The notes below the pieces were generated by a model that was not told the DNA's origin, searched no databases, and worked only from the letters and a program-made list of their open reading frames with translations. Shown here piece after piece: positions 1 through 64,000 of a stretch of 64,000 nucleotides of DNA. Origin of the DNA: Henricia sp. BOLD:AAB3569 (lineage: Eukaryota; Echinodermata; Asteroidea; Spinulosida; Echinasteridae); the NCBI GenBank assembly GCA_037783545.1, contig JBBELK010000480.1, positions 1,559,001 to 1,623,000 of the forward strand. The letters are read 5' to 3'. Position numbers and translations under genes: made by a program. Every line of letters begins with the position of its first letter. Positions within the stretch are counted from its first letter, which is position 1.

Positions 1-111
1 ATACGTTCAAATTATTGAGCATGCACTCAGCTTGTAAAAACGAAAGTGCTTCTACTTGATCGCGATTTTTAGCCTGAAGAAATACGTAGTATCTTTATCG
101 ATACAACAGCC

Positions 112-148
112 ATGGCGCAACAACATAAAGCAAGGTTAAGCAACAGAG
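112..148 (+). other. Possible TTLL3 leader exon with short ATG frame
   Basis: An ATG in good context (GCCATGG) opens 12 codons and is followed directly by a strong donor, GTAAGT, at 149. Its phase (one base left over) does not fit the next exon at 411, where that frame soon meets a stop. I read it as a 5' leader exon with an upstream ATG, or as the start of an alternative product. The transcription start may lie outside the window. Confidence 0.3.
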
Positions 149-410
149 GTAAGTGCAACCAATGCGCTTTTATTGCCCTTTTTGCCGGTTATCACTCGAG
201 CCACGTGCGTCATGAAAAATGACAACCAAAATGGTGAAAATTGGAAGGCGGGACGTCACCAGAAAGCAATCAATACCTTCAGCTATCTGGAAGTAACCCA
301 TGTAACTCAAGCCTCTGATTTCAAACCTGGTTCCATTTTATGTCCCAGGGACTGTTCTTGAGAAAGTTAACCTATTAACCCAAGCTTGTTCACCATTCTT
401 CCCACATCAG

Positions 411-512
411 GATTCAATAATGTTGTCCCACAAAAATGCACCGGCTATATTGGACATAATGCCCCCTGGCCCTGCAACTGATATCTCCCATGGAGCTCGG
501 AGTAAATCTGGG
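411..512 (+). CDS. TTLL3: TTLL3-like exon 1 (putative start exon)
   Basis: Acceptor CCCACATCAG ends at 410 and donor GTACAT starts at 513. The 34 open codons run phase 0 to phase 0, which fits the exon at 1836. The first in-frame ATG is at 420 ([18 protein letters not shown]). The N-terminus of this family is not conserved, so support is splice sites and phase only. Confidence 0.45.
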
Positions 513-3500
513 GTACATTAAATTGAGATTAAAGCCTTTGTTAAACAACTTGATCTCTGGACCTTAATTCAATAATCTTTATCTAGATTTGACTTTGCCC
601 CACTATTTCGATAGAGTATAAACTTGCTACATGTACATTGAAGAGTGTACATTTCGTTGCTATTCACTTTGTGAAGTACCTGCATAATTGTTGTTTAACG
701 ATGGTCGACCTCTCGAGAATTACATGAGAGGTGTGGTTCTCATTGTGGATATAACAAGTTTTCAATGGAATACATGTACCTGTTTTTTACAACTTTCCTG
801 AAATGGTAATATATCTTAAAGGCAGCGGCTCGTCAGCAATGCATGTGCACCAAATCCGTGCCGCGAAATACGCAGCTCCATGCCTTTGCTATTTAGCTGC
901 GTATTTCATAGCATGAATTTGGCGCGCGCGCATCGCTGACGAGCCTGTGCCTTTAATCGTGTCTTCTTTTATATCTTGTTTTTCTTCAGTTTGTCACTGT
1001 ATTTTACTTTTAGTGAAGTTGCAAAATATTTCCAATTTCAGTCTACATGTTTGCAACAATAAAAAAAGATACATTTAGCAAACGATTACTGGTAATATGA
1101 ATTCCATACACTGGTCATCACCTGGAACTTGTTTACAATGTGTATGGAACATGACAGGAAAAAAAAAAGTTTAGGTATTTTCCAGGACAAAATAGATGAT
1201 TTCTCATTCCTAAATTAGTTTTTTTTCTATTAGCAGAATACAGTGTTGTAGTCGAGTCACCAATATTGAGTCTCGAGTCACTAGCCTTGAATCCGAGTCC
1301 GAGTCTCGAGTCATTAGCCTCGAGTCACTAGCCTTGAATCCGAGTCCGAGTCTCGAGTCATTAGCCTCGAGTCCGAGTCCAAGTCACGAGTCACTTTCCT
1401 CGAGTCCGAGTCTCGAGTCACTTGTTCGCCAAATTAATGAAACCGAATCTGCTATATTTTGTTCACACAATATGTGAAATTATGACGTACTCATGCGCTC
1501 CTTGCCGGCCTGGTGGAGCATTGTACATATTCACGCATCGGACTGTTTCTTTCCCAAGAATCCTGCATATGTGACTCGTGAGTAACGAGTCACCATGGTC
1601 GAGTCAGAGTCATTTTCCAATGTGACTCGAGTCGAGTCTGAGTCACGAAAAATGTGACTCGAGTCCGAGTCCTGGACTCGAGTACTACATCACTAACAGA
1701 TTAATACTTTTTGATGGTTATGAAGTCATATTGAGCAAATCAAGTATTGCCGAAGGTACTGATTTTTTCCCGAAGAAACAGCCTGTTTTGTTTTAGCCCA
1801 TCTTTCAAATGTCGCATTTTGGTTTCTCGTTTCAGCTGGAACAGCGACATCAGCTAGCATACAAGGGAAGATTGAGCCCTGTCCCCTCCCTCCGAAATAG
1901 GAAGAGCAATATTGCTGCCCTCAAAGACAAAGACGTACGTACAAAGATGTCATCAAAGTTGAAAGGCAGTTTAAAAATATATTACAGGATTGGAAAACTG
2001 TTACAAACGGTGTTATCTCCCTGTGTGATTGAGGATGTGTATGATAAAAACCAACCTACGTGTGTAAGGCAGCTCAGTACCTCATCTATGTTCTGAGAAA
2101 TCAATGAACAATTATGTCCATGCTTTCAAGAAATTGTGTGAAGCCATTGTCCTATTTAGCTGGTTTCAGGGCTCAAATTCTGTGACTGCAACTGCTTTTG
2201 TGCCCCTCTTGTAAAATTGAAAAATACCTTGGTGCCCTTTAAAACTGCCCCATACTTTTAGAGCAGTGTTCTCCACTACCTACATGTAGCTGTTTTGTCC
2301 GGGCACGTCGCCCGGACGAAAATTTTCGCCCGGGCAAAAATAATCCATTTCCTCTCTAAAACACTTCAGAAGTACAGCTGAGTCATTCCAAAATTAGGTG
2401 TAAAGTCACCAAACATGTTTCGCTGGACACTGGTTTCATTATCGTTCACTAATGCATATTTATCGCATCTGCGACCCAATCCGTGATCGATAACGGCCAT
2501 GACAGTTGCATGCGTCTGTTTTGAAAAGCGCCCTCACGCAGAGAACAGGGGTTGATCAGCGTTCGCCGCATGAGAGCGCTGCTCAGCACGGCCGGACAAA
2601 ATGTTTAGCAGTTGAGAACACTGCAGATATCAAAGGCTATATCTGCAGTGCCCTCCTTGACTTTTAATTCAAGCCCCGTGGTTCTCTCTTTTTTATTAAT
2701 AGACCACAGACAATTCCCAAACAGCTTGGGGCACACCCATCTCTACCCCTAACTTGAACGAGAGCAGGGCCAACATGGACACGAGGCTTGGTGTTGGGGG
2801 CTCGATGTCATTACATCTGACTACTCCGTTGAACCCTGTCAGGTCTGGCAGAGGGATTCCACACTCGTCTATGCATCTACAGAGGCTGCAGGAAGGTACA
2901 GTCAAACCTGCTATTAAGGCCACCTTGATAAACAGGCCACCTGGTTAAAGTGGCCACCTGTTTTTGGTCCTAAATGCCTTGTGTATAATGCTAATCCAAC
3001 CTTTGTAAAGGGGCCACCTGTTTAAAGTGGCCATTTTTGTTTACGATCCCGAGGGTGGCCACTAAAAACAAGTTAGGGAATTCCAACATTTTTGGAATTG
3101 ATTTCGATTCCACTTATTAGTAATTTCGATCCCATTCGGAATCAATTCCATTTTCAAAACAAACGTCAATCTCGCATTAAAGGAGCATGACCAGAGTTTC
3201 TGGAAAATAGTTTTCGATGTAACTTACCAATATTATCAAGTAACTTCCATACACACCTCCCATGTCCCAAAAACCCGAAAACATTCGCGATTTCCAGTAA
3301 AAAATTGAACAAAACTATTGAGTCGACTTTCAGTGGATAAACGTTGATACTGGAAAATTAGTTTACAAATAATCGGTGGATTTTCAACGATATCCTCGGA
3401 AATATGCGGCCTAGAAGCGCGGGAGTTTCAGTTTCGTAATCAGAAAAATATAACGGATGTTATGATATAAAAATCTCATGACCTATAAGGTAAGTCCCGG

Positions 3501-6500
3501 GGAGTTATGGGTAAAAAAAAGTGATCTGGTCACACTCCTTTAACCTGACATTGTCAATTATTTCTGTTACAATTAACAGGATTTTATTTATCGAACTATA
3601 TCAGATAATAAGTGGCTGTCCAACATTTTCAGAGTTTTACAGAGCTTAGTATTTTTTAAGACCCCCTCCCTTCCCCGAAATACTACTTATCAACATTTTT
3701 TGTTCCTACCGTGAAATGTCAATATTTTACAGTGCATGTAAAGTTGTACGCGGCCTTCAACACCCCTTCGCTCTTCATACGCTTGAGGGCCGTTTACAGT
3801 CGATTCGCCTTTGCCGAATCGAACTCCCCAATTTCCAAAAAGGGGAGTTGAAGCCGGGTAGGCGCTAAATGTAAAAGCAAAAGTTGAATTGAAAAAGGCG
3901 GATCAGACCCGGGTCTGATCCGCAATTGTCAAGGTCGCTAATTGTAGTGTAAACACTACCCGAATAAAGATTCGGCAATTTGAGTGTCCTTGGGGCTGTG
4001 CCCACCGTGTAGTAGATTTAATTGACCAATCTGGCACTATAGTGCCATAATTACAGCTCACGCATGCGCTGCAGTTACAATTAGTGGTGATTTATGCGGT
4101 TTCTGAAGGTGAGTTGAAGCCGTATAAAAACGCGACAAATGTTCAGTTTTGCAGTCGCAATACAAATGCTGGGTCTGTATCCACCTTTGCCAGTTCGAGT
4201 GTAAACACGTACGGTAATTGTGGAACTGTAAAAATGTTGACAACTTTGGACGCCCTTAATCATAAAAACTTTGTTTGCATGATATTGAGTACCGTTTTAG
4301 GTGCTCTAATTATGTCCCACAGTGTAAATTGCTAGTTTGGTCAAATATACTTAGCGCGCTGTTCACATACATTTGGCAAATACAAGCACTGTTTTGTCAA
4401 CATTAGCTCGTTAGTTACCATAGCAGCCACAAGCAGCCTGCTGCCTAATGCCCATACAGCAGCTGTAACTGTCCATCAGCCCCACAATATATACTCACAT
4501 GCTGTAGTGAACATTTCTTTCTTGTGCATGTAGTTTAAAGGCCTGTCCGCATTGGACTTTTTTTGTGAACACTTAAGCATAAAAAAAAATATGTTATGTT
4601 GGCGTAACCCGACCGACCCTAAAAATACGGCCGACCCTGGATATTTTTATTTTTTTCAAGGGAAGAAATTTAATGATTAATATCTATATGTTTCCATCAA
4701 TGGAAAATGTGGATCTGCGGTCATTTTCGATCGCTTAAAACGGATAAATTTGAGTCAACAGCTAAGGTTAATCGCCCAGAGCTGCGCCGATGATGTCAAG
4801 GTGGGGTACACGGTGCTGAAAATACAATCGTCAAAGGAAGAAGCGGGTCCATACAAAGATGTGGAATCAGATGAAACGGCCAGCATTTTGTCTGATTTTG
4901 GTTTCCACTTTTTCATCTCATTTTCGTTGCTGGGAGGAAAAAAAAAAAAAAAAAAAAAAAAAAAAACATCCCGACCTACCTACCCTATTTTTAGGGGCCC
5001 GTTACGCCAACATAACATTTTTTTTTTTTATGCCTTACCGAGACGATATGGGTACTTTTCGCATTTTAAGTCCAAAGCGGACAGCCTAGGACGTTTTCCT
5101 CTCAGTAACTTTTCCCGAGTCCAGCGGTTATTTTTCCGGGCCAACTTCTGCCCAGGAAAATTGACCAGGGAACTTTTCCCGAGACAATAAGTCCAATGCG
5201 GACACAGCGAGTCGGTAAAAGCTCTCTGGAAGCATACTTCCGGGCTGTGAAGGTCAAATTGTGACACTGCGCATGCTCTCCTACAGTCTCGGTAAAATGT
5301 TACTGTGTCAAAAAGTCCAAATGCGGACAGCAGTAAAATTTAGCAATTTTTCATTTTACCATTGTCTCGGTAAAACCGCCCAAAAAACAAGTCCAATGCG
5401 GACAACAGCTAAAGTATTCAGCTTTGTATTGAGGCAGATGTGAAGATTTCCATACTTGACAAGTTAAAATTGTCTCCACTGTATGCGTGCCCGTAATTCT
5501 TTGCATTATTGATTTTCTGCAGGACCCTATATGCAGGGCGGTGCCAACTTAGTTCTCAAACGTCAAAAAGCCCTTCCAAAACCGAAAAGCTTTGGTCTGC
5601 ACAAAAGGAGCTCAACACATCCCCTGGATGGTAAGATTGCAATGCATAGTTCAAATTTTTGCCCAGTTAACTCCGCCCCCTTGGATAATGTTGCTATGCC
5701 TCGCATGCTATCGTCAAAATGTCCACACACACTGCACAAACCAATAGGACTTTCAACGGAAAACACAGAATCATTGGAGAAAACTCAAAGGTATTCATGT
5801 TTCAGGGTCAACAGTTATCGTAGATAATGTTTATATACTGCAGTGTGCAGTATCACACTGTTAGATTTTAAATTTTACACAAATAAAAATTATGAAAAAG
5901 TTGTTAACATATATTTAATATCCGATTGAATATTTGATAAGACTACATGTATTTAAATATAATATTTGATACAAATCCCGGTGGAGCCAAGTTGTTGCAT
6001 CCAGATTTCCCGACATTTGTCCACATTTGTGTCAAATTTATTCACCCCGGCAGTCCCTCAGTCATAATCCCTAAATTAATAATAATAATAATATTTAATT
6101 AGTAAATTATTCAAATTTGCTCTGGCCCGGAGATAAAATTAATTTTGAAACAATCAATTTTTAATTCCAACTGGTAAATTTTTAATTGCAACAGGTGTAA
6201 GTAGTGAACCGCCTACAGACCCCACCAGCTCCCCACCCAACAACCATCAGAGAAGTAAAACGTCGACTTCCCCAGAGCCTGGCGCATCACCTCGTAGCAA
6301 GCCGAAGAGTCTAGTGGCTAGGACTGTAGCTCAGAGTGGAGAGAGGCTCAGGATTGCTAAAATAACGGCCGAACGAGCAATGAAGGTAATAATTTTTCAT
6401 GCAATTGTACCCCAAACAAGTCCACTATCGATAAGGGGCTACTTAGGAAAGACATTTGTGACCCTCTCTACGAAAATTAGTTATAGTTTTTGCAAGCATA

Positions 6501-9500
6501 ATCAGAAATCAACAGCGGACTCATGAAAATACAAAAACACAATGGGTATTACAATAGGTACCAGGATACTCCATGGAATATCCAGGTGCCGCTTGCTAAA
6601 ACATCCCACTTATTCTTATAGAGCATGTGTCACATTTTAAATAAAGTAACGTTATGGAAAATAGAAGAAAATAGTACATGTTTACATTCTTTTTGAAAAC
6701 GGAGAGGTTGAAATACCCAAAGAAACTCTTTATAGCTGTGTTTTGTTGACAAACCCCCCCCCCCCCCCCCAATATTGATTCTTTTCGGCAAATTCAAAAT
6801 AATAAAGTAAAGAAACAGTAAAGAAATGTCCATATTTTACAATCATATTACAAAAATTAACAGAATAAATTTGGCCCCATCACATTTTCAAGAAATAGTT
6901 GAAAATGCATGTAAAAAATCTCTAGCAGGTAAACAAACGGGTTCACTTTAGTTTTCATTTGTTGTTGACTAAGTAAAGACACGTGTCTTTTAAATTCCAT
7001 TTCTCACGTGAGGGATGGAATTGGATCACGCTCCGTTACATTTACGTCAAATTTATGTTCACTTTCTTGTGAAGTGTGAACCACGCTATACATTCTTGAC
7101 ATGTTTAATTTTCCTTCCACTAAACAGCTGAAGAAGATCTTCACAATTCAGGGACCATACCCCGTAGTCAGGAAGTGTTTGCGATCACGAGACTGGGTCG
7201 AGAAGCAATATCGCACCATGCCCCCTCACAAGGTCAAACGGAAACAGGGTAGCAGTGATGACAATGACAGCGATGATTCAGATGATGATGATGATGGTAA
7301 GATAGAACGCCACCAAGAGTTTGGGATAGAAAGGTTTATTGCTGTGTACAGGGGTGTGAAATCTCCGATTTTTAGCGGATTTACGCTGTGCGCTCCATAT
7401 ATTATTTTCCGCTTTTTTGCCCCTTTTTTTCATATTTTTTTTACCGAGCATAACAAGAGCGGCCTCAATTGATTCAGTAATTTCGCGAAGCCAACTTGTG
7501 CAAGTCTAGCGCCGTGCTTATGTACTGTAGATGCTTAATACAGTGCATGCCGCGCGGTGTGCAGACCGCGACTGCAATGAGTGGCGAAGCAGACTTGTAC
7601 GAGTCTTATCCCTAACTTGGCAAGCACCATCTTTGCCTGCATCGCAAACTGGCAGTGGCCTTGCATACATGCATTGCGTACATTTGTGCTAGGCCATGTA
7701 GGCTGCATGCATGGGGCATGTGGGCGCACGATCGATGCGGCATTCGCTGGCCCGTCTTCAACAATCGATGTTGCCTAGATTCTTTTTTATTGTCCACACT
7801 TGTACAAGGTAAATATTTCAAACAAAACTGGTTCTTGTGATTGTTAATTTGTTTTTGACATTGCACGAGTTGTTGATGTTGTTGTTCATTTTATGGCATC
7901 TTCGGCAACTAAGGCCCTTTATGCCATTAACTATACGGTTTTAGCTTTAACTATACTTTATTATCAACTTGAGATGACGAAGAAGGAGTTGCAGTTTTAG
8001 AAGTGGGAGGAAAACCCACGCGGTCAAGTAGGGACTGCAAACCTAATCCACATGCGCACCCCGGATTCAAACCCGGGACACCAGAGGTGAAAGGCGAGGA
8101 AAGAACCGCTACACCAACCCAACCACCCAAAACATTGCAGGATAGCTACACCGCTGGTCAAACCTCTAATAGATGCATTTTCTAGCCATGATTTGGTGAA
8201 GTTATGATTTTTGTTTCATCTTGTGCAATCAGATGATCCTGTAGATGGCCCAGCAGCACCAGCTGAAAGTGATGATGATGATAATGGCTTAGGAGATTCA
8301 GACAATGCTTATGGGATGATGGTAAGATATTAATGGGGCTGTGTTACGGTTTGCGCATGCGCAGCAAACTTGAAAAAGTTAGGCTAACTTTTTCAAATTT
8401 TGTTGCTGGGTTTTGCATATCCTAGTCAATTTTTGCCATCCCTTATAATGCATAGTTCCGACCTGTCAATCAAGCCGAACCCGCCGACCAATCACAACAG
8501 AGCTAGCAGACGGCGCCCACATAGGTCAAAGTGATGCAATCATCACACAATCACGCGATTTTCTGCCCATACAGTTTGTATGTTCTATGCGCCAGTGACT
8601 GGGTGAATTTTGGTTTCAACGTCGGGCGATTCGCTGTTCAAAGGTAGGAAAGCGCATTTTTATGAATATATGTCATCCCTGCATTACTAGCCCTTCGCTC
8701 AGTGTGTGCTACGGTAACTGTCGACCCTAAAACATAAATACCTTTGAGTTTTCTCCAATGTGCTTTCCATGCCGAGTCCCGTTGCTTTGTATGTTGTGTC
8801 GCCATTTTTTTGCGATGGCTTGTGAGCACATAGCAACAGTATTAGGGCCAATGATTTTCCGTTTCAGAAAAGGGCAAATTCCGTTTTTGAAAAACATGAA
8901 TTCCGTTTCAGACAAAATAAATTCCGTTTCATGTTCTTTAATAGATAAAAGGTTGTTAATGCCCAGGGAGTCGATTATAAACATAACTTTTGTATACGAT
9001 GCACTGCTGACTTCTTAAAATGTTAATTTGAATTGAAAATTTTCCTGAAAATTACTGTAAGTTTACTTGTTGATTTGTTACATACAAGCCTTATCAGCAA
9101 AACACAATTTTTTAAATCAACGGCCGATTCAGTTCCGGAGTTGGCAATTTCTAAAACGTAATGCACTGACTCACTGACTGATCGCTGCAACAAAAACAAG
9201 AAACATGTAACAGCCGTTGCACTGCAGTATCATTGCATGACGTCACCGTGTTCTTCTCCTCCACACAGAAACAAATTGTCAGCCATTTTGTTTTCGCTTT
9301 GGCGACAAAATGTTGAAAGTTTATGGTTGATTTTAGACCTTTCCGAGATGAAAAATCAATGTGTGTGTTCATATAGAGCGTAGGTAAGCTAGTTTGAGTA
9401 TAATTGTTGATAACAGGGAGGGAGAAAATGCAATTTGGGTAAAAAAAAATGTAAAGATCGTGCCGTGAATGTGATGATTTTGCCCTCGCGTCTAACGTGT

Positions 9501-12500
9501 ATTCATTTGCAATGTACATGTACATGTACATCTGGTCGAGTCAACGGTGAATCTCGTAACTTTTTACGGTCTGATTTCTGATGCTTTTTTAGTTTAACAA
9601 AAAGAAGCTTAATAAAGAATGCAGTGTTAAGTTAGCTTGATCAATTTCAATAGGTTTGGCCTTAATAACATGAAAAATACCTACGTTTTTGTCACTATAT
9701 TTACAATTTTTTTTACTTCAAACTCAAATCCCGTTTTCTGTTTCAAAGGGCAGATTCCGCGAATTCCGTCCGTTTTCCGCGATCGCGGAAAATCATTGGC
9801 CCTACAGTATCTAAGGGGCGGGGTTAACTGAGCAATCTCGGAACTATGCATTCTTTAGTAATTTTGGCAGTGGTGTACTTGTCAACGCTCAGGTTGTCCT
9901 GATGCTTTACTTTTTATTTGAAATGGTGCTGTTTGCCTTATTTTTAAGCCGTCAATCATCAATATCACCGTGTGTGCTAGCGACGTTCAAAAGAGTTTTT
10001 TCATCCCATAAAAAACTTGACAAAACATGACAGAAACGGCATCGAATGACATGGTTGTATACAGCAATTTGTTCAACCTTGTTTTCCATAAAAACTAGTA
10101 TGCTTATTTGTTCCTGACATTTTTACAGCATATCTTCTGTCGATGGAAAGACACTGTGGCTGCAGCCGATGTACCAATTTTTTCCAGACATTGATCGCGC
10201 ACGCACGATGCCAAATCAAATGAAGGCGCGAACACGTGTACTATGTAGTTGAATTCTGCGTATTGTAAACACTCGCATATGAACATACGCATACGAACAT
10301 ACGCATATGAACATACGCATATGAACATACGCATATACCCATGCAGCACATGCTAAGTACACGATGTATATTCACGCACACGAACCAATGAAGGCAAACA
10401 TTAAAAACATTCAAAGGCAAACAATAACAACCAACCACTGTAAAGAGAAAAATATACATTTGAGACTAAAATTGTCTTAACTTTACTCATTTTCTCTGTT
10501 GTTCTTAAAACTTGAAGCATGCATCAAAGATATTAATTTCATTTTTCCCCTAACAGTCGAGAATTGTCAGAAATTACGATCCATTTTTCATCTGGACCAT
10601 TCGGAGGGACACCATCAACTTTAAGTTTCTTAGGAAAGAAACGATCGTCAATCACTTTGCCAAAAATGGGGCATTTACAACCAAGGTATTACCTTATTAT
10701 TAAAAAGAGAAGTTTTTTTTTTTTTTTAAATCAAACTGCTTCCAATTAGGCCAAACAAAATAAATGGTGTGTTTACGGTAACCCGACCTACCTGGAATTT
10801 TTGAGGCCAAATTGCCGACCTCAAACTTTTTATTGCCAATTTTCAAGTGGATAATTTTAAATGAGCACTATTTGCAATAATTTCCAACGAACATAATATT
10901 TTCTACACTTGTACATGAACATGTTTAACAGTGTTAATAGTGAGTTTCAAACATTGCAAAACAACAAGCAAATGCATGAACTAAAATGTAAATAAAAATG
11001 AGAAAATAAAATTATTTTCCTACCTACCTACCTTGATTTTTTTTAGGCCGTAAACGCACCATTTATTTTGTTTGGCCTTACCAAAAATGTCAAAAAACCT
11101 CACTGTCTAAAGAAATTTTTCCTTGTGTGATGGTCAAGTTGTTTTGTTCATTTTATGGTTTTATTTCTCAGAGCGGCCTTTGCACACATCTCCGCAACCT
11201 GAAATGGTTTGAAAACATCGACGCGGACACCTTCTACCCTCGCTGCTACAAGATTTGCAATGAAGAGGAAAAAGCTGCTTTTCTTGGTGAGAAGAAACAC
11301 AAATTTTTTGTTTCTGTGTGCCTGAAAAAAAGTGTAATTTTGTGTTTAGTAACTAAAACTTACTCGAGTCAGACTTGAGTCAGAGTCGAGTTCAGTCATT
11401 GACTCAAATATATACAGGCCTGCTTCAAATTAAAAAAAACAAATAATGCTATTTCACTTTGTTAAAGATAGTATACATGATTGGTAAACCATTACAAATA
11501 TTTAATCCCCCTGTGTGATTGAAGGTATGCATGAGTAAAACCAACCTGAGCAAAAACCAGCTCCGTACTTCGTCTAACTTTTGAGAAAACAGTAAAAAAA
11601 GGGTTTGCAGTCATTTCACCCCAAAACCACTTCATCCTGAACTACTTCGCCCTGAACCACGGCCTCTGCACAAAGTGGTTTTAGGGCGAAGTGTCATTTG
11701 GGCGAGGTAGTGTTTGGACGAAGTGATTTGGGGGCGAAATGGCACTTAGGCAAAATGGTTTTGGGGCGAATTGAATTTTAGTCTCACAAGAAGAAAAATA
11801 ATTGAAAAATAATTTCTCAAAAACTATAGCATTTCAGACAAAACAATTTCAGGGGAAGTTTTCTGCCATCATCATGTTTATATTAATTGTGTAAAGTGTA
11901 AATCTGTGAACATTTCTGATTCTTCGAGATACTAATCATATGTACTGCCTTTAAAGAAACTTGTTCAGATTTTTCTAACCTAACAATCATATAAAATACC
12001 TTCCCAAAATACTGTCCATGGGAAGAAAACAGGAAATTTGCAGTCTCCAGTTTGGATGTGGAAGCAAACATTTTTGATGATATCCTTTTAAATGGAAATA
12101 TACGGATTGAAAGCGCGAAATTTCAGAATGGTAACGAGAAAACAATGACATATGATGTTGTATCAAAATCTCAACACCCATGGCGTCAAAAATGTGATCT
12201 GGTCACGCTCCTTAAACTCTTTCAGTGCCAGCGTTTTTTCAACATTTAACTCTTAAATGCCAGACTTTTCGCGTTTTTGGTAATTCTTTGAAATTCTGTA
12301 AAAAACAAATTCAAAAATAAGTTGTATATAAGTTGTATATTGTTCTTTTATAGATTCTAGAAACAATGGTGTTTTTTTTAATGAGTGATAAATACCAATG
12401 TTTTTCACTATCTGAGTGCATTTTACTATGGGCGCCGCCATCTTGGCTGCTCAGAACTGCTCAGATTTTGCGCCCTCTCGACGAACTCCGACATCGTACC

Positions 12501-15500
12501 TCGGTGATATTGCATATTATCTCGATGATATTGCATATTATGATAGATCAATGCGTCCTCTAGCGATATTCGTACGTGTACGACGGTCGGAGTTTTTGAA
12601 GTACTATTCGTACATGTACGACATTGGCACTTTCAGAGTACATCTGATAGATCGTACTTGTACGGCCTTGGCACTGAAAGAGTTAAAATGTCTGGGATAA
12701 TTGTCACACGAGCTCTCTCTTTAAAATAAATTTTTAAAAAGAGAAATATTTAAAAGATGAAGTTAAATGCCCTTGTCTCTTTCCTGCAAACGATAGATGA
12801 CTACAGGCTGACCGCAGCATTCAGTATCCTAAAATGGGTCGTGCAGCGTCACAACGGGGAACTAGACATCCCAATGGACGATAACGAAGACACGCAAGAT
12901 GAAGACGACGGCAAGACGGAAATTGAAGACGACGCGAGCACTGCATCACCAAGAACACAACCCAAACCCGCTGCCCCAAAGACCAAGAGAAGAACTAACC
13001 CTATCCTGGCCGTGTCGCTGGTTAAAACTGCCTTGGGTGTCGTCGAGAACTACCTACGCGACATGAATCACGATTTCCTGGACGAGATGGATGTTCAAGA
13101 CGTGATGACTGAGAAACAGTGGGAGGAATTTACAAAGCAGTATTGCCAACTTATCTTGTAAGACACTAGACAATAAGTGTATTGTTCTAGTACTGTGCAA
13201 AGAAATTGGTAGAATACCAGTAGCCGATTTCACGAAACTTTACGCAATTGCACAAGTCCACTTACGCCATAAGTTATTGCGCAAGTAATGGCGTAAAGTG
13301 GACTTGCGCAATTGCGTAAAGTTTCGTGAAATCGGCTGCAGGGACCAATTTTGTGAAGCTTTTTAGCAGAAAAATTTGCTTAATCCAAAATTTGTTTACT
13401 TTATAAAAATGGGTTAGTAATTAAAATTTTATGTCAACTTGTGTTCTTAGCAAGAATAGCAGAACACCAGTCAATGAATTGTAATACACGTAAGATTTTG
13501 ACTGCTAACCCATTTTTATAAAGCAAACATTTTGGATTAAAGGCCTTTTTTTGCAAGATAAAACTTTTTACAGATTCGTGAAATAAGAGTGTTAACAAGG
13601 AAGAATGTTGGTAAACTAGTCTGAAGACATTTTAGCTACTTAGATGCATCAGTACTTCAGAAAACCTTGAATATCTATATGGATTTTGTGTACAAGTGAA
13701 TGGTAAAAAAGTCTTGTGCACGGGACCTTTTTAGAAAACTACCTTCGGTTGTCAATTTCCAGCATGAAATACCATTTTGGACGGAAATAAATTCATGTGG
13801 TGTTTGTTACCATTGCTATCAACACTTTGAGTAAGGTTTTTCTTGTCAACTCATGAAAAACAAAATTGGGTCATTGCAAATGATACAATGGGCCTTTAAG
13901 GAATTTTTTAGCTAAACAGCTTTATGAAATTGGCCCCTGGACAATTAGGCTGGATCCGAATTAGTGGCTTTGGCTGTGGCTGTTGCTATGCTGTTTCTAA
14001 GGACTGTCATTGTCCGCCCATAGCAACAGCATAGCAACAGCTATAGCCAAAGCCACTAATTCGGATTCAGCCTGAGTCTTTTGCATGTTTCACATGTATA
14101 GCGTCTGCTGTACTAACGTACTTCCTTTCACATGCACACTTAGTATCCACTTGACCAGACTAATTTTTTGTTGCTATGTGGTGCACGCACCAAGTATGAA
14201 GTACAGAATCAATACTGTGTTCACTGTAGGAGAGAATGGCATAGAGCAACCAGACTGTCGGTTGGTAGTCATTGGTAGCATTATATCAGGGGACATTATA
14301 ATGTGAGTTTAATGTAGTAATTATGTCTTTTTCCAGTGAGGGCGGTATTATCGCCGAATCCAAGAATCACTGTGCAATGTGTGAGAGCATGCTGAACAGA
14401 TTACGCGCCGTTTTACCTCAACTGGACATGGATGGGCTGCGGAATATTTGGATCGTTAAACCGGGAGCCAAATCCAGAGGCAGGGGTATGTTTGTACTTT
14501 TTCAAATAATCTTTTCTTTTTTTTTGCAAAATAATATAAAGTAGATTAACAGTTTCTATTTTTGTTTCTACACATCACTGTCTGCACACTTCAACTTGGG
14601 AATAATTATTTAACGACAATTAAGGGGACACCAAGGCATTCTTCAACTCTTACGATTACATTTAAAATTTTAAAATTGACGATTACTTAAAATCATTCAA
14701 TCTTTAAATAAAAGTTCAGAAGATTGCATTCGAAGATTGCACCAGTTTTATTTTTGAATAAAACTTCAGCAGATCGCACTAGTTTTTGAATCATTCTTGT
14801 CATGTTTTAGGTAATATCAACAGGTAAATGTGGTGTTTGATTCACGAGGCCATATACTATTTATTTTTTTTAAAGTCAACTCCAGAAGTATCATGACATA
14901 ATGCACCTATAAATTGTTTCCCCCCCCCTCCCCCGGGGCTACCCCACCTAAGAGGTGGGGATTGTCACTTTTTGCGTGACAAAATCCCCACCCCTGGGGC
15001 AACATTTAGGTGACAAAAATCCTCACCCGAGGGTGCAAAACATGAGCAAAAATTCACAGAAAATGGGCCAAATGCCCCACCCTGGGGCATGAAAAATGTG
15101 ACCAAACCCCCACCGGCACCTAGGGGGTGGGGCAGTGCAGGGGTGGGGGGGGGGGGAGGGGGGGAGGGTCGGGGAAACAATTGATAGGTGCATAAGTGGG
15201 ACACTGTCCCATTGTCGTGGAATGATCGACCCCTGTACAAAGTCTGGCACCCTTCCTATCAGCAGCATACATTTCACACAACCGATTCAGGGGACATGAC
15301 ATCAATGCCTACAGATTGCCACATGCATCAGGATCTGAGTGTACATTTTTGTGACACGCATCAGCTGCGCCGTATTTCAAACAAACATTGAGCAACACGC
15401 TACATTTTCCATGATGTGCGCATGCGTACCTGATGGCATTTAATACGCAGTGGTATTTTTTCTACAAAGATGGCCGTTTGTGAGAGTGGTCTATTGCAGT

Positions 15501-18500
15501 TCTATCTCCTTTTTCCACATTTACTAGGAATCATCTGTATGAACAAACTGGACGATATTCTGAAGCTCGTCGGCAACCCGATGATCGCCAAGGAGGGTAA
15601 ATGGGTGGTGCAGAAGTACATAGAGCGCCCTCTATTGATCTACAACACCAAGTTCGATATTCGGCAGTGGTTTTTGGTGACCGACTGGAACCCGTTGACC
15701 ATTTGGTGGTACCAGGATTGTTATTTAAGGTTCTGTACTCAGCCGTTTTCGCTGGACAATCTGGAATCGTAAGTACTGTGAGAAAACAATTTTCAGTTTT
15801 GACAAATTCCAGTGCTGTTACCTTATAGGCAAAACACATGATTAGTAAACCTTACAAATAGTTTTATCTCCCTGTCTGATTGAAGATATGCATGATTAAA
15901 ACCAACCTGAGTATAAAAAGTCAGCTCCTTACTTCATCTAACTTTTGAGAAAACAGTCACTTCGCCCCAAAACCACTTCGCCCTGAACCACGGCCCGTGC
16001 ACAAAGTGGTTTTGGGGGAAACCTGAGGGAGTATATACCACTGTGCCTCATAGCTCAGTTGGTAGACGGCTGCCTGGTGTGTCGGAGGTCTTGGGGAAAA
16101 CTGAGGGAGTATACCACTGTGCCTCATAGCTCAGCAGGTAGAGCATCTGCCCGGTGTGTCAGAGGTCTTGGGGAAAACTGAGGGAGTATACCACTGTGCC
16201 TCATAGCTCAGTTGGTAGACGGCTGCCTGGTGTGTCGGAGGTCTTGGGGAAAACCTGAGGGAGTATACCACTGAGCCTCATAGCTCAGCAGGTAGAGCAT
16301 CTGCCCGGTGTGTCAGAGGTCTTGGGGAAAACTGAGGGAGTATACCACTGTGCCTCATAGCTCAGCAGGTAGAGCATCTGCCCGGTGTGTCAGAGGTCTT
16401 GGGGAAAACTGAGGGAGTATACCACTGTGCCTCATAGCTCAGCTGGTAGAGCATCTGCCCGGTGTGTCAGAGGTCTTGGGGAAAACTGAGGGAGTATACC
16501 ACTGTGCCTCATAGCTCAGCAGGTAGAGCATCTGCCCGGTGTGTCAGAGGTCTTGGGGAAAACTGAGGGAGTATACCACTGTGCCTCATAGCTCAGCTGG
16601 TAGACGGCTGCCTGGTGTGTCGGAGGTCTTGGGGAAAACTGAGGGAGTATACCACTGTGCCTCATAGCTCAGTTGGTAGACGGCTGCCTGGTGTGTCGGA
16701 GGTCTTGGGGAAAACCTGAGGGAGTATACCACTGAGCCTCATAGCTCAGCAGGTAGAGCATCTGCCCGGTGTGTCAGAGGTCTTGGGGAAAACTGAGGGA
16801 GTATACCACTGTGCCTCATAGCTCAGCAGGTAGAGCATCTGCCCGGTGTGTCAGAGGTCTTGGGGAAAACTGAGGGAGTATACCACTGTGCCTCATAGCT
16901 CAGCAGGTAGAGCATCTGCCCGGTGTGTCAGAGGTCTTAGGGGAAACCTGAGGGAGTATACCACTGTGCCTCATAGCTCAGCAGGTAGAGCATCTGCCCG
17001 GTGTGTCAGAGGTCTTGGGGAAAACCTGAGGGAGTATACCACTGTGCCTCATAGCTCAGCTGGTAGAGCATCTGCCCGGTGTGTCAGAGGTCTTGGGGAA
17101 AACCTTAGGGAGTATACCACTGTGCCTTATAGCTCAGCTGGTAGAACATCTGCCCGGTGTGTCAGAGGTCTTGGGGAAACCTGAGGGAGTATATCACTGT
17201 GCCTCATAGCTCAGCTGATAGAGCATCGGCCTGGTGTGTCCGAGGTCTTGAGGAAAACCAGAGGGAGTATTCCACTGTGCCTCATAGCTTAGCTGGTAGA
17301 GCATCTGCCCATTGATTCAGAGGTCTCAAGTTCGAATCCTGATACAGATATTATTTCTCTCTCATCCCATATTTGGTCATTTGTTTCCCCCAACAGTGCC
17401 ATCCACCTATCCAACGTCTCCATTCAGAAGAACTTTGAAAACTCCACAACTCGCTCGGCCATGCTTCCTGAAGATAATATGTGGACAAGTAAAGAGTTCC
17501 AACACTACTTGAAGAGTCGAGGGTGCGGTAATGTGTGGCAAGATAGTATATACCCAGGGATGAAGAAATCCGTCATCGCGGCGTTGCAGTGTACGCAGGA
17601 TATTGTGGAGATGAGGAAGGTGGGTTAGAATTCAGACTGGAGAGGAGACTAGTTGTATATTGCTGCTTTGTAATAGACCGATCCAGTAAGCTCCGCCCAT
17701 TTAGAAATTGACTAGCAACATGCCACACACGTGAGGCACGTGTGCAGTAGAGTCGCGTGGCCGCGTCAGCGTCCTCGCCCTGGTCAGCGCGTATTGAAAC
17801 ACGCATACGCACACAGAAACTGCACGCTCGATGTGCACTTAAGTATCCGGTCATGTGCGTGCACGTACAACACGCCTGCATAACGCGTAACGCGCGCGAT
17901 CGAACAAAAACATCTCGACACACATCTAGAACATGTAGAACGTAGTGAATGCACAACATAGCAAAACGACAAGCTAATTTTGGTGAGTTTTTCCCGTTTA
18001 CACAAAAACACATTTATGAAGTAGGTTTGGATAGTCTTATACAATCCGTTTTAAACCGGCTAGGGTCCTCCGCGCTGATAAAAATTATGTTTATTATATT
18101 TTTGCGTCACTCGTGCCGTAGCTCTGTGCACAAAATTTTGAGGACTCGGGTAACCAAAATGGAGATCCACTTTTTGGTTACCTCAACCTGAGGCTGTGAT
18201 TGTTCAATTCCATAATGGGCGGAGCTTACTGGATCGGTCTATTTTACCCCGTTTCAGTAATTAAACTGGTATATAGTGGCCACCCTTAGGACCGTAAAAA
18301 AAACCAAACTGGTTGCAAACTGGTTGCATTAGCATTATACACATGGCATTTGGGACTAAAGACGGGTGGCCACTATAAACAGGTGGCCTCTTTATCTAGT
18401 GGCCACTATAGAAAATTTGACTGTATTAAGCTCTTGTGGACCACGCACATGTGCGTTTTTGGACTTGAAGTCAATTCGGTATACGGTCGTGTTTTGTCCG

Positions 18501-21500
18501 TCTATAATGCCGTTTTACCGCGCACGATCGATTTTTATGTGCAGTATATATTTTGGTTTTGACTTGTATACCGACTTGAGAAACATGATTGCGCGACAAT
18601 ATTCACGATTCAAAGCGCGTTGACGCTGTTGCCATACAAGAACCAATCACGATAATCCACGCACCGCACTCCACAGTGTGGTAGCGTCCATTTATTCACA
18701 CGAACTGCATTTAACTTTTAGTGAAATGTAGTAGGTCTTCTTTGAGTCCCAAGCATTTATACTTCATACATAGTGTACAACAAAATATACATGTACAGTG
18801 TACTGTGAGCAGTACACCGTACGCCTAGTAAAAGAGTTGAATTGAACCCCGAAACCCATTTTCCTCCTTTTTCCCTCCAGAATTCCTTTGAGCTGTACGG
18901 AGCAGACTTCATGGTAACCGAAGATTTCCGACCATGGCTGATCGAGATCAACTCTTCACCTGCCATGGGCGCCACCACGGAGATCACCGAGCAGCTATGC
19001 CATGACGTCATCGAAGACACTATGAAAGTGGTCTTAGACAGGCGGCATGATCGGAACTGTGATACGGGAAAGTTTGAACTGGCATTCAAGCAGGTAAGAG
19101 GCCCTGGTTCGAATCCTGTCCGTGTCAATTTGTTATTTATTTAATTGGGTTTTTGAAACTTTAATTTGAAAATAAATTAAACACTTTTTATTCCAAAGTG
19201 TTGGAATCGCTCAAGCCTATCGTCTATCAACTGAATAAGTTGCCTTTGTTGCTAAATTTAGATTTTTCAAGTAATATTTAATACTTGACCTTTGGTTTAG
19301 CACCAAATTCAGTGCTAACTATTGTTTTGAAATTAGAATTGCCCAAGCCTACTGTGGTCATTAACTGAACTGTTAAATTGAAATTGGTTTTGATCATAAA
19401 CATCCTTAAATACAGTATACATGATTGGTAAAATGTTACAAATAGTTTTATCCCCCAGTATGATTGAAGATATGCATGATAAAAACCATCCTGAGCAAAA
19501 ACCAGCTCCGTACTTCGTCTAACTTTTGAGAAAACAGTCAAAAAAGGGTTTACAGTCATTTCGGCCCTGAACCACTAGACCGGCAGCCCAGAGGGTTTTG
19601 GTTAAACGAACGAGGTACCAACAACCGAGGGCAGGAACATTTAGGAAGTGACCTAGTATTTGCAGATCTGGGCGTCTGCCGGGGTCCCTCTGCTGCGTTT
19701 GACCCCTGGGGACCCCCAAAGGGGGCCAAAAATTGCGCTGGATCAAACATTCGAGGTACCACATGAAACTAAGTTGAGATGAAAGAGCACATCACACAGA
19801 GTACGGAATGGCCCTTGCCAGACGAATTTTCTGCTGCAAAAGTCCCGCCAGACGCCCGCCAAAATCTCATTCCATATAATAAATGCAAGATACAACGGCC
19901 GTCGACAAACGAGTCCATTTGTTTTGAACGGGTAGCTTTGACATACGGCTGTTCTGTGTTCTGGGAGCGCTGTAAACAGAGATACATGTGCGTCTATTGC
20001 GGCGCGGGCTAACAAGGCGCGTCCCGAATCGAAATATACACACAGGTCTTTAAATTAATCTAAATTAATCTTTGCACGTCAAAATTGGTGTGCGACGCCT
20101 GACATTTGACGCGTAATGTATGCGCCAGTGTTGAGCTTTTTGGTGACCAGGAGCCAATTTCATGGCGCTGTTTAGCACAAAATATTGTATTTGCTTTATT
20201 TTGCTAAAATGTCCCGCCAGCCAAAATCGTATGTGATGTTTTTTTTTACTATTTTGCTAATGTTTCTAAAAACCCAATTTGCCATATAGGCTAATAATTG
20301 GCTGGTAACTCATTTTACAAAAGTAAATAAATTCTGTGCTTGGCACATTAATGTGTAGATCTGTGATTTTCAATGACTCATTTCCCTCCATAGGCCTATG
20401 GCTTTATTTTTCAAAGAGACGCGCTTTAGGCTCAGTGTGAATCCACCCAATATAAACCCCGCCGATTTACGATTTACCTTTGTGATTTACCGGCCAAAAA
20501 CCGGATTATTACCAAACCATCGGATGATACAGAAACATCTAACAAACATTTCTGATTTGTCCCGGTTCATGTACGGTCAGACCAGCCCGAAGTTCCAGCC
20601 CAAACTTTTCCGGTCATGTGGGCCGATAGGCCGATTAATCGCAAAAGTGTGCGCCGGGCTTTAAAAGCGGGTAAATTTGACGCGCGTCACTGCACCTCGA
20701 CAAAATGCTACACGCAGAGAATTTGTATGAGCCGACTGACTGCAAATCCCAGAATAACAGGACATTCTTGTGCGTCGCTTCACTCCAAATTCCTTGCCGT
20801 ATTTTCTTCAAGCAGCGCGCGTCAAATTTGCATGCAGAACGCGTAAATAAAGTTCAGTGTGCATGAAAAAAAGTTTAGTGTGCATATCCAATTCATCTAC
20901 ATGTACATGACTTTTGTAATTCATTCCATGCCGCACTCCAAATTCCTTCCATCCCGCATTTTCGTCAAACAACGCGCGTCAAATTTGCATACAGAACACG
21001 CGAAAATAATTAGTGTGCATGCATCTCCAACTCATCTAATTTTATAGGCATGTTCCCGGGGCATGTTCAGACAATTATCATCAATTATCATCAATAATGA
21101 GGGTGGATATTCACACACAGCCTTTTTGTGTGTAAATTCGACGCGCGTCGCTTTCACAGAAAGCGGTTTGGAGGGAATTTGGAGTGAAAGGATGCTCTGA
21201 TAACAACATAAACAACTTGATTTTGTGTATTACAATATTCTGTTAAATTTGTTTCGCGCGAAAAGGATCAATGTTCAAGAATCCGCGCTCATCGTCGATG
21301 AAACGTTTGTTGTGTTTGCTATTTGGATAGGCCCTATAGCAGTGGTCAGTTTCGCCGATGCAACTTTTGACGGTGGAAAATGATACAGTTTAGTCACTTT
21401 AATTTACACTTAATCATTTACACGTAGCCTACATTGAGTCATCCTCTTGCAACAGTGCCCCTTTAACGCACTCCCTAACTCCTGCGTACAGTGGCCCTGT

Positions 21501-24122
21501 TGAAAAAGGCCCCATTTGGCGGTGGGACTAGCGACAGAAATCTTGTCGCCTCTGCTGGACCAATCAGGACGCTTGCAGTGCATTGTAGCGCGATTACAGG
21601 CATTCAAATGTAACGCGCGCAGATTGTAAACACCGTGCATGCATGTGATACATGTACTCGGTAATGCTGGCCGTTGTCCGCGTCGGCGATTGGCTGCTAT
21701 TTAAAGCATATTGGGGAATCCCTTCCATTACATTCGTCAGCATGCATCCCTATTATTAAAATTGAAAAACTGCGGAGTAAATAAGGTTCGTCGTTTGAAA
21801 GTTTGGTAGGAATGGGACAGTCATAAGGAACGGAACCCAACTTAATACAATTTCTGGAAAGTATAGAAATTGTTTCTTTTCGGCATAACATGACTGAATT
21901 GATTAAATTACATCAAAATGACTCGGGTGTGAGTTGGCTCAAGACAACAGCCGGCTCGCTCCACAGATTTGCGTGTATTTCCTCAGAAATTCCCTGAGAT
22001 CTCAGGATGACATTGAGTATTTATAGGTAGGTACTAACATACATACATTGTAACCCATGGTGACCAATCAAGAAGATCTTGCGCTGTACATAATCCCAAC
22101 CGGTTCTTGCCTCTTCTTCAGTGAATTCGCAAACAAATGGACAAAAGCTGAATTAAGAAAGTTCTTATTTTGGTATGGATACTGTGTCAATTTTTTTTGT
22201 TTTTTTGGCCAACCCAGTACCCGAGAACTCCACTCAACATAGTCAATCACAGCGCTCCCAGATTTACGCCGGATGAAACACAGAACAGCCGTATGTCAAA
22301 GCTACCCGTTCAAAACAAATGGACTCGTTTGTCGACGGCCGTTGTATCTTGCATTTATTATATGGAATGAGATTTTGGCGGGCGTCTGGCGGGACTTTTG
22401 CAGCAGAAAATTCGTCTGGCAAGGGCCATTCCGTACTCTGTGTGATGTGCTCTTTCATCTAAACTTAGTTTCATGTGGTACCTCGAATGTTTGATCCAGC
22501 GCAATTTTTGGCCCCCTTTGGGGGTCCCCAGGGGTCAAACGCAGCAGAGGGACCCCGGCAGACGCCCAGATCTGCAAATACTAGGTCACTTCCTAAATGT
22601 TCCTGCCCTCGGTTGTTGGTACCTCGTTCGTTTAACCAAAACCCTCTGGGCTGCCGGTCTACACCTCGCCCTGAACCACCTCGCCCTGAACCACGGCCTG
22701 TGCACGAAGTTGTTTTGGCATGTTTGGGGTGAAGTGGCCTTTGGTAGAGGTAGTGTTTGGACGAAGTAGTTTGGGCGAAATGGCACTTGGGCGAAGCAGT
22801 TCAGGACGAAGTGGTTTAGGGAGAAATGGTTTTGGGGCGAATTGAATTTATGTCTCGCGAGACGAAAAATAATTGTTTAGGCCAATTCTCAAAGACTATA
22901 GCACTTTAGACAAAACCATTTCAGGAAGTTTTCTATCATGTAAGTAATATGTGTAAATCTGTGAACATTTCTGATTCTTCGAGATACCAATCATGTGTAC
23001 TGCCTTTAATCCCACATGGAGATAATGCCGTTTGTAAAGACCGTGTGACTTTGTTTACATAAAAAGCCAAATCTTGCCTCCCGTTGTGCGCACGCATCAT
23101 TCTTTGCATATCTGACAATCGCACTTGTTATGTTCGAACACAAAACGCGCTACACGTGCACGGGTTCCAAACCGGTAACCATGTGATGTGCCATTCAATA
23201 ACACAGTCGTTTTTCTGTGCTGGGGATTCATTATCCAAATTCATGTACAGTAAGATGCGTGCGCACAGCTATAGCCACACCCTCAATGTTTTGATGCCTT
23301 CCCTGACGTCAGAGGTCACAATGTCTTAACAGACTTCCAAATAATCTGACTTTAATACTCCCCTTCTTTTAGCACCAAGTGGCTGTTCCCCCATACATCG
23401 GTGCCCAGCTCTCCATCGAAGGCACCGGTCTACGCAACCCAACACTCAAGCTACATCGTCAAAAGAGTCAACCTAACATCCTTAGCCCGCGACAACCCGA
23501 GGCTCAACCAGTTGTCTTACGAAAAACAACCACAAAGGAGACCAGCCTAAAACGCCACAGCCACGCCAAAGCGGACACGCCTCTGCCAGATGCCCAAGAT
23601 TCCGTCAAAACAACCCTCGACGAAATGACCCAAAAACTAGCAGGTATTAGCAAAGACGACTTAGACCTCATTAGAAAGACGCCGCGTAGCTTTAAGAGAA
23701 GTCGGCGGAAGCGCTGCGCGAATGTCCGCCTTCCGAATGTCAGTCCTGAAAGTGAGGTCGTACGTGAGGAGCTTAGACTCCGCGCAGTCACCGTGAAAGG
23801 AACCGGGGTACAAGATGTCCCCGCTCCGCAGCAACGATCGTATCTTCAACCTACAAAATCCCTCAAAGCATACACTATATACAACCACAAAGCCAATATC
23901 TCGGGCCATACGCCTAATGTGGCCAATTCAACGCCACGCACAGCTGAAATCCCGCACATCGGATCGTACCACACGAACCATCCTAAACGACCCAAAAACC
24001 CTCTCGCTAAGAGCAATCATCAGTCGGGCCCCAAATTGAAATTTCAGCAGCACTCTTTCGACGCGTCTGATAAACATTTTGTTGTGCGACCTAACGGCGT
24101 GTCGGTTTACTCCACTGCTTGA
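420..24122 (+). CDS. TTLL3: TTLL3-like tubulin monoglycylase gene (15 coding exons)
   Basis: Coding exons: 420-512, 1836-1934, 2703-2895, 5523-5630, 6195-6385, 7128-7296, 8233-8321, 10557-10685, 11172-11286, 12797-13157, 14337-14485, 15528-15768, 17397-17619, 18881-19093, 23373-24122. All junctions are GT-AG and all phases fit; the sum is 3123 nt, about 1040 residues. The core matches tubulin-tyrosine-ligase-like 3/8 enzymes, ATP-grasp ligases that add the first glycine to tubulin glutamates in axonemes. Visible motifs, numbered from the ATG at 420: [17 protein letters not shown] (near 230), [11 protein letters not shown] (from 315), WIVKPG with Lys557, [13 protein letters not shown] (590-602), [10 protein letters not shown] (607-616), and ELYGADF...WLIEIN with Asp729, Glu742 and Asn744, the expected ATP/metal ligands. 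The first 300 residues and the last 240 are poorly conserved and basic or acidic. The 5' end is the weak part; the catalytic half is secure. TTLL8 is the nearest alternative name. Confidence 0.9.
816..956. repeat. Palindromic MITE, TTAA ends (family CGTC, copy 1)
   Basis: Ends TTAAAGGCAGCGGCTCGTC and GACGAGCCTGTGCCTTTAA. The two halves fold back on each other around CGCAGCTCCATGCC. A second copy lies at 52957-53091 and a fragment at 43020-43077. The TTAA borders suggest a piggyBac-type target, by inference only. Confidence 0.7.
1240..1690. repeat. GAGTC-type minisatellite
   Basis: Degenerate tandem units of GAGTCNCGAGTCA and GAGTCCGAGTC fill the stretch, with an interruption near 1440-1570. 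It lies in intron 2 of TTLL3. A short related block is at 11363-11400. Confidence 0.75.
1836..1934 (+). CDS. TTLL3: TTLL3-like exon 2
   Basis: Acceptor TTTCTCGTTTCAG and donor GTACGT enclose 33 codons ([20 protein letters not shown]...), phase 0/0. The basic, serine-rich N-terminal region has no recognised domain. The open frame runs on into the intron, where a dispersed repeat (near 1967-2110) begins. Confidence 0.6.
1967..2110. repeat. Fragment of dispersed repeat C
   Basis: TACAGGATTGGAAAACTGTT... and CTCCCTGTGTGATTGA...GATAAAAACCAACCT recur at 11465-11590, 15840-15955 and 19420-19530. This fragment abuts TTLL3 exon 2. The rest of the intron (2110-2700) shows nothing I can classify. Confidence 0.6.
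2703..2895 (+). CDS. TTLL3: TTLL3-like exon 3
   Basis: Acceptor CTCTTTTTTATTAATAG and donor GTACAG. It enters in phase 0 and leaves one base, which joins with GA of the next exon to make Gly. The peptide is Ser/Thr/Asn-rich ([17 protein letters not shown]...). Confidence 0.65.
2896..3070. repeat. GGCCACC-rich repeat in TTLL3 intron 3
   Basis: Begins at the splice donor with ACAGTCAAACCTGC and repeats GTGGCCACCTGTTT several times. A related inverted version lies at 18275-18425 (GTGGCCACTATA..., TTTGACTGTA). Confidence 0.55.
3177..3543. repeat. MITE family A, copy 1 (TTAAAGGAGNNTGACCAGA)
   Basis: Ends TTAAAGGAGCATGACCAGA and TCTGGTCACACTCCTTTAA (one base apart). Interior shared with 11976-12214, 39873-40238 and 48271-48595. 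No coding capacity, about 367 bp. Confidence 0.8.
3788..4210. repeat. MITE family B, copy 1 (GTTTACACTCGATTCG)
   Basis: Shares ends and most of its interior with the cleaner copy at 53872-54357. Left CGATTCGCCTTTGCCGAATC, right CCACCTTTGCCAGTTCGAG. The inner part carries a 20-bp near-palindrome around GACCCGGGTC. The short open frames here are not genes. Confidence 0.75.
4534..5413. repeat. Foldback repeat (TGTCCGCATTGGACTT) with nested MITE
   Basis: Outer ends CCTGTCCGCATTGGACTT and AAGTCCAATGCGGACAACAG are inverted; AAGTCCAATGCGGACA recurs three times inside. A second element is inserted at 4574-5037. Lies in TTLL3 intron 3. Confidence 0.65.
4574..5037. repeat. Nested MITE (ATGTTATGTTGGCGTAAC)
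   Basis: Terminal inverted repeat of about 35 bp: TAAGCATA...ATGTTATGTTGGCGTAAC against GTTACGCCAACATAACAT...TATGCCTTA. The interior has CCGACCNACC motifs and a long A run. Related to the MITE at 10747-11090. Its 146-codon frame is a poly-lysine artefact. Confidence 0.7.
5523..5630 (+). CDS. TTLL3: TTLL3-like exon 4
   Basis: Acceptor TTGATTTTCTGCAG, donor GTAAGA. Phase 1 in and phase 1 out; both joins restore Gly codons. The peptide is basic ([20 protein letters not shown]). It lies just left of a dispersed repeat that starts near 5641. Confidence 0.7.
5641..6194. repeat. Partial GCATAGTT element, then AT-rich intron
   Basis: 5641-5830 matches part of the element at 33166-33592 (ATGCATAGTT, then AAAACTCAAAGGTATTCATG and GGGTCAACAGTTATCGTAG). 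From 5840 to 6194 the intron is AT-rich with nothing recognisable. Confidence 0.6.
6195..6385 (+). CDS. TTLL3: TTLL3-like exon 5
   Basis: The acceptor ends ACAG at 6194; the donor is GTAATA. The peptide is Ser/Pro-rich, then [22 protein letters not shown], which leads without a phase break into the conserved KKIF motif of the next exon, as in TTLL3 proteins. Confidence 0.8.
6386..7127. other. TTLL3 intron 5, no gene seen
   Basis: AT-rich, with a C homopolymer near 6753-6770. I see no repeat family or coding signal, only a normal donor and acceptor. Confidence 0.6.
7128..7296 (+). CDS. TTLL3: TTLL3-like exon 6 (KKIFTIQG motif, acidic tail)
   Basis: Begins [18 protein letters not shown] and SRDWVEKQY, the start of the conserved TTLL3 region. 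It ends in an Asp/Ser run ([13 protein letters not shown]) directly before donor GTAAGA. One base is left over. Confidence 0.88.
7876..8127 (-). mobile_element. tRNA-derived SINE, copy 1
   Basis: Same element as 60940-61214, in the same orientation. On the minus strand it begins with a tRNA-like head: A-box-like TGGTGTAGCGGTT, then B box GGTTTGAATCC, and ends in a tail that includes the complement of ATCTTCGGCAACTAAGGCCC. About 250 bp, in TTLL3 intron 6. The preceding 7300-7875 shows no gene. Confidence 0.75.
8233..8321 (+). CDS. TTLL3: TTLL3-like exon 7 (acidic linker)
   Basis: Acceptor CAATCAG, donor GTAAGA. It completes the Asp run of exon 6 and adds a second one ([20 protein letters not shown]). 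Acidic insertions at this place are usual in TTLL3/8 proteins. Too short to be found as a stand-alone open frame. Confidence 0.85.
8449..9850. mobile_element. GCATAGTTCCGA element, split by nested insertion
   Basis: Inverted ends GCATAGTTCCGA (8450) and the complement ending at 9849. The interior left part matches the unbroken inverted copy at 33166-33592. A second element occupies 8843-9803. No transposase frame. Confidence 0.75.
8843..9803. mobile_element. Nested TAGGGCCAATGATTTTCCG element
   Basis: Ends TAGGGCCAATGATTTTCCG and CGGAAAATCATTGGCCCTA. The 6-base CAGTAT stands on both sides (8837-8842, 9804-9809) as a probable target duplication. Short imperfect repeats of TTCCGTTT lie near the left end. 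Non-coding, 961 bp. Confidence 0.75.
10260..10340. repeat. CATACGCATATGAA microsatellite
   Basis: About five tandem units of the type GAACATACGCATAT, in TTLL3 intron 7. No other feature was seen between 9851 and 10556. Confidence 0.8.
10557..10685 (+). CDS. TTLL3: TTLL3-like exon 8 ([11 protein letters not shown])
   Basis: Acceptor CCCCTAACAG, donor GTATTA, 43 codons in phase 0/0. Contains [18 protein letters not shown] and [17 protein letters not shown], a hallmark stretch of the tubulin glycylases. Confidence 0.93.
10747..11090. repeat. MITE with TTAGGCCAAACAAAATAAAT ends
   Basis: Nearly perfect inverted ends (left TTAGGCCAAACAAAATAAAT, right ATTTATTTTGTTTGGCCTTA) followed by GGTG-TTTACGG. 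The interior CGACCTACC motifs relate it to the MITE at 4574-5037. Fills most of TTLL3 intron 8. Confidence 0.8.
11172..11286 (+). CDS. TTLL3: TTLL3-like exon 9
   Basis: [20 protein letters not shown]...FYPRCYKI, conserved in TTLL3. Acceptor TTTATTTCTCAG, donor GTGAGA. One base is left over and joins the next exon to give Asp. Confidence 0.93.
11405..11975. repeat. Dispersed repeat C, long copy
   Basis: Contains the TTCGCCC/GGGCGAAGTGG motif block and the AACCAACCTGAGCAAAAACC segment also found at 15840-16020, 19395-19575, 22665-23010 and 51475-51780. The motif occurs in both orientations, so single-stranded DNA could fold back. Confidence 0.65.
11976..12214. repeat. MITE family A, copy 2 (partial)
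   Basis: AACCTAACAATCATATAAAA and GTGATCTGGTCACGCTCCTT match copies at 39873-40238 and 3177-3543. The left end is truncated against repeat C. Confidence 0.7.
12212..12687. repeat. MITE with TTAA(A)CTCTTTCAGTGCCA ends
   Basis: Left TTAAACTCTTTCAGTGCCA, right TGGCACTGAAAGAGTTAA. TTAA at both borders. The interior has repeated CGTACNTGTACGAC motifs. Shares its left TTAA with the right end of the neighbouring family A element. Confidence 0.7.
12797..13157 (+). CDS. TTLL3: TTLL3-like exon 10 (with acidic insert)
   Basis: Acceptor CAAACGATAG, donor [24 protein letters not shown] is followed by a low-complexity acidic and basic insert ([16 protein letters not shown], then PKTKRRTNP), then the conserved helix [19 protein letters not shown] and [12 protein letters not shown]. 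The frame hits TAA right after the donor, confirming that the exon ends here. Confidence 0.92.
13222..13337. repeat. Near-perfect hairpin (116 bp)
   Basis: AGCCGATTTCACGAAACTTT pairs with AAAGTTTCGTGAAATCGGCT; the arms extend through GCGCAATTGCG and GTCCACTTACGCC around a tiny loop. In TTLL3 intron 10. Confidence 0.85.
13380..13538. repeat. Foldback repeat (TAATCCAAAATTTG)
   Basis: Left TAATCCAAAATTTGTTTACT and ATAAAAATGGGTTAG; right CTAACCCATTTTTAT and AAACATTTTGGATTA. Arms of about 40 bp around an unrelated centre. Confidence 0.75.
13541..13925. repeat. Dispersed repeat (GCAAATGATACAATGGGCCTTTAA)
   Basis: Shares TTTACAGATTCGTG, ATGTTGGTAAACTAG and TGGATTTTGTGTACAAGTGA with 30660-30945, and the terminal GGGTCATTGCAAATGATAC with 49670-49712, 52735-52760 and, inverted, 62515-62670. 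Confidence 0.65.
13946..14075. repeat. Hairpin MITE (GGCTGNATCCGAATTAGTGG)
   Basis: Left AGGCTGGATCCGAATTAGTG, right CACTAATTCGGATTCAGCCT; arms continue through GGCTTTGGCT and GTTGCTATGCTGTT. 130 bp in TTLL3 intron 10. 14076-14336 holds another dispersed repeat, partly shared with 26750-26800 and 56590-56660. Confidence 0.8.
14337..14485 (+). CDS. TTLL3: TTLL3-like exon 11 (ATP-grasp WIVKPG)
   Basis: Acceptor TCTTTTTCCAG, donor GTATGT. Carries [14 protein letters not shown], the nucleotide-binding lysine motif of the TTL ATP-grasp fold. Starts and ends inside codons that both rejoin cleanly. Confidence 0.95.
14901..15193. repeat. G/C-tract foldback MITE
   Basis: Ends ATGCACCTATAAATTGTTTC and GAAACAATTGATAGGTGCAT, with C8 on the left and G13 on the right next to them. 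Internal GGGGTGGGGA and CCCCACC tracts pair. G-quadruplex potential on the plus strand at 15139-15170. Confidence 0.75.
15528..15768 (+). CDS. TTLL3: TTLL3-like exon 12 (TTL core)
   Basis: Acceptor CATTTACTAG, donor GTAAGT. Contains [37 protein letters not shown] and [13 protein letters not shown]. These are core catalytic motifs shared with human TTLL3 almost residue for residue. Confidence 0.96.
15840..16018. repeat. Dispersed repeat C, copy at the array border
   Basis: GTTTTATCTCCCTGTCTGAT, AAAACCAACCTGAGTA and CACTTCGCCCCAAAACCAC mark it as repeat C. The half-tRNA array starts where this copy stops. Confidence 0.65.
16019..17348 (+). repeat. Tandem half-tRNA array 1 (17 units of about 77 bp)
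   Basis: Units start near 16045, 16121, 16198, 16275, 16352, 16429, 16506, 16582, 16659, 16736, 16812, 16890, 16968, 17046, 17124, 17201 and 17279. Each has GCCTCATAGCTCAGCTGGTA plus GAGCATCTG...CAGAGGTC, i.e. acceptor 5' strand, D arm with a canonical Pol III A box and an anticodon-arm-like hairpin. A linker (GGGAAAACCTGAGGGAGTAT) replaces the T arm. Only the last unit has a B box (GTTCGAATCC, near 17331). Lies in TTLL3 intron 12, sense orientation. Open frames across it are artefacts. Confidence 0.9.
17397..17619 (+). CDS. TTLL3: TTLL3-like exon 13
   Basis: Acceptor TTTCCCCCAACAG lies only about 50 bases after the half-tRNA array; the donor is GTGGGT. The peptide [16 protein letters not shown]...MLPEDNMW...[17 protein letters not shown] is the family's HLCN/SIQKH region. 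Confidence 0.95.
17672..18243. repeat. MITE with AATAGACCGATCCAGTAAGC ends
   Basis: Inverted ends of about 29 bp: AATAGACCGATCCAGTAAGC/TCCGCCCAT and the complement ending at 18243. Interior rich in CG and TGTGCG words. A decayed relative starts near 50165. The 146- and 86-codon frames inside are not genes. Confidence 0.8.
18250..18880. repeat. GGCCACTATA repeat and unclassified intron
   Basis: 18275-18425 has inverted GTGGCCACT motifs and GGTTGCAAACTGGTTGCA. The remainder up to the exon 14 acceptor shows no gene. TACATGTACA words occur near 18789. Confidence 0.5.
18881..19093 (+). CDS. TTLL3: TTLL3-like exon 14 (FELYGADF...EIN)
   Basis: Acceptor TTTCCCTCCAG, donor GTAAGA, 71 codons in phase 0/0. 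[19 protein letters not shown] and [10 protein letters not shown] give the metal-binding Asp, Glu and Asn of the ATP-grasp site; [11 protein letters not shown] closes the catalytic domain. Confidence 0.96.
19395..19575. repeat. Dispersed repeat C, left part, interrupted
   Basis: Repeat C sequence stops at ...TCGGCCCTGAACCAC (19575) and resumes at 22662 with CACCTCGCCCTGAACCAC, so the 3.1-kb element between is an insertion into this repeat. Confidence 0.75.
19576..22661. mobile_element. 3.1-kb element with about 400-bp terminal inverted repeats
   Basis: The terminal inverted repeats begin TAGACCGGCAGCCCAGAGGG and run about 400 bases inward (19576-19975 and 22250-22661). In the outer 210 bases I count one difference. 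The inner ends differ by a small insertion near 22260-22275. CAC flanks both sides (19573-19575, 22662-22664), a possible 3-bp target duplication. The 2.3-kb centre has no transposase frame; it holds a copy of repeat G (20147-20290) and repeated GCGCGTCAAATTTGCAT words at 20815-21010. Non-autonomous DNA transposon, superfamily unknown. It sits in the last TTLL3 intron. Confidence 0.85.
22665..23010. repeat. Dispersed repeat C, right part
   Basis: GAACCACCTCGCCCTGAACC, GGGCGAAATGGCACTTGGGC and TTCTGATTCTTCGAGATACC match the copies at 11640-11960 and 51500-51720. 23011-23372 is plain intron. Confidence 0.65.
23373..24122 (+). CDS. TTLL3: TTLL3-like exon 15 (terminal exon)
   Basis: Acceptor CCCCTTCTTTTAG. 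Starts [20 protein letters not shown], matching the family's VPQYVGIRLLVEG. The remaining 220 residues are basic, Lys/Arg/Pro/Ser-rich and not conserved, ending at TGA 24120-24122. It follows a 4.3-kb intron that holds a 3.1-kb mobile element. Confidence 0.93.
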   Translation, partial: HQVAVPPYIGAQLSIEGTGLRNPTLKLHRQKSQPNILSPRQPEAQPVVLRKTTTKETSLKRHSHAKADTPLPDAQDSVKTTLDEMTQKLAGISKDDLDLIRKTPRSFKRSRRKRCANVRLPNVSPESEVVREELRLRAVTVKGTGVQDVPAPQQRSYLQPTKSLKAYTIYNHKANISGHTPNVANSTPRTAEIPHIGSYHTNHPKRPKNPLAKSNHQSGPKLKFQQHSFDASDKHFVVRPNGVSVYSTA

Positions 24123-24408
24123 TTTATGCAAAATGTGCATAAATCATGAATAATTATGCAAATCAGTTGTGGCATATTGACTGAAAGTAAAACAATACTT
24201 GCCAAGTGAAGATTTACTCCATGTTGTCTTCCATGCAACGTTTGCACAAAATTATTGAAAAATAGCATTGGAGATTCCCAAATTGTGTTGCAATATCAAT
24301 CAGCTGAAGGTGGATAGACCAGCCAATATTTGAAAAATCCAGTATTTCTAATTTATTTCAAAAAATCGGCCTATGTTTGGCTTCAGAACTTGAATTTGAC
24401 TATTAGCT

Positions 24409-24655
24409 TTCCCAACTCCATTAAATTCCAACACCTGGTTTGGCTTGATTTGGATGGACTTGGTCCAGTAGAGCTCTACAGGCTTAACCCTAACCTTCCC
24501 AACTGCATCAAACTCCAACACCTGGTTTGGCTTGATTTGGATGGACTTGGTCCAGTAGAACTTTACAGGCTTAACCCTAACCTTCCCAATTGCATCAAAC
24601 TCGAGTACTCCAACACGTTGTTTAGCTTGATTTGGATGGACTTGGTCCAGTACCG
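24409..24655. repeat. 87-bp tandem triplication
   Basis: CCAACACCTGGTTTGGCTTG starts at 24428 and 24515 (period 87); a third, slightly altered unit starts at 24610 after an 8-bp insertion. Each unit contains GATTTGGATGGACTTGGTCC. Downstream of TTLL3. Confidence 0.85.
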
Positions 24656-24665
24656 TAGAACTCTA

Positions 24666-25000
24666 CAGGTCTGCGTTGCACTTACGCAAACGTTGGCAAC
24701 GTTCGTCACTTGTTACAGTGCTTTTGTGCATTTGTTTATGAAAACAGAGCTGCCAACCCTCCTGGATTTTGCAACAGATTCTTCGGAAAATGACTAATTT
24801 TGTGAGTCCTGACATGGATAAAAACCCTCCTGGATTGTCAATTAACAACCTTGGGGATTTTTAGATGTGTTTGGAGTCACAGAACGAACCTGTTTTCCCA
24901 GATGTCTTCCTCAAATTCCGGGAGGGTTGGCTGCTCTGTGAAAACCTGTTGTTGCTGAATATTGAAAACATTTGGAATGTTGGCAAGTTTAGAACGCAGC
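24666..25000. repeat. MITE family E (GGCTGCGTTC), split by nested MITE
   Basis: Left CTGCGTTGCACTTACGCAAA, right AAGTTTAGAACGCAGCC. The left arm matches 58443-58515 (GTTACAGTNCTTTTGTGCA). An AGAGCTGCCAACCCTCC element occupies 24746-24939. Confidence 0.65.
24746..24939. repeat. MITE (GCAGAGCTGCCAACCCTCC), copy 1
   Basis: Inverted ends AGAGCTGCCAACCCTCC and GGAGGGTTGGCTGCTCTG. TGAAAAC occurs on both sides and may be the target duplication. Copy 2 is at 44200-44379. Confidence 0.7.
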
Positions 25001-25124
25001 CTAGGCTTAACCTCCTTCAAAATGTGACTTTGGTTTAATGTAAGTCAGGCTGAGAAAAAAAGGAGGTTTAAATACACGTAAAACGCGTATGTGAACGCGA
25101 AATTAATGCATTCAGCACTGATCC

Positions 25125-25460
25125 TATCACAAGTCTAAGAACTCGGGTTCAAATCTTGGTCACAGCAACAAATTATCTCACCACGAAAATCACAGATGTG
25201 GGTTTTTCGTTTCTATCTGTTCTAATATTTCCTGAGTATAGACCGTATCCAATAGCCGCCATTTCGTGGGGCACCTTTTGTTACTTAAACCGTATCACAA
25301 GTCTAAGAACTCGGGTTCAAATCTTGGTCACAGCAACAAATTATCTCACCACGAAAATCACAGATGTGGGTTTTTCGTTTCTATCTGTTCTAATATTTCC
25401 TGAGTATAGACCGTATCAAATATCCGCCATTTCGTGGGGCACCTTTTGTTACTTAAACCG
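25125..25460. repeat. 168-bp tandem duplication with B-box motif
   Basis: TATCACAAGTCTAAGAACTC starts at 25125 and again at 25293. Each copy has GGGTTCAAATC, a Pol III B-box-like word, and GCCATTTCGTGGGGCACC. An inverted piece (CCACGAAATGGCGGCTATTT) follows at 25530-25560. Confidence 0.85.
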
Positions 25461-25969
25461 TTCAACAATGGAATCACAATATGTGCAACCATGCATGTAG
25501 CATGTCCTCAAAGCACAAAGAAACTGCCCCACGAAATGGCGGCTATTTGATACGGTCTATAATGACCAAGTGCTCAAAGTATTTCACGTTTTACGTGCAT
25601 CTAAACCTCCTTAATATTTGAATTTTGTACATAAACATGTACCAAAAGCGTACTTAAATTCTTTTTTTAAAGTGCATGGTTTCTTTTTTACCTTTAACAT
25701 TTTTAACATTTTATAGTAAATAGTAGAGTGCCTTCTTTAAATCCAGGTAGATATTATGGGGAAAAGAATGTGATATTTCACCATTTCTGTGGAATTTCAT
25801 ATGACCCAGTGAGGCTAGTTTTAAAGAGGGAAATATTTTGTATGTATGATAACTTAGATGTTTATAGTCAGTACAAAGCTGCATTAGAGAAACTATTTAA
25901 TTTAATAATAATCATTTGTTGATACTAATTTTTTTAAAGACTAATTTCCTCTTTCCTATTTTGCATGTA

Positions 25970-26425
25970 TTTCGACATTGCAACTGGAAGCAACTCAGCT
26001 GATCAGTTGCTGTTGATGTTTTCGTAGCGCGCTCATCGACAGAAACTGATCCAGTGCGCGCACATCGATACGGCAACTCGGTAAAGCCTAGAGTACATTG
26101 ACCTCGCAACTGGAAGCAACTGTTGCTTGCAGTTGCTGTCAATGTGCGCACACGTGATCAGATGCACGCGAGCAACTGGCAGCAACTAGTTGCAAGTTCG
26201 CGTACATCGACGCAACTGACCACAACTGGGTACAACTAGTTGCCAGAAAGTAGAACATGAGCAACTTGCGGCAACTGGGATTTTTCCAGTTGCCAGTAGT
26301 TGCAAGTGCCCGTACATCAACATTTTTAAGCAACTGATCAGTTGCTCCCAGTTGCTGCGAGTTGCTTTCAGTTGCCGGAAACACCAGTTGCCACTAGTTG
26401 CTTCCAGTTGCAATGTCGATGTACG
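25970..26425. repeat. Foldback element made of AGTTGC/GCAACT words
   Basis: Left end CGACATTGCAACTGGAAGCA, right end TGCTTCCAGTTGCAATGTCG are inverted. The interior repeats GCAACTGG...AGTTGC more than a dozen times in both orientations, so it can fold into many alternative hairpins. Confidence 0.8.
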
Positions 26426-26806
26426 CTATAGGCTTTACATCTTTCTGAATAGTGTCTGAATGTTCAACCTGCATTCTGCATGATTCATGTGCCTTTGCTT
26501 TAATCTTTGTCTGTTTTATCATTTCTGCCCTTGTATGTATCCCATCATGCCCTACTAACAACCTCATTCCCATCTGTTCATTTCTCTTCGCAGCATCGCC
26601 TGTTTCCATACAAGCTAACTCATCACATGACGACATTGCACGGCCTGATAGTCGGCTTAACACAAGCTGTACGTCACAAATCTTATTTTCTCCTCATTTA
26701 GCCTGTTTCTGTGTCCATTCTAGAATTGGCCTTTTGTGTGTTCCACAGAATAGGAGAGAATGGCATAAAGCAACCAGACTGTTGATTGCTAGGCATTGGC
26801 GTGTAA

Positions 26807-27244
26807 CACCGTGTTTACACTGGTCCCGAGCTTGGGATCAAGATTGATCCCCTAATAAGAATGCGTCATGATTCGGAGTGCCGTGTTTACATTCTGTAGT
26901 TGATCTCGAGCGCGGCGCCAGAAAATGCAGTCAAAGGTCATATGCTCTGTGTATGCATGTACAAAACAATAAATGTGCATGTACAGTGTGCAAAGCCACT
27001 TATATTTCACGAGCTTTCCCCTGCAATGGCTGTGGAGCGGATGCGGTGAAGATTAATTGCTTATCTAACTGCAAACTGATCCCGAGCTCGGGGTTCGACC
27101 CTCCGCCGACGCGGAACCAAAATCTCGTGGTCTGATCCGGGGCCAAATTGGTCCCGAGAGCGTTTACACTCAGTTTGTGATCTGGAGCTGATCCTGAGCT
27201 CGGTGTTCAACCCTGAGCTCGGGATCAAGTGTAAACAGGCTGTA
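26807..27244. repeat. MITE, family B-like (CACCGTGTTTACACT)
   Basis: Left TAACACCGTGTTTACACTGG, right AGTGTAAACAGGCTGTAC. Interior repeats of GATCCCGAGCTCGGG in both orientations. Same end motif (CACCNNGTTTACACT) as family B. Confidence 0.6.
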
Positions 27245-27584
27245 CCATATCGCAAAAATAGCATAGTATGTTACCCTTCCAAACTGCACCTCCATTTGAA
27301 AGTGAAGAATTCGGGGCACCAGTCTTTATATAAATGTAACATGCAAAAGGCTAATTGTGTGGCCAGTTATCAGGTTTTAACCAATCAGATTGCACCAAAA
27401 CAACAGTTGAATGCTTATTGGCCCCCTTGTATCCCTCATGCAAATAGTGATCGTCCCTAGCTCAAGCACACAGAAATACCTTGGTGCATTTCTCATTCAA
27501 ATTAAGACGTGACAAATTGTTTGCAAATTTTCAACATTGCACTTGAAGAATGATTTTTTATTCCACAAAAAGAAAGGCTAAAAT

Positions 27585-28185
27585 ACAGAATGTATCAGAA
27601 AAAGTAGACACTCATAAAATTGTAGATAAAATGGAAATTGTATTATATTTAGAAAATTGGCTCACACATATCGGTAGACATAAGTTTCATGTTTTTATTA
27701 ACGTCATCATCATGTTGGGAATTTCACGCCTGACTGAACAGGGGCTAGTTTTGTAAACAAAGCTAACATTAACTTGCGCCAAAAAAATGGAAGATGCAAA
27801 ACAGGATCAAGGAGCAAAGTTGCTCTTTTTAGACAGAACAGAGCAGTAATCAGGCGTGTCTTTGGTGTTACGCTAAGTGTGCAAATATGTGTGAAGAAAA
27901 AGACGGTCATGTGAAGGACTGAGGGGCTAGCTTAACTTTCTGAAAAGCTGATAGTAAAGAAAGGACATGTCAAATTGACCTCTCATGCTCCTTGATCCTG
28001 TTTTGCATCTTCAATTTTTAGGCGCAAGTTAATTTTAGCTTTGTTTACAAAACTAGCCCCTGTTCAGTCAGGCGTGAAATTCCCAACATGATGAAAACTT
28101 GAAACCTATATGTGTGAACCAATTTTCTGAATATAATACAATTTTTATTTTATCTGCAGTTTTATGACTATTTCTTTTCAGTTCC
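27585..28185. repeat. Long foldback, arms about 210 bp
   Basis: ATCATGTTGGGAATTTCACG and CAGGGGCTAGTTTTGTAAAC on the left are met by their complements at 28040-28095; the pairing extends out to TTATATTTAGAAAATTGG and in to TGCAAAACAGGATCAAGGAG. No coding signal. Confidence 0.75.
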
Positions 28186-28486
28186 CCCCTGTATTCAAAA
28201 CATTTGAAATAAGTTTAAATTTGTAATTTCAATTTTTGTTTTAAATTACATGTACTGAAAGAGGCTTGCATTTGTAAGGAAACATTAATTTACATTTATT
28301 TTCTTTGTGTGTTTTCTCTTTCATTCTTCATCTACTAAAATCGGCAACTGATAACCATTCTCTCACCCCACCGCCATCTTGTATTTTCATCATGTAACCT
28401 GCTTGTGTTCTGTCCTGCATGCTTACACCATCTCTGCTATTGGATGTGTTTTGTTCTGCTTCTTTACCCCCTGGGAAAACAACAGC

Positions 28487-28928
28487 AGCTGTAAGGACAG
28501 GCAGTTCCTGGGGTCAGACTTGCTCCCTCTGTCATAACGGTGTCCCCGGAGTCAAATTAGAAGAGGACAAAATGGCGTCAGATTGTCCTTGCCGAAAGGA
28601 CAGTGTTGTGGCGCCTAGCTCACCTGCTGAAAACAGCCGACCGAATTCCGGGTACCAGTCTCCTGACACGGGGTACCGGTTGTCGCCAGCGCTCATACAA
28701 CGCAGCGGCACATTTGTGAGTAACAGACATGGTAATTTGGTTACGCTGAGCGGAACGGATCCTATACAAGGTGCCCATAAAACAGGCAGGTCGGCTTTTA
28801 ACGCAGGTCGGACACGCCCTAACGTAAACAGGCTCCGAAGGGAGACCCAGATACAAATAAGAGGGGGAGAAGTCAGGGTACCGTGTGGGACATATCCTTT
28901 CTCTGTTTCCAACGGTTATATTAGATAA
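28487..28928 (+). CDS. Orphan candidate terminal exon, function unknown
   Basis: An open frame of about 147 codons follows a possible acceptor (CTTCTTTACCCCCTGGGAAAACAACAG, ending at 28486) and ends at TAA 28926-28928. The peptide is Ser/Arg/Gly-rich without a domain I recognise (ends GTYPFSVSNGYIR). It lies between TTLL3 and CDK20 on the same strand, so it could be an alternative last exon of TTLL3 or part of an unseen gene. Two minus-strand frames are open over the same bases, which weakens the case. Confidence 0.3.
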
Positions 28929-29535
28929 TAATATTTTTAAAATGATCATGTTTCAAAGTTGGAGTTCAAGTTTGAAAGGTTTAGAGAAATCCTTTTCTGA
29001 GATTTGTGTTTGGTAAAATTTGAGAATATGAAGTGAAGTTATTCTGAATCTGAAAACGTTGAAAGTACTGTATTTATAATTTTACAATATACATCCAAGA
29101 TTTTGTGATTTTATGCAAAATACTATTATTTTGTCCTAAATCATGTTGATCAAATTTTGTTTCATTATGGTTTTTTTTAATTGGATTTTTAAAAAATTGT
29201 AAGGAAGCACATTTTTTGGATATATAGTTTGGAAGATTGTAAATGCTAAAAAAAGCGAGTGTACACACGCATTTTTCTAAAAACCACCTTTATTTCTTAC
29301 TTTCTTCCAGAAAAGTACCATTTTAGACAACAATTTCGAGTTTAGTTTTGTTTCTTGTCATCTCTGAATAAAAATTTTAGGTCATTAAAAATGATATTTA
29401 TAACAGGCCTTTATTTGCTTGAGCAATAAAGTACAGCAAACAAATTGTTTAAATATTTTCACTTTTAGCCTTCCGACATCTTTATCAAGAGAACTGTAAA
29501 AGAAATAACATGGTCTTCATCGGCATTTGACCGAA
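28929..29535. other. AT-rich spacer, no feature seen
   Basis: AT-rich unique-looking sequence between the orphan frame and the second half-tRNA array. No repeat ends or splice-flanked frames found. Confidence 0.5.
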
Positions 29536-29544
29536 CCTACAACC

Positions 29545-30175
29545 TCTCACTCACCAGGCAGATGCTCTAGCTGTGAGACACAGTGGTATACTCCCTCGGG
29601 TTTCCCCAAGACCACTGAGACACTGGGCAGATGCTCTACCAGCTGAGCTATGAGGCACAGTGGTATACTCCCTCGGGTTTCCCCAAGACCTCTGACACAC
29701 CGGGTAAATGCTCTACCAGCCGAGCTATGAGGCACAGTGGTATACTTCCTCAGGTTTTCTGCCAAGACCTCTGGCACACCGGGCAGATGCTCTACCAGCT
29801 GAGCTATGAGGCACATGGTATATACTACCTCAGGTTGCCCCCAAGACCTCTGACTCACCGGGGGATGCTCTACCAGCTGAGCTATGAGGCACAGTGGTAT
29901 ACTCCCTCAGGTTTTCCCAAAGACCTCTGACACACCAGGCAGATGCTCTACCAGCTGAGCTATGAGGCACAGTGGTGTATTCCCTCAGTTTCCCCCAAGA
30001 CCTCTGACACACCGGGCAGATGCTCTACCAGCTGAGCTATGAAACACAGCACTTGGTATACTCGCTCAGGTTTTCCTGAGTGAGTATTTTCCCTAAGACC
30101 TCTGACACACCAGGCAGATGCTCTACCAGCTGAGCTATGATCGAGGCACAGTTGTGTATTCCCTCAGGTTTTCCA
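29545..30175 (-). repeat. Tandem half-tRNA array 2 (about 8 units)
   Basis: The same unit as at 16019-17348, on the minus strand: complement of TACCAGCTGAGCTATGAGGC near 29646, 29725, 29803, 29880, 29960, 30038 and 30137, plus a degenerate unit near 29570. More diverged than the other two arrays, with small insertions between units. A B-box-like word (GGTTCGAATCTCG on the minus strand) lies apart, near 30246-30260. Confidence 0.85.
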
Positions 30176-30275
30176 TAAGAAGCCAATTATGTATGCACAT
30201 TACAACTGAGCAAAGTATGTATTTTTTTCCAAATGAAGAAACATTTTCGAGATTCGAACCAGAGACCCATGGTAT

Positions 30276-31534
30276 TCTTTTCTATTATTTGATATACATA
30301 ATAAGGCGCTAAAAAATAAGGTAATGCTTGTTTGAATTTTGAGAAGCATAAATTTGTACCATTCTTTTGATCATTTTGTTACAGTGATAGAAGTAAAATT
30401 GTCCGTATTTATTGAGAAGTGTATACAATATATAGCTTCTGTTTAACTTTCAACCAAACTTGTAAAATTATGAACTTTATTATAAAAATTGGTTCAAGTT
30501 TCTGTTAAATGCAGATGTTTCTGTTTTCCCCTTTGTAAAGATTATTTTAATAAATAAAATCAGAACCAATGTATGCATTTTTTGCGAGCTTGTTTTACAA
30601 AATGGTGTCCAAAAATCGACAGGCTGTAGATATAATAATTAGTTGAGTGTTGCTAAATGCTTTAAAGGCGCAAGCCCTATGTATCATTTGCAAGATAGAA
30701 CTTTTTACAGATTCGTGGTATAAGAGTGTAACATATCTAAGGAAAAATGTTGGTAAACTAGCCTGAAGAAATTTTAGCTACATAGATGCATCAATGCTTA
30801 AAAAAAACTTGAAAATCTATATATGGATTTTGTGTACAAGTGAATGGTAAAATTGTTATCAACACTTTGAGTAAGATTTTTCTTGTCAACTCATGAAAAA
30901 CAAAATTGGGTCAATGCAAATATACGATATATATGGGCCTTTAAGGGCGAGTTCTTGCAAGTTAGGTGTCTTCCCCCTAAACATCAAGACGTAGCTGGGT
31001 GGCGCCATTGGCAGCCAACGGCCAGAGACTCTGGTTAATTGAGTGCTCTTGGATCTTATAAGTGTGTTCAATGCTCTACCATAGTGCTTTATATCCCTTT
31101 CAAAGGATAGGGCAGTTGTGGTAAAGTGCCTAGCTCAAGGGCACAGAACATGACCATGAGTTTTCACCTGCTGCCTGAACATTTCGAGTTAACATCACAG
31201 TGTCAATACACCTATTTTTCCCGGGGGAGCGGTGTTCTCAAATAGAGATTAGAACATGAATCAGGGATTTAATACTCACTCAGATCGCGTTTTATGTGGC
31301 AATTTTTTAGCCTGAAGCGTAACGCGCGATCTTCTAGGTTTTTAAAAAAGTTGTCTATGGATATATGCGACCGGTTGAGTTGAACAGCGCCCTCAACTGG
31401 TTGTTTACAACACCAAGACAACATTACCAGCCATGCCAGCTAGCTATAAAATGCATGTAACTTGACGTTATTTTTTTGCACTCTGAAATGTGCCTTTTTT
31501 TCCAGTTCAGTAATTGAATAAATTATTATGAAAC
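30276..31534. other. Intergenic spacer upstream of CDK20
   Basis: 30660-30945 is a copy of the dispersed repeat seen at 13541-13925. The last 300 bases contain a TATAAAA word at 31445-31451 and a CT tract (31488-31505) just before the CDK20 ATG; they may be the promoter, but nothing is decisive. Confidence 0.4.
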
Positions 31535-31609
31535 ATGGAGCAGTACACTATTCTTGGAAGAATTGGAGAGGGTGCCCACGGAATTGTTTTTAAAGCCAAA
31601 CATATTGAG
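31535..31609 (+). CDS. CDK20: CDK20 exon 1
   Basis: [20 protein letters not shown] plus AKHIE, the glycine-rich loop. Donor GTAGGA. Phase 0. Confidence 0.97.
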
Positions 31610-34600
31610 GTAGGAATTTGGGTTTTGACATCAGTCGACTGTTTTGTCCAACTCGCACACGTGATTTGCAAACGCAAACATGCTAGGCCTAGACTTATTT
31701 ATAATACTTTTTTTACAAACCTTACCCGAGTCAAATTACCGCCGATGCATTTTTAACATTACCATGAAGAATTCAATTGTTCACTTACTTCCGGATGGAT
31801 GATTTTAATGTTGATTTTTGCGGATTTTGTAGCCATGTTTTTCTTTCACACGTTTTCCTACTGTTACTGTTAGCATCCTAACTGACATGACTGATGCCCC
31901 AGCGTAACCCAGGGCCCAATCCCACCCGCATTTATACGTCGTGGGTGAGAAGGTGCACTTGCGATCGCATGTTCACGGAAGGCCTGCATCAGACAATGTA
32001 TAAAGCAACGGGCAGACGGAGGAAAGGCTGTGAGTGTGAAAAGGAAATAAAAACATGGCTACGAAAATCCAGCTTTTTTTTTGCGAGGTTGAATTTCGAT
32101 TTTTTAGTTTTAGCTTAGCTCATTTTTGTAATCATACAAATTCCTAATATTTTGAATATGACATTATACAATTGGATTGAAATTGGTGGTTTTTGTTTTA
32201 CCAGAGTGGTGTAGTTTGTGCATTGAAGAAAGTTCCTTTGCGTAAACTTGATGATGGAATCCCTAACACTGCACTCAGGTAAATTACAAAAATTTAATTT
32301 ATCAGTGAGGACTCAAACTCCCGAAATGGAGAAATTCTCCCCTTCTGGCAAATTATCCTTATCGGGAGAAGTTTTTTTCCCTCGATGCAGAGATTTTCAC
32401 CCGATCGGGAGAATGATATTCTTCGGAACCATTTGCGCACGTATCCGCTCATTTGCGCATGCAAAACCGAAGTGGGCGAAGCGAAATAATTTTTGCAAAA
32501 AAACAATGAAAATTTATGTAAATTTGGGTTTTCATCGACAATTTGGCACCAAAGACGATTGTTTCTGGTGTAATTTGTCGTCTGTGCCTAAGGACGGCAT
32601 GGTTTTCATGACGATTACTGTAGATTTTATGCGTGGATTTCTTCTATGGTCGCATGCTTGTATATTGTAAAGCGTCTGCATCACTGGGGTCACATGACAA
32701 GGCAAATTTTAAGAATTCTCCATATGAATTTATGGTATAAATTACGTTTACTGAGTGGCCGCCACTGAGACGCCCTATGTTAAGTCTATGGAACAGGGCA
32801 AGGGAATTATTGAATGTTTTTCACTCCTAAAATTCACACGTTTTGGTGGTTATATTAAGCCAGTAATAAACTAATTTTCCTGTCTATATCATATTTTTTT
32901 CACAGAGAAATTAAAGCCTTACAAGAAATAGAAGAAAACCCTTTTGTAAGTTTTATTTTTGCTTGATTTACAAATTTTACTGTTTTTAAATTTTTTTTTT
33001 ATCTACTACTTTTATTATTTTTTTTCAAAAAGGTAGATACGTTTTTTTTATGGAAATTGTTCAATGTTTGTCACTCCTAAATTGAACCCTGTAAAATATA
33101 TTAACACTTTTTTGTGGTTTTTACGTCGTATTATAAAGAGAATAAGTGGCAACCAGTGAACACAATGCATAGTTCCGATTTTGCCCAATCAACCCGCCCT
33201 CTTGGATATTGTTGCTATGCCTCACACGCTATCGTCAAATTGTCCACACACACTGCACAAACCAATTGAAGCACAGATTCATTGGAGAAAACTCAAAGGT
33301 ATTCATGTTTCAGGGTCAACAGTTATCGTAGAACATACTGAGTAAAGGGCCAGTAATACAGGGATGTCATATCATGAAATATGTGCTTTCTTACCTTTGA
33401 ACAGGGAATCGCCCGGCCTTGAAACAACAAATTCACCCGGATCACCAAATACATCACTGTACAAACTGTATGCGCAGAAAATCGCGTAATGTTGTTTGTG
33501 AGCAAATGCACTTTGACCTACGTTGGCGCTGTCTGCTAGCTCTTTTGTGATTGGTCGGCAGGTTCGGCCTGATTGATAGGTCGGAACTATGTATTATTTC
33601 CTGAAACATTTTTTGATGGAGCTAAAATTCAAATGTTTTCCCCCCAACAGGTGGTGAAGCTAAGGGAAGTATTTCCCCACAGCACAGGCTTCGTCTTAGT
33701 CTTTGAGTTCATGCTGTCGGACCTGTCTGAAGTCATCAGGAACTCAGAGCGACCTCTAACGGAGGCTCAAGTCAAGAGTTATATGGTGATGCTCCTTAAA
33801 GGAATAGCTTACTGCCATGAAAACTCCATCATACACAGGGTAAGAACTGTTCATTGAAAATTTTAATCAGTTGCCTATCCATACAACACTAAGAGAAAAT
33901 GTTAGTCCTTGGGGGGAAAAACTGAGGGAGTGTACCACTGTGCCTCATATAGCTCAGCTGGTAGAGCATCTGCCTGGTGTGTCGGAGGTCTTGGGGAAAA
34001 CCTGAGGGAATATACCACTGTGCCTCATAGCTCAGCTGGTAGAGCATCTGCCTGGTGAGTCGGAGGTCTTGGGGAAACCTGACGGAGTATACCACTGTGC
34101 CTCATAGCTCAGCTGGTAGAGCATCTGCCTGGTGTGTCGGAGGTCTTGGGGAAAACCTGAGGGAGTATACCACTGTGCCTCATAGCTCAGCTGGTAGAGC
34201 ATCTGCCCGGTGTGTCAGAGGTCTTGGGGAAACCTGAGGGAGTATACCACTGTGCCTCATAGCTCAGCTGGTAGAGCATCTGCCCGGTGTGTCAGAGGTC
34301 TTGGGGAAACCTGAGGGAGTATACCACTGTGCCTCATAGCTCAGCTGGTAGAGCATCTGCCCGGTATGTCGGAGGTCTTGGGGAAACCTGAGGGAGTATA
34401 CCACTGTGCCTCATAGCTCAGCTGGTAGAGCATCTGCCCGGTGTGTCAGAGGTCTTGGGGAAACCTGAGGGAGTATACCACTGTGCCTCGGCTCAGCTGG
34501 TAGAGCATCTGCCCGGTGTGTCAGAGGTCTTTGAGGAAACCTGAGGGAGTATACCACTGTGCCTCATAGCTCAGCTGGTAGAGCATCTGCCCAGTGTGTC

Positions 34601-37600
34601 AGAGGTCTTGGGGAAACCTGAGGGAGTATACCACTGTGCCTCATAGCTCAGCTGGTAGAGCATCTGCCCGGTGTGTCAGAGGTCTTTGAGGAAACCTGAC
34701 GGAGTATACCACTGTGCCTCATAGCTCAGCTGGTAGAGCATCTGCCTGGTGAGTCGGAGGTCTTGGGGAAACCTGAGGGAGTATACCACTGTGCCTCATA
34801 GCTCAGCTGGTAGAGCATCTGCCTGGTGTGTCAGAGGTCTCGGGGAAAACCTGGGGGAATATACCACTGTGCCTCATAGCTCAGCTTGTAGAGCATCTGC
34901 CAGGTGTGTCAGAGGTCTTTGGGAAAATCTGAGGGAGTATACCATTGTCTCATAGCTCAACTGGTAGAGCATCTGCCTGGTGTGTCAGAGGTCTTTGGGG
35001 AAACCTAAGGGAGTATACCACTGTGCCTCAGCTCAGCTGGTAGAGCATCTGCCTGGTGTGTCAGAGGTCTTAGGGAAACCTGAGGGAGTATACCACTGTG
35101 CCTCATAGCTCAGCTGGTAGAACACCTGTCTGGTGTGTCAGAGGTCTCTGGTTCACATCCTGATAAAGACCGTACCATTCTTCTGCTATGCCTATGGTTA
35201 TCAGAATAGTTTCTAAAGTATCCAACGGTTAATCATCTGGCAAATGATACAGTGTGCCTTTAATCAGCAAGCTTGACGCCTCCAGTCGTGTGTGACGTAA
35301 ATTGTCCCATTTATTGCAGGATTTAAAGCCAGCCAATCTCCTGATCAGTGAAACAGGACATCTTAAGATTGCCGATTTTGGTTTAGCCAGGGTCTTCAGT
35401 GATGAGGAAGGCAGGCAGTACAGTCATCAAGTTGCCACAAGGTACCAGACCTTGCTTCTATAATTGGTTCAAGTGCTGTTCCTGGTTTTTTATTTGCACA
35501 TACAATATTTAAAATCTAGTACATTTGTTTTGGAATTTTGGAATTCATTTTCATTTGTATATTAAACTGTAGCATCAAACAAGGCTAACTGCACCAGCCT
35601 CTGTAAGAGCCACTGAGGCAAGGTGCGCCACTCTGCCTGAAGTACCTCCCTGAGCTCCTGCACTTCTAGGGCTGTTTGTGTTTTCTCAGAGCCCTCAATT
35701 GCAGGATTCTCCCAGAAACACAAAATGTCACATTTCATTGCTGCGGTATTCACTTTGTTGAATTATGCAGGGCACGGCTATTTTCTCGTGGACAAAATCA
35801 GTGAAGCAGAATAGTCTTGAAAGCGATTCCAAAGTGATTGGCTGATCAGTGCCTTGTTATCCACAAGTTCACTGTATTCAACAAACTTCTGTTTTGATCA
35901 AGAATCAATATTTTAACCATATATTTACTTTGTTTGTAGGTGGTACCGGGCACCGGAACTTTTATATGGAGCAAGGAAGTACGACGAGGGAGTTGATCTT
36001 TGGTAAGTAAAAGATTTCTAGAAGCGTCTTAGGAAGGGTCACTCTTGCGACGTTGGTACGTGAATTAGGATGCATTTAACTTGTCTTAACTTTTTTGAAA
36101 TTGATCCGAGGTCTCAGTGGCTAGTTGATAATTTGTATACTAACTGGCGAGACCTGTTACTTGATTTAAATACATGACCAGGGACCAATTTAAAAAAGCA
36201 CCAAGATGCATCTTGGGAAGAGTCACTCTTATCTTGGAACGTTGCTATGGGAATGACGACGCACTGAACTCGTCTTAACTTTTGAGATATCGATCCCAGG
36301 TTGTAAATTTGAATCACACTCGCGTCCATGGTGCGTGTTCCCACCCAGGAGTATATGGGTACCTGCAAGGGTTGCGCAGCCCCATGAGTGCTGGTGTCAG
36401 GCTGCCAGCGCTGCATACTGCCCAGGGAGTTGTGCCCAATGACCAGGGTAATAATGTTGCCTCTCTCCACCCAGGAGTAAATGGGTACCTGCAAGGGTTG
36501 CAGCCCCTGAGTGCTTGTGTCAGGCTGCTGGGGCTGCATACTCCCCAGGGAGTTGTGCCAAATGATTAGGGTAATAATGTTGCCTCTCTCCACCCAGGAG
36601 TAAATGGGTACCTGCAAGGGTTGCAGCCCCTGAGTGCTTGTGTCAGGCTGCTGGAGCTGCATACTCCCCAGGGAGTTGTGCCCAATGATTAGGGTAATAA
36701 TGTTGCCTCTCTCCACCCTGGAGTAAATGGGTACCTGCAAGGGTTGTAGCCCCTGGGTGCTTGTGTCAGGCTGTCAGGGCTGCATACTCCCCAGGGAGTT
36801 GTGCCCAATGACCAGGGTAATAATGTTGCCTCTCTCCACCCAGGAGTAAATGGGTACCTGCAAGGGTTGCAGCCCCTGAGTGCTTGTGTGTCAGGCTGCC
36901 AGGGCTGCATACTCCCCAGGGAGTTGTGCCCAATGACCAGGGTAATAATGTTGCCTCTCTCCACCCAGGAGTAAATGGGTACCTGCAAGGGTTGTAGCCC
37001 CTGAGTGCTTGTGTCAGGCTGCCAGCGCTGCATACTCCCCAGGGAGTTGTGCCCAATGACCAGAGTAATAATGTTGCCTCTCTCCACCCAGGAGTAAATG
37101 GGTACCTGCAAGGGTTGCAGCCCCTGAGTGCTTGTGTCAGGCTGCCAGCGCTGCATACTCCCCAGGGAGTTGTGCCCAATGACCAGGGTAATAATGTTGC
37201 CTCTCTCCACCCAGGAGTAAATGGGTACCTGCAAGGGTTGAGCAGCCCCTGAGTGCTTGTGTCAGGGTGCCAGGGCTGCATACTCCCCAGGGAGTTGTGC
37301 CCAATGACCAGGGTAATAATGTTGCCTCTCTCCACCCAGGAGTAAATGGGTACCTGCAAGGGTTGTAGCCCCTGGGTGCTTGTGTCAGGCTGTCAGGGCT
37401 GCATACTCCCCAGGGAGTTGTGCCCAATGACCAGGGTAATAATGTTGCCTCTCTCCACCCAGGAGTAAATGGGTACCTGCAAGGGTTGCAGCCCCTGAGT
37501 GCTTGTGTCAGGCTGCCAGGGCTGCATACTCCCCAGGGAGTTGTGCCCAATGACCAGGGTAATAATGTTGCCTCTCTCCACCCAGGAGTAAATGGGTACC

Positions 37601-40600
37601 TGCAAGGGTTGTAGCCCCTGGGTGCTTGTGTCAGGCTGTCAGGGCTGCATACTCCCCAGGAAGTTGTGCCCAATGACCAGGGTAATAATGTTGCCTCTCT
37701 CCACCCAGGAGTAAATGGGTACCTGCAAGGGTTGCAGCCCCCGAGTGCTTGTGTCAGGCTGCCAGGGCTGCATACTCCCCAGGGAGTTGTGCCCAATGAC
37801 CAGAGTAATAATGTTGCCTCTCTCCACCCAGGAGTAAATGGGTACCTGCAAGGGTTGCAGCCCCTGAGTGCTTGTGTCAGGCTGCTGGGGCTGCATACTC
37901 CCCAGGGAGTTGTGCCCAATGACCAGGGTAATAATGTTGCCTCTCTCCACCCAGGAGTAAATGGGTACCTGCAAGGGTTGCAGCCCCCGAGTGCTTGTGT
38001 CAGGCTGCCAGGGCTGCATACTCCCCAGGGAGTTGTGCCCAATGACCAGAGTAATAATGTTGCCTCTCTCCACCCAGGAGTAAATGGGTACCTGCAAGGG
38101 TTGCAGCCCCTGAGTGCTTGTGTCAGGCTGCTGGGGCTGCATACTCCCCAGGGAGTTGTGCCCAATGACCAGGGTAATAATGTTGCCTCTCTCCACCCAG
38201 GAGTAAATGGGTACCTGCAAGGGTTGCAGCCCCTGAGTGCTTGTGTCAGGCTGCTGGAGCTGCATACTCCCCAGGGAGTTGTGCCCAATGCTGACCAGAG
38301 GTAATAATATTGTATTTTTTGTGAATTCTACAGGGCTATTGGCTGTATCTTTGGTGAACTCTTAAATAACTCCCCACTGTTCCCTGGCGATAATGACATT
38401 GAACAACTCTGCTGCGTACTTCGTGTTCTTGGAACACCGACAGAGCAAACATGGCCTGTAAGTACATGTACATTTGTCTTTCCACGGTAAAGGGGTCATT
38501 TTGGCAACACAGACCATATTTTCGAAGAAATACCATGTCTGGTCTCAAAATAAAAGACATAAGTTTTAGTTGTTCTGAAGAGATAACTTAGGCCCAAAAA
38601 GGGTTACAAATAGTGTGACAACATTGCTTTTCAAAAAACCCTGTGTATAAATTTCCAATATACGCTCGTAACCGGGACGGCCTAAAATGTAACATAAGTG
38701 TCCGTCCCGGTTACGAGCGTATATTGGAAATTTATTTCTTTTATTTTGAGACCAGACAAAGGTATTTCCTCGAAAATATGGTCCGTGTTGCCAAAATGCC
38801 CCTTTTTCCATCCTTTGGAAGGGATGTAAAGCCGTTGGTCCAGTGTGTTGTGTAAAGCACTTAAAAGATCCCAGAGCATTAATTCGTAAAGAGAAGGGGA
38901 TTCCATACCTGCCAACTTTGCTGAGTAAAAAAATCGGACTGTAATGAAACTTGCAACGGTCGAGTTGGTACAACGGTCGAGTTGGTAAAACGGTCAAGTT
39001 GACCTAGTACTGCACCCGTTTTCATGTACACAACACATGCGGCGCGGGCGGGGAGTCAGGTAAAGTCGACCGTTTACAAACTCGACTCAAATACCACTTC
39101 GCCTAGCCCAGGTTGGACATCGTTGTCTTCACTGCATCACGACCATCCGCTATGTAGTATGCGGTAATAATAAGGAGTCCAACCTGGGCTACACTTCGCC
39201 CAAGGGGCATCACGCGTGGATTAGTGGTGCGCGATCCGATTAATCATTCTTGCAGCACTGTTCCGATTTTCAACACTTTTAACACTTAAAAATCGGAACA
39301 AATCCGATTAAATCGGACTAGTTGGCAGGTATGGGATTCTCCCCGGTGTTCCTGGCTCGGCAGCCGAAGGCGCCACCCGCCTATGTATCTCGATGTTTAG
39401 GCAGTTTCTAGGTACTTGTAAAGCGCATTGAGATGTCGACAGACATGGAATGCGCTATATAAGAACTTGCTATTATTATTATTATTACCGTGGAAAGACC
39501 CACTTATTTAAATTTATCCACAATTCTTGTTTTGTCATAAAAATGTACCATCTTGGGAATCTCTCAAATAAACATCTTCTGTTATTAATGTTACAGGGAA
39601 TGGAGGAGTTACCAGACTATAACAAAATCACATTCCCAGAGAATCCACCAATACCATTTGAACAGGTGGTACCAGACGCATCGCCAGAGGTAAACTTGCC
39701 ACAGTCTCTCCACATGTTAATTGATATTGATGAAAATCGTTAATAGGAAGCTAGTCCTTGGGACTTTGCAGATTACCTTGTTATAACAGGAACCTTGTAT
39801 TATCAGGAATGAAAACAATGATGAGCAAAGGATTGGGACCTGATATTGTCCTTGTTATAAGCAGAATGTTGTATTAAAGGAGCGTAACCAGATATTTAAA
39901 AAAAACGGATTTCTTTCTAACCTAACAATCATATAAAATACCTCCCCAAAATACTATCTACAATGTACCATGGGTAGAAAACATGAAATTTGCAATCCTT
40001 AATTTCGATGTGGTGGTAAAAAGGTTGGTGTAATCAATGCACTGCTTTATGGATCCGAATAAATTAGTTTACTAAACTTCGGTGGATTTTAGATGATATC
40101 GCTAAAAATATACGGATTTAGGGCGCGAATATTCAGAATGGTGATGAAAAAAATATGACACATGATATGGTATCAAATTCCCAAAACCCTTGGAGAAATT
40201 GTGGGGGTAAAAAATGTGATCTGGTCACGCTCTCTTACAGGCCTCGAAATCCATTTTCAAAAGAGCACAGCAATTTTCTCTTAGTAAAGGGCACCTGAAT
40301 GAGGAAATGGAAAATTAGTGATAGAACTTTTTAAGGGCAACACAGCAATTTGCTGTGGTGCCGTGGGTTATTTCAAGGCCTGCTTTTATTATTGAGGTTA
40401 AACTTTAACACCATTAAATTGTAGCTTTGTTGTCCACTAAAATAAATAACCGTAGTATCATATTTTAATGGATTTGTTCTAGCATATGGGTAATTTCCAA
40501 AATTAGGGGTCCAAAAGTGTGACATGCTTTTTAAGAAATGTTGTCTTTTTTTTCAGGCACTGGACTTGTTGAAGAAGTTCCTTGTCTACCCTTCCAAGGA

Positions 40601-41571
40601 GCGAATACCTGCAGCGGAGGTGAGTCAATCTTTTTCTCAAAGAAATTCTCAAGACATTTAGCATATACGGTTCAAACTAACTATGCTCTGACCGAAAGAT
40701 CAAGAAGGCTGAGAGATGTAGCATTTTTATTGGTTAGTAACATGTATGACCACCTCTTGTGGCAAGGCCGACTGCACCTTAGTAAGAGCCACTGAGGCAG
40801 GGTGCGCCACTCTGCCTGAAGTGCCTTCCTGGGCTCCTGCACTTGTAGGGCTGTTTGGAAGACGTATAGATCCAGCTAGGTCAGCTCATCCCACACAGGT
40901 TCAATCAGGTTGAAAATAAGGATGGGAATTTACAGTTAATTCAGAAACCGGTTTGCAATTATTTGAAGTGTCGTTTAACCGTTCGGCCGACACTAAAGAT
41001 TGTTACTGGTGTTTATAGATGCATGTGCAATGTACACAATACCCCTAGGCCCTCAAAATAATCGTTGAACCTTTATCTGGTCAAAATTTTACTTCGACCC
41101 CATATAAATATATTTCAATTTCATGAAGTCATTACAAATAACCCTCTGAAAACTATTGTAAATTCTTCAAAATTTGGTTTTGTTTAAATGTTTGGCAAAA
41201 CGTTTAACCGGTTTAATAAACGTCCTATCCTTATTTGAAAACCCAACAAAATGGGTTGTCTAAGAGGACTCTCCCGGAAACAGGAAATAATGTCAAATTT
41301 CATTACTTGGAGGAAATCACTGAAGCAGAACAGTCCTGAAAGCGATTCCAATGTGAGTTTTTGATGCTTTGTGTCTTTGTAGGCACTTGTGCATTCCTAT
41401 TTCTTCACCGAACCATTACCCGCACATCACTCGGAACTACCAATACCCAAACATGGCCGGAAAGTGGGACATCGCGGGCAGAATCACAAGGAATATGATA
41501 TTAGTGTTCCCCTTGAACAAACAATGGTAGATCCCAATCTTATTGCCCCATTTGCTGCATGCTATATGTGA
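31535..41571 (+). CDS. CDK20: CDK20 (cell-cycle-related kinase, CCRK) gene, 10 exons
   Basis: Exons: 31535-31609, 32205-32278, 32906-32945, 33651-33839, 35320-35441, 35940-36002, 38334-38457, 39597-39689, 40557-40619, 41383-41571. All junctions are GT-AG, phases fit, and the total is 343 residues against 346 in human. It is a Ser/Thr CMGC kinase that phosphorylates MAK/ICK-type kinases and limits cilium length. Seen: [20 protein letters not shown] with the glycine loop (11-16), ALKK with Lys33, HR-DLKPAN with Asp127 at the exon 4/5 join, DFG at 145-147, HQVATRWYRAPE (162-173), and a C-terminal tail [12 protein letters not shown]. The T-loop reads [10 protein letters not shown], so Ser161 stands where human CDK20 has Thr161. 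The start is the first ATG, context ACATGG. Polyadenylation signals AATAAA follow at 42002 and 42112. Confidence 0.96.
31610..32905. other. CDK20 introns 1 and 2, nothing recognised
   Basis: Outside exon 2 this stretch shows no repeat family or open frame with support. A short foldback-like AGAATTCTCC/GGAGAATT theme runs through 32320-32420. Confidence 0.4.
32205..32278 (+). CDS. CDK20: CDK20 exon 2
   Basis: [20 protein letters not shown] and NTALR: catalytic Lys33 and the start of the C helix. Acceptor TTTTGTTTTACCAG, donor GTAAAT. Two bases left over. Confidence 0.97.
32906..32945 (+). CDS. CDK20: CDK20 exon 3 (40-bp micro-exon)
   Basis: [13 protein letters not shown], the C-helix equivalent of the PSTAIRE region. 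Acceptor TTTTTTTCACAG, donor GTAAGT. Too short for open-frame detection; found by phase and homology. Confidence 0.96.
33166..33592. mobile_element. GCATAGTTCCGA element, complete copy
   Basis: Ends TGCATAGTTCCGATTTTGCC and CCTATCAATC-type complement with TCGGAACTAT at 33581-33590. The interior is the reverse complement of 8449-8842. 427 bp, no frame; ends 58 bases before CDK20 exon 4. Confidence 0.8.
33651..33839 (+). CDS. CDK20: CDK20 exon 4
   Basis: [28 protein letters not shown], then [20 protein letters not shown] and IHR. Ends between Arg126 and Asp127 of the catalytic loop. Acceptor CCCCCCAACAG, donor GTAAGA. Confidence 0.97.
33910..35170 (+). repeat. Tandem half-tRNA array 3 (16 units)
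   Basis: Units near 33942, 34021, 34099, 34177, 34253, 34330, 34407, 34484, 34560, 34637, 34715, 34792, 34869, 34948, 35023 and 35098, period 75-79. Same A-box unit as array 1 (TAGCTCAGCTGGTAGAGCA). Only the last unit runs on into a T-arm-like B box (GGTTCACATCC, 35152-35162). Sense orientation in CDK20 intron 4. Confidence 0.9.
35320..35441 (+). CDS. CDK20: CDK20 exon 5 (catalytic and activation loops)
   Basis: [31 protein letters not shown]. Contains Asp127, Asn132, DFG and the T-loop Ser161. Acceptor TTTATTGCAG, donor GTACCA, two bases left over. Confidence 0.97.
35571..35870. repeat. Dispersed repeat I, copy 1
   Basis: GAGCCACTGAGGCAAGGTGC...CACTCTGCCTGAAG and GTCTTGAAAGCGATTCCAA recur at 40757-41355, so two introns of the same gene carry the same repeat. 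Confidence 0.65.
35940..36002 (+). CDS. CDK20: CDK20 exon 6
   Basis: [20 protein letters not shown] with LW across the next join; the APE motif of the kinase. Acceptor TTTGTTTGTAG, donor GTAAGT. 63 bp. Confidence 0.97.
36014..36304. repeat. Dispersed repeat H, two partial units
   Basis: Shares TCTTAGGAAGGGTCACTCTT and ATCTTGGAACGTTGCTATGGG-type words with the inverted copy at 46328-46570. Precedes the minisatellite in CDK20 intron 6. Confidence 0.6.
36341..38300. repeat. 123-bp minisatellite, about 16 copies
   Basis: Unit: CCTCTCTCCACCCAGGAGTA, AATGGGTACCTGCAAGGGTT, ...ACTCCCCAGGGAGTTGTGCC, CAATGACCAGGGTAATAATG. For example TAATAATG recurs at 37683 and 37806. Sequence variants alternate, giving dimers of about 246 bp near 37735-38290. 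As 123 is 3 x 41, three frames (one plus, two minus) stay open for hundreds of codons; these are consequences of the period, not genes. The unit may derive from a SINE carrying CCCAGGAGTATATGGGTACC, seen at the left edge. Confidence 0.92.
38334..38457 (+). CDS. CDK20: CDK20 exon 7
   Basis: [40 protein letters not shown]. Acceptor TTCTACAG lies 30 bases after the 123-bp minisatellite. Donor GTAAGT. Confidence 0.97.
38481..38815. repeat. Foldback MITE J, uninterrupted copy
   Basis: Left TCCACGGTAAAGGGGTCATT, right pairs from AAATGCCCCTTTTTCCATCC; centre ATATACGCTCGTAACCGGGA and its complement. About 335 bp. A second copy at 56731-58060 is split by two insertions. Confidence 0.8.
39330..39486 (+). 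mobile_element. SINE 3' end with ATT tail
   Basis: TGGCTCGGCAGCCGAAGGCG, TTGTAAAGCGCATTGAGATG, GAATGCGCTATATAAGAAC, then (TTA)n. The CGCTATATAAG...(ATT)n end is typical of SINE/LINE tails in marine invertebrates. The head is not recognisable. Confidence 0.55.
39597..39689 (+). CDS. CDK20: CDK20 exon 8
   Basis: [20 protein letters not shown] and [11 protein letters not shown], matching the human [10 protein letters not shown] region. Acceptor AATGTTACAG, donor GTAAAC. Confidence 0.97.
39873..40238. repeat. MITE family A, copy 3
   Basis: TTAAAGGAGCGTAACCAGAT to GATCTGGTCACGCTCTCTTA. Interior GGTGGATTTTAGATGATATC and AATATACGGAT match the other copies. In CDK20 intron 8. Confidence 0.8.
40557..40619 (+). 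CDS. CDK20: CDK20 exon 9
   Basis: [20 protein letters not shown] plus E, the last kinase-domain helix with the conserved R of subdomain XI. Acceptor CTTTTTTTTCAG, donor GTGAGT. Confidence 0.97.
40757..41355. repeat. Dispersed repeat I, copy 2
   Basis: AGTAAGAGCCACTGAGGCAG, GCACTTGTAGGGCTGTTTG and GTCCTGAAAGCGATTCCAAT match 35571-35870; the middle part is longer here. In CDK20 intron 9. Confidence 0.6.
41383..41571 (+). CDS. CDK20: CDK20 exon 10 (terminal)
   Basis: [20 protein letters not shown] and [10 protein letters not shown], then [16 protein letters not shown], ending at TGA 41569-41571. Collinear with the human C-terminal tail. Acceptor GTCTTTGTAG. Confidence 0.96.
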   Translation, partial: ALVHSYFFTEPLPAHHSELPIPKHGRKVGHRGQNHKEYDISVPLEQTMVDPNLIAPFAACYM

Positions 41572-42001
41572 ATATGCATGCCATGCTTTGTCTTTTGGAT
41601 TATGCTGTATGTAAAGCCGGTCGTACACCTTGCGTTTCGTCCGTGATTCGATTACGATAGCGCATGTTGTGCACTCGCATCACAAGGTGTACAGGTATGG
41701 CGATGTGGTCACGATTTTGTGTACGTGTCCGTCGCAATCGCAGAATTCCGAGCATGCTCGAAATTTATACGGGCGGCTTTAAGGATGTGCTTAATGAATC
41801 AAGTATTTAATAGTCCATCAGATATTCAAATAACATTTGACGGAATTGAATATTCGGTATGTGCTTTTTCCACTCCTGTCTTTCAGCAAGGAAAAATTTT
41901 GCTTGGGGCCGAAACGATGTCATATTTGTGTCCAACCACGAGTCCAGTGTACAAGGGCCGACGATAATTTCTGCAAACATGAAGTATGTAGCAAATTCGG
42001 C

Positions 42002-42117
42002 AATAAAAAGGCTGCTGTATTCCTGTGAGCTGTGAGTTCGGATGTGCCAAAAGCTGATCCCAAGCGTATACAGGTTGTTAACCAACCCTATCTATACAAT
42101 TACACTGTACAAATAAA
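42002..42117 (+). terminator. Candidate CDK20 polyadenylation signals
   Basis: AATAAA at 42002-42007 and again at 42112-42117, about 430 and 540 bases after the CDK20 stop. Which one is used cannot be told from sequence. Confidence 0.4.
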
Positions 42118-43340
42118 CTCGCATGTTGGTGTCGCTTCACTTTTATTAAAGCATCATCCAGCCTTAATCCCTTAATTTTAATATAACTGTACACCCCCAG
42201 GGGATTAGGGTCAAGGACATGTATGGTCTGTGCTCACATGTCCGTGGAAAATAAATCTCACTATGGGATTGAACCTAAAATCTAACTTTCCACCAATAGT
42301 TTGGCTTATCATTACACTCTCACAATTGTGAAAATAATACACCTAATTCCTATACAGTACAGGCTTTCATCTGGAATTTCCAAAACTGCCTGTCCTACTT
42401 ACCGATAAATGTAGGTGCAGTTAAAGGCACACAAATGCATAAAGTGGTTACAGACACCAGGCAAGTGTAAAATTGTGATACATCATAATGTGGGCACACG
42501 TACATGTACAGGAGTCACAACTCATACCACGGCCGGTTGCGGTGGCCTGCCGCACAGATTACAAGGTACATGTACTTTTGTTTTCATTCTAAACAAAAAT
42601 GCAATTTAGTCGCTCAAGTATGTATACTTTTTAATGTCCATTTTAAAGTGCCTGTCTAAAATCACACACTGCCCGTCCAAAAGACGGGTGACTAGATGAA
42701 ACAGTACATTCGATCAAATAACTAAAACAAATAACATTCATAACTTTAATGTTCAAAATGTTTTAGAAAGAAAAAATGATTATTAAGAGTGGATTCACAC
42801 CGAGCCTTTTCGTGCGTCAATGTACGACGAGCTAATTCGTGCCATGAGTTTCACCACGCTGCATTATACCTTGCCCGAGCTCTTACGATCCTGGAGGGTG
42901 CAGGTGTGCTCGACAGCGAACAGTATTAAGTCGAATCACGCGTTTGTACGACGTAAACCAATGAGCCTGCACCGTCCGTGATTGTTACAGCTGACTGCCC
43001 AACTAGTATGGAGCGCGGTGATTTCGTGGCAAAAATTTGTTCATCGCGCTTTGACGAGCCTGTGTCTTTCAGTGAAAAGACACACAAAAACACTTTTCCT
43101 CCAAGTTAATTATGCAGAACAGTACGCCGTTTCCCTCTACAACTCGGTGTGAAAATTTAATACCTTTCACTATTTAAAAACAAAACTAATTCACTTAAAT
43201 TTTTTAAAACGTTGCTTGCTACAAAGTATTCAAATCAAACAGAAGAGAATTTATAATTTATATAGTTAATTGTCACTAAAAATAAAAAATTTACAAGAAC
43301 ATAAAGTGCAGGTATGAATGTAAATCTAACAATCTTTTTA
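42118..43340. other. Intergenic spacer with decayed CGTC MITE
   Basis: 42792-43077 begins GTGGATTCACACCGAGCC and ends TTTGACGAGCCTGTGTCTTT, like the CGTC family at 816-956 but diverged. The rest shows nothing I recognise. Confidence 0.4.
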
Positions 43341-43347
43341 AAAAATA

Positions 43348-43735
43348 TAAACACCTCAACAAAAGTAAATTCCCCTCTAAATAATTGATTATATCTCACA
43401 AACTAAATTTTGGAATTACACGAAACTTGGTGTGAATGATAAGTGCAATGCATAGAACGTGCATTTCAAGTGGTAGGTATATACCTTGTCATGCATGAAT
43501 AAGCAGCATTTAAAGGTAAAATTGACACTTTTCAAAATTTTCAAAATGCAGTCAACAATTCCCTAATTCTTTTCACACATGACATTAGGTATGGACCCAC
43601 CACTTGAAATGCACACTCCTCCATGCATTGCACTAATCATTCACACCAAGCTTCGTGTAATTCCGAAATTTACTTTGGGAGATATAAGCACTTGTTTAGG
43701 GGGGAACTTAGTTTTGTTGAGGTGTTTATGTAACA
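43348..43735. repeat. Foldback MITE (AAACACCTCAACAAAA)
   Basis: Left AAACACCTCAACAAAAGTAA, right CTTAGTTTTGTTGAGGTGTT, arms of about 150 bp containing ATTACACGAAACTTGGTGTG and its complement. Ends resemble Tc1/mariner-type MITEs, by inference. Confidence 0.8.
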
Positions 43736-43918
43736 GCAGATACTAGTTTAGACCCCTTGTTCAATACATGGTCATTCTAGTGCGAAACTGTTCTCACTGC
43801 ACTAAATACAGCTCTGTAAAAAACATTTCAAGACATAAATACGTGTAAGGCACCTAGGAAGTCTATGTGTACAGTGCGAGTCAAAAAACTATACACTTTT
43901 AAAATTATTCTTGTGCTT

Positions 43919-44116
43919 TTACCAATATTCATATGAGATGTTTTGACGTGTCTTTTGGTATTTACAAACATTTGAGTACACAGTGGCAGGAGTTGAACAT
44001 CTTGCATTAGGAAATTGCTGGCGAAAGCTTTGGAACACAGCCGTGGTGCACTGCGTGCGGTAGAATTCACTTACCAAGTAGGCCCTTTGCTGGGGTGTGA
44101 GCCGAGGACGAGCCAT
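43919..44116 (-). pseudogene. Transposase N-terminal fragment (HTH, DUF4817-like)
   Basis: 65 codons beginning MARPRLTPQQRAYLVSEFYR, followed by FQSFRQQFPNARCSTPATVY. The pattern, a helix then FR..FP.....S..TV, is that of the helix-turn-helix found at the start of mariner-like and IS630-like transposases (DUF4817). The frame stops soon afterwards and the catalytic DDE/D part is absent, so it cannot transpose anything by itself. Orientation and place inside the inverted ends fit an internal deletion derivative. Confidence 0.55.
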
Positions 44117-44199
44117 GTTTTAGAATGAAGAATAGCTCACAAGATGTTTTATTGTACGTATGTTCAACGAGGCTCTGTTGATCCTTAACAACCAAGTCA

Positions 44200-44379
44200 C
44201 TGGCAGAGCTGCCCACCCTCCCGAATTTTGGAGAGGACATCCGGGAAAACAGGTTCATTCCGCGACTCCAAAAACATTTGACAATCCAGGAGGGTGTTTA
44301 TCCATGACAGGACTCGCAAAATTAGTCATTTTTCGAAGAATCTGTTGCAAAATCCGGAAGGGTTGGCAACTCTGCCCTG
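44200..44379. repeat. MITE (GCAGAGCTGCCCACCCTCC), copy 2
   Basis: Left TGGCAGAGCTGCCCACCCTC, right GAAGGGTTGGCAACTCTGCC. Same family as 24746-24939. Inserted within the transposon at 43872-44558. Confidence 0.75.
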
Positions 44380-44702
44380 GTTAAAATCCTTTTCTTCTTC
44401 CAAGCCATACTGAATTGGCGCAAGTCGTGTTCCACCTGACACCCTTATTTGCCTCATGTTTTAAACTTATCCACAATACATGTCAAAACATCTCATATAA
44501 ATATTGGCTCACTAAAACAAGTAATTTTAAAGGTGTACAGTTTTTTTTACTCGCACTGCCGTGCATATACCGTGTCGTGTATGGGAAAATTACATCGTAA
44601 TTCAAAGTGACATGCCAACTAAGACACGGGCTTGTGCGCAATGACCAACCTGCCTCTTTACGTCACTTCTTATTTCAAGCCAAGAAAAATATAACAACCA
44701 GT

Positions 44703-45223
44703 GGCGGATTGCAATAAAATTGACTTAGCTACCAGTCTAAGACAAGTGTTTTATAGCCGGCTATCCAACTTAGCCAGTCTCGGCTTAATCACTAGTTTAG
44801 CCCATTGCAATACACCAATCTAACTAAAGTACGGCTGCGCCAGAAGACAAACACACATCCCCTAATGGAAAGTGACATAGAGCCGGCTATACTTGCGTAA
44901 TTTCAAGCCAAGCAAATGTCCTCACGAAGCCACTTGATAGCGCGTGCACTCCAAAGAAATTGACTGCGAAAGTTATTAAATAGCACGAAAAAAGCATGGG
45001 CGTAATGTGCGTTTTGTTCACAGCACATTCAAGATGTAGCGTAGTGTCCTAAAATTATAGACTGATTTTAGCCCGTTTGCCGCGGGCCTAAATTTTTAAG
45101 ACTGGTCTTACATTAAGACCATGATATTGCAATCGGGCTATAATTATAGACCGGTCTTATTGGGCGTCGTGTTAGCCGGCTAAGCATATAGACCGGTCTT
45201 AGACTGCATATTACAATCCGCCC
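44703..45223. repeat. MITE with GGCGGATTGCAATA ends
   Basis: GTGGCGGATTGCAATAAAAT at the left and ATATTACAATCCGCC at the right. Interior has many AAGACCGGTCTTA and GCCGGCTA words in both orientations. Ends 130 bases beyond the SLC35A2 stop. Confidence 0.7.
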
Positions 45224-45352
45224 CAGGTCCAACAAGTTTTACCTGTGAATATTGAAGAAAAAAACCCAAAATTGTGGTAAATGAAACCCTGAAATGAAGA
45301 TTAATAAAGCTCTCAATATCTACAGAGTTTCTACAAATTTGACAACGGCATT

Positions 45353-45358
45353 TTTATT
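45353..45358 (-). terminator. AATAAA overlapping SLC35A2 stop codon
   Basis: The minus strand reads ATC AAA TAA AAA, so a canonical polyadenylation hexamer includes the stop codon. If used, the 3' UTR would be very short. Confidence 0.35.
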
Positions 45359-46022
45359 TGATAGATCCGCCATTCGTCTGTTGCTCTTGACTCGGCAATT
45401 TCTCCGGCGGCTTCGGTCGACCGTAGATATAAATAGCCAGAATGACCAAGCTAGCCCCTAAACCGAATTGCAAATTGACCTGGAAATGAAACAAATAAAC
45501 AGCGGCAATCGTGGACACAATGATACTGACGGACGTGGCAAAACCTTTGAGGATGTTATCCGCGTACTTAACGACCACAGCGACGGTCAAACCGCCGAAC
45601 GCCTGAAGTCCAATGGCCGCCCAGACGTAATGCGTGTAGGCAAATAGCATTCCTTTTTCCCTGATTTCAGGCCCATCTTTAAGGATCATTGTAATGAATC
45701 CGATAAGCGCACCAAGCGATCCCAACTGGATATTACGTATCCATAAGGACGTCTTGGAGCCTTTCAAGATCTTCTCAAAGTAAACTCCGGAGAATCCGGA
45801 TAAACAACAAGCCACAAAGATGGCGAGAAACCCATGAAGGACGTTCTGCTCCGTGTGGCTGACTTCAGCAGCTCGTTTAGACGGGTCCGTGGGTTGGATC
45901 TGAACAATGGCCACTCCAGCAAAGAGAAGAAGCAACGCTAACCACTGGATGGGGGCTAGATTCCTGTGAAGCATGACCACACTGAACAATGCTGTGGTTA
46001 GGATCTTTAGCTGGTACGTCAC
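45354..46022 (-). CDS. SLC35A2: SLC35A2 exon 3 (terminal)
   Basis: Begins VTYQLKILTTALFSVVMLHR directly after acceptor TTGCTCACAG and runs 222 codons to TAA at 45354-45356. Contains the GVYFEKILKG and KYADNILKGFATS signatures and six or more hydrophobic segments. Polar tail PEKLPSQEQQTNGGSIK. Confidence 0.96.
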   Translation of the reverse strand: MTYQLKILTTALFSVVMLHRNLAPIQWLALLLLFAGVAIVQIQPTDPSKRAAEVSHTEQNVLHGFLAIFVACCLSGFSGVYFEKILKGSKTSLWIRNIQLGSLGALIGFITMILKDGPEIREKGMLFAYTHYVWAAIGLQAFGGLTVAVVVKYADNILKGFATSVSIIVSTIAAVYLFHFQVNLQFGLGASLVILAIYIYGRPKPPEKLPSQEQQTNGGSIK

Positions 46023-49000
46023 CTGTGAGCAACATAAAATAGTTACTGGTATGAATCAAAACTAGTACATTATGCCCGGACATACTACAAACAGTTTCTT
46101 GGATTTGTCAAATGTCCATTGCTAAATAAAATTGTCAAAATGTATCTAGAACAAAATAAAGAAATAGTACGTAAAAATTTAGAAATAGTAACTTTACAGT
46201 GACCATGTACCGGTATACATTCATGTGTTAAGTGTGTGCTCTGTGTAATTTACGCTTTTCACAAATGAACGGTACGCCAAAAAAACCATGCGTGTCAGAC
46301 GTTTGACACTTAATGTGCATGTGTGACCTGGGATCGATTTCACAAAAGTTAAGACGAGTTCAATGCGTCCTGATTCCCATACCAATGTCCCAAGATAAGA
46401 CGAATGACCCTTCCTAAGACGTGTCTTTGCACTTTGTGAAATCGGCCCCGTTATGTATTCAAATCAAGTAATGGGTCTCGCCAGTTAGTACAAATTATCA
46501 ACTGAGAACTGGGATCGATTTCACAAAAGTTAAGAAGAGTTCAGTGCGTCCTACCAACGTCCCAAGATAAGAAGAATGACCATTTGTTTTTATACACGAA
46601 TCAAAAGATCAAAGTGTTGCAGACAAAGAGGCAAACTGAAATTTGTTTTCATTTCAGAAAGAAGTGACCTTTTCTCTACTTCAAATTTTTTTATTGCTAG
46701 TCATGGAGGGAACCAACAGTTAAAAAACAAAGAAAGAACATTACATTTCAAACAGTAACAGTAGCCCACTGATCAATTTCTGACCCAAACAAACTTGTTG
46801 GGATTGTTGCAAATGATATACTAAACAAACTCAGTAAACTGTTACAGATCATAACACCTAGAAGTCATTGAAAATGACAAAAACTTTTGTACACAAGTCA
46901 ATGGAGATTTCCTGTGTTGTCCTGAGATGACATCACGGATTTGCTCATAAATATGGAAATTTCATTAGCATACTTTTGGCGGCAAAGTGTTGATAGCGAT
47001 CGATATTTGACGTGGTTATATTACCTGAAATGTTGCCGCACTGAGGTTGGACACGCCAACATACATCAGGTTGTTCTGAATGGTATAAAGGAACGCCGGC
47101 ACGGCCACTTTGAGCGTGTCAACAGGCTGCATAATAATCGTTTCCCAGATCAGTTTAGCCACTTTGACAACGTTGCCCTTGTGTTGGATCAGCAGGATAA
47201 ATACGCATGTCATCATCTTTAGCGATTCAGTGATGCACACGGCCGTCGTGGGGAAGTACAACTTGCCCGGCTGGTTGCGCGTATAACGCATCATGAGAAT
47301 GAGGGCAGCATTCTGTAACACCAGGCACACCAGGCTGACATATTTGAGGTTCACGTACGTTGCAGAACCTGTACAAACATGACATGAGACCAAAAATTAG
47401 CAGAGTTCCCGATAACATTTTTTTCTGTAATACTGATCAGCCAGTCCAACGTGGTCACCATTTTGGGTCCTCTGGGCAAACCTGGGTACCAACTGGGGCC
47501 AATTTCATGGAGCTGTTAATAAGGACAGGAAATGAGACAAAACAGACGAATTTCACATTAGACGGTCTACGCACTTCCGGATTGAAACCGAGGCGCTTCT
47601 GGATCAGCAGTACATGTGCGCTACAACATGTACAAGTACATTTTTGACTAAGTGTGTACACGTGTGTGCTTTTCTACATGGCATTTAGGAGTGATTGTGC
47701 ATTCACTTTAGTTACGAAGAGCCTCGTTATCAAACCCGGAAGTGCGCAGACCGGTCTCAAATTGGTTAGGGGCCGTCCATAAAGTACGTACGCACGAAAT
47801 GCTGACTTTTTAGAACTCACCCCCACCCCCCTGCACGCATATTTCGTGACATCACCCATATGCTTTAACGTTGGGTGTACGCACTGGGGCTATTTTATGG
47901 AGCTTTTAAGTACAGACTTTTGATTAGCACAAAATGGGTTACCAGTTAAAATCATATGTGATGTGTATTCTGCTACTGTTGCCAAGAACACAAGTTGGCA
48001 TAGGTACATTTTAGGCTGGTAATCTTGAATTTTGTACTCTTGAAATTTGTACTCCGCATGTCCATGAAAATGGTGAATGTTGCATACACTGCCGATGTTC
48101 ATATTTTAAATGGAACACAGTCCTGTACTTTGCCCTGTGCCCCAAGCCACAAACAAATACAATGTTCAAGTGTACTATATTGTAGGGCAAGTGACTGAAA
48201 TCTTTGACCATACCAAAGATATGTTTACTAGACCACAGCCAAAAAATAAATAAAAGCATTGTATTGTCAGTTAAAGGAGTGTGACCAGATCACATTTTTG
48301 ACCCCTCCATTTTTCCATGGATTTTGGTACCATATCAATATGGTCATATTTTTCACATTACCATTCTGAAATTTATGCCTTCAATCTGTATATTTCCAGG
48401 GAGATCTTCAAAAATCCACCAAAGTTTAGTAAACTAACTTATCCGGTTCCATAAAGCAGTGCAGTGATTACACCAACCTTTTGGCTTCCACATCCAAAAT
48501 AGGGATTGGAAATTTCTTGTTTTCTTCCCATGGATAGTATTTTGGGGAGGTATATTATATGTTAGAACAAAATCCATCTGGTAAAGGTCCTTTAATCCCT
48601 AAATGGTAAACTCCTGTTCATATATGTAGGAAAAAGTGTAGTAATTGCCTCGCTCAAGAACATGTTTTATGAGCTGTCCTGAATCAGATTTGAACTCTCC
48701 AGCTATTTTGGGATTTTTTAGTAAACAAATCGAGTAAAACTCCCAAAATACTTTGGCAATTTTCCTGCGCGTTGTTCAATGTGTCGAGTTGTTTTTGTTC
48801 GATCGCAGCTACGCGTGCGCACGCACACGGCCGGGTAAATACACTGCATAAAGTTTACTTCTGTGCATGTGCTGTTTTTGTGTGCGTGCGCGTGTTCCAT
48901 ACGCGCTGAAACTGACTAGGGCGCGGCTACGAGCCAGGCTCAAAAGTGTTTAAGACTGACCGGGCCTTTATCGTCCGTTTAAGACTGCCTACGTGACTTA

Positions 49001-52000
49001 CTCTCAGCCAATAGGCAGGCGTAAACTTTTTATTTAAAAATAATTATTATAAATGTTTGTTGTACTGAATATGGCTACATTCCCTATTATAGCTGTGTAT
49101 GTTTTCAATGACCAATCTCTCATGTTACTCGTATAAAATTATTGTACAATTCTTGTACTTGAATGACAAGTTAAAGGCGCTGTAGATGATCTGTAGAGTG
49201 ATTCTGCGAATAAAACCATTATAAATCAAAAGAAAGACATCAACAAACTCATCCGAAGAAATTTCAGCTTTGTCAAATGTACCACGTTTAAAAAAACCAT
49301 GAAAATCCATATGCGTTTTCCTGGTCTTGGCGGGGTGTTTCAAATATTCGTTCTCAGTTGATCCGGTACTACATGTATGTGGCTTGCGTCATGCACTCTG
49401 TGGCGCACATCATATACTGCGTGTGTGCGCGATCCATAAAAATGCATCGCGTTGGAACACGCACACGCAGTACACAGCGCCCATGCATTTTGGACCGCGT
49501 AGATGCGAACCAAAAATAAGTAAATCGTTTGCAAACGATCTAAATAATTTCATCTTTACGGATTATTTTCTGGTAAAATTATATCATTTTGAGCGGAAAC
49601 CTTTCATTGGGTAGTTGCTATTAATTCAATCTTTACTTTCAGAACTTTTCCCCTGTAAACTCGTCGATTACTTTTTGGGGTCATTGCAAATGATACACTG
49701 GGCCTTTAAAGTGAGCAATGTTACATACACATATCATAACATTTTTGTCAGAGCAAAACAGTTATAACAAATGAATCAGTTTCCTGGTCCCTGGGCCATC
49801 AGGAAATGCGCTAAAGCCTCTCAACATTTAGTGCCCGTTCACATGATTTGTAATGTTTAAAAGATTAAAATCAATTCTCAAATGGAAAAAGGAAGTCGTT
49901 TGAATTGTCCACATACAATGTACAAATTGCTGATGTGTCCAATACTCGGCGGATGTTTAGATTTCTGTTGTTCCAGTGCTACCCCCTGAAATTTTGGTCA
50001 AGTGGAAAAAGGCCTATAAAGCGCCAAAAATAACCTCAATCCAGAAAACTTAAGATAAAGGGGCGAATATGCACACGTGTTAGGCATGAGTGCTATTTCA
50101 GACATCTGGTAGGCTCAGCAGTTCTATACAGCAAACGGGTTAAAAAGCAGATTAATATGGTTGAATAGACTGATCCAGTAAGCCATGCCCATGCAGAAAC
50201 GCGTCTAGCAAATTTCAAAGTGCGCAGAATCATCAGATTGTTTAGATCGCCAACAGAGCATGTGGATTGCCACATTGGTTCCTTCCCCATGTACGATCAC
50301 TATAAACAAAGGTCATTTAAAAAATATTTTTTTTATTGAACTTTATTTTAAGTCAGCAAATAAATATAAACAAACCAGAAGCGCAGCAATAAACAGCATT
50401 AAATTAAAATAAAGCAACTATAAGTTGAGCTGTGTGTGAGTTCAACAAACAAAGCAACAAAGCGAGTTAAGGTAAGTAAATTAAGCAAATATGGCAAGTA
50501 GATTAGTTAACACAATGCAGAACTGGGCAGGTAAAACGGCCATTCGTACAAAGTTTTTGATATATTATGTTTGTTTGTTTTTTTTAATCGGCATATTTTG
50601 CAAGCAGGAAAGCTTTAAACTCTTTTTTAAAGGCAGGTAACTTTTCTTGACTTTTCAAGAAAAGTGATTAGTTGATTTGTTTTTTTAAAAATCACAATTG
50701 CTATTTGTGAGTGCTTGATTAATCAAATTAATTGCTTTTTTTAATAAGCTTTCTAGGTGTATAAAAGATTTTCAAAGCTGGTACAGTAGTAATTACCTAT
50801 ACGCAGTTTGAAAATCTGGTCCGACTTTTGCCAGTGCATGGTTATCTAAATGACTCAGTGGCCGTCCATCCACACACACATAGCTGCAACTTCCTCACTG
50901 CAGTGTTAAGTCAGTTGTGACGGAACAGCGGGCATACCACTGAAACTACTGGCACACAAACACAGAAACCAAAGTGTGACTCTGTGTAACACAGGCTTCC
51001 AACTTCGGGCAACTTGCATTGCGTCCCAAAATCTTTAAGGCATAACACTTGGGGCGTGTTTGTTTCGGACGGATCTAGATTCAGATCCGCGCAGATCCAA
51101 GGTGAACTCGTTCACTTCGCGCACATCCTGATCGAGATCTGTGATATCCTTCGAGAGATGGTTCAGCGCTAGATCCAAAATGGCGACGTAAACATCGTGG
51201 AGATTTTGTGCGAGTAAAACCATGTCGTTTCAATTTTCAGAGGCAACACACGATAGAAACAAATTTAGAATGCTTGTTTATTTACGACGAATGTCGTGGG
51301 AGAAATTTGTAACAGAAATTTGATAAATTTGGTAAATAAATTGCAATTCACGTGATTTGAGATCCGAGTTGAGAGCGGTTTCGTTTGTTTCTGCGCGGTA
51401 AAACAGATCGGGATTCGGATCTGTAACACGCCCCAAGTGATCCAAATAAAAAAAAAACATAAATAACATAAAACTGATGTTCCTTTAAAAGCAGTATACA
51501 TGATTGGTATCTTGAAAATCAGAAATGTTCACAGATTTACGCCTAACTTGCACAATATAAACATGATGATCGTAGAAAACTTCCCCTGAAATGGTTTTGT
51601 CTCAGGAAGTGCTATAGTCTTTGAGAAATTAGTAAAACAATTAGTTTTCGTCTCATGAGACGAAAAATTAATTCGCCCCAAAACCACTTCGCCCGAGTGC
51701 CATTTCGCCCCAAATCCCAAACACTACATCGCAAGTACGGAGCTGGTTTTTGCTCAGGTTGGTATAAAACAGGGGGATAAAACTATTTGTAACGGTTTAT
51801 CTTTAAACTCAAAAGCTACATGAGCTAATAAAACAATTTGTTAACCATTATGCAATTAACTTTTCTTTTTGGATTGTAGAAAAAAAGCAAATCTTTTCTT
51901 TTGTAATGGTTTTTTATTGTAGGGTGAGCTCTTTTAGGCAAAAGCAGTCACGATTGTCAACTAAATAAATGTGAAACAGTTGAAATAATTGACACTTTTT

Positions 52001-55000
52001 TGCCGCCGTGGGCATGACATATTAGCAAGAGCTTGTAAGCAACACTGTGGGTGTAAACCAGTTGTGAATGTAGTGATTTGGGAGAAAATGTGAATATGTA
52101 GCTCTACTGGCTGGCTGCAAAAAAAAATACTGCATGCACACATAATGTACCAAGCATTGTCATAAAACCTGCCCCAGGACGGCTATTTTCAAGTGCGTCA
52201 CCCACATGGTTTTGAAACCAAGGGCCAATTTCATAGCGCTGCTTAAAGACCTATAGATGATCTGTTTTTGAGCGATTCTGGGAATAAAATCATTATAAAA
52301 AAAAGAAAGACATCAACAAACTCATCCAAAGAAATTTCAGCTCCGACAAATGTACCACGTCTTCTAAAAACATGAAAATCCATTTGCGTTTTACCAATCT
52401 TGGCTGGGTGTTTCAAATATTCGTTCTCAGTCGGTCGCATACTCTGTGGATCGCGTCATGCCTGTGGCTCGCGTCATATTGAATGTGTGTGCGACGCATT
52501 AAAAAATGCATCGTGTTGAACAGCATATACACGCAGTACACAGCGCCCATTTCGGACCGCCCAGATGAGAAGTAAATCGTTTGCAAACGATCATAATAAT
52601 TCCATCTTCATGGACTATTTTTTGGTAAAATTATATCATCTCGGGAGGAAACATTTCATTGGATAGTTGCTACCAGTTCAATCTTTACTTTGAGGAAGGT
52701 TTTCCCTGTCAACTCGTTAATTAACTTTTGGGGTCATTGCAAATGATAGTGGGCCTTTGAGGACAAGCAGTAAAGGAGTGCTCACTGTAGCGGATGAGTT
52801 AAGCGCTATTTCATGGTTGCGGCGTGGTTAAGCATGTGCGTGGCTATTGTTGCGTCACTATCTTAAGCAAAGTTTGGCCCTGCAGTTGAGGCCCATTTCC
52901 AGTTGCTTACCATGTCTATGAAATAGCCTGACTCTTTGTTAACAGAAAATGGGCTGTTAAAGGCACAGGCTCGTCCGCAATGCGTGCGCGCCAAATTCGT
53001 GCCACGAAATACGCAGCTCCATAGCAAAGGCATGAAGCTGCGTATTTTGTGGCACGAATTTGGCGTGCGCGCATTGCTGACGAGCCTGTAAGCGGCTCTA
53101 TGAAATGGGGCCCGGCTGTTTTTACAATTAAATAACGTGACACCGATTTATAAATCTACTACATGTACCGGTACATACCGTTAAAGTTGAAAACATACCG
53201 CATCATCAATCACAAGAAGGAAAAAAATCAACTCAAACTAAAAGCAACTTCTACGAAATTGTGCAGAACAAACACGACTAAAACCTGGTAGATGTTCATC
53301 TACGTATGGCACAAACACTTGGTCTCACACAAAACATTCATACCGAAACTGCTGCAAACATCGTATAATTACTAAGTAGCCATTGTGTAATTAGCAAATA
53401 TCTTCACCATGAAAATGACACGCATTTTGGACTGACAATTATACAAAATGTTTGCACTTTAGGAAACAGGTGGTGCCTTACTCACCAGCTGAAACAATAA
53501 AAAGAGGGTGCAGCGTTTTCTCAGGTTTATCCCCAAAGGGGGTGCTCGGCTTATCATTGTACAGTATATATGGAGATGTAATTCATGTTTATGTACATTA
53601 CGAATGCAGATGTTTTTAGGGCAGAAAATTCTCACTGAAAGGGCGCTGTAATTTGTATTTTTGGACGAGTCTTTTGGAGTTTAAAAAGGGCACTTCCGTT
53701 GGAAAATGAAAACGTCTATAGGCCTTTTCACACTACCTCTCAACCCGGGGTGAACTCCGAGAGCGCCCCTGGTTATCAACCCAGTTTTCGGCAGTTGATC
53801 GGGGAGGATTCACACTTGTTCAACGCCAACCCGGGGCGAGTGGTATAATAGAGCGTTGCTCCCATGCGTAACACCCCGTTTACACTCGATTCGCCTTTGC
53901 CGAATCGAACTCCGCAATTTCCAAAAAGGGGAGTTGAAGCCGGGTAGGCACTAAGTGTAAACGCAAAAGGTGACTTGAAAAAGGCGGATCAGACCCGGGT
54001 CTGATTCGCCTTTTTCAAGTCACCTTTGGGGTAGGGTTGAACCCCGCAATTGCGGGGTTGAACCCTGCAATCGTCAAGGTCGCTTGTAGTGTAAACGCTA
54101 CCCGAATACAGATTCGGCAATTTGAGTGTCCTTGGGGCGGTGCCCGCAGTGTAGTAGATTTAATTGACCAATGGTGCAGCAACACCTAACAGCTCACGCA
54201 TGCGCTGCAGTTACATTTAGTGGTGACTTTTGTGGTTTCTGAAGCAAGTTGAAGCGATTTGGGGTGTAGTGTAAACGCGGCAAATGTTCAGTTTTGTGGT
54301 CGCAATAAAAATGCTGGATCTGTATCCACCTTTGCCGATTCGAGTGTAAACGCGGTGTAAGTGCTGTCCCAACCCCTGCCTAAAATAGTTCAAATTCATC
54401 ATCGCCTTTCTGCCCCGTTTTTCTTTTTACTACAGAAAAGTGCAAAAGTGAATGACGGACGATGTAAAAGTAGCCTCTCAAAACGGAAGCTCCGATTTTC
54501 ACACATACAACATGCATGTTCATGTGTACGCCGCCGCTACCCAGGGAGTCGCTATAAAGCGTGCACCTGAACACATTTATTCAGCTGGTAGTATTCATGC
54601 AAATTATTTTTAAAACGGAAAATTTTGCGCGTTTTGGCATGACATTTGTACATGTAGCTCACAAGCCGCAATAATCTCAACCCGGGGCAAACTCAGGCAA
54701 TGGCCTCTGTAACCTCTGTGAATTTCTAGCCCTGTTTTAGCACAGTTTATTTACAAACTGCTTACATGCACTGATGAATCACATCGCCAACTGCTTATTT
54801 TGGTGGTATTTTGGGGCGGAAAATCTCACCTACTGGTACGCACAGGTGGATTTGCGTGATATTTGGCACACATATAAAAAAAACCAGCCCCAATGGACCT
54901 GCACTAAAAAGAAATCGGCCTGAAAGATTTAATGACAGAAACAAAAGGCGGCATGATATACAGTGCAATTTCATGCAGCGGTCCATCAAGCTTGCGAACT

Positions 55001-58000
55001 TCGGTTACAGATTTGACCAATAATAGTGTCACGACTGCACGGATGATGACATCACGGATTTCCAAGTTGCTACCTTTAAAGGGCCTGTGACATGCTAAAC
55101 AACTTTGTGCCTAAGCTTTGCTTCATAATGACGGATTACTTGTTCAGCAAGACATACTATTGTTCGTTTGGATGTAAAATCAATAAAAGGTGGCCTTTTT
55201 CAACTTTGAAGATTTCATTGCAATAAATCACAGACAGAGGGCGCTGTTTGGAGTGCATCACATAAGGAAGACAGAAGGGAAAAGTTAAGAAAAAACAAGA
55301 CTTCCAGTTGGACTTGTGGCAAATTGCTGCAGTTTCTACCCCCAGTTTTGTCATGGCTTACAGCAGGCAACATGTAAAACAAACTCAAACAGCCATGGAT
55401 TACAAAAGTTTCAGGAAAATTGAGAAAAAAGTGGAATCTTTTGTGCACAGTTGAATGTGATTTTCCTGTGTTTGCCTCTTGTGACATCGTGACCTTGGTC
55501 ATGAATATGCATATTTGCATTAGCATAAAAACTAAAAACCTTTGTTTTAACCCCAAAGCTCCAAATAGGATTTTTATGACTTTAACTGAGTAGAGTGGTT
55601 TTAAAGCATAGATTTCATTGATAAAAATCCTAAATAAGGGGCCCTTTAACCTACATGTACTATAAAAAGGGAAACATTGTACAACTGTACAGCACATCTT
55701 AATAATATTAATTTATATTTACTAAAGAACAATTCACAGCCAATTGGTACAAACAGGTGTTGCACTCGGCCTTAAGCGGACCTTGTACCAAACCAACATT
55801 TATTGATTTTACGAGTCACAAAAAAACATACATGTACATGTATTTGGAATTATCCATTATAGTCCCAGTACTTCAGTGTGTGGCAAGCTGCCCACAGCTG
55901 TGAAATTGTGAGATACACTTGGCCCAATTTCATGGTGCTGTTATTGCATGAGAATTTGCTATTAAAGCACAATTTCATTGCTATATTTTGCAAAAATGGA
56001 TTGTCAGCTAAAATTGTGTGTGATGTGTTTTTACTGATATCCTGTTGCCGTTTCTAAGAACACAATTTGACATTCATAAATACTTTAGACAGTTTACGCA
56101 TCCCTATTGGCTGAAAGCACTTCACGAAAGGAAGGGGAATCATTCACTGGTGTGATTGCAGCTAGCTGCAGAATGTTTGTGAATAAAGCAAAACACATTG
56201 CAATGTACAGTTTTGGGAATGTTGTGGATGTTCGTCTGTTGTCCTGGGATTACTGAAACCAAAAACCACACGATCAAACATAAAATACAAATTGTGGGGC
56301 AAAAATTGCATCCACTGGTTGCCACTGAGATGCCGTGTGCAAAGTTTATAGAACATGGCAGAGAAAGTTGAAATATTTTCAAGGAAATTGGTAAGAATAT
56401 TTGTCACTCCGGTAAAAATTGAGAAGTTGATCATGAATATTGGTTTGTTTTTTTAAAATGCAGATTTAGTAGAAAAACCCAAATTTAGGAGTGAAAAAAT
56501 GTGAAGATTTTCTAAGAAAATGTTCAGCCAGTCTTATATGTTTTGTGCACAAGGTCTGAAGCCACGATAAACTTCAATCAATTATTTCCTCCACTTGACC
56601 CAACTAATTTTTTGTTGCTATGTGGTAGGCGGCAGCTGTGAATTACAGAATCAATACCGTGTATTTATAAACAACAGCACCATAGTACATGCATGTGACT
56701 TTCTAAACTGCATCTCCATGTGGGTCTTTCCACAGTAAAGGGGCCATTTTGGCAACACAGACCATATTTTCGAGGAAATACCTTTGTCTTACTTTTAGAA
56801 GGCTAAAAGTGTTGTTTTTGACGTTTATATTGGGACGTTATCATTTTCTATATAACACTTTTAGCCCCTTAACATTTTAACCCCCTTCGTCGTGTGGAAC
56901 ATTCGAGCACGCCCTCAAAAGTCCAATTACCCATGTGAAAATTCTTACCGTAAATTCCAAATCAGACATTTAAAAGCACACCATGGAGGTCCTTGTAATC
57001 TCAAGACTTCTGTACCCTTGTCGTTCATTGTCCATGATGACTCAAACATCAAAAAAGGATAAAAGGGAGCAAAATTTGGCGTAAAATCGAAAATTTTCAG
57101 CCAGCGTGGTACCACAGACTTCATGCCTGGACGCTTTAAAAGGAAAGTAGTCCCACCAACGCGGATGGATTTTGTTTAGCCTAGACTGGCCCCCTGTCCA
57201 CATATTTACTTCTCCACGCGTTGTATATGAGCGAGAGCAGCGTAGCGCACATAGACAGGGGGCCAGTCTAGGCTAAACAAAATCCATCCGCGTTGGTGGG
57301 ACTACTTTCCTTTTGACGCGATATAGTAGCGAAGTTAACATGGTCAAGTCTCCCGTCTGTCCAGATTTGTCGATTTTACGCCAAATTTTGCTCCCTTTTA
57401 TCCTTTTTTGATGTTTGAGTCATCATGGACCATGAACGACAAGGGTACAGAAGTCTTGAGATTACAAGGACCTCCAGGGTGTGCTTTTAAATGTCTGATT
57501 TGGAATTTACGGTAAGAATTTTCACATGGGTAATTGGACTCTTGAGGGCGTGCTCGAATGTTCCACACGACGAAGGGGGTTAAAGTGTTATATAGAAAAT
57601 TATAACGTCCTAATATAAACGTCAAAAACAACACTTTTAGCCTTCTAAAAGTACCTTTGTCTAGTCTCAAAATAAGGGAAAGGTTACCATGCACGGACAC
57701 CCACTGCGACTCCATACACTAAACATATAGCACAATTCTCAAAAATTCAAAGTTTTTCCTTAGTAAATTTAAGACACCTTTCCCTCCTAATTTTGCGTTT
57801 TTATCATAAAACTAACATTTTTACATAGTTTATATGGCAACGAGGAAAATCCTGAGTGTCCGTGCATGGTAATGATCACAAAATAAGTTTCAGTTGTTCT
57901 GAAGAGATAACTTAGGCCCAAAAAAGGTTACAAATAGTCTGAAAACATGCCTTTCTAAAAACCCTGTGTACAAATTTCTAATAATATACGCTCGTAACCG

Positions 58001-58404
58001 GGCCGGACGGCCTAACATGCAACACAAGTGTCTGTCCCGGTTACACGCGTATATTGGAAATCTGTGTTCAATGTTAACGAAAAAATACAGAGAGCAGTTT
58101 TGTTTGTTTCTGCACGGTAAAACAACTCGGGATCTGGATTCGGATCTGTCATGACACGCCCTTCGTGTTCCTGTGTGGACCGGGAACCAGTCTAATTCGA
58201 GTCCAGTCAGTAGTACACGACAACGTTTAATACACAAACTCATACTGCATAACCGCTTAAACGTTACGCCATAAACAACATTGCTCGAAAAGAAAGCGCT
58301 GTAAATTTCCAATACACGGTACCTGTTTTGGGGATTACTGTTGGAGAAACTTTGCCGTTTCCCATGTTAAGAACGGCCTCCCGCTCTCCTTTAGAAGTTG
58401 CCAT
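45354..58404 (-). CDS. SLC35A2: SLC35A2 (UDP-galactose transporter) gene, 3 coding exons
   Basis: Exons on the minus strand: 58404-58323, 47368-47025, 46022-45354; total 364 residues against about 395 in human. Phases fit at both joins (ACA-G/GT gives Gly; CAG/GTG). It is a Golgi/ER nucleotide-sugar antiporter that brings UDP-galactose into the lumen in exchange for UMP, with ten predicted membrane helices. Seen: NLKYVSLVCLVLQNAALIL, TLKVAVPAFLYTIQNNLMYV, SNLSAATFQVTYQLKILTTA, GVYFEKILKG, QAFGGLTVAVVVKYADNILK and GFATSVSIIVST. The QNA and QAFGGL residues favour A2 (UDP-Gal) over A3 (UDP-GlcNAc). Intron 1 is 10.95 kb. AATAAA overlaps the stop codon. Convergent with CDK20. Confidence 0.92.
46326..46570. 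repeat. Dispersed repeat H, foldback copy
   Basis: GGGATCGATTTCACAAAAGT and CAAAGTGC-side complement TTTGTGAAATCGGCCCC; the first unit repeats at 46508-46570. Lies in SLC35A2 intron 2 with no other feature there apart from 46790-46935, which resembles 55415-55530. Confidence 0.65.
47025..47368 (-). CDS. SLC35A2: SLC35A2 exon 2
   Basis: Acceptor TTTGTACAG, donor GTAATA. SATYVNLKYVSLVCLVLQNA ... TLKVAVPAFLYTIQNNLMYV ... SNLSAATFQ. It starts two bases into a codon, which requires an upstream exon ending with one spare base. Confidence 0.96.
47369..48270. repeat. SLC35A2 intron 1, part with repeat G
   Basis: 47885-48005 (GGAGCTTTTAAGTACAG, GTTACCAGTTAAAATCATAT, GATGTGTATTCTG) is a copy of repeat G, also at 20147-20290 and 55920-56080. 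47767-47860 has a GGCCGTCCATAAAGTACGTA repeat. No coding signal. Confidence 0.55.
48271..48595. repeat. MITE family A, copy 4
   Basis: TTAAAGGAGTGTGACCAGAT to GGTCCTTTAA, in the opposite orientation to copy 3. Interior TGGTACCATATCAATATGG and AAATCCACCAAAGTTTAGT. Confidence 0.8.
49167..49712. repeat. Dispersed repeat F, copy 1
   Basis: GACATCAACAAACTCATCCG, ATGAAAATCCATATGCGTTT, GGGTGTTTCAAATATTCGTT, and the terminal GGTCATTGCAAATGATACAC shared with many other repeats. About 75-80% like 52245-52760 by eye. 48596-49166 holds nothing recognised. Confidence 0.7.
49713..51045. other. SLC35A2 intron 1, unclassified stretch
   Basis: AT-rich, with a decayed AGACTGATCCAGTAAGCCAT end (50168) like the MITE at 17672. 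No gene signal on either strand. Confidence 0.4.
51046..51440. repeat. MITE with ACTTGGGGCGTGTT ends
   Basis: ACACTTGGGGCGTGTTTGTT at the left and TAACACGCCCCAAGTGAT at the right. GATCTAGATTCAGATCCGCG inside has partial complements near the right end. A fragment is at 58090-58165. Confidence 0.75.
51475..51790. repeat. Dispersed repeat C, inverted copy
   Basis: ACATGATTGGTATCTTGAAAA, CGCCCCAAAACCACTTCGCC and GGAGCTGGTTTTTGCTCAGG mark an inverted, rearranged copy. 51791-52240 shows nothing. Confidence 0.65.
52245..52760. repeat. Dispersed repeat F, copy 2
   Basis: Aligns by eye along its length with 49167-49712, including CATCAACAAACTCATCCAAA and GGTGTTTCAAATATTCGTTC. Confidence 0.7.
52957..53091. 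repeat. Palindromic MITE (family CGTC, copy 2)
   Basis: TTAAAGGCACAGGCTCGTCC to GCTGACGAGCCTGTAA; arms of about 60 bp with TTCGTGCCACGAAATACGCA pairing. The right tip lacks the last bases of copy 1. Confidence 0.8.
53092..53718. other. SLC35A2 intron 1, no feature seen
   Basis: Unique-looking sequence; TACATGTACCGGTACATACC near 53160 is a local palindrome-rich word. No gene signal. Confidence 0.4.
53719..54720. repeat. Repeat D, copy 1, interrupted by MITE B
   Basis: AACCCGGGGTGAACTCCGAG, GGGGAGGATTCACACTTGT and GTGGTATAATAGAGCGTTGC, then after the insertion AAATAGTTCAAATTCATCAT and AAAAGTGCAAAAGTGAATGA. The same two halves flank a SINE at 60826-61625. Confidence 0.7.
53872..54357. mobile_element. 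MITE family B, copy 2, with TAA target duplication
   Basis: Starts CACCCCGTTTACACTCGATT and ends AATCGAGTG-type complement CGAGTGTAAACGCGGTG. TAA on both sides (53869-53871, 54358-54360). A TAA/TTA 3-bp target and these ends are what PIF/Harbinger MITEs show; the class is my inference. 486 bp, no frame. Confidence 0.8.
55073..55651. repeat. Repeat with CCTTTAAAGGGCC / GGGCCCTTTAA ends
   Basis: ACCTTTAAAGGGCCTGTGAC at the left, AATAAGGGGCCCTTTAACC at the right. The interior includes AATATGCATATTTGCATTAG. The 160-codon minus-strand frame across it has no homology that I can see. Confidence 0.5.
55920..56085. repeat. Dispersed repeat G, copy
   Basis: GGCCCAATTTCATGGTGCTG, AAAATTGTGTGTGATGTGTT and CCGTTTCTAAGAACACAATT match 20147-20290 and 47885-48005. 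The CAATTTCATGGNGCTG repeat is common in echinoderm-like genomes, from memory. Confidence 0.55.
56790..57653. mobile_element. 864-bp foldback transposon with 9-bp target duplication
   Basis: Starts TACTTTTAGAAGGCTAAAAG and ends with its complement; arms of about 350-400 bp pair through the whole element with a short centre near 57210. The centre also pairs (TAGACTGGCCCCCTGTC). CCTTTGTCT flanks it on both sides (56781-56789, 57654-57662). Long inverted arms with a 9-bp duplication are the mark of Mutator-like elements. The interior frames (such as 105 codons) are non-coding. Confidence 0.88.
57677..57878. mobile_element. 202-bp insertion with 9-bp target duplication
   Basis: CAAAATAAG stands on both sides (57668-57676, 57879-57887). 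TTACCATGCACGGACAC near the left is inverted as GTGTCCGTGCATGGTAA near the right; the outermost bases do not pair. The empty site exists at 38548-38556 as TCAAAATAAAAG. Confidence 0.75.
58323..58404 (-). CDS. SLC35A2: SLC35A2 exon 1 (start exon)
   Basis: ATG at 58404-58402 in context CCAACATGG opens MATSKGEREAVLNMGNGKVS and PTVIPKT, then donor GTACCG after CAAAACAG. It leaves one base (G), exactly what exon 2 needs. The short polar N-terminus before the first helix has the length expected for SLC35A2. Sequence itself is not conserved, so the case rests on phase, start context, donor and the absence of a better candidate. Confidence 0.6.
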
Positions 58405-58442
58405 GTTGGATTTTCCCACAGACATAATAAACCAATAGACAG
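58405..58442 (-). promoter_or_regulatory. SLC35A2 proximal 5' region
   Basis: The 38 bases before the ATG contain CTATTGGTTTATTATG (an inverted CCAAT word) and no TATA box. Upstream of this the promoter region consists of mobile DNA. The transcription start is not visible. Confidence 0.3.
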
Positions 58443-58577
58443 GGCTGCGTTCCAAACACGCGAACGTTGCCAACGTTCGCCACTGGTTACAGTACTTTTG
58501 TGCACTCGTCTATGAAAAGCCGGGTACCAGTTCTTGGCGAACGATGAAAACGTTTGCAATGTTCGCGTGTTTGGAGT
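58443..58577. repeat. MITE family E copy at the SLC35A2 promoter
   Basis: GCTGCGTTCCAAACACGCGA at the left; GCAATGTTCGCGTGTTTGGA at the right. Left arm has ACGTTGCCAACGTTCGCCAC. Same family as 24666-25000 and 61630-61765. It lies 39-173 bases upstream of the SLC35A2 ATG. Confidence 0.75.
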
Positions 58578-58684
58578 ATCGATACTGTCTTTTCGATTAT
58601 TACGAAACTTAGTGAACTCGGATACGTACAGAGTTATTATGGCTGCGAATAAATGAGAGCGTCTATAGACCTTATCGCCAATAC

Positions 58685-58805
58685 CGCTTGGGCGAGTTTG
58701 CACAAAAGCACAACTGTATTATGGGAAGGAAAACGGGGCAAAGTCTGCCCCGAAAACCTTCCCACAATACATTGCTGCTTTTGTGAAAACTCACCCAAGC
58801 GGTAC
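58685..58805. repeat. Hairpin MITE (TACCGCTTGGGCGAGTTT)
   Basis: ATACCGCTTGGGCGAGTTTG pairs with AAAACTCACCCAAGCGGTA; GTATTATGGGAAGG and CCTTCCCACAATAC pair inside. 121 bp. Confidence 0.85.
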
Positions 58806-58845
58806 AATAGAGCCTTTGCACGGCGGCCATGACAGGGGGCAGTCA

Positions 58846-60780
58846 CATGTGTCATCTTGATCTTGATCTTGATAGGATAATTGATTAGCTCCAACTGGAG
58901 CATCACTCAATGTGAGGATGGGAGGCCAGAGGGCAGCTAGTCAAGAGATGCATGATTAGCAGTAGCTAATCCTTTCTGGAACATCTTAGGATCAGTGATA
59001 CTGGTCAGGGAATAAGGTAGCCTATTCCAGTCCCGTGCTGTATTTGGAAAGTAGGACATCTGGTGACACTTTGTCTTGGATGCAGGAATGCAGAGTGAAA
59101 GTGGATGGTACGTGTTGTCTAGTGGACACTGACGATTTCCTATTATTAAACTGTAGATGATCACTTAGCTGAAGATCCATGTGATGATGTACAATTTTGT
59201 GCATAGTGACCAGCCTCTGCGTATGACGTCTGGATTCGAGTGTAGTGAGACTAATTGATCGTTGCATAGCAGTGACAGAGCTTTCTCTACCATAATCGTT
59301 CATGATGAAACGTGTAGCTCGCCTTTGAACAGCTTCGACTTTGTTGATATTCCGTTTTGTAAAGGGGTCCCACACTGAGCTGCAGTATTCCAAATGTGGT
59401 CTAACAAAACTTTTGTAGGCTTGTAATTTGACAATTTGAGGTGCATTATAAAGATTACGACGGAGAAAACCAACCATACTATTGGCTTTTGAAACTATAC
59501 TGTCCACATGTATATTCCACTTCATGTCGCCCGACAATGTTACTCCTAAGTATTTATGACTATCTGCTGTTTGAAGACGATGACCAGACAGCTTATACGA
59601 ATATTCAAATTTTGATTTCTTCCTACTAAAGTGAAGATTACTACATTTTTCGGGTTTAAAGGAAAGTAGCCACTTTTTCTCCCAATATTCCAGTCGTCCC
59701 AGATCACGTTGAAGGATCTCACAATCTGACAATGAGGAAACTGGTCTGTAAATGACACAGTCATCCGCGAACAAAGAAATGTTGGAATTAATCCCATCGC
59801 CCAAGTCATTTATGTACATAAGGAACAATAACGGACCAAGGACGGTTCCTTGCGGAATTCCAGACATAACCTTAATGATATCACACCCTGAATGTTGACT
59901 GACTGCTGTCGCCCGATGAGAAAAGACGAGATCCATCGATGAATAGGACCAACTATACCAAGGTGATTGATCTTATGAAGCAACCTGCGGTGAGGAACTT
60001 TGTCAAACGCTTTGGCGAAGTCCAAAATTATGGCGTCGACTTGAGCTGTACTATGTTCTTTTGCTTTCCATATTTTATGAATAGTTGTGAGTAATTGAGA
60101 TTCACATGAGCGTTTTGAACGAAATCCATGCTGTGCATTGCTGAGAACTTTATGGTGATCTAGATGTCGCATTACGTGACTGAAAATGATGTGCTCCAGG
60201 ACTTTACAACAAACTGATGTCAAAGACACAGGCCTGTAGTTGGAAGGATCAGTATACGGCTGCCTTTTTAAAAAATAGATGACTGTTGGCTTTCATCCAT
60301 GACCTGGGTAATATGCCACCATTGATCGATGCTTTGATTGAAGATTTTGGTTAGTACAGGAGCAATCTCAGTGGCACATTTCTGAAGCACAAATGGATGA
60401 ATGCCATCCGGTCCAGGGGCCTTATGAGGAGCCAACTTATGGAGAAGTTTGTAGACACCTTCAGTTCCTATGTAGAGTGGTGATATATCTGGAAGTTTGT
60501 TTCCCAGGAGCTTAGGCAGCGGACCAGAATCTTCTCGTGTAAATACCGATTTATATTGCTTGCTTAGGACTTCTGCCTTGTCCATAGGTGAACTAACAAT
60601 TTTATTTCCATCCCACAGGGCTGAAATACCAGAGGAATCTTGGCGTCTACTCTTGATAAACGACCAGAATCTTTTGGAATTTGTACGTATAGAATCATAC
60701 ACTGTTGTGCACAAATACTCATGCTCAGCACGAGTATGTGCTTTGTGGTTCTATTGTTGCATCATCTAAATAAGAAAACC
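58846..60780 (-). mobile_element. 5'-truncated non-LTR retrotransposon (CR1/L2/Jockey-like)
   Basis: Minus-strand pieces of one reverse transcriptase, broken by frameshifts. It lacks the endonuclease and begins within the region before the RT domain. The minus-strand end has (ATCAAG)n near 58855-58875, a microsatellite tail as in CR1-like elements. Flanked by inverted 40-base arms (see findings). Confidence 0.85.
59022..60714 (-). pseudogene. Reverse transcriptase remnant, frameshifted
   Basis: Three frames carry successive RT motifs: 60714-60268 (SKRFWSFIKSRR, HKAPGPDGIHP), 60229-59810 (LTSVCCKVLEHI, DFAKAFDKVPHRRLL) and 59936-59022 (SGIPQGTVLGPLLFLMYIND, FADDCVIYR with the catalytic Asp pair). 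A further bit with TARDWNRLPYSL lies in another frame at 59164-58937. The first shift is at an A/T homopolymer near 60270. The CR1/L2/Jockey group fits the residues after FADD (DLGRLEYWEKKW). Dead copy. Confidence 0.88.
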
Positions 60781-60825
60781 TGCCCCCTGTCATGGCTGAT
60801 GGTGCAGAAGCTCTATTAAACCTAT

Positions 60826-61625
60826 AGACTGGACGAGTTCAACCCCGATTTGAACGGGGAGGATTCATACTTGTACTTGACTGTGCAACACCAACCCTGG
60901 GCAAGTGATAAATTAGCGTTGCGCGCATGCGTACTAAGTGTTGTTGTATATTTTATGGAATCTTCGGCAACTAAGGCCCTTTATGCCATCAACTATACGG
61001 TTTTAGCTTTAACTATACTATATTATCAACTTGAGATGACGAAGAAGGAGTTGCAGTTTTAGAAGTGGGAGGAAAACCCCCAGAGAAATGCCCCAGGGGA
61101 AAACCCACGCGGTCAAGGGACTGCAAACCCAATCCACATACACGCCCCGGATTCGAACCCGGGACGCCAGAGGTGAAAAGCGAGGAAAGAACCCGTACGC
61201 CAACCCGACCGCCCTGCGTACTAAGTTCTCTTCCCTGCCGCAAATAGTTCAAATTTTCCGAATTCATCATCGATTTTGTTTGCACTGTTCTTCTTTTTTG
61301 CTGCTTGTGTCATTTCCCACCCCCCACCCCCTTTTTTTTTACACGATCGAGAGAAAAGTGCAAAAGTGAACGACAGACGATGTGAAAAATAGCCTCTCAA
61401 AATGGACGGTCTGATCTCAACGTACACGGTAGTACGCATGTCGCGCGGCCATCGGCTAGTTGTGTACACTGCCGGTACCGTACTCGGGGCCGCTAAAACA
61501 TGTATACCTGAACATATAGTATTCGTGCACATTATTTTAAAAAACCGGCACTATTTGCGCGCTTTGGCATGCCATTGTAGTTTTACCGTAGCTCAACCCG
61601 GGCGAACCCTGCTCGTTTCATTTCA
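60826..61625. repeat. Repeat D, copy 2, interrupted by a SINE
   Basis: GTTCAACCCCGATTTGAACG, GGGGAGGATTCATACTTGTA and AAATTAGCGTTGCGCGCATG, then after the SINE AAATAGTTCAAATTTTCCGA and AAAAGTGCAAAAGTGAACGA. Aligns with 53719-54720. Confidence 0.7.
60940..61214 (-). mobile_element. tRNA-derived SINE, copy 2, 12-bp target duplication
   Basis: TGCGTACTAAGT on both sides (60928-60939, 61215-61226). On the minus strand: head GGCGGTCGGGTTGGCGTACG (A-box region), B box GGTTCGAATCC near 61150, body and tail shared with 7876-8127. 275 bp. The B box sits inside a good T-arm hairpin, CCCGGGTTCGAATCCGGGG. Confidence 0.88.
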
Positions 61626-61629
61626 CACT

Positions 61630-61765
61630 ACAGGGCTGCGTTCCACATACGCGAACGTTTGCAAACGTACGTTGGCAACGTTGGCCAACAATTTCAAGTG
61701 GAACGAATTGTGCACCACCAACGTTCGCCAACGTTGGCCAACGAACTTTTGGATTGTTCGCGATG
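61630..61765. repeat. MITE family E, third copy
   Basis: GGGCTGCGTTCCACATACGC, then many GTTGGCCAACGTT and GCGAACGTT words in both orientations. Related ACGTTGGCGCCAACGTT at 62033-62050 may be its far end. Confidence 0.6.
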
Positions 61766-62089
61766 TTCGCGAGTCATTTCAAAATGGCGTACGCGACATG
61801 AAAGATGACAGACGATGGTTTACAGTTTTGAAAATTGCACCTTTCGTGGTTTTCTCCCTTTAATATCGCTGGCGATACATAATCAACGGCAACGTGTCAC
61901 ATTTTCTAAAAAATTTGGTAAGCAGAGGAGAGCCACATTACAACGTAACTACGACCGCTGGGACTGTGGGCGCCGCCATCTTGACAATGTATTTTGGTCA
62001 TTTTGGCAAACAATCCGTTCCACATTGAACAAAACGTTGGCGCCAACGTTAACAAACGTAAGTGTGAAGCGTCGTTTTCTTCAACCCCA

Positions 62090-62905
62090 TGAAAAGGCCT
62101 CTATTGTGTCGTAATTTGCCCATACTTTTCCAAATCACGGTTTTCAATGCACGACTGTTGATCTATGCGTTTATATATCTGTGGATAACCGGCCTGGAGC
62201 ATCCTCGTTCAACGAAAATATTCTACATTATAGTGCATTTACATTACTTTCTTAAATAAAATATTTGCTTTAAAAATATATGTTTGTATAATATAAATAT
62301 TAAGACTGCTTAGAACTTGCTCTATTGTGAGAAAAGAAACCATTATTTGTGTTATTTAATTATCGTGATTCGTGATGTTGGAGTCTGGCCTTAAACTTGT
62401 ACAAGTCAATTTAACGCTTAGTCAAGCCTGGTTCATAGGCGAACACGAGCACGAAATTTGACAACGAATTTGTCCGACGCGCCGCGAATTCCGAGAAAGC
62501 TGAAATAGTTTTAAAGGCCATTCAGATTGTATCATTTGCAATGACCCAATTTTGTTTTTCATGAGTTGACAATAAAAACCTTACTCAAAGTGTTGATAAC
62601 AATGGTAACAAACACCACATGAATGTATTTCCGTCAAAAATGGTATTTCATGTTGGAAATTGACAAACGAAGGTGGTAAGAAGTAACTATAAATAAATAG
62701 TAGTAAACTTGCGGGTACAACCATGTGAAAAAATCTCTTTTTTGGAGTAGTGTTGGCTCTGAAAAGAGCCGGTTTGGTCTCGACGTTTCGAACAGTATAC
62801 CCTGCTCGTTTTCACATGGTTGTACCCGCAAGTTTACTACTATTTATTTATAGTTACTTCTTACTTTCAACACCATGCAAAGCTTCAAACACCACAAACG
62901 AAGGT
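62090..62905. other. Spacer with inverted dispersed repeat
   Basis: 62515-62670 is an inverted copy of the 13541-13925 repeat. 62690-62735 and 62806-62860 form a hairpin (AAACTTGCGGGTACAACCAT with its complement). No gene. Confidence 0.55.
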
Positions 62906-62919
62906 GGGTTTCTAAAAAA

Positions 62920-63280
62920 GTCTACCGCGCTCTACCGCACTCTATACCGCGCTGTGCCGTGTTGCTACCGTGCTGTACCGTGTTCCTACCGCATGTACCG
63001 TGAAGCAACCGTGCTCTACCGCGCTCTACCGCACTACCGCATTTGCATCGTGTTCGCATCGTGTTCGCGCATCGTGTTGGCGCCGTGTTGACACCGTGTT
63101 CTACCGCGTTCTGCCGTGTTGTACCCGGCCGTGTGGGAACCGTGCCCTACCGGGGGGACTAGTGACCGTCGACCCTCGAGACGACCCGTCGACGCGATTT
63201 TCGGGCCGGTAGAGCACGTACGGTATATAGCACCGCGTTCTACCGTACTCTACCGTGCGGCAGTATGTACGTACCGTGTT
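62920..63280. repeat. Degenerate CTACCGNG minisatellite
   Basis: Roughly 25 imperfect units of 8-13 bases built on CTACCGCGCT and CTACCGTGTT, GC-rich compared with its surroundings. Confidence 0.7.
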
Positions 63281-63553
63281 ATATGTGACTGTAGCTTTAG
63301 CACCGTTTTAAGAAACGTGCCGTACTGAGCAGCCGGAAAAAATCAAAAAGTTCGATCCGAAGCGCATGGATTTTGTCGGTACGTTGGATCGGACATCCGC
63401 TTTATTTTTGCGATCCGAAGTCATGGAATATTATATGCCTTTGTATACAAACACGCAACATATTAAACTGGAGTGAAAAAAATGTTGTCCGGAAATTTAT
63501 GGAGTTTGTGCTAAGCTAAGCTAAGATGCGTGTACGCCGTATAGACCTCGCTT

Positions 63554-63567
63554 GTCACCATGGTGAC
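63554..63567. promoter_or_regulatory. X-box-like palindrome
   Basis: GTCACCATGGTGAC is a perfect 14-bp palindrome and fits the RFX X-box pattern RYYNYY-N(2)-RRNRAC. It lies about 330 bases before a weak candidate first exon at the right edge of the window. Function is inferred. Confidence 0.3.
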
Positions 63568-63884
63568 ACGGTGCGTACCGACTACCGACCGAGAGAAACA
63601 AAATGGTGAAAAGCTTAGAACAAGTTTAGTACTTTGACCTCTCACGCACGTGTTACATCATTTCACTGTACTCGGTTGTGTACTGTGCATGCAGTGCGCG
63701 CTAATCATGCTCTGCAGACACATACAACTGCAGTGCTGAAAATCTGAACTTCGTAAAAAATATTACCGAGTGAGTGCATCCAAGCCTTGCTCTATGATCC
63801 AAGTGTATTATGAACGATTACGAAAAGTGTGAGTTACACCACGAAATACTGAAACTCAAGAACACCTAAAGCACTTGTACAACG

Positions 63885-63906
63885 ATGTCCTATTGCCAAC
63901 AAGAAG
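63885..63906 (+). CDS. Very weak candidate first exon at window edge
   Basis: ATGTCCTATTGCCAACAAGA then G and a donor-like GTGTGT. Seven codons, one base over. Nothing downstream in the window to join it to. Confidence 0.12.
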
Positions 63907-64000
63907 GTGTGTAGCCTATTTGGTTTTTTTACACTTTATTACCATTACAGGCACTGTCAATGTTAGCTAAGATAATCACAGCTCTTTTTTTATCATTTTT

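What the first reader, a model, noticed from the sequence alone, without database searches (positions are those of the whole stretch)
16019..17348. Tandem arrays of half-tRNA units with A boxes but no B boxes
Seventeen 77-bp units each carry the 5' half of a tRNA-like sequence (TAGCTCAGCTGGTAGAGCA, D stem GCTC/GAGC, then an anticodon-arm-like TCTG...CAGA) followed by a constant linker instead of a T arm. Only the last unit has a B box. This is not a normal tRNA cluster and not a dispersed SINE; it is a satellite grown from the left half of a tRNA-like SINE. Pol III needs both boxes, so only the terminal unit could be competent, and earlier A boxes could act as decoys or alternative starts.
Basis: partly seen in the sequence, partly recalled or inferred. 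Interest (0 to 1): 0.75.

Follow-up and report, generated by a model that had tools for sequence, protein, structure and literature searches.

The report
Satellite arrays of half tRNA-like units
A 77-letter half-tRNA-like segment of a dispersed tRNA-derived repeat has been multiplied in tandem at many places in an animal genome, leaving at most one complete promoter at the far end of an array; this resembles a known way in which mobile repeats turn into satellites.

Summary
A1 (16019-17348) has 17 units of 76-78 bp; only the last has a B box. Two more arrays lie in the window, A2 (minus, 8 units) and A3 (16 units), each ending in its only T-arm-like unit. Genome-wide the head pattern occurs at least 30,423 times, reversed control 0. 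In 40 fetched loci a B box (2 or fewer mismatches) follows 29 of 48 last units and 0 of 344 internal units.

The reading needs correction. The 'linker' is not a substitute T arm: it is a leader that also precedes the first A box (3 of 3 window arrays; 30 of 42 sampled arrays). It ends a longer conserved 5' part of a dispersed parent repeat. The parent occurs as copies with a full tRNA-like cloverleaf (12 of 20 T-arm-selected loci pass Rfam's tRNA cut-off). The arrays are best read as multiplication of its leader plus A-box half, like SINE-derived satellites of reptiles (PMC10702118). Upstream A boxes as Pol III starts are unlikely (PMC11724288, yeast). Whether the parent is a true SINE stays open; the species is unknown.

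The parts
16004..16043 (+). A1 5' end: leader (end of the conserved 5' part S, model 115-154) before the first A box
   Evidence: profile match; alignment to leader consensus
16044..17277 (+). A1: 16 internal units of 76-78 bp (half tRNA-like head with A box, then the leader of the next unit); no B box
17278..17345 (+). A1 terminal unit: A box (17285), B box AGTTCGAATCC (17329-17339), 32-bp gap between the boxes
   Evidence: (Rfam tRNA 26.0 bits, cut-off 29)
17326..17383 (+). A1 3' part T of the parent repeat: T arm and tail
   Evidence: profile match T 1-61
29503..30217 (-). A2: conserved 5' part S (30217-30149, model 75-154), 8 units, degenerate terminal unit, T part (29530-29503)
33859..33940 (+). 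A3 5' part S of the parent repeat (model 75-154)
33942..35098 (+). A3: 15 internal units, no B box
35099..35221 (+). A3 terminal unit with degenerate B box GGTTCACATCC (35150-35160) and T part (model 1-71)
15434..15772 (+). Open frame whose 3' part matches the tubulin-tyrosine-ligase family; the next TTL match lies in 17293-17628, so A1 lies in the intron between them
   Evidence: Pfam TTL 108.5 and 36.1 bits
33651..33839 (+). Protein kinase exon; the next starts at 35320, so A3 lies in the intron between them (CDK20-like by recalled sequence)
   Evidence: Pfam Pkinase 43.9 and 38.3 bits

Best explanation
A dispersed tRNA-derived repeat has the layout: 5' part S (about 75-150 bp seen, ending in the leader), tRNA-like head with A box, T arm with B box, then a tail with a T run (part T). 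Between two tandem copies of it, the stretch from the end of the anticodon arm (GGTCT) to the leader was lost, giving a 77-bp unit of leader plus A-box half (inferred). That unit was multiplied in tandem, most likely by unequal exchange or replication slippage (inferred), so that the array lies between S and a last, complete head with T. Internal units should bind TFIIIC poorly because they lack the B box (inferred from yeast). At most the terminal unit, with its 32-bp A-to-B gap and, in many sampled copies, a T run about 17 nt after the B box, is a possible Pol III gene. In the window even the terminal units are eroded, so the arrays are most likely inert satellites, two of them in introns.
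For: Window: the order S, units, T in A2 and A3, and leader, units, T in A1. Genome: 30,423 head matches, 3,884 junction matches and 3,184 T-arm matches, reversed controls 0. B box in 29 of 48 last and 0 of 344 internal units; random windows 0.74%. Leader before the first head in 36 of 49 chains and 30 of 42 arrays at the 99th percentile of a control that leaves the arrays out. Of 42 arrays of two or more units in 40 loci, T follows 19 and a long S precedes 18, both in 8. T-arm-selected loci: 16 of 20 have one head next to the T arm, 1 two, 1 four, 2 none; 12 of 20 reach Rfam's tRNA cut-off at the selected site. In the 40 array loci 14 tRNA matches reach the cut-off: 7 at terminal or single units, 7 outside the arrays, 0 at internal units. 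T4+ within 60 nt of the B box in 21 of 30 terminal units, 17 of these at 13-18 nt; random 60-mers 39%. Complete heads every 227 bp (L042) and about 237 bp (L059) show the undeleted arrangement. Within arrays: A1 units 3 and 4 equal 9 and 10, with a 282-base exact run at offset 461; edge units more diverged than inner ones, P 0.00045 for three arrays (one A2 unit weighs heavily) and 0.002 for A1 and A3 alone.
Against: Direct alignment does not show the leader to be related to the T arm (757 of 2000 shuffles as good); its origin rests on part S. 19 of 48 last units lack a B box at 2 or fewer mismatches, some because the array is cut off inside the leader. A first leader test, whose random control still contained the arrays, passed only 4 of 49 chains. 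Only 8 of 42 arrays have both S and T by profile, and the profiles were built from 12 hand-picked flanks each. 9 of 30 terminal units with a B box have no T run within 60 nt. The unit tree is poorly resolved (4 of 29 inner branches well supported), so separate growth of each array is not excluded. No expression data.
Confidence: 0.8

Rival explanations
1. The array is a Pol III device: many A boxes share the single distal B box, giving alternative starts or TFIIIC-bound decoy sites.
For: Perfect A-box consensus in 34 of 41 window units. A1's terminal unit keeps near-consensus boxes at normal spacing.
Against: The A box is no better conserved than other 12-column stretches (21 of 77 as low). 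The next A box is about 109 bp from the B box, outside the 31-93 bp seen in yeast; A-only DNA almost abolishes TFIIIC binding; pseudo-A boxes not thought functional (PMC11724288, passages). A2's terminal unit has lost a good A box and its B box is interrupted.
Confidence: 0.05
2. The unit RNA itself is selected, for example as a source of structured small RNA or a T-arm-less tRNA.
For: Rfam's tRNA model aligns four internal units end to end with the T arm left out, at 18-20 bits. Most stem pairs are kept (33 to 38 of 38 units per pair); changes include T-G wobbles in 9 units at one pair and one double change.
Against: Fold energies of three internal units are like shuffles (z -0.47, -0.15, -0.51); scores are below the 29-bit cut-off; young tandem copies keep most pairs anyway.
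Confidence: 0.04
3. Each array grew independently in place from a separate complete insertion by recurrent duplication at the same breakpoint.
For: Each array has its own variants and units cluster weakly by array (12 changes, shuffled mean 16.5, 3 of 200 as low).
Against: The same type of junction (GGTCT-TGGGG and close variants) in all three window arrays and at least 3,884 matches in the genome. A1-A3 identity 0.903 is close to within-array identity 0.921 and 0.906.
Confidence: 0.15

Closest known systems
SINE-derived satellites (sSat1-3) of scaled reptiles, PMC10702118 (abstract, background, results and discussion read)
   Same: Tandem units of about 70-290 nt cut from part of a tRNA-derived repeat; a longer terminal unit continues to the repeat's end; alternating subvariants; some units carry extra sequence of unknown origin.
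   Different: Snake units hold the box-B part, these hold the box-A part. Two of three window arrays lie in introns, while the reptile ones favour subtelomeres. The parent here is not shown to be a SINE.
PcH-Sat of the limpet Patella caerulea, from Nin-SINE, PMC11121367 (abstract and passages)
   Same: Satellite derived from a tRNA SINE and lacking a working Pol III promoter.
   Different: 179-bp unit with a 3' segment of the SINE and neither box; pericentromeric; about 10% of the genome.
Hy/Pol III repeat of Hydromantes salamanders (from the background of PMC10702118, and a table in PMC9659126, passage)
   Same: Tandem repeat linked to a tRNA-related region, with no box B.
   Different: About 200-nt unit; its tRNA origin is called questionable in PMC10702118.
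Satellite I / OAX of Xenopus (from the background of PMC10702118)
   Same: Tandem repeat with a tRNA-derived segment.
   Different: Long unit; relation to a SINE unconfirmed according to that paper.

Membership tests
SINE-derived satellite | Head-to-tail array of four or more units shorter than the parent repeat | tested here: met
   17, 8 and 16 units of 73-98 bp, mostly 76-78; median 8, maximum 26 units in 42 sampled arrays of two or more; parent monomer about 227-237 bp in two loci
SINE-derived satellite | Longer terminal unit running on into the parent's end | tested here: met
   3 of 3 window arrays; 19 of 42 sampled arrays have part T by profile
SINE-derived satellite | Parent repeat is a true SINE | tested here: inconclusive
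   tRNA-like head and boxes present, but see the SINE rows
SINE-derived satellite | Satellite-like placement (subtelomeric or pericentromeric) | not tested
   contigs unplaced; two of three window arrays are in introns
tRNA-derived SINE | Internal Pol III promoter: A and B boxes at normal spacing | tested here: met
   12 of 20 T-arm-selected loci pass Rfam's tRNA cut-off at the selected site; A1 terminal gap 32 bp
tRNA-derived SINE | Target-site duplications | tested here: inconclusive
   with ends set by S and T, longest shared flank words 4, 4 and 6 for the window arrays (as long in 99%, 99% and 29% of random pairs); of 9 single copies one (L050) shares 9 bases (0.8% of random pairs), the others 4-6. 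One search used earlier, less exact ends. Ends vary between copies
tRNA-derived SINE | 5' end at or near the Pol III start | tested here: not met
   conserved part S runs 75 bp or more upstream of the tRNA-like head in many copies
tRNA-derived SINE | 3' tail of A or simple repeats | tested here: not met
   no shared simple-repeat tail in 49 array ends or 20 T-arm-selected loci, read by eye; a LINE-related 3' end could not be tested
tRNA gene cluster | Each unit folds as a tRNA | tested here: not met
   0 ARAGORN genes in the window; no window unit reaches 29 bits; in 40 loci 0 of the 14 matches at the cut-off fall on internal array units

The most novel reading that the evidence does not exclude
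The parent is not a SINE but a tRNA-carrying repeat that moves as DNA: conserved sequence runs 75-150 bp upstream of the tRNA-like gene and past its Pol III-type T run, convincing target-site duplications are lacking, and inverted copies stand head to head through part S. The half-tRNA array would then be copied and dispersed whole as cargo, making it a mobile minisatellite with one tRNA-like gene at its end.
Probability: 0.2. Interest if true: 0.6.

Novelty: new variant of a known kind. Interest (0 to 1): 0.42.

Why it matters
The reptile paper says it is uncertain whether such satellites are restricted to squamates. The species here is unknown; a 741-Mb genome would be small for a squamate (recalled, not tested), so this is probably another animal group. 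Single parents, long monomers and short-unit arrays stand side by side, and the promoter is cut in half at the unit boundary. That lets the step from dispersed repeat to satellite be traced, and shows how a repeat can multiply while silencing all but one promoter.

Tried and rejected
Linker as a decayed T arm: attractive by eye, but 757 of 2000 shuffles align as well, and the leader before the first unit plus part S explain it better. RNA structure selection: not supported by fold z-scores. Special conservation of the A box: not seen. Target-site duplications: none in the window; one 9-base candidate in L050; an 11-base word near L052's ends was seen by eye only. Acceptor-stem covariation between subfamilies: suggestive, but scored in only 14 of 69 items by a strict pattern, so not used. 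Leader test: its control contained the arrays, so it was redone. Exact-pattern scans of IMG/VR and of the prokaryote genome collection: 0 matches. Two text searches for stretches of the unit and eight topic searches, of which I saw listings, showed no description of this unit; most subscription papers, supplements and Repbase were not searched. Species not identified.

Rows dropped: 10 of the 50 distinct places in the list (itself only the first 100 of 30,423 matches) were not fetched, all at the end of the list. A2 unit 1 and the three terminal units were left out of the unit profile. S and T models used 12 hand-picked flanks each, so matches there are partly by construction. The 20 T-arm loci are the first 20 of 3,184, sorted by mismatches; L051/L058 and L057/L060 look like copies of each other and L049/L061 share one flank.

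Full report
WHAT IS THERE. The array reported at 16019-17348 is real: 17 head-to-tail units of 76-78 bp. Two sister arrays lie in the same window, A2 on the minus strand (8 units; 29503-30217 with its flanking parts) and A3 (16 units; 33859-35221). The A-box pattern occurs 36 times at three or fewer mismatches where 100 shuffles give none. A1 lies in an intron of a tubulin-tyrosine-ligase-family gene, A3 in an intron of a protein kinase gene; A2 lies upstream of what looks, from recalled sequence, like the first coding exon of that kinase.

B BOX ONLY AT THE END. In A1 and A3 the only B-box match with two or fewer mismatches is in the last unit; A2's last unit has an interrupted one. None of the 38 internal units of the window matches. 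No unit reaches Rfam's tRNA cut-off; the best is A1's terminal unit, 26.0 against 29 bits.

THE LINKER IS A LEADER. All three first units are preceded by the linker. So each array is leader, half tRNA, leader, half tRNA and so on, and the last half tRNA runs on into T arm and tail. The first matches of the three arrays start at nearly the same unit position (span 6 of 77, P 0.02). In the sampled genome loci a leader precedes the first head in 36 of 49 chains (30 of 42 arrays) at the 99th percentile of a control that excludes the arrays; with a control that included them only 4 of 49 passed. Direct alignment of the leader to the T arms is no better than chance.

GENOME. The window lies in a 740.7-Mb unnamed assembly of 2,104 contigs. 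The 27-base head pattern with three or fewer mismatches occurs 15,358 + 15,065 times, reversed-pattern control 0; the unit junction 1,851 + 2,033 times; a T-arm pattern 1,602 + 1,582 times. These are lower bounds by the tool's own note. I fetched 40 of the 50 distinct places in the printed part of the head list and the first 20 of the T-arm list. In the 40 loci, 29 of 48 last units and 0 of 344 internal units are followed by a B box with two or fewer mismatches; random windows give 0.74%. The 19 failures include arrays cut off inside the leader and units with a degenerate T arm. Arrays of two or more units: 42, median 8, maximum 26 units. The head list favours arrays; the T-arm list favours a single-copy subfamily (that pattern hits only 4 places in the 40 array loci).

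PARENT REPEAT. Flanks of the arrays are shared between loci. Upstream lies a conserved part S ending in the leader, downstream part T: T arm, short stretch, T run and tail. By profile a long S precedes 23 of 49 chains and T follows 24, both 12 (the profiles were built from 12 of these flanks each). In the window, S precedes A2 and A3 (model 75-154), a shorter piece precedes A1, and T follows all three. T-arm-selected loci mostly have one head next to the T arm: 16 of 20, against 1 with two, 1 with four and 2 with none. Three pairs among them look related by duplication (L051/L058, L057/L060, and one flank of L049/L061), so the 20 are not all independent. Twelve of 20 pass Rfam's tRNA cut-off at the selected place, best 45.7 bits there; 48.6 at a second place in L064. 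Of 33 loci given to ARAGORN, several hold a tRNA-Thr-like or undefined tRNA. In the 40 array loci 14 matches reach the cut-off, 7 at terminal or single units, 7 elsewhere outside the arrays, none at an internal unit. A T run of four or more follows the B box within 60 nt in 21 of 30 terminal units, 17 of them at 13-18 nt; random 60-mers have one in 39%, so the fixed distance is the telling part. In L042 and L059 complete heads repeat every 227 and about 237 bp: the undeleted long monomer.

HOW IT WORKS. Shown: order of parts, terminal B box, dispersal, single parents, long monomers. Inferred: the 77-bp unit is the long monomer less about 150 bp, joined at GGTCT/TTCT-like words, and unit number later changed by unequal exchange. 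Supporting the second step: units 3 and 4 of A1 equal units 9 and 10, with a 282-base exact run at offset 461, and edge units are more diverged than inner ones (P 0.00045 for three arrays; 0.002 for A1 and A3 alone). Units of different arrays intermix on the tree (12 label changes, least possible 2; shuffled mean 16.5, 3 of 200 as low), which fits arrays dispersed as arrays but is weakly resolved.

PROMOTER LOGIC. From PMC11724288 (passages; yeast): TFIIIC binding depends mostly on the B box; A-only DNA almost abolishes binding; A-to-B gaps are 31-93 bp with 32 the commonest; pseudo-A boxes are not thought relevant. A1's terminal gap is 32 bp, the next about 109 bp. So only the terminal unit is a candidate, and in the window A3's B box has two mismatches and A2's terminal unit lacks a good A box and has an interrupted B box. 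The A box is not specially conserved and RNA folding is ordinary.

COMPARISON. The anatomy matches SINE-derived satellites of squamates: units shorter than the parent and a longer terminal unit reaching the parent's end (PMC10702118). Those authors state that restriction to squamates is uncertain. A limpet satellite from Nin-SINE is a second precedent (PMC11121367). Differences: the unit here is the A-box half with leader, two of three window arrays sit in introns, and the parent is not shown to be a SINE: conserved sequence reaches 75-150 bp upstream of the tRNA-like head and beyond the T run, target-site duplications are absent in the window and doubtful in 9 single copies (one candidate), and inverted S or T parts stand just upstream of 7 of 49 chains. 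I therefore call it a satellite of a tRNA-derived dispersed repeat, working like a SINE-derived satellite, with family membership open.

Noticed in passing
36341-38312: A separate 123-bp tandem array of about 16 copies (95% matches), G+C-rich, read through by long open frames on both strands.
   Followed up: no
15836-16017; 11475-11686; 19419-19540; 1984-2103: A dispersed repeat with CACTTCGCCC motifs directly abuts the 5' end of A1 and recurs in part elsewhere in the window.
   Followed up: no
53967-54026: Near-perfect 60-base inverted repeat scoring as a microRNA precursor on both strands, below the family cut-off; probably a small foldback repeat.
   Followed up: no
62730-62775, minus: Histone 3' stem-loop just above the Rfam cut-off (35 against 34 bits); no histone frame was recognised by eye among the frames of 110 aa or more.
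   Followed up: no
59022-60750, minus: Three overlapping frames of a non-LTR-looking reverse transcriptase; the one scanned matches Pfam RVT_1 at 48.6 bits.
   Followed up: no
25125-25461: A 168-bp unit repeated twice at 98% with a B-box-like GGTTCAAATCT in each copy.
   Followed up: no
30250-30260, minus: A lone B-box-like GGTTCGAATCT preceded by GGGTCTCT, about 35 bp upstream of A2's 5' part.
   Followed up: partly
L035 2158-2766 and 4197-4873; L014 1922-2152; L030 2135-2312: Copies of the parent repeat, or parts of it, joined in opposite orientation through part S, forming inverted repeats.
   Followed up: partly
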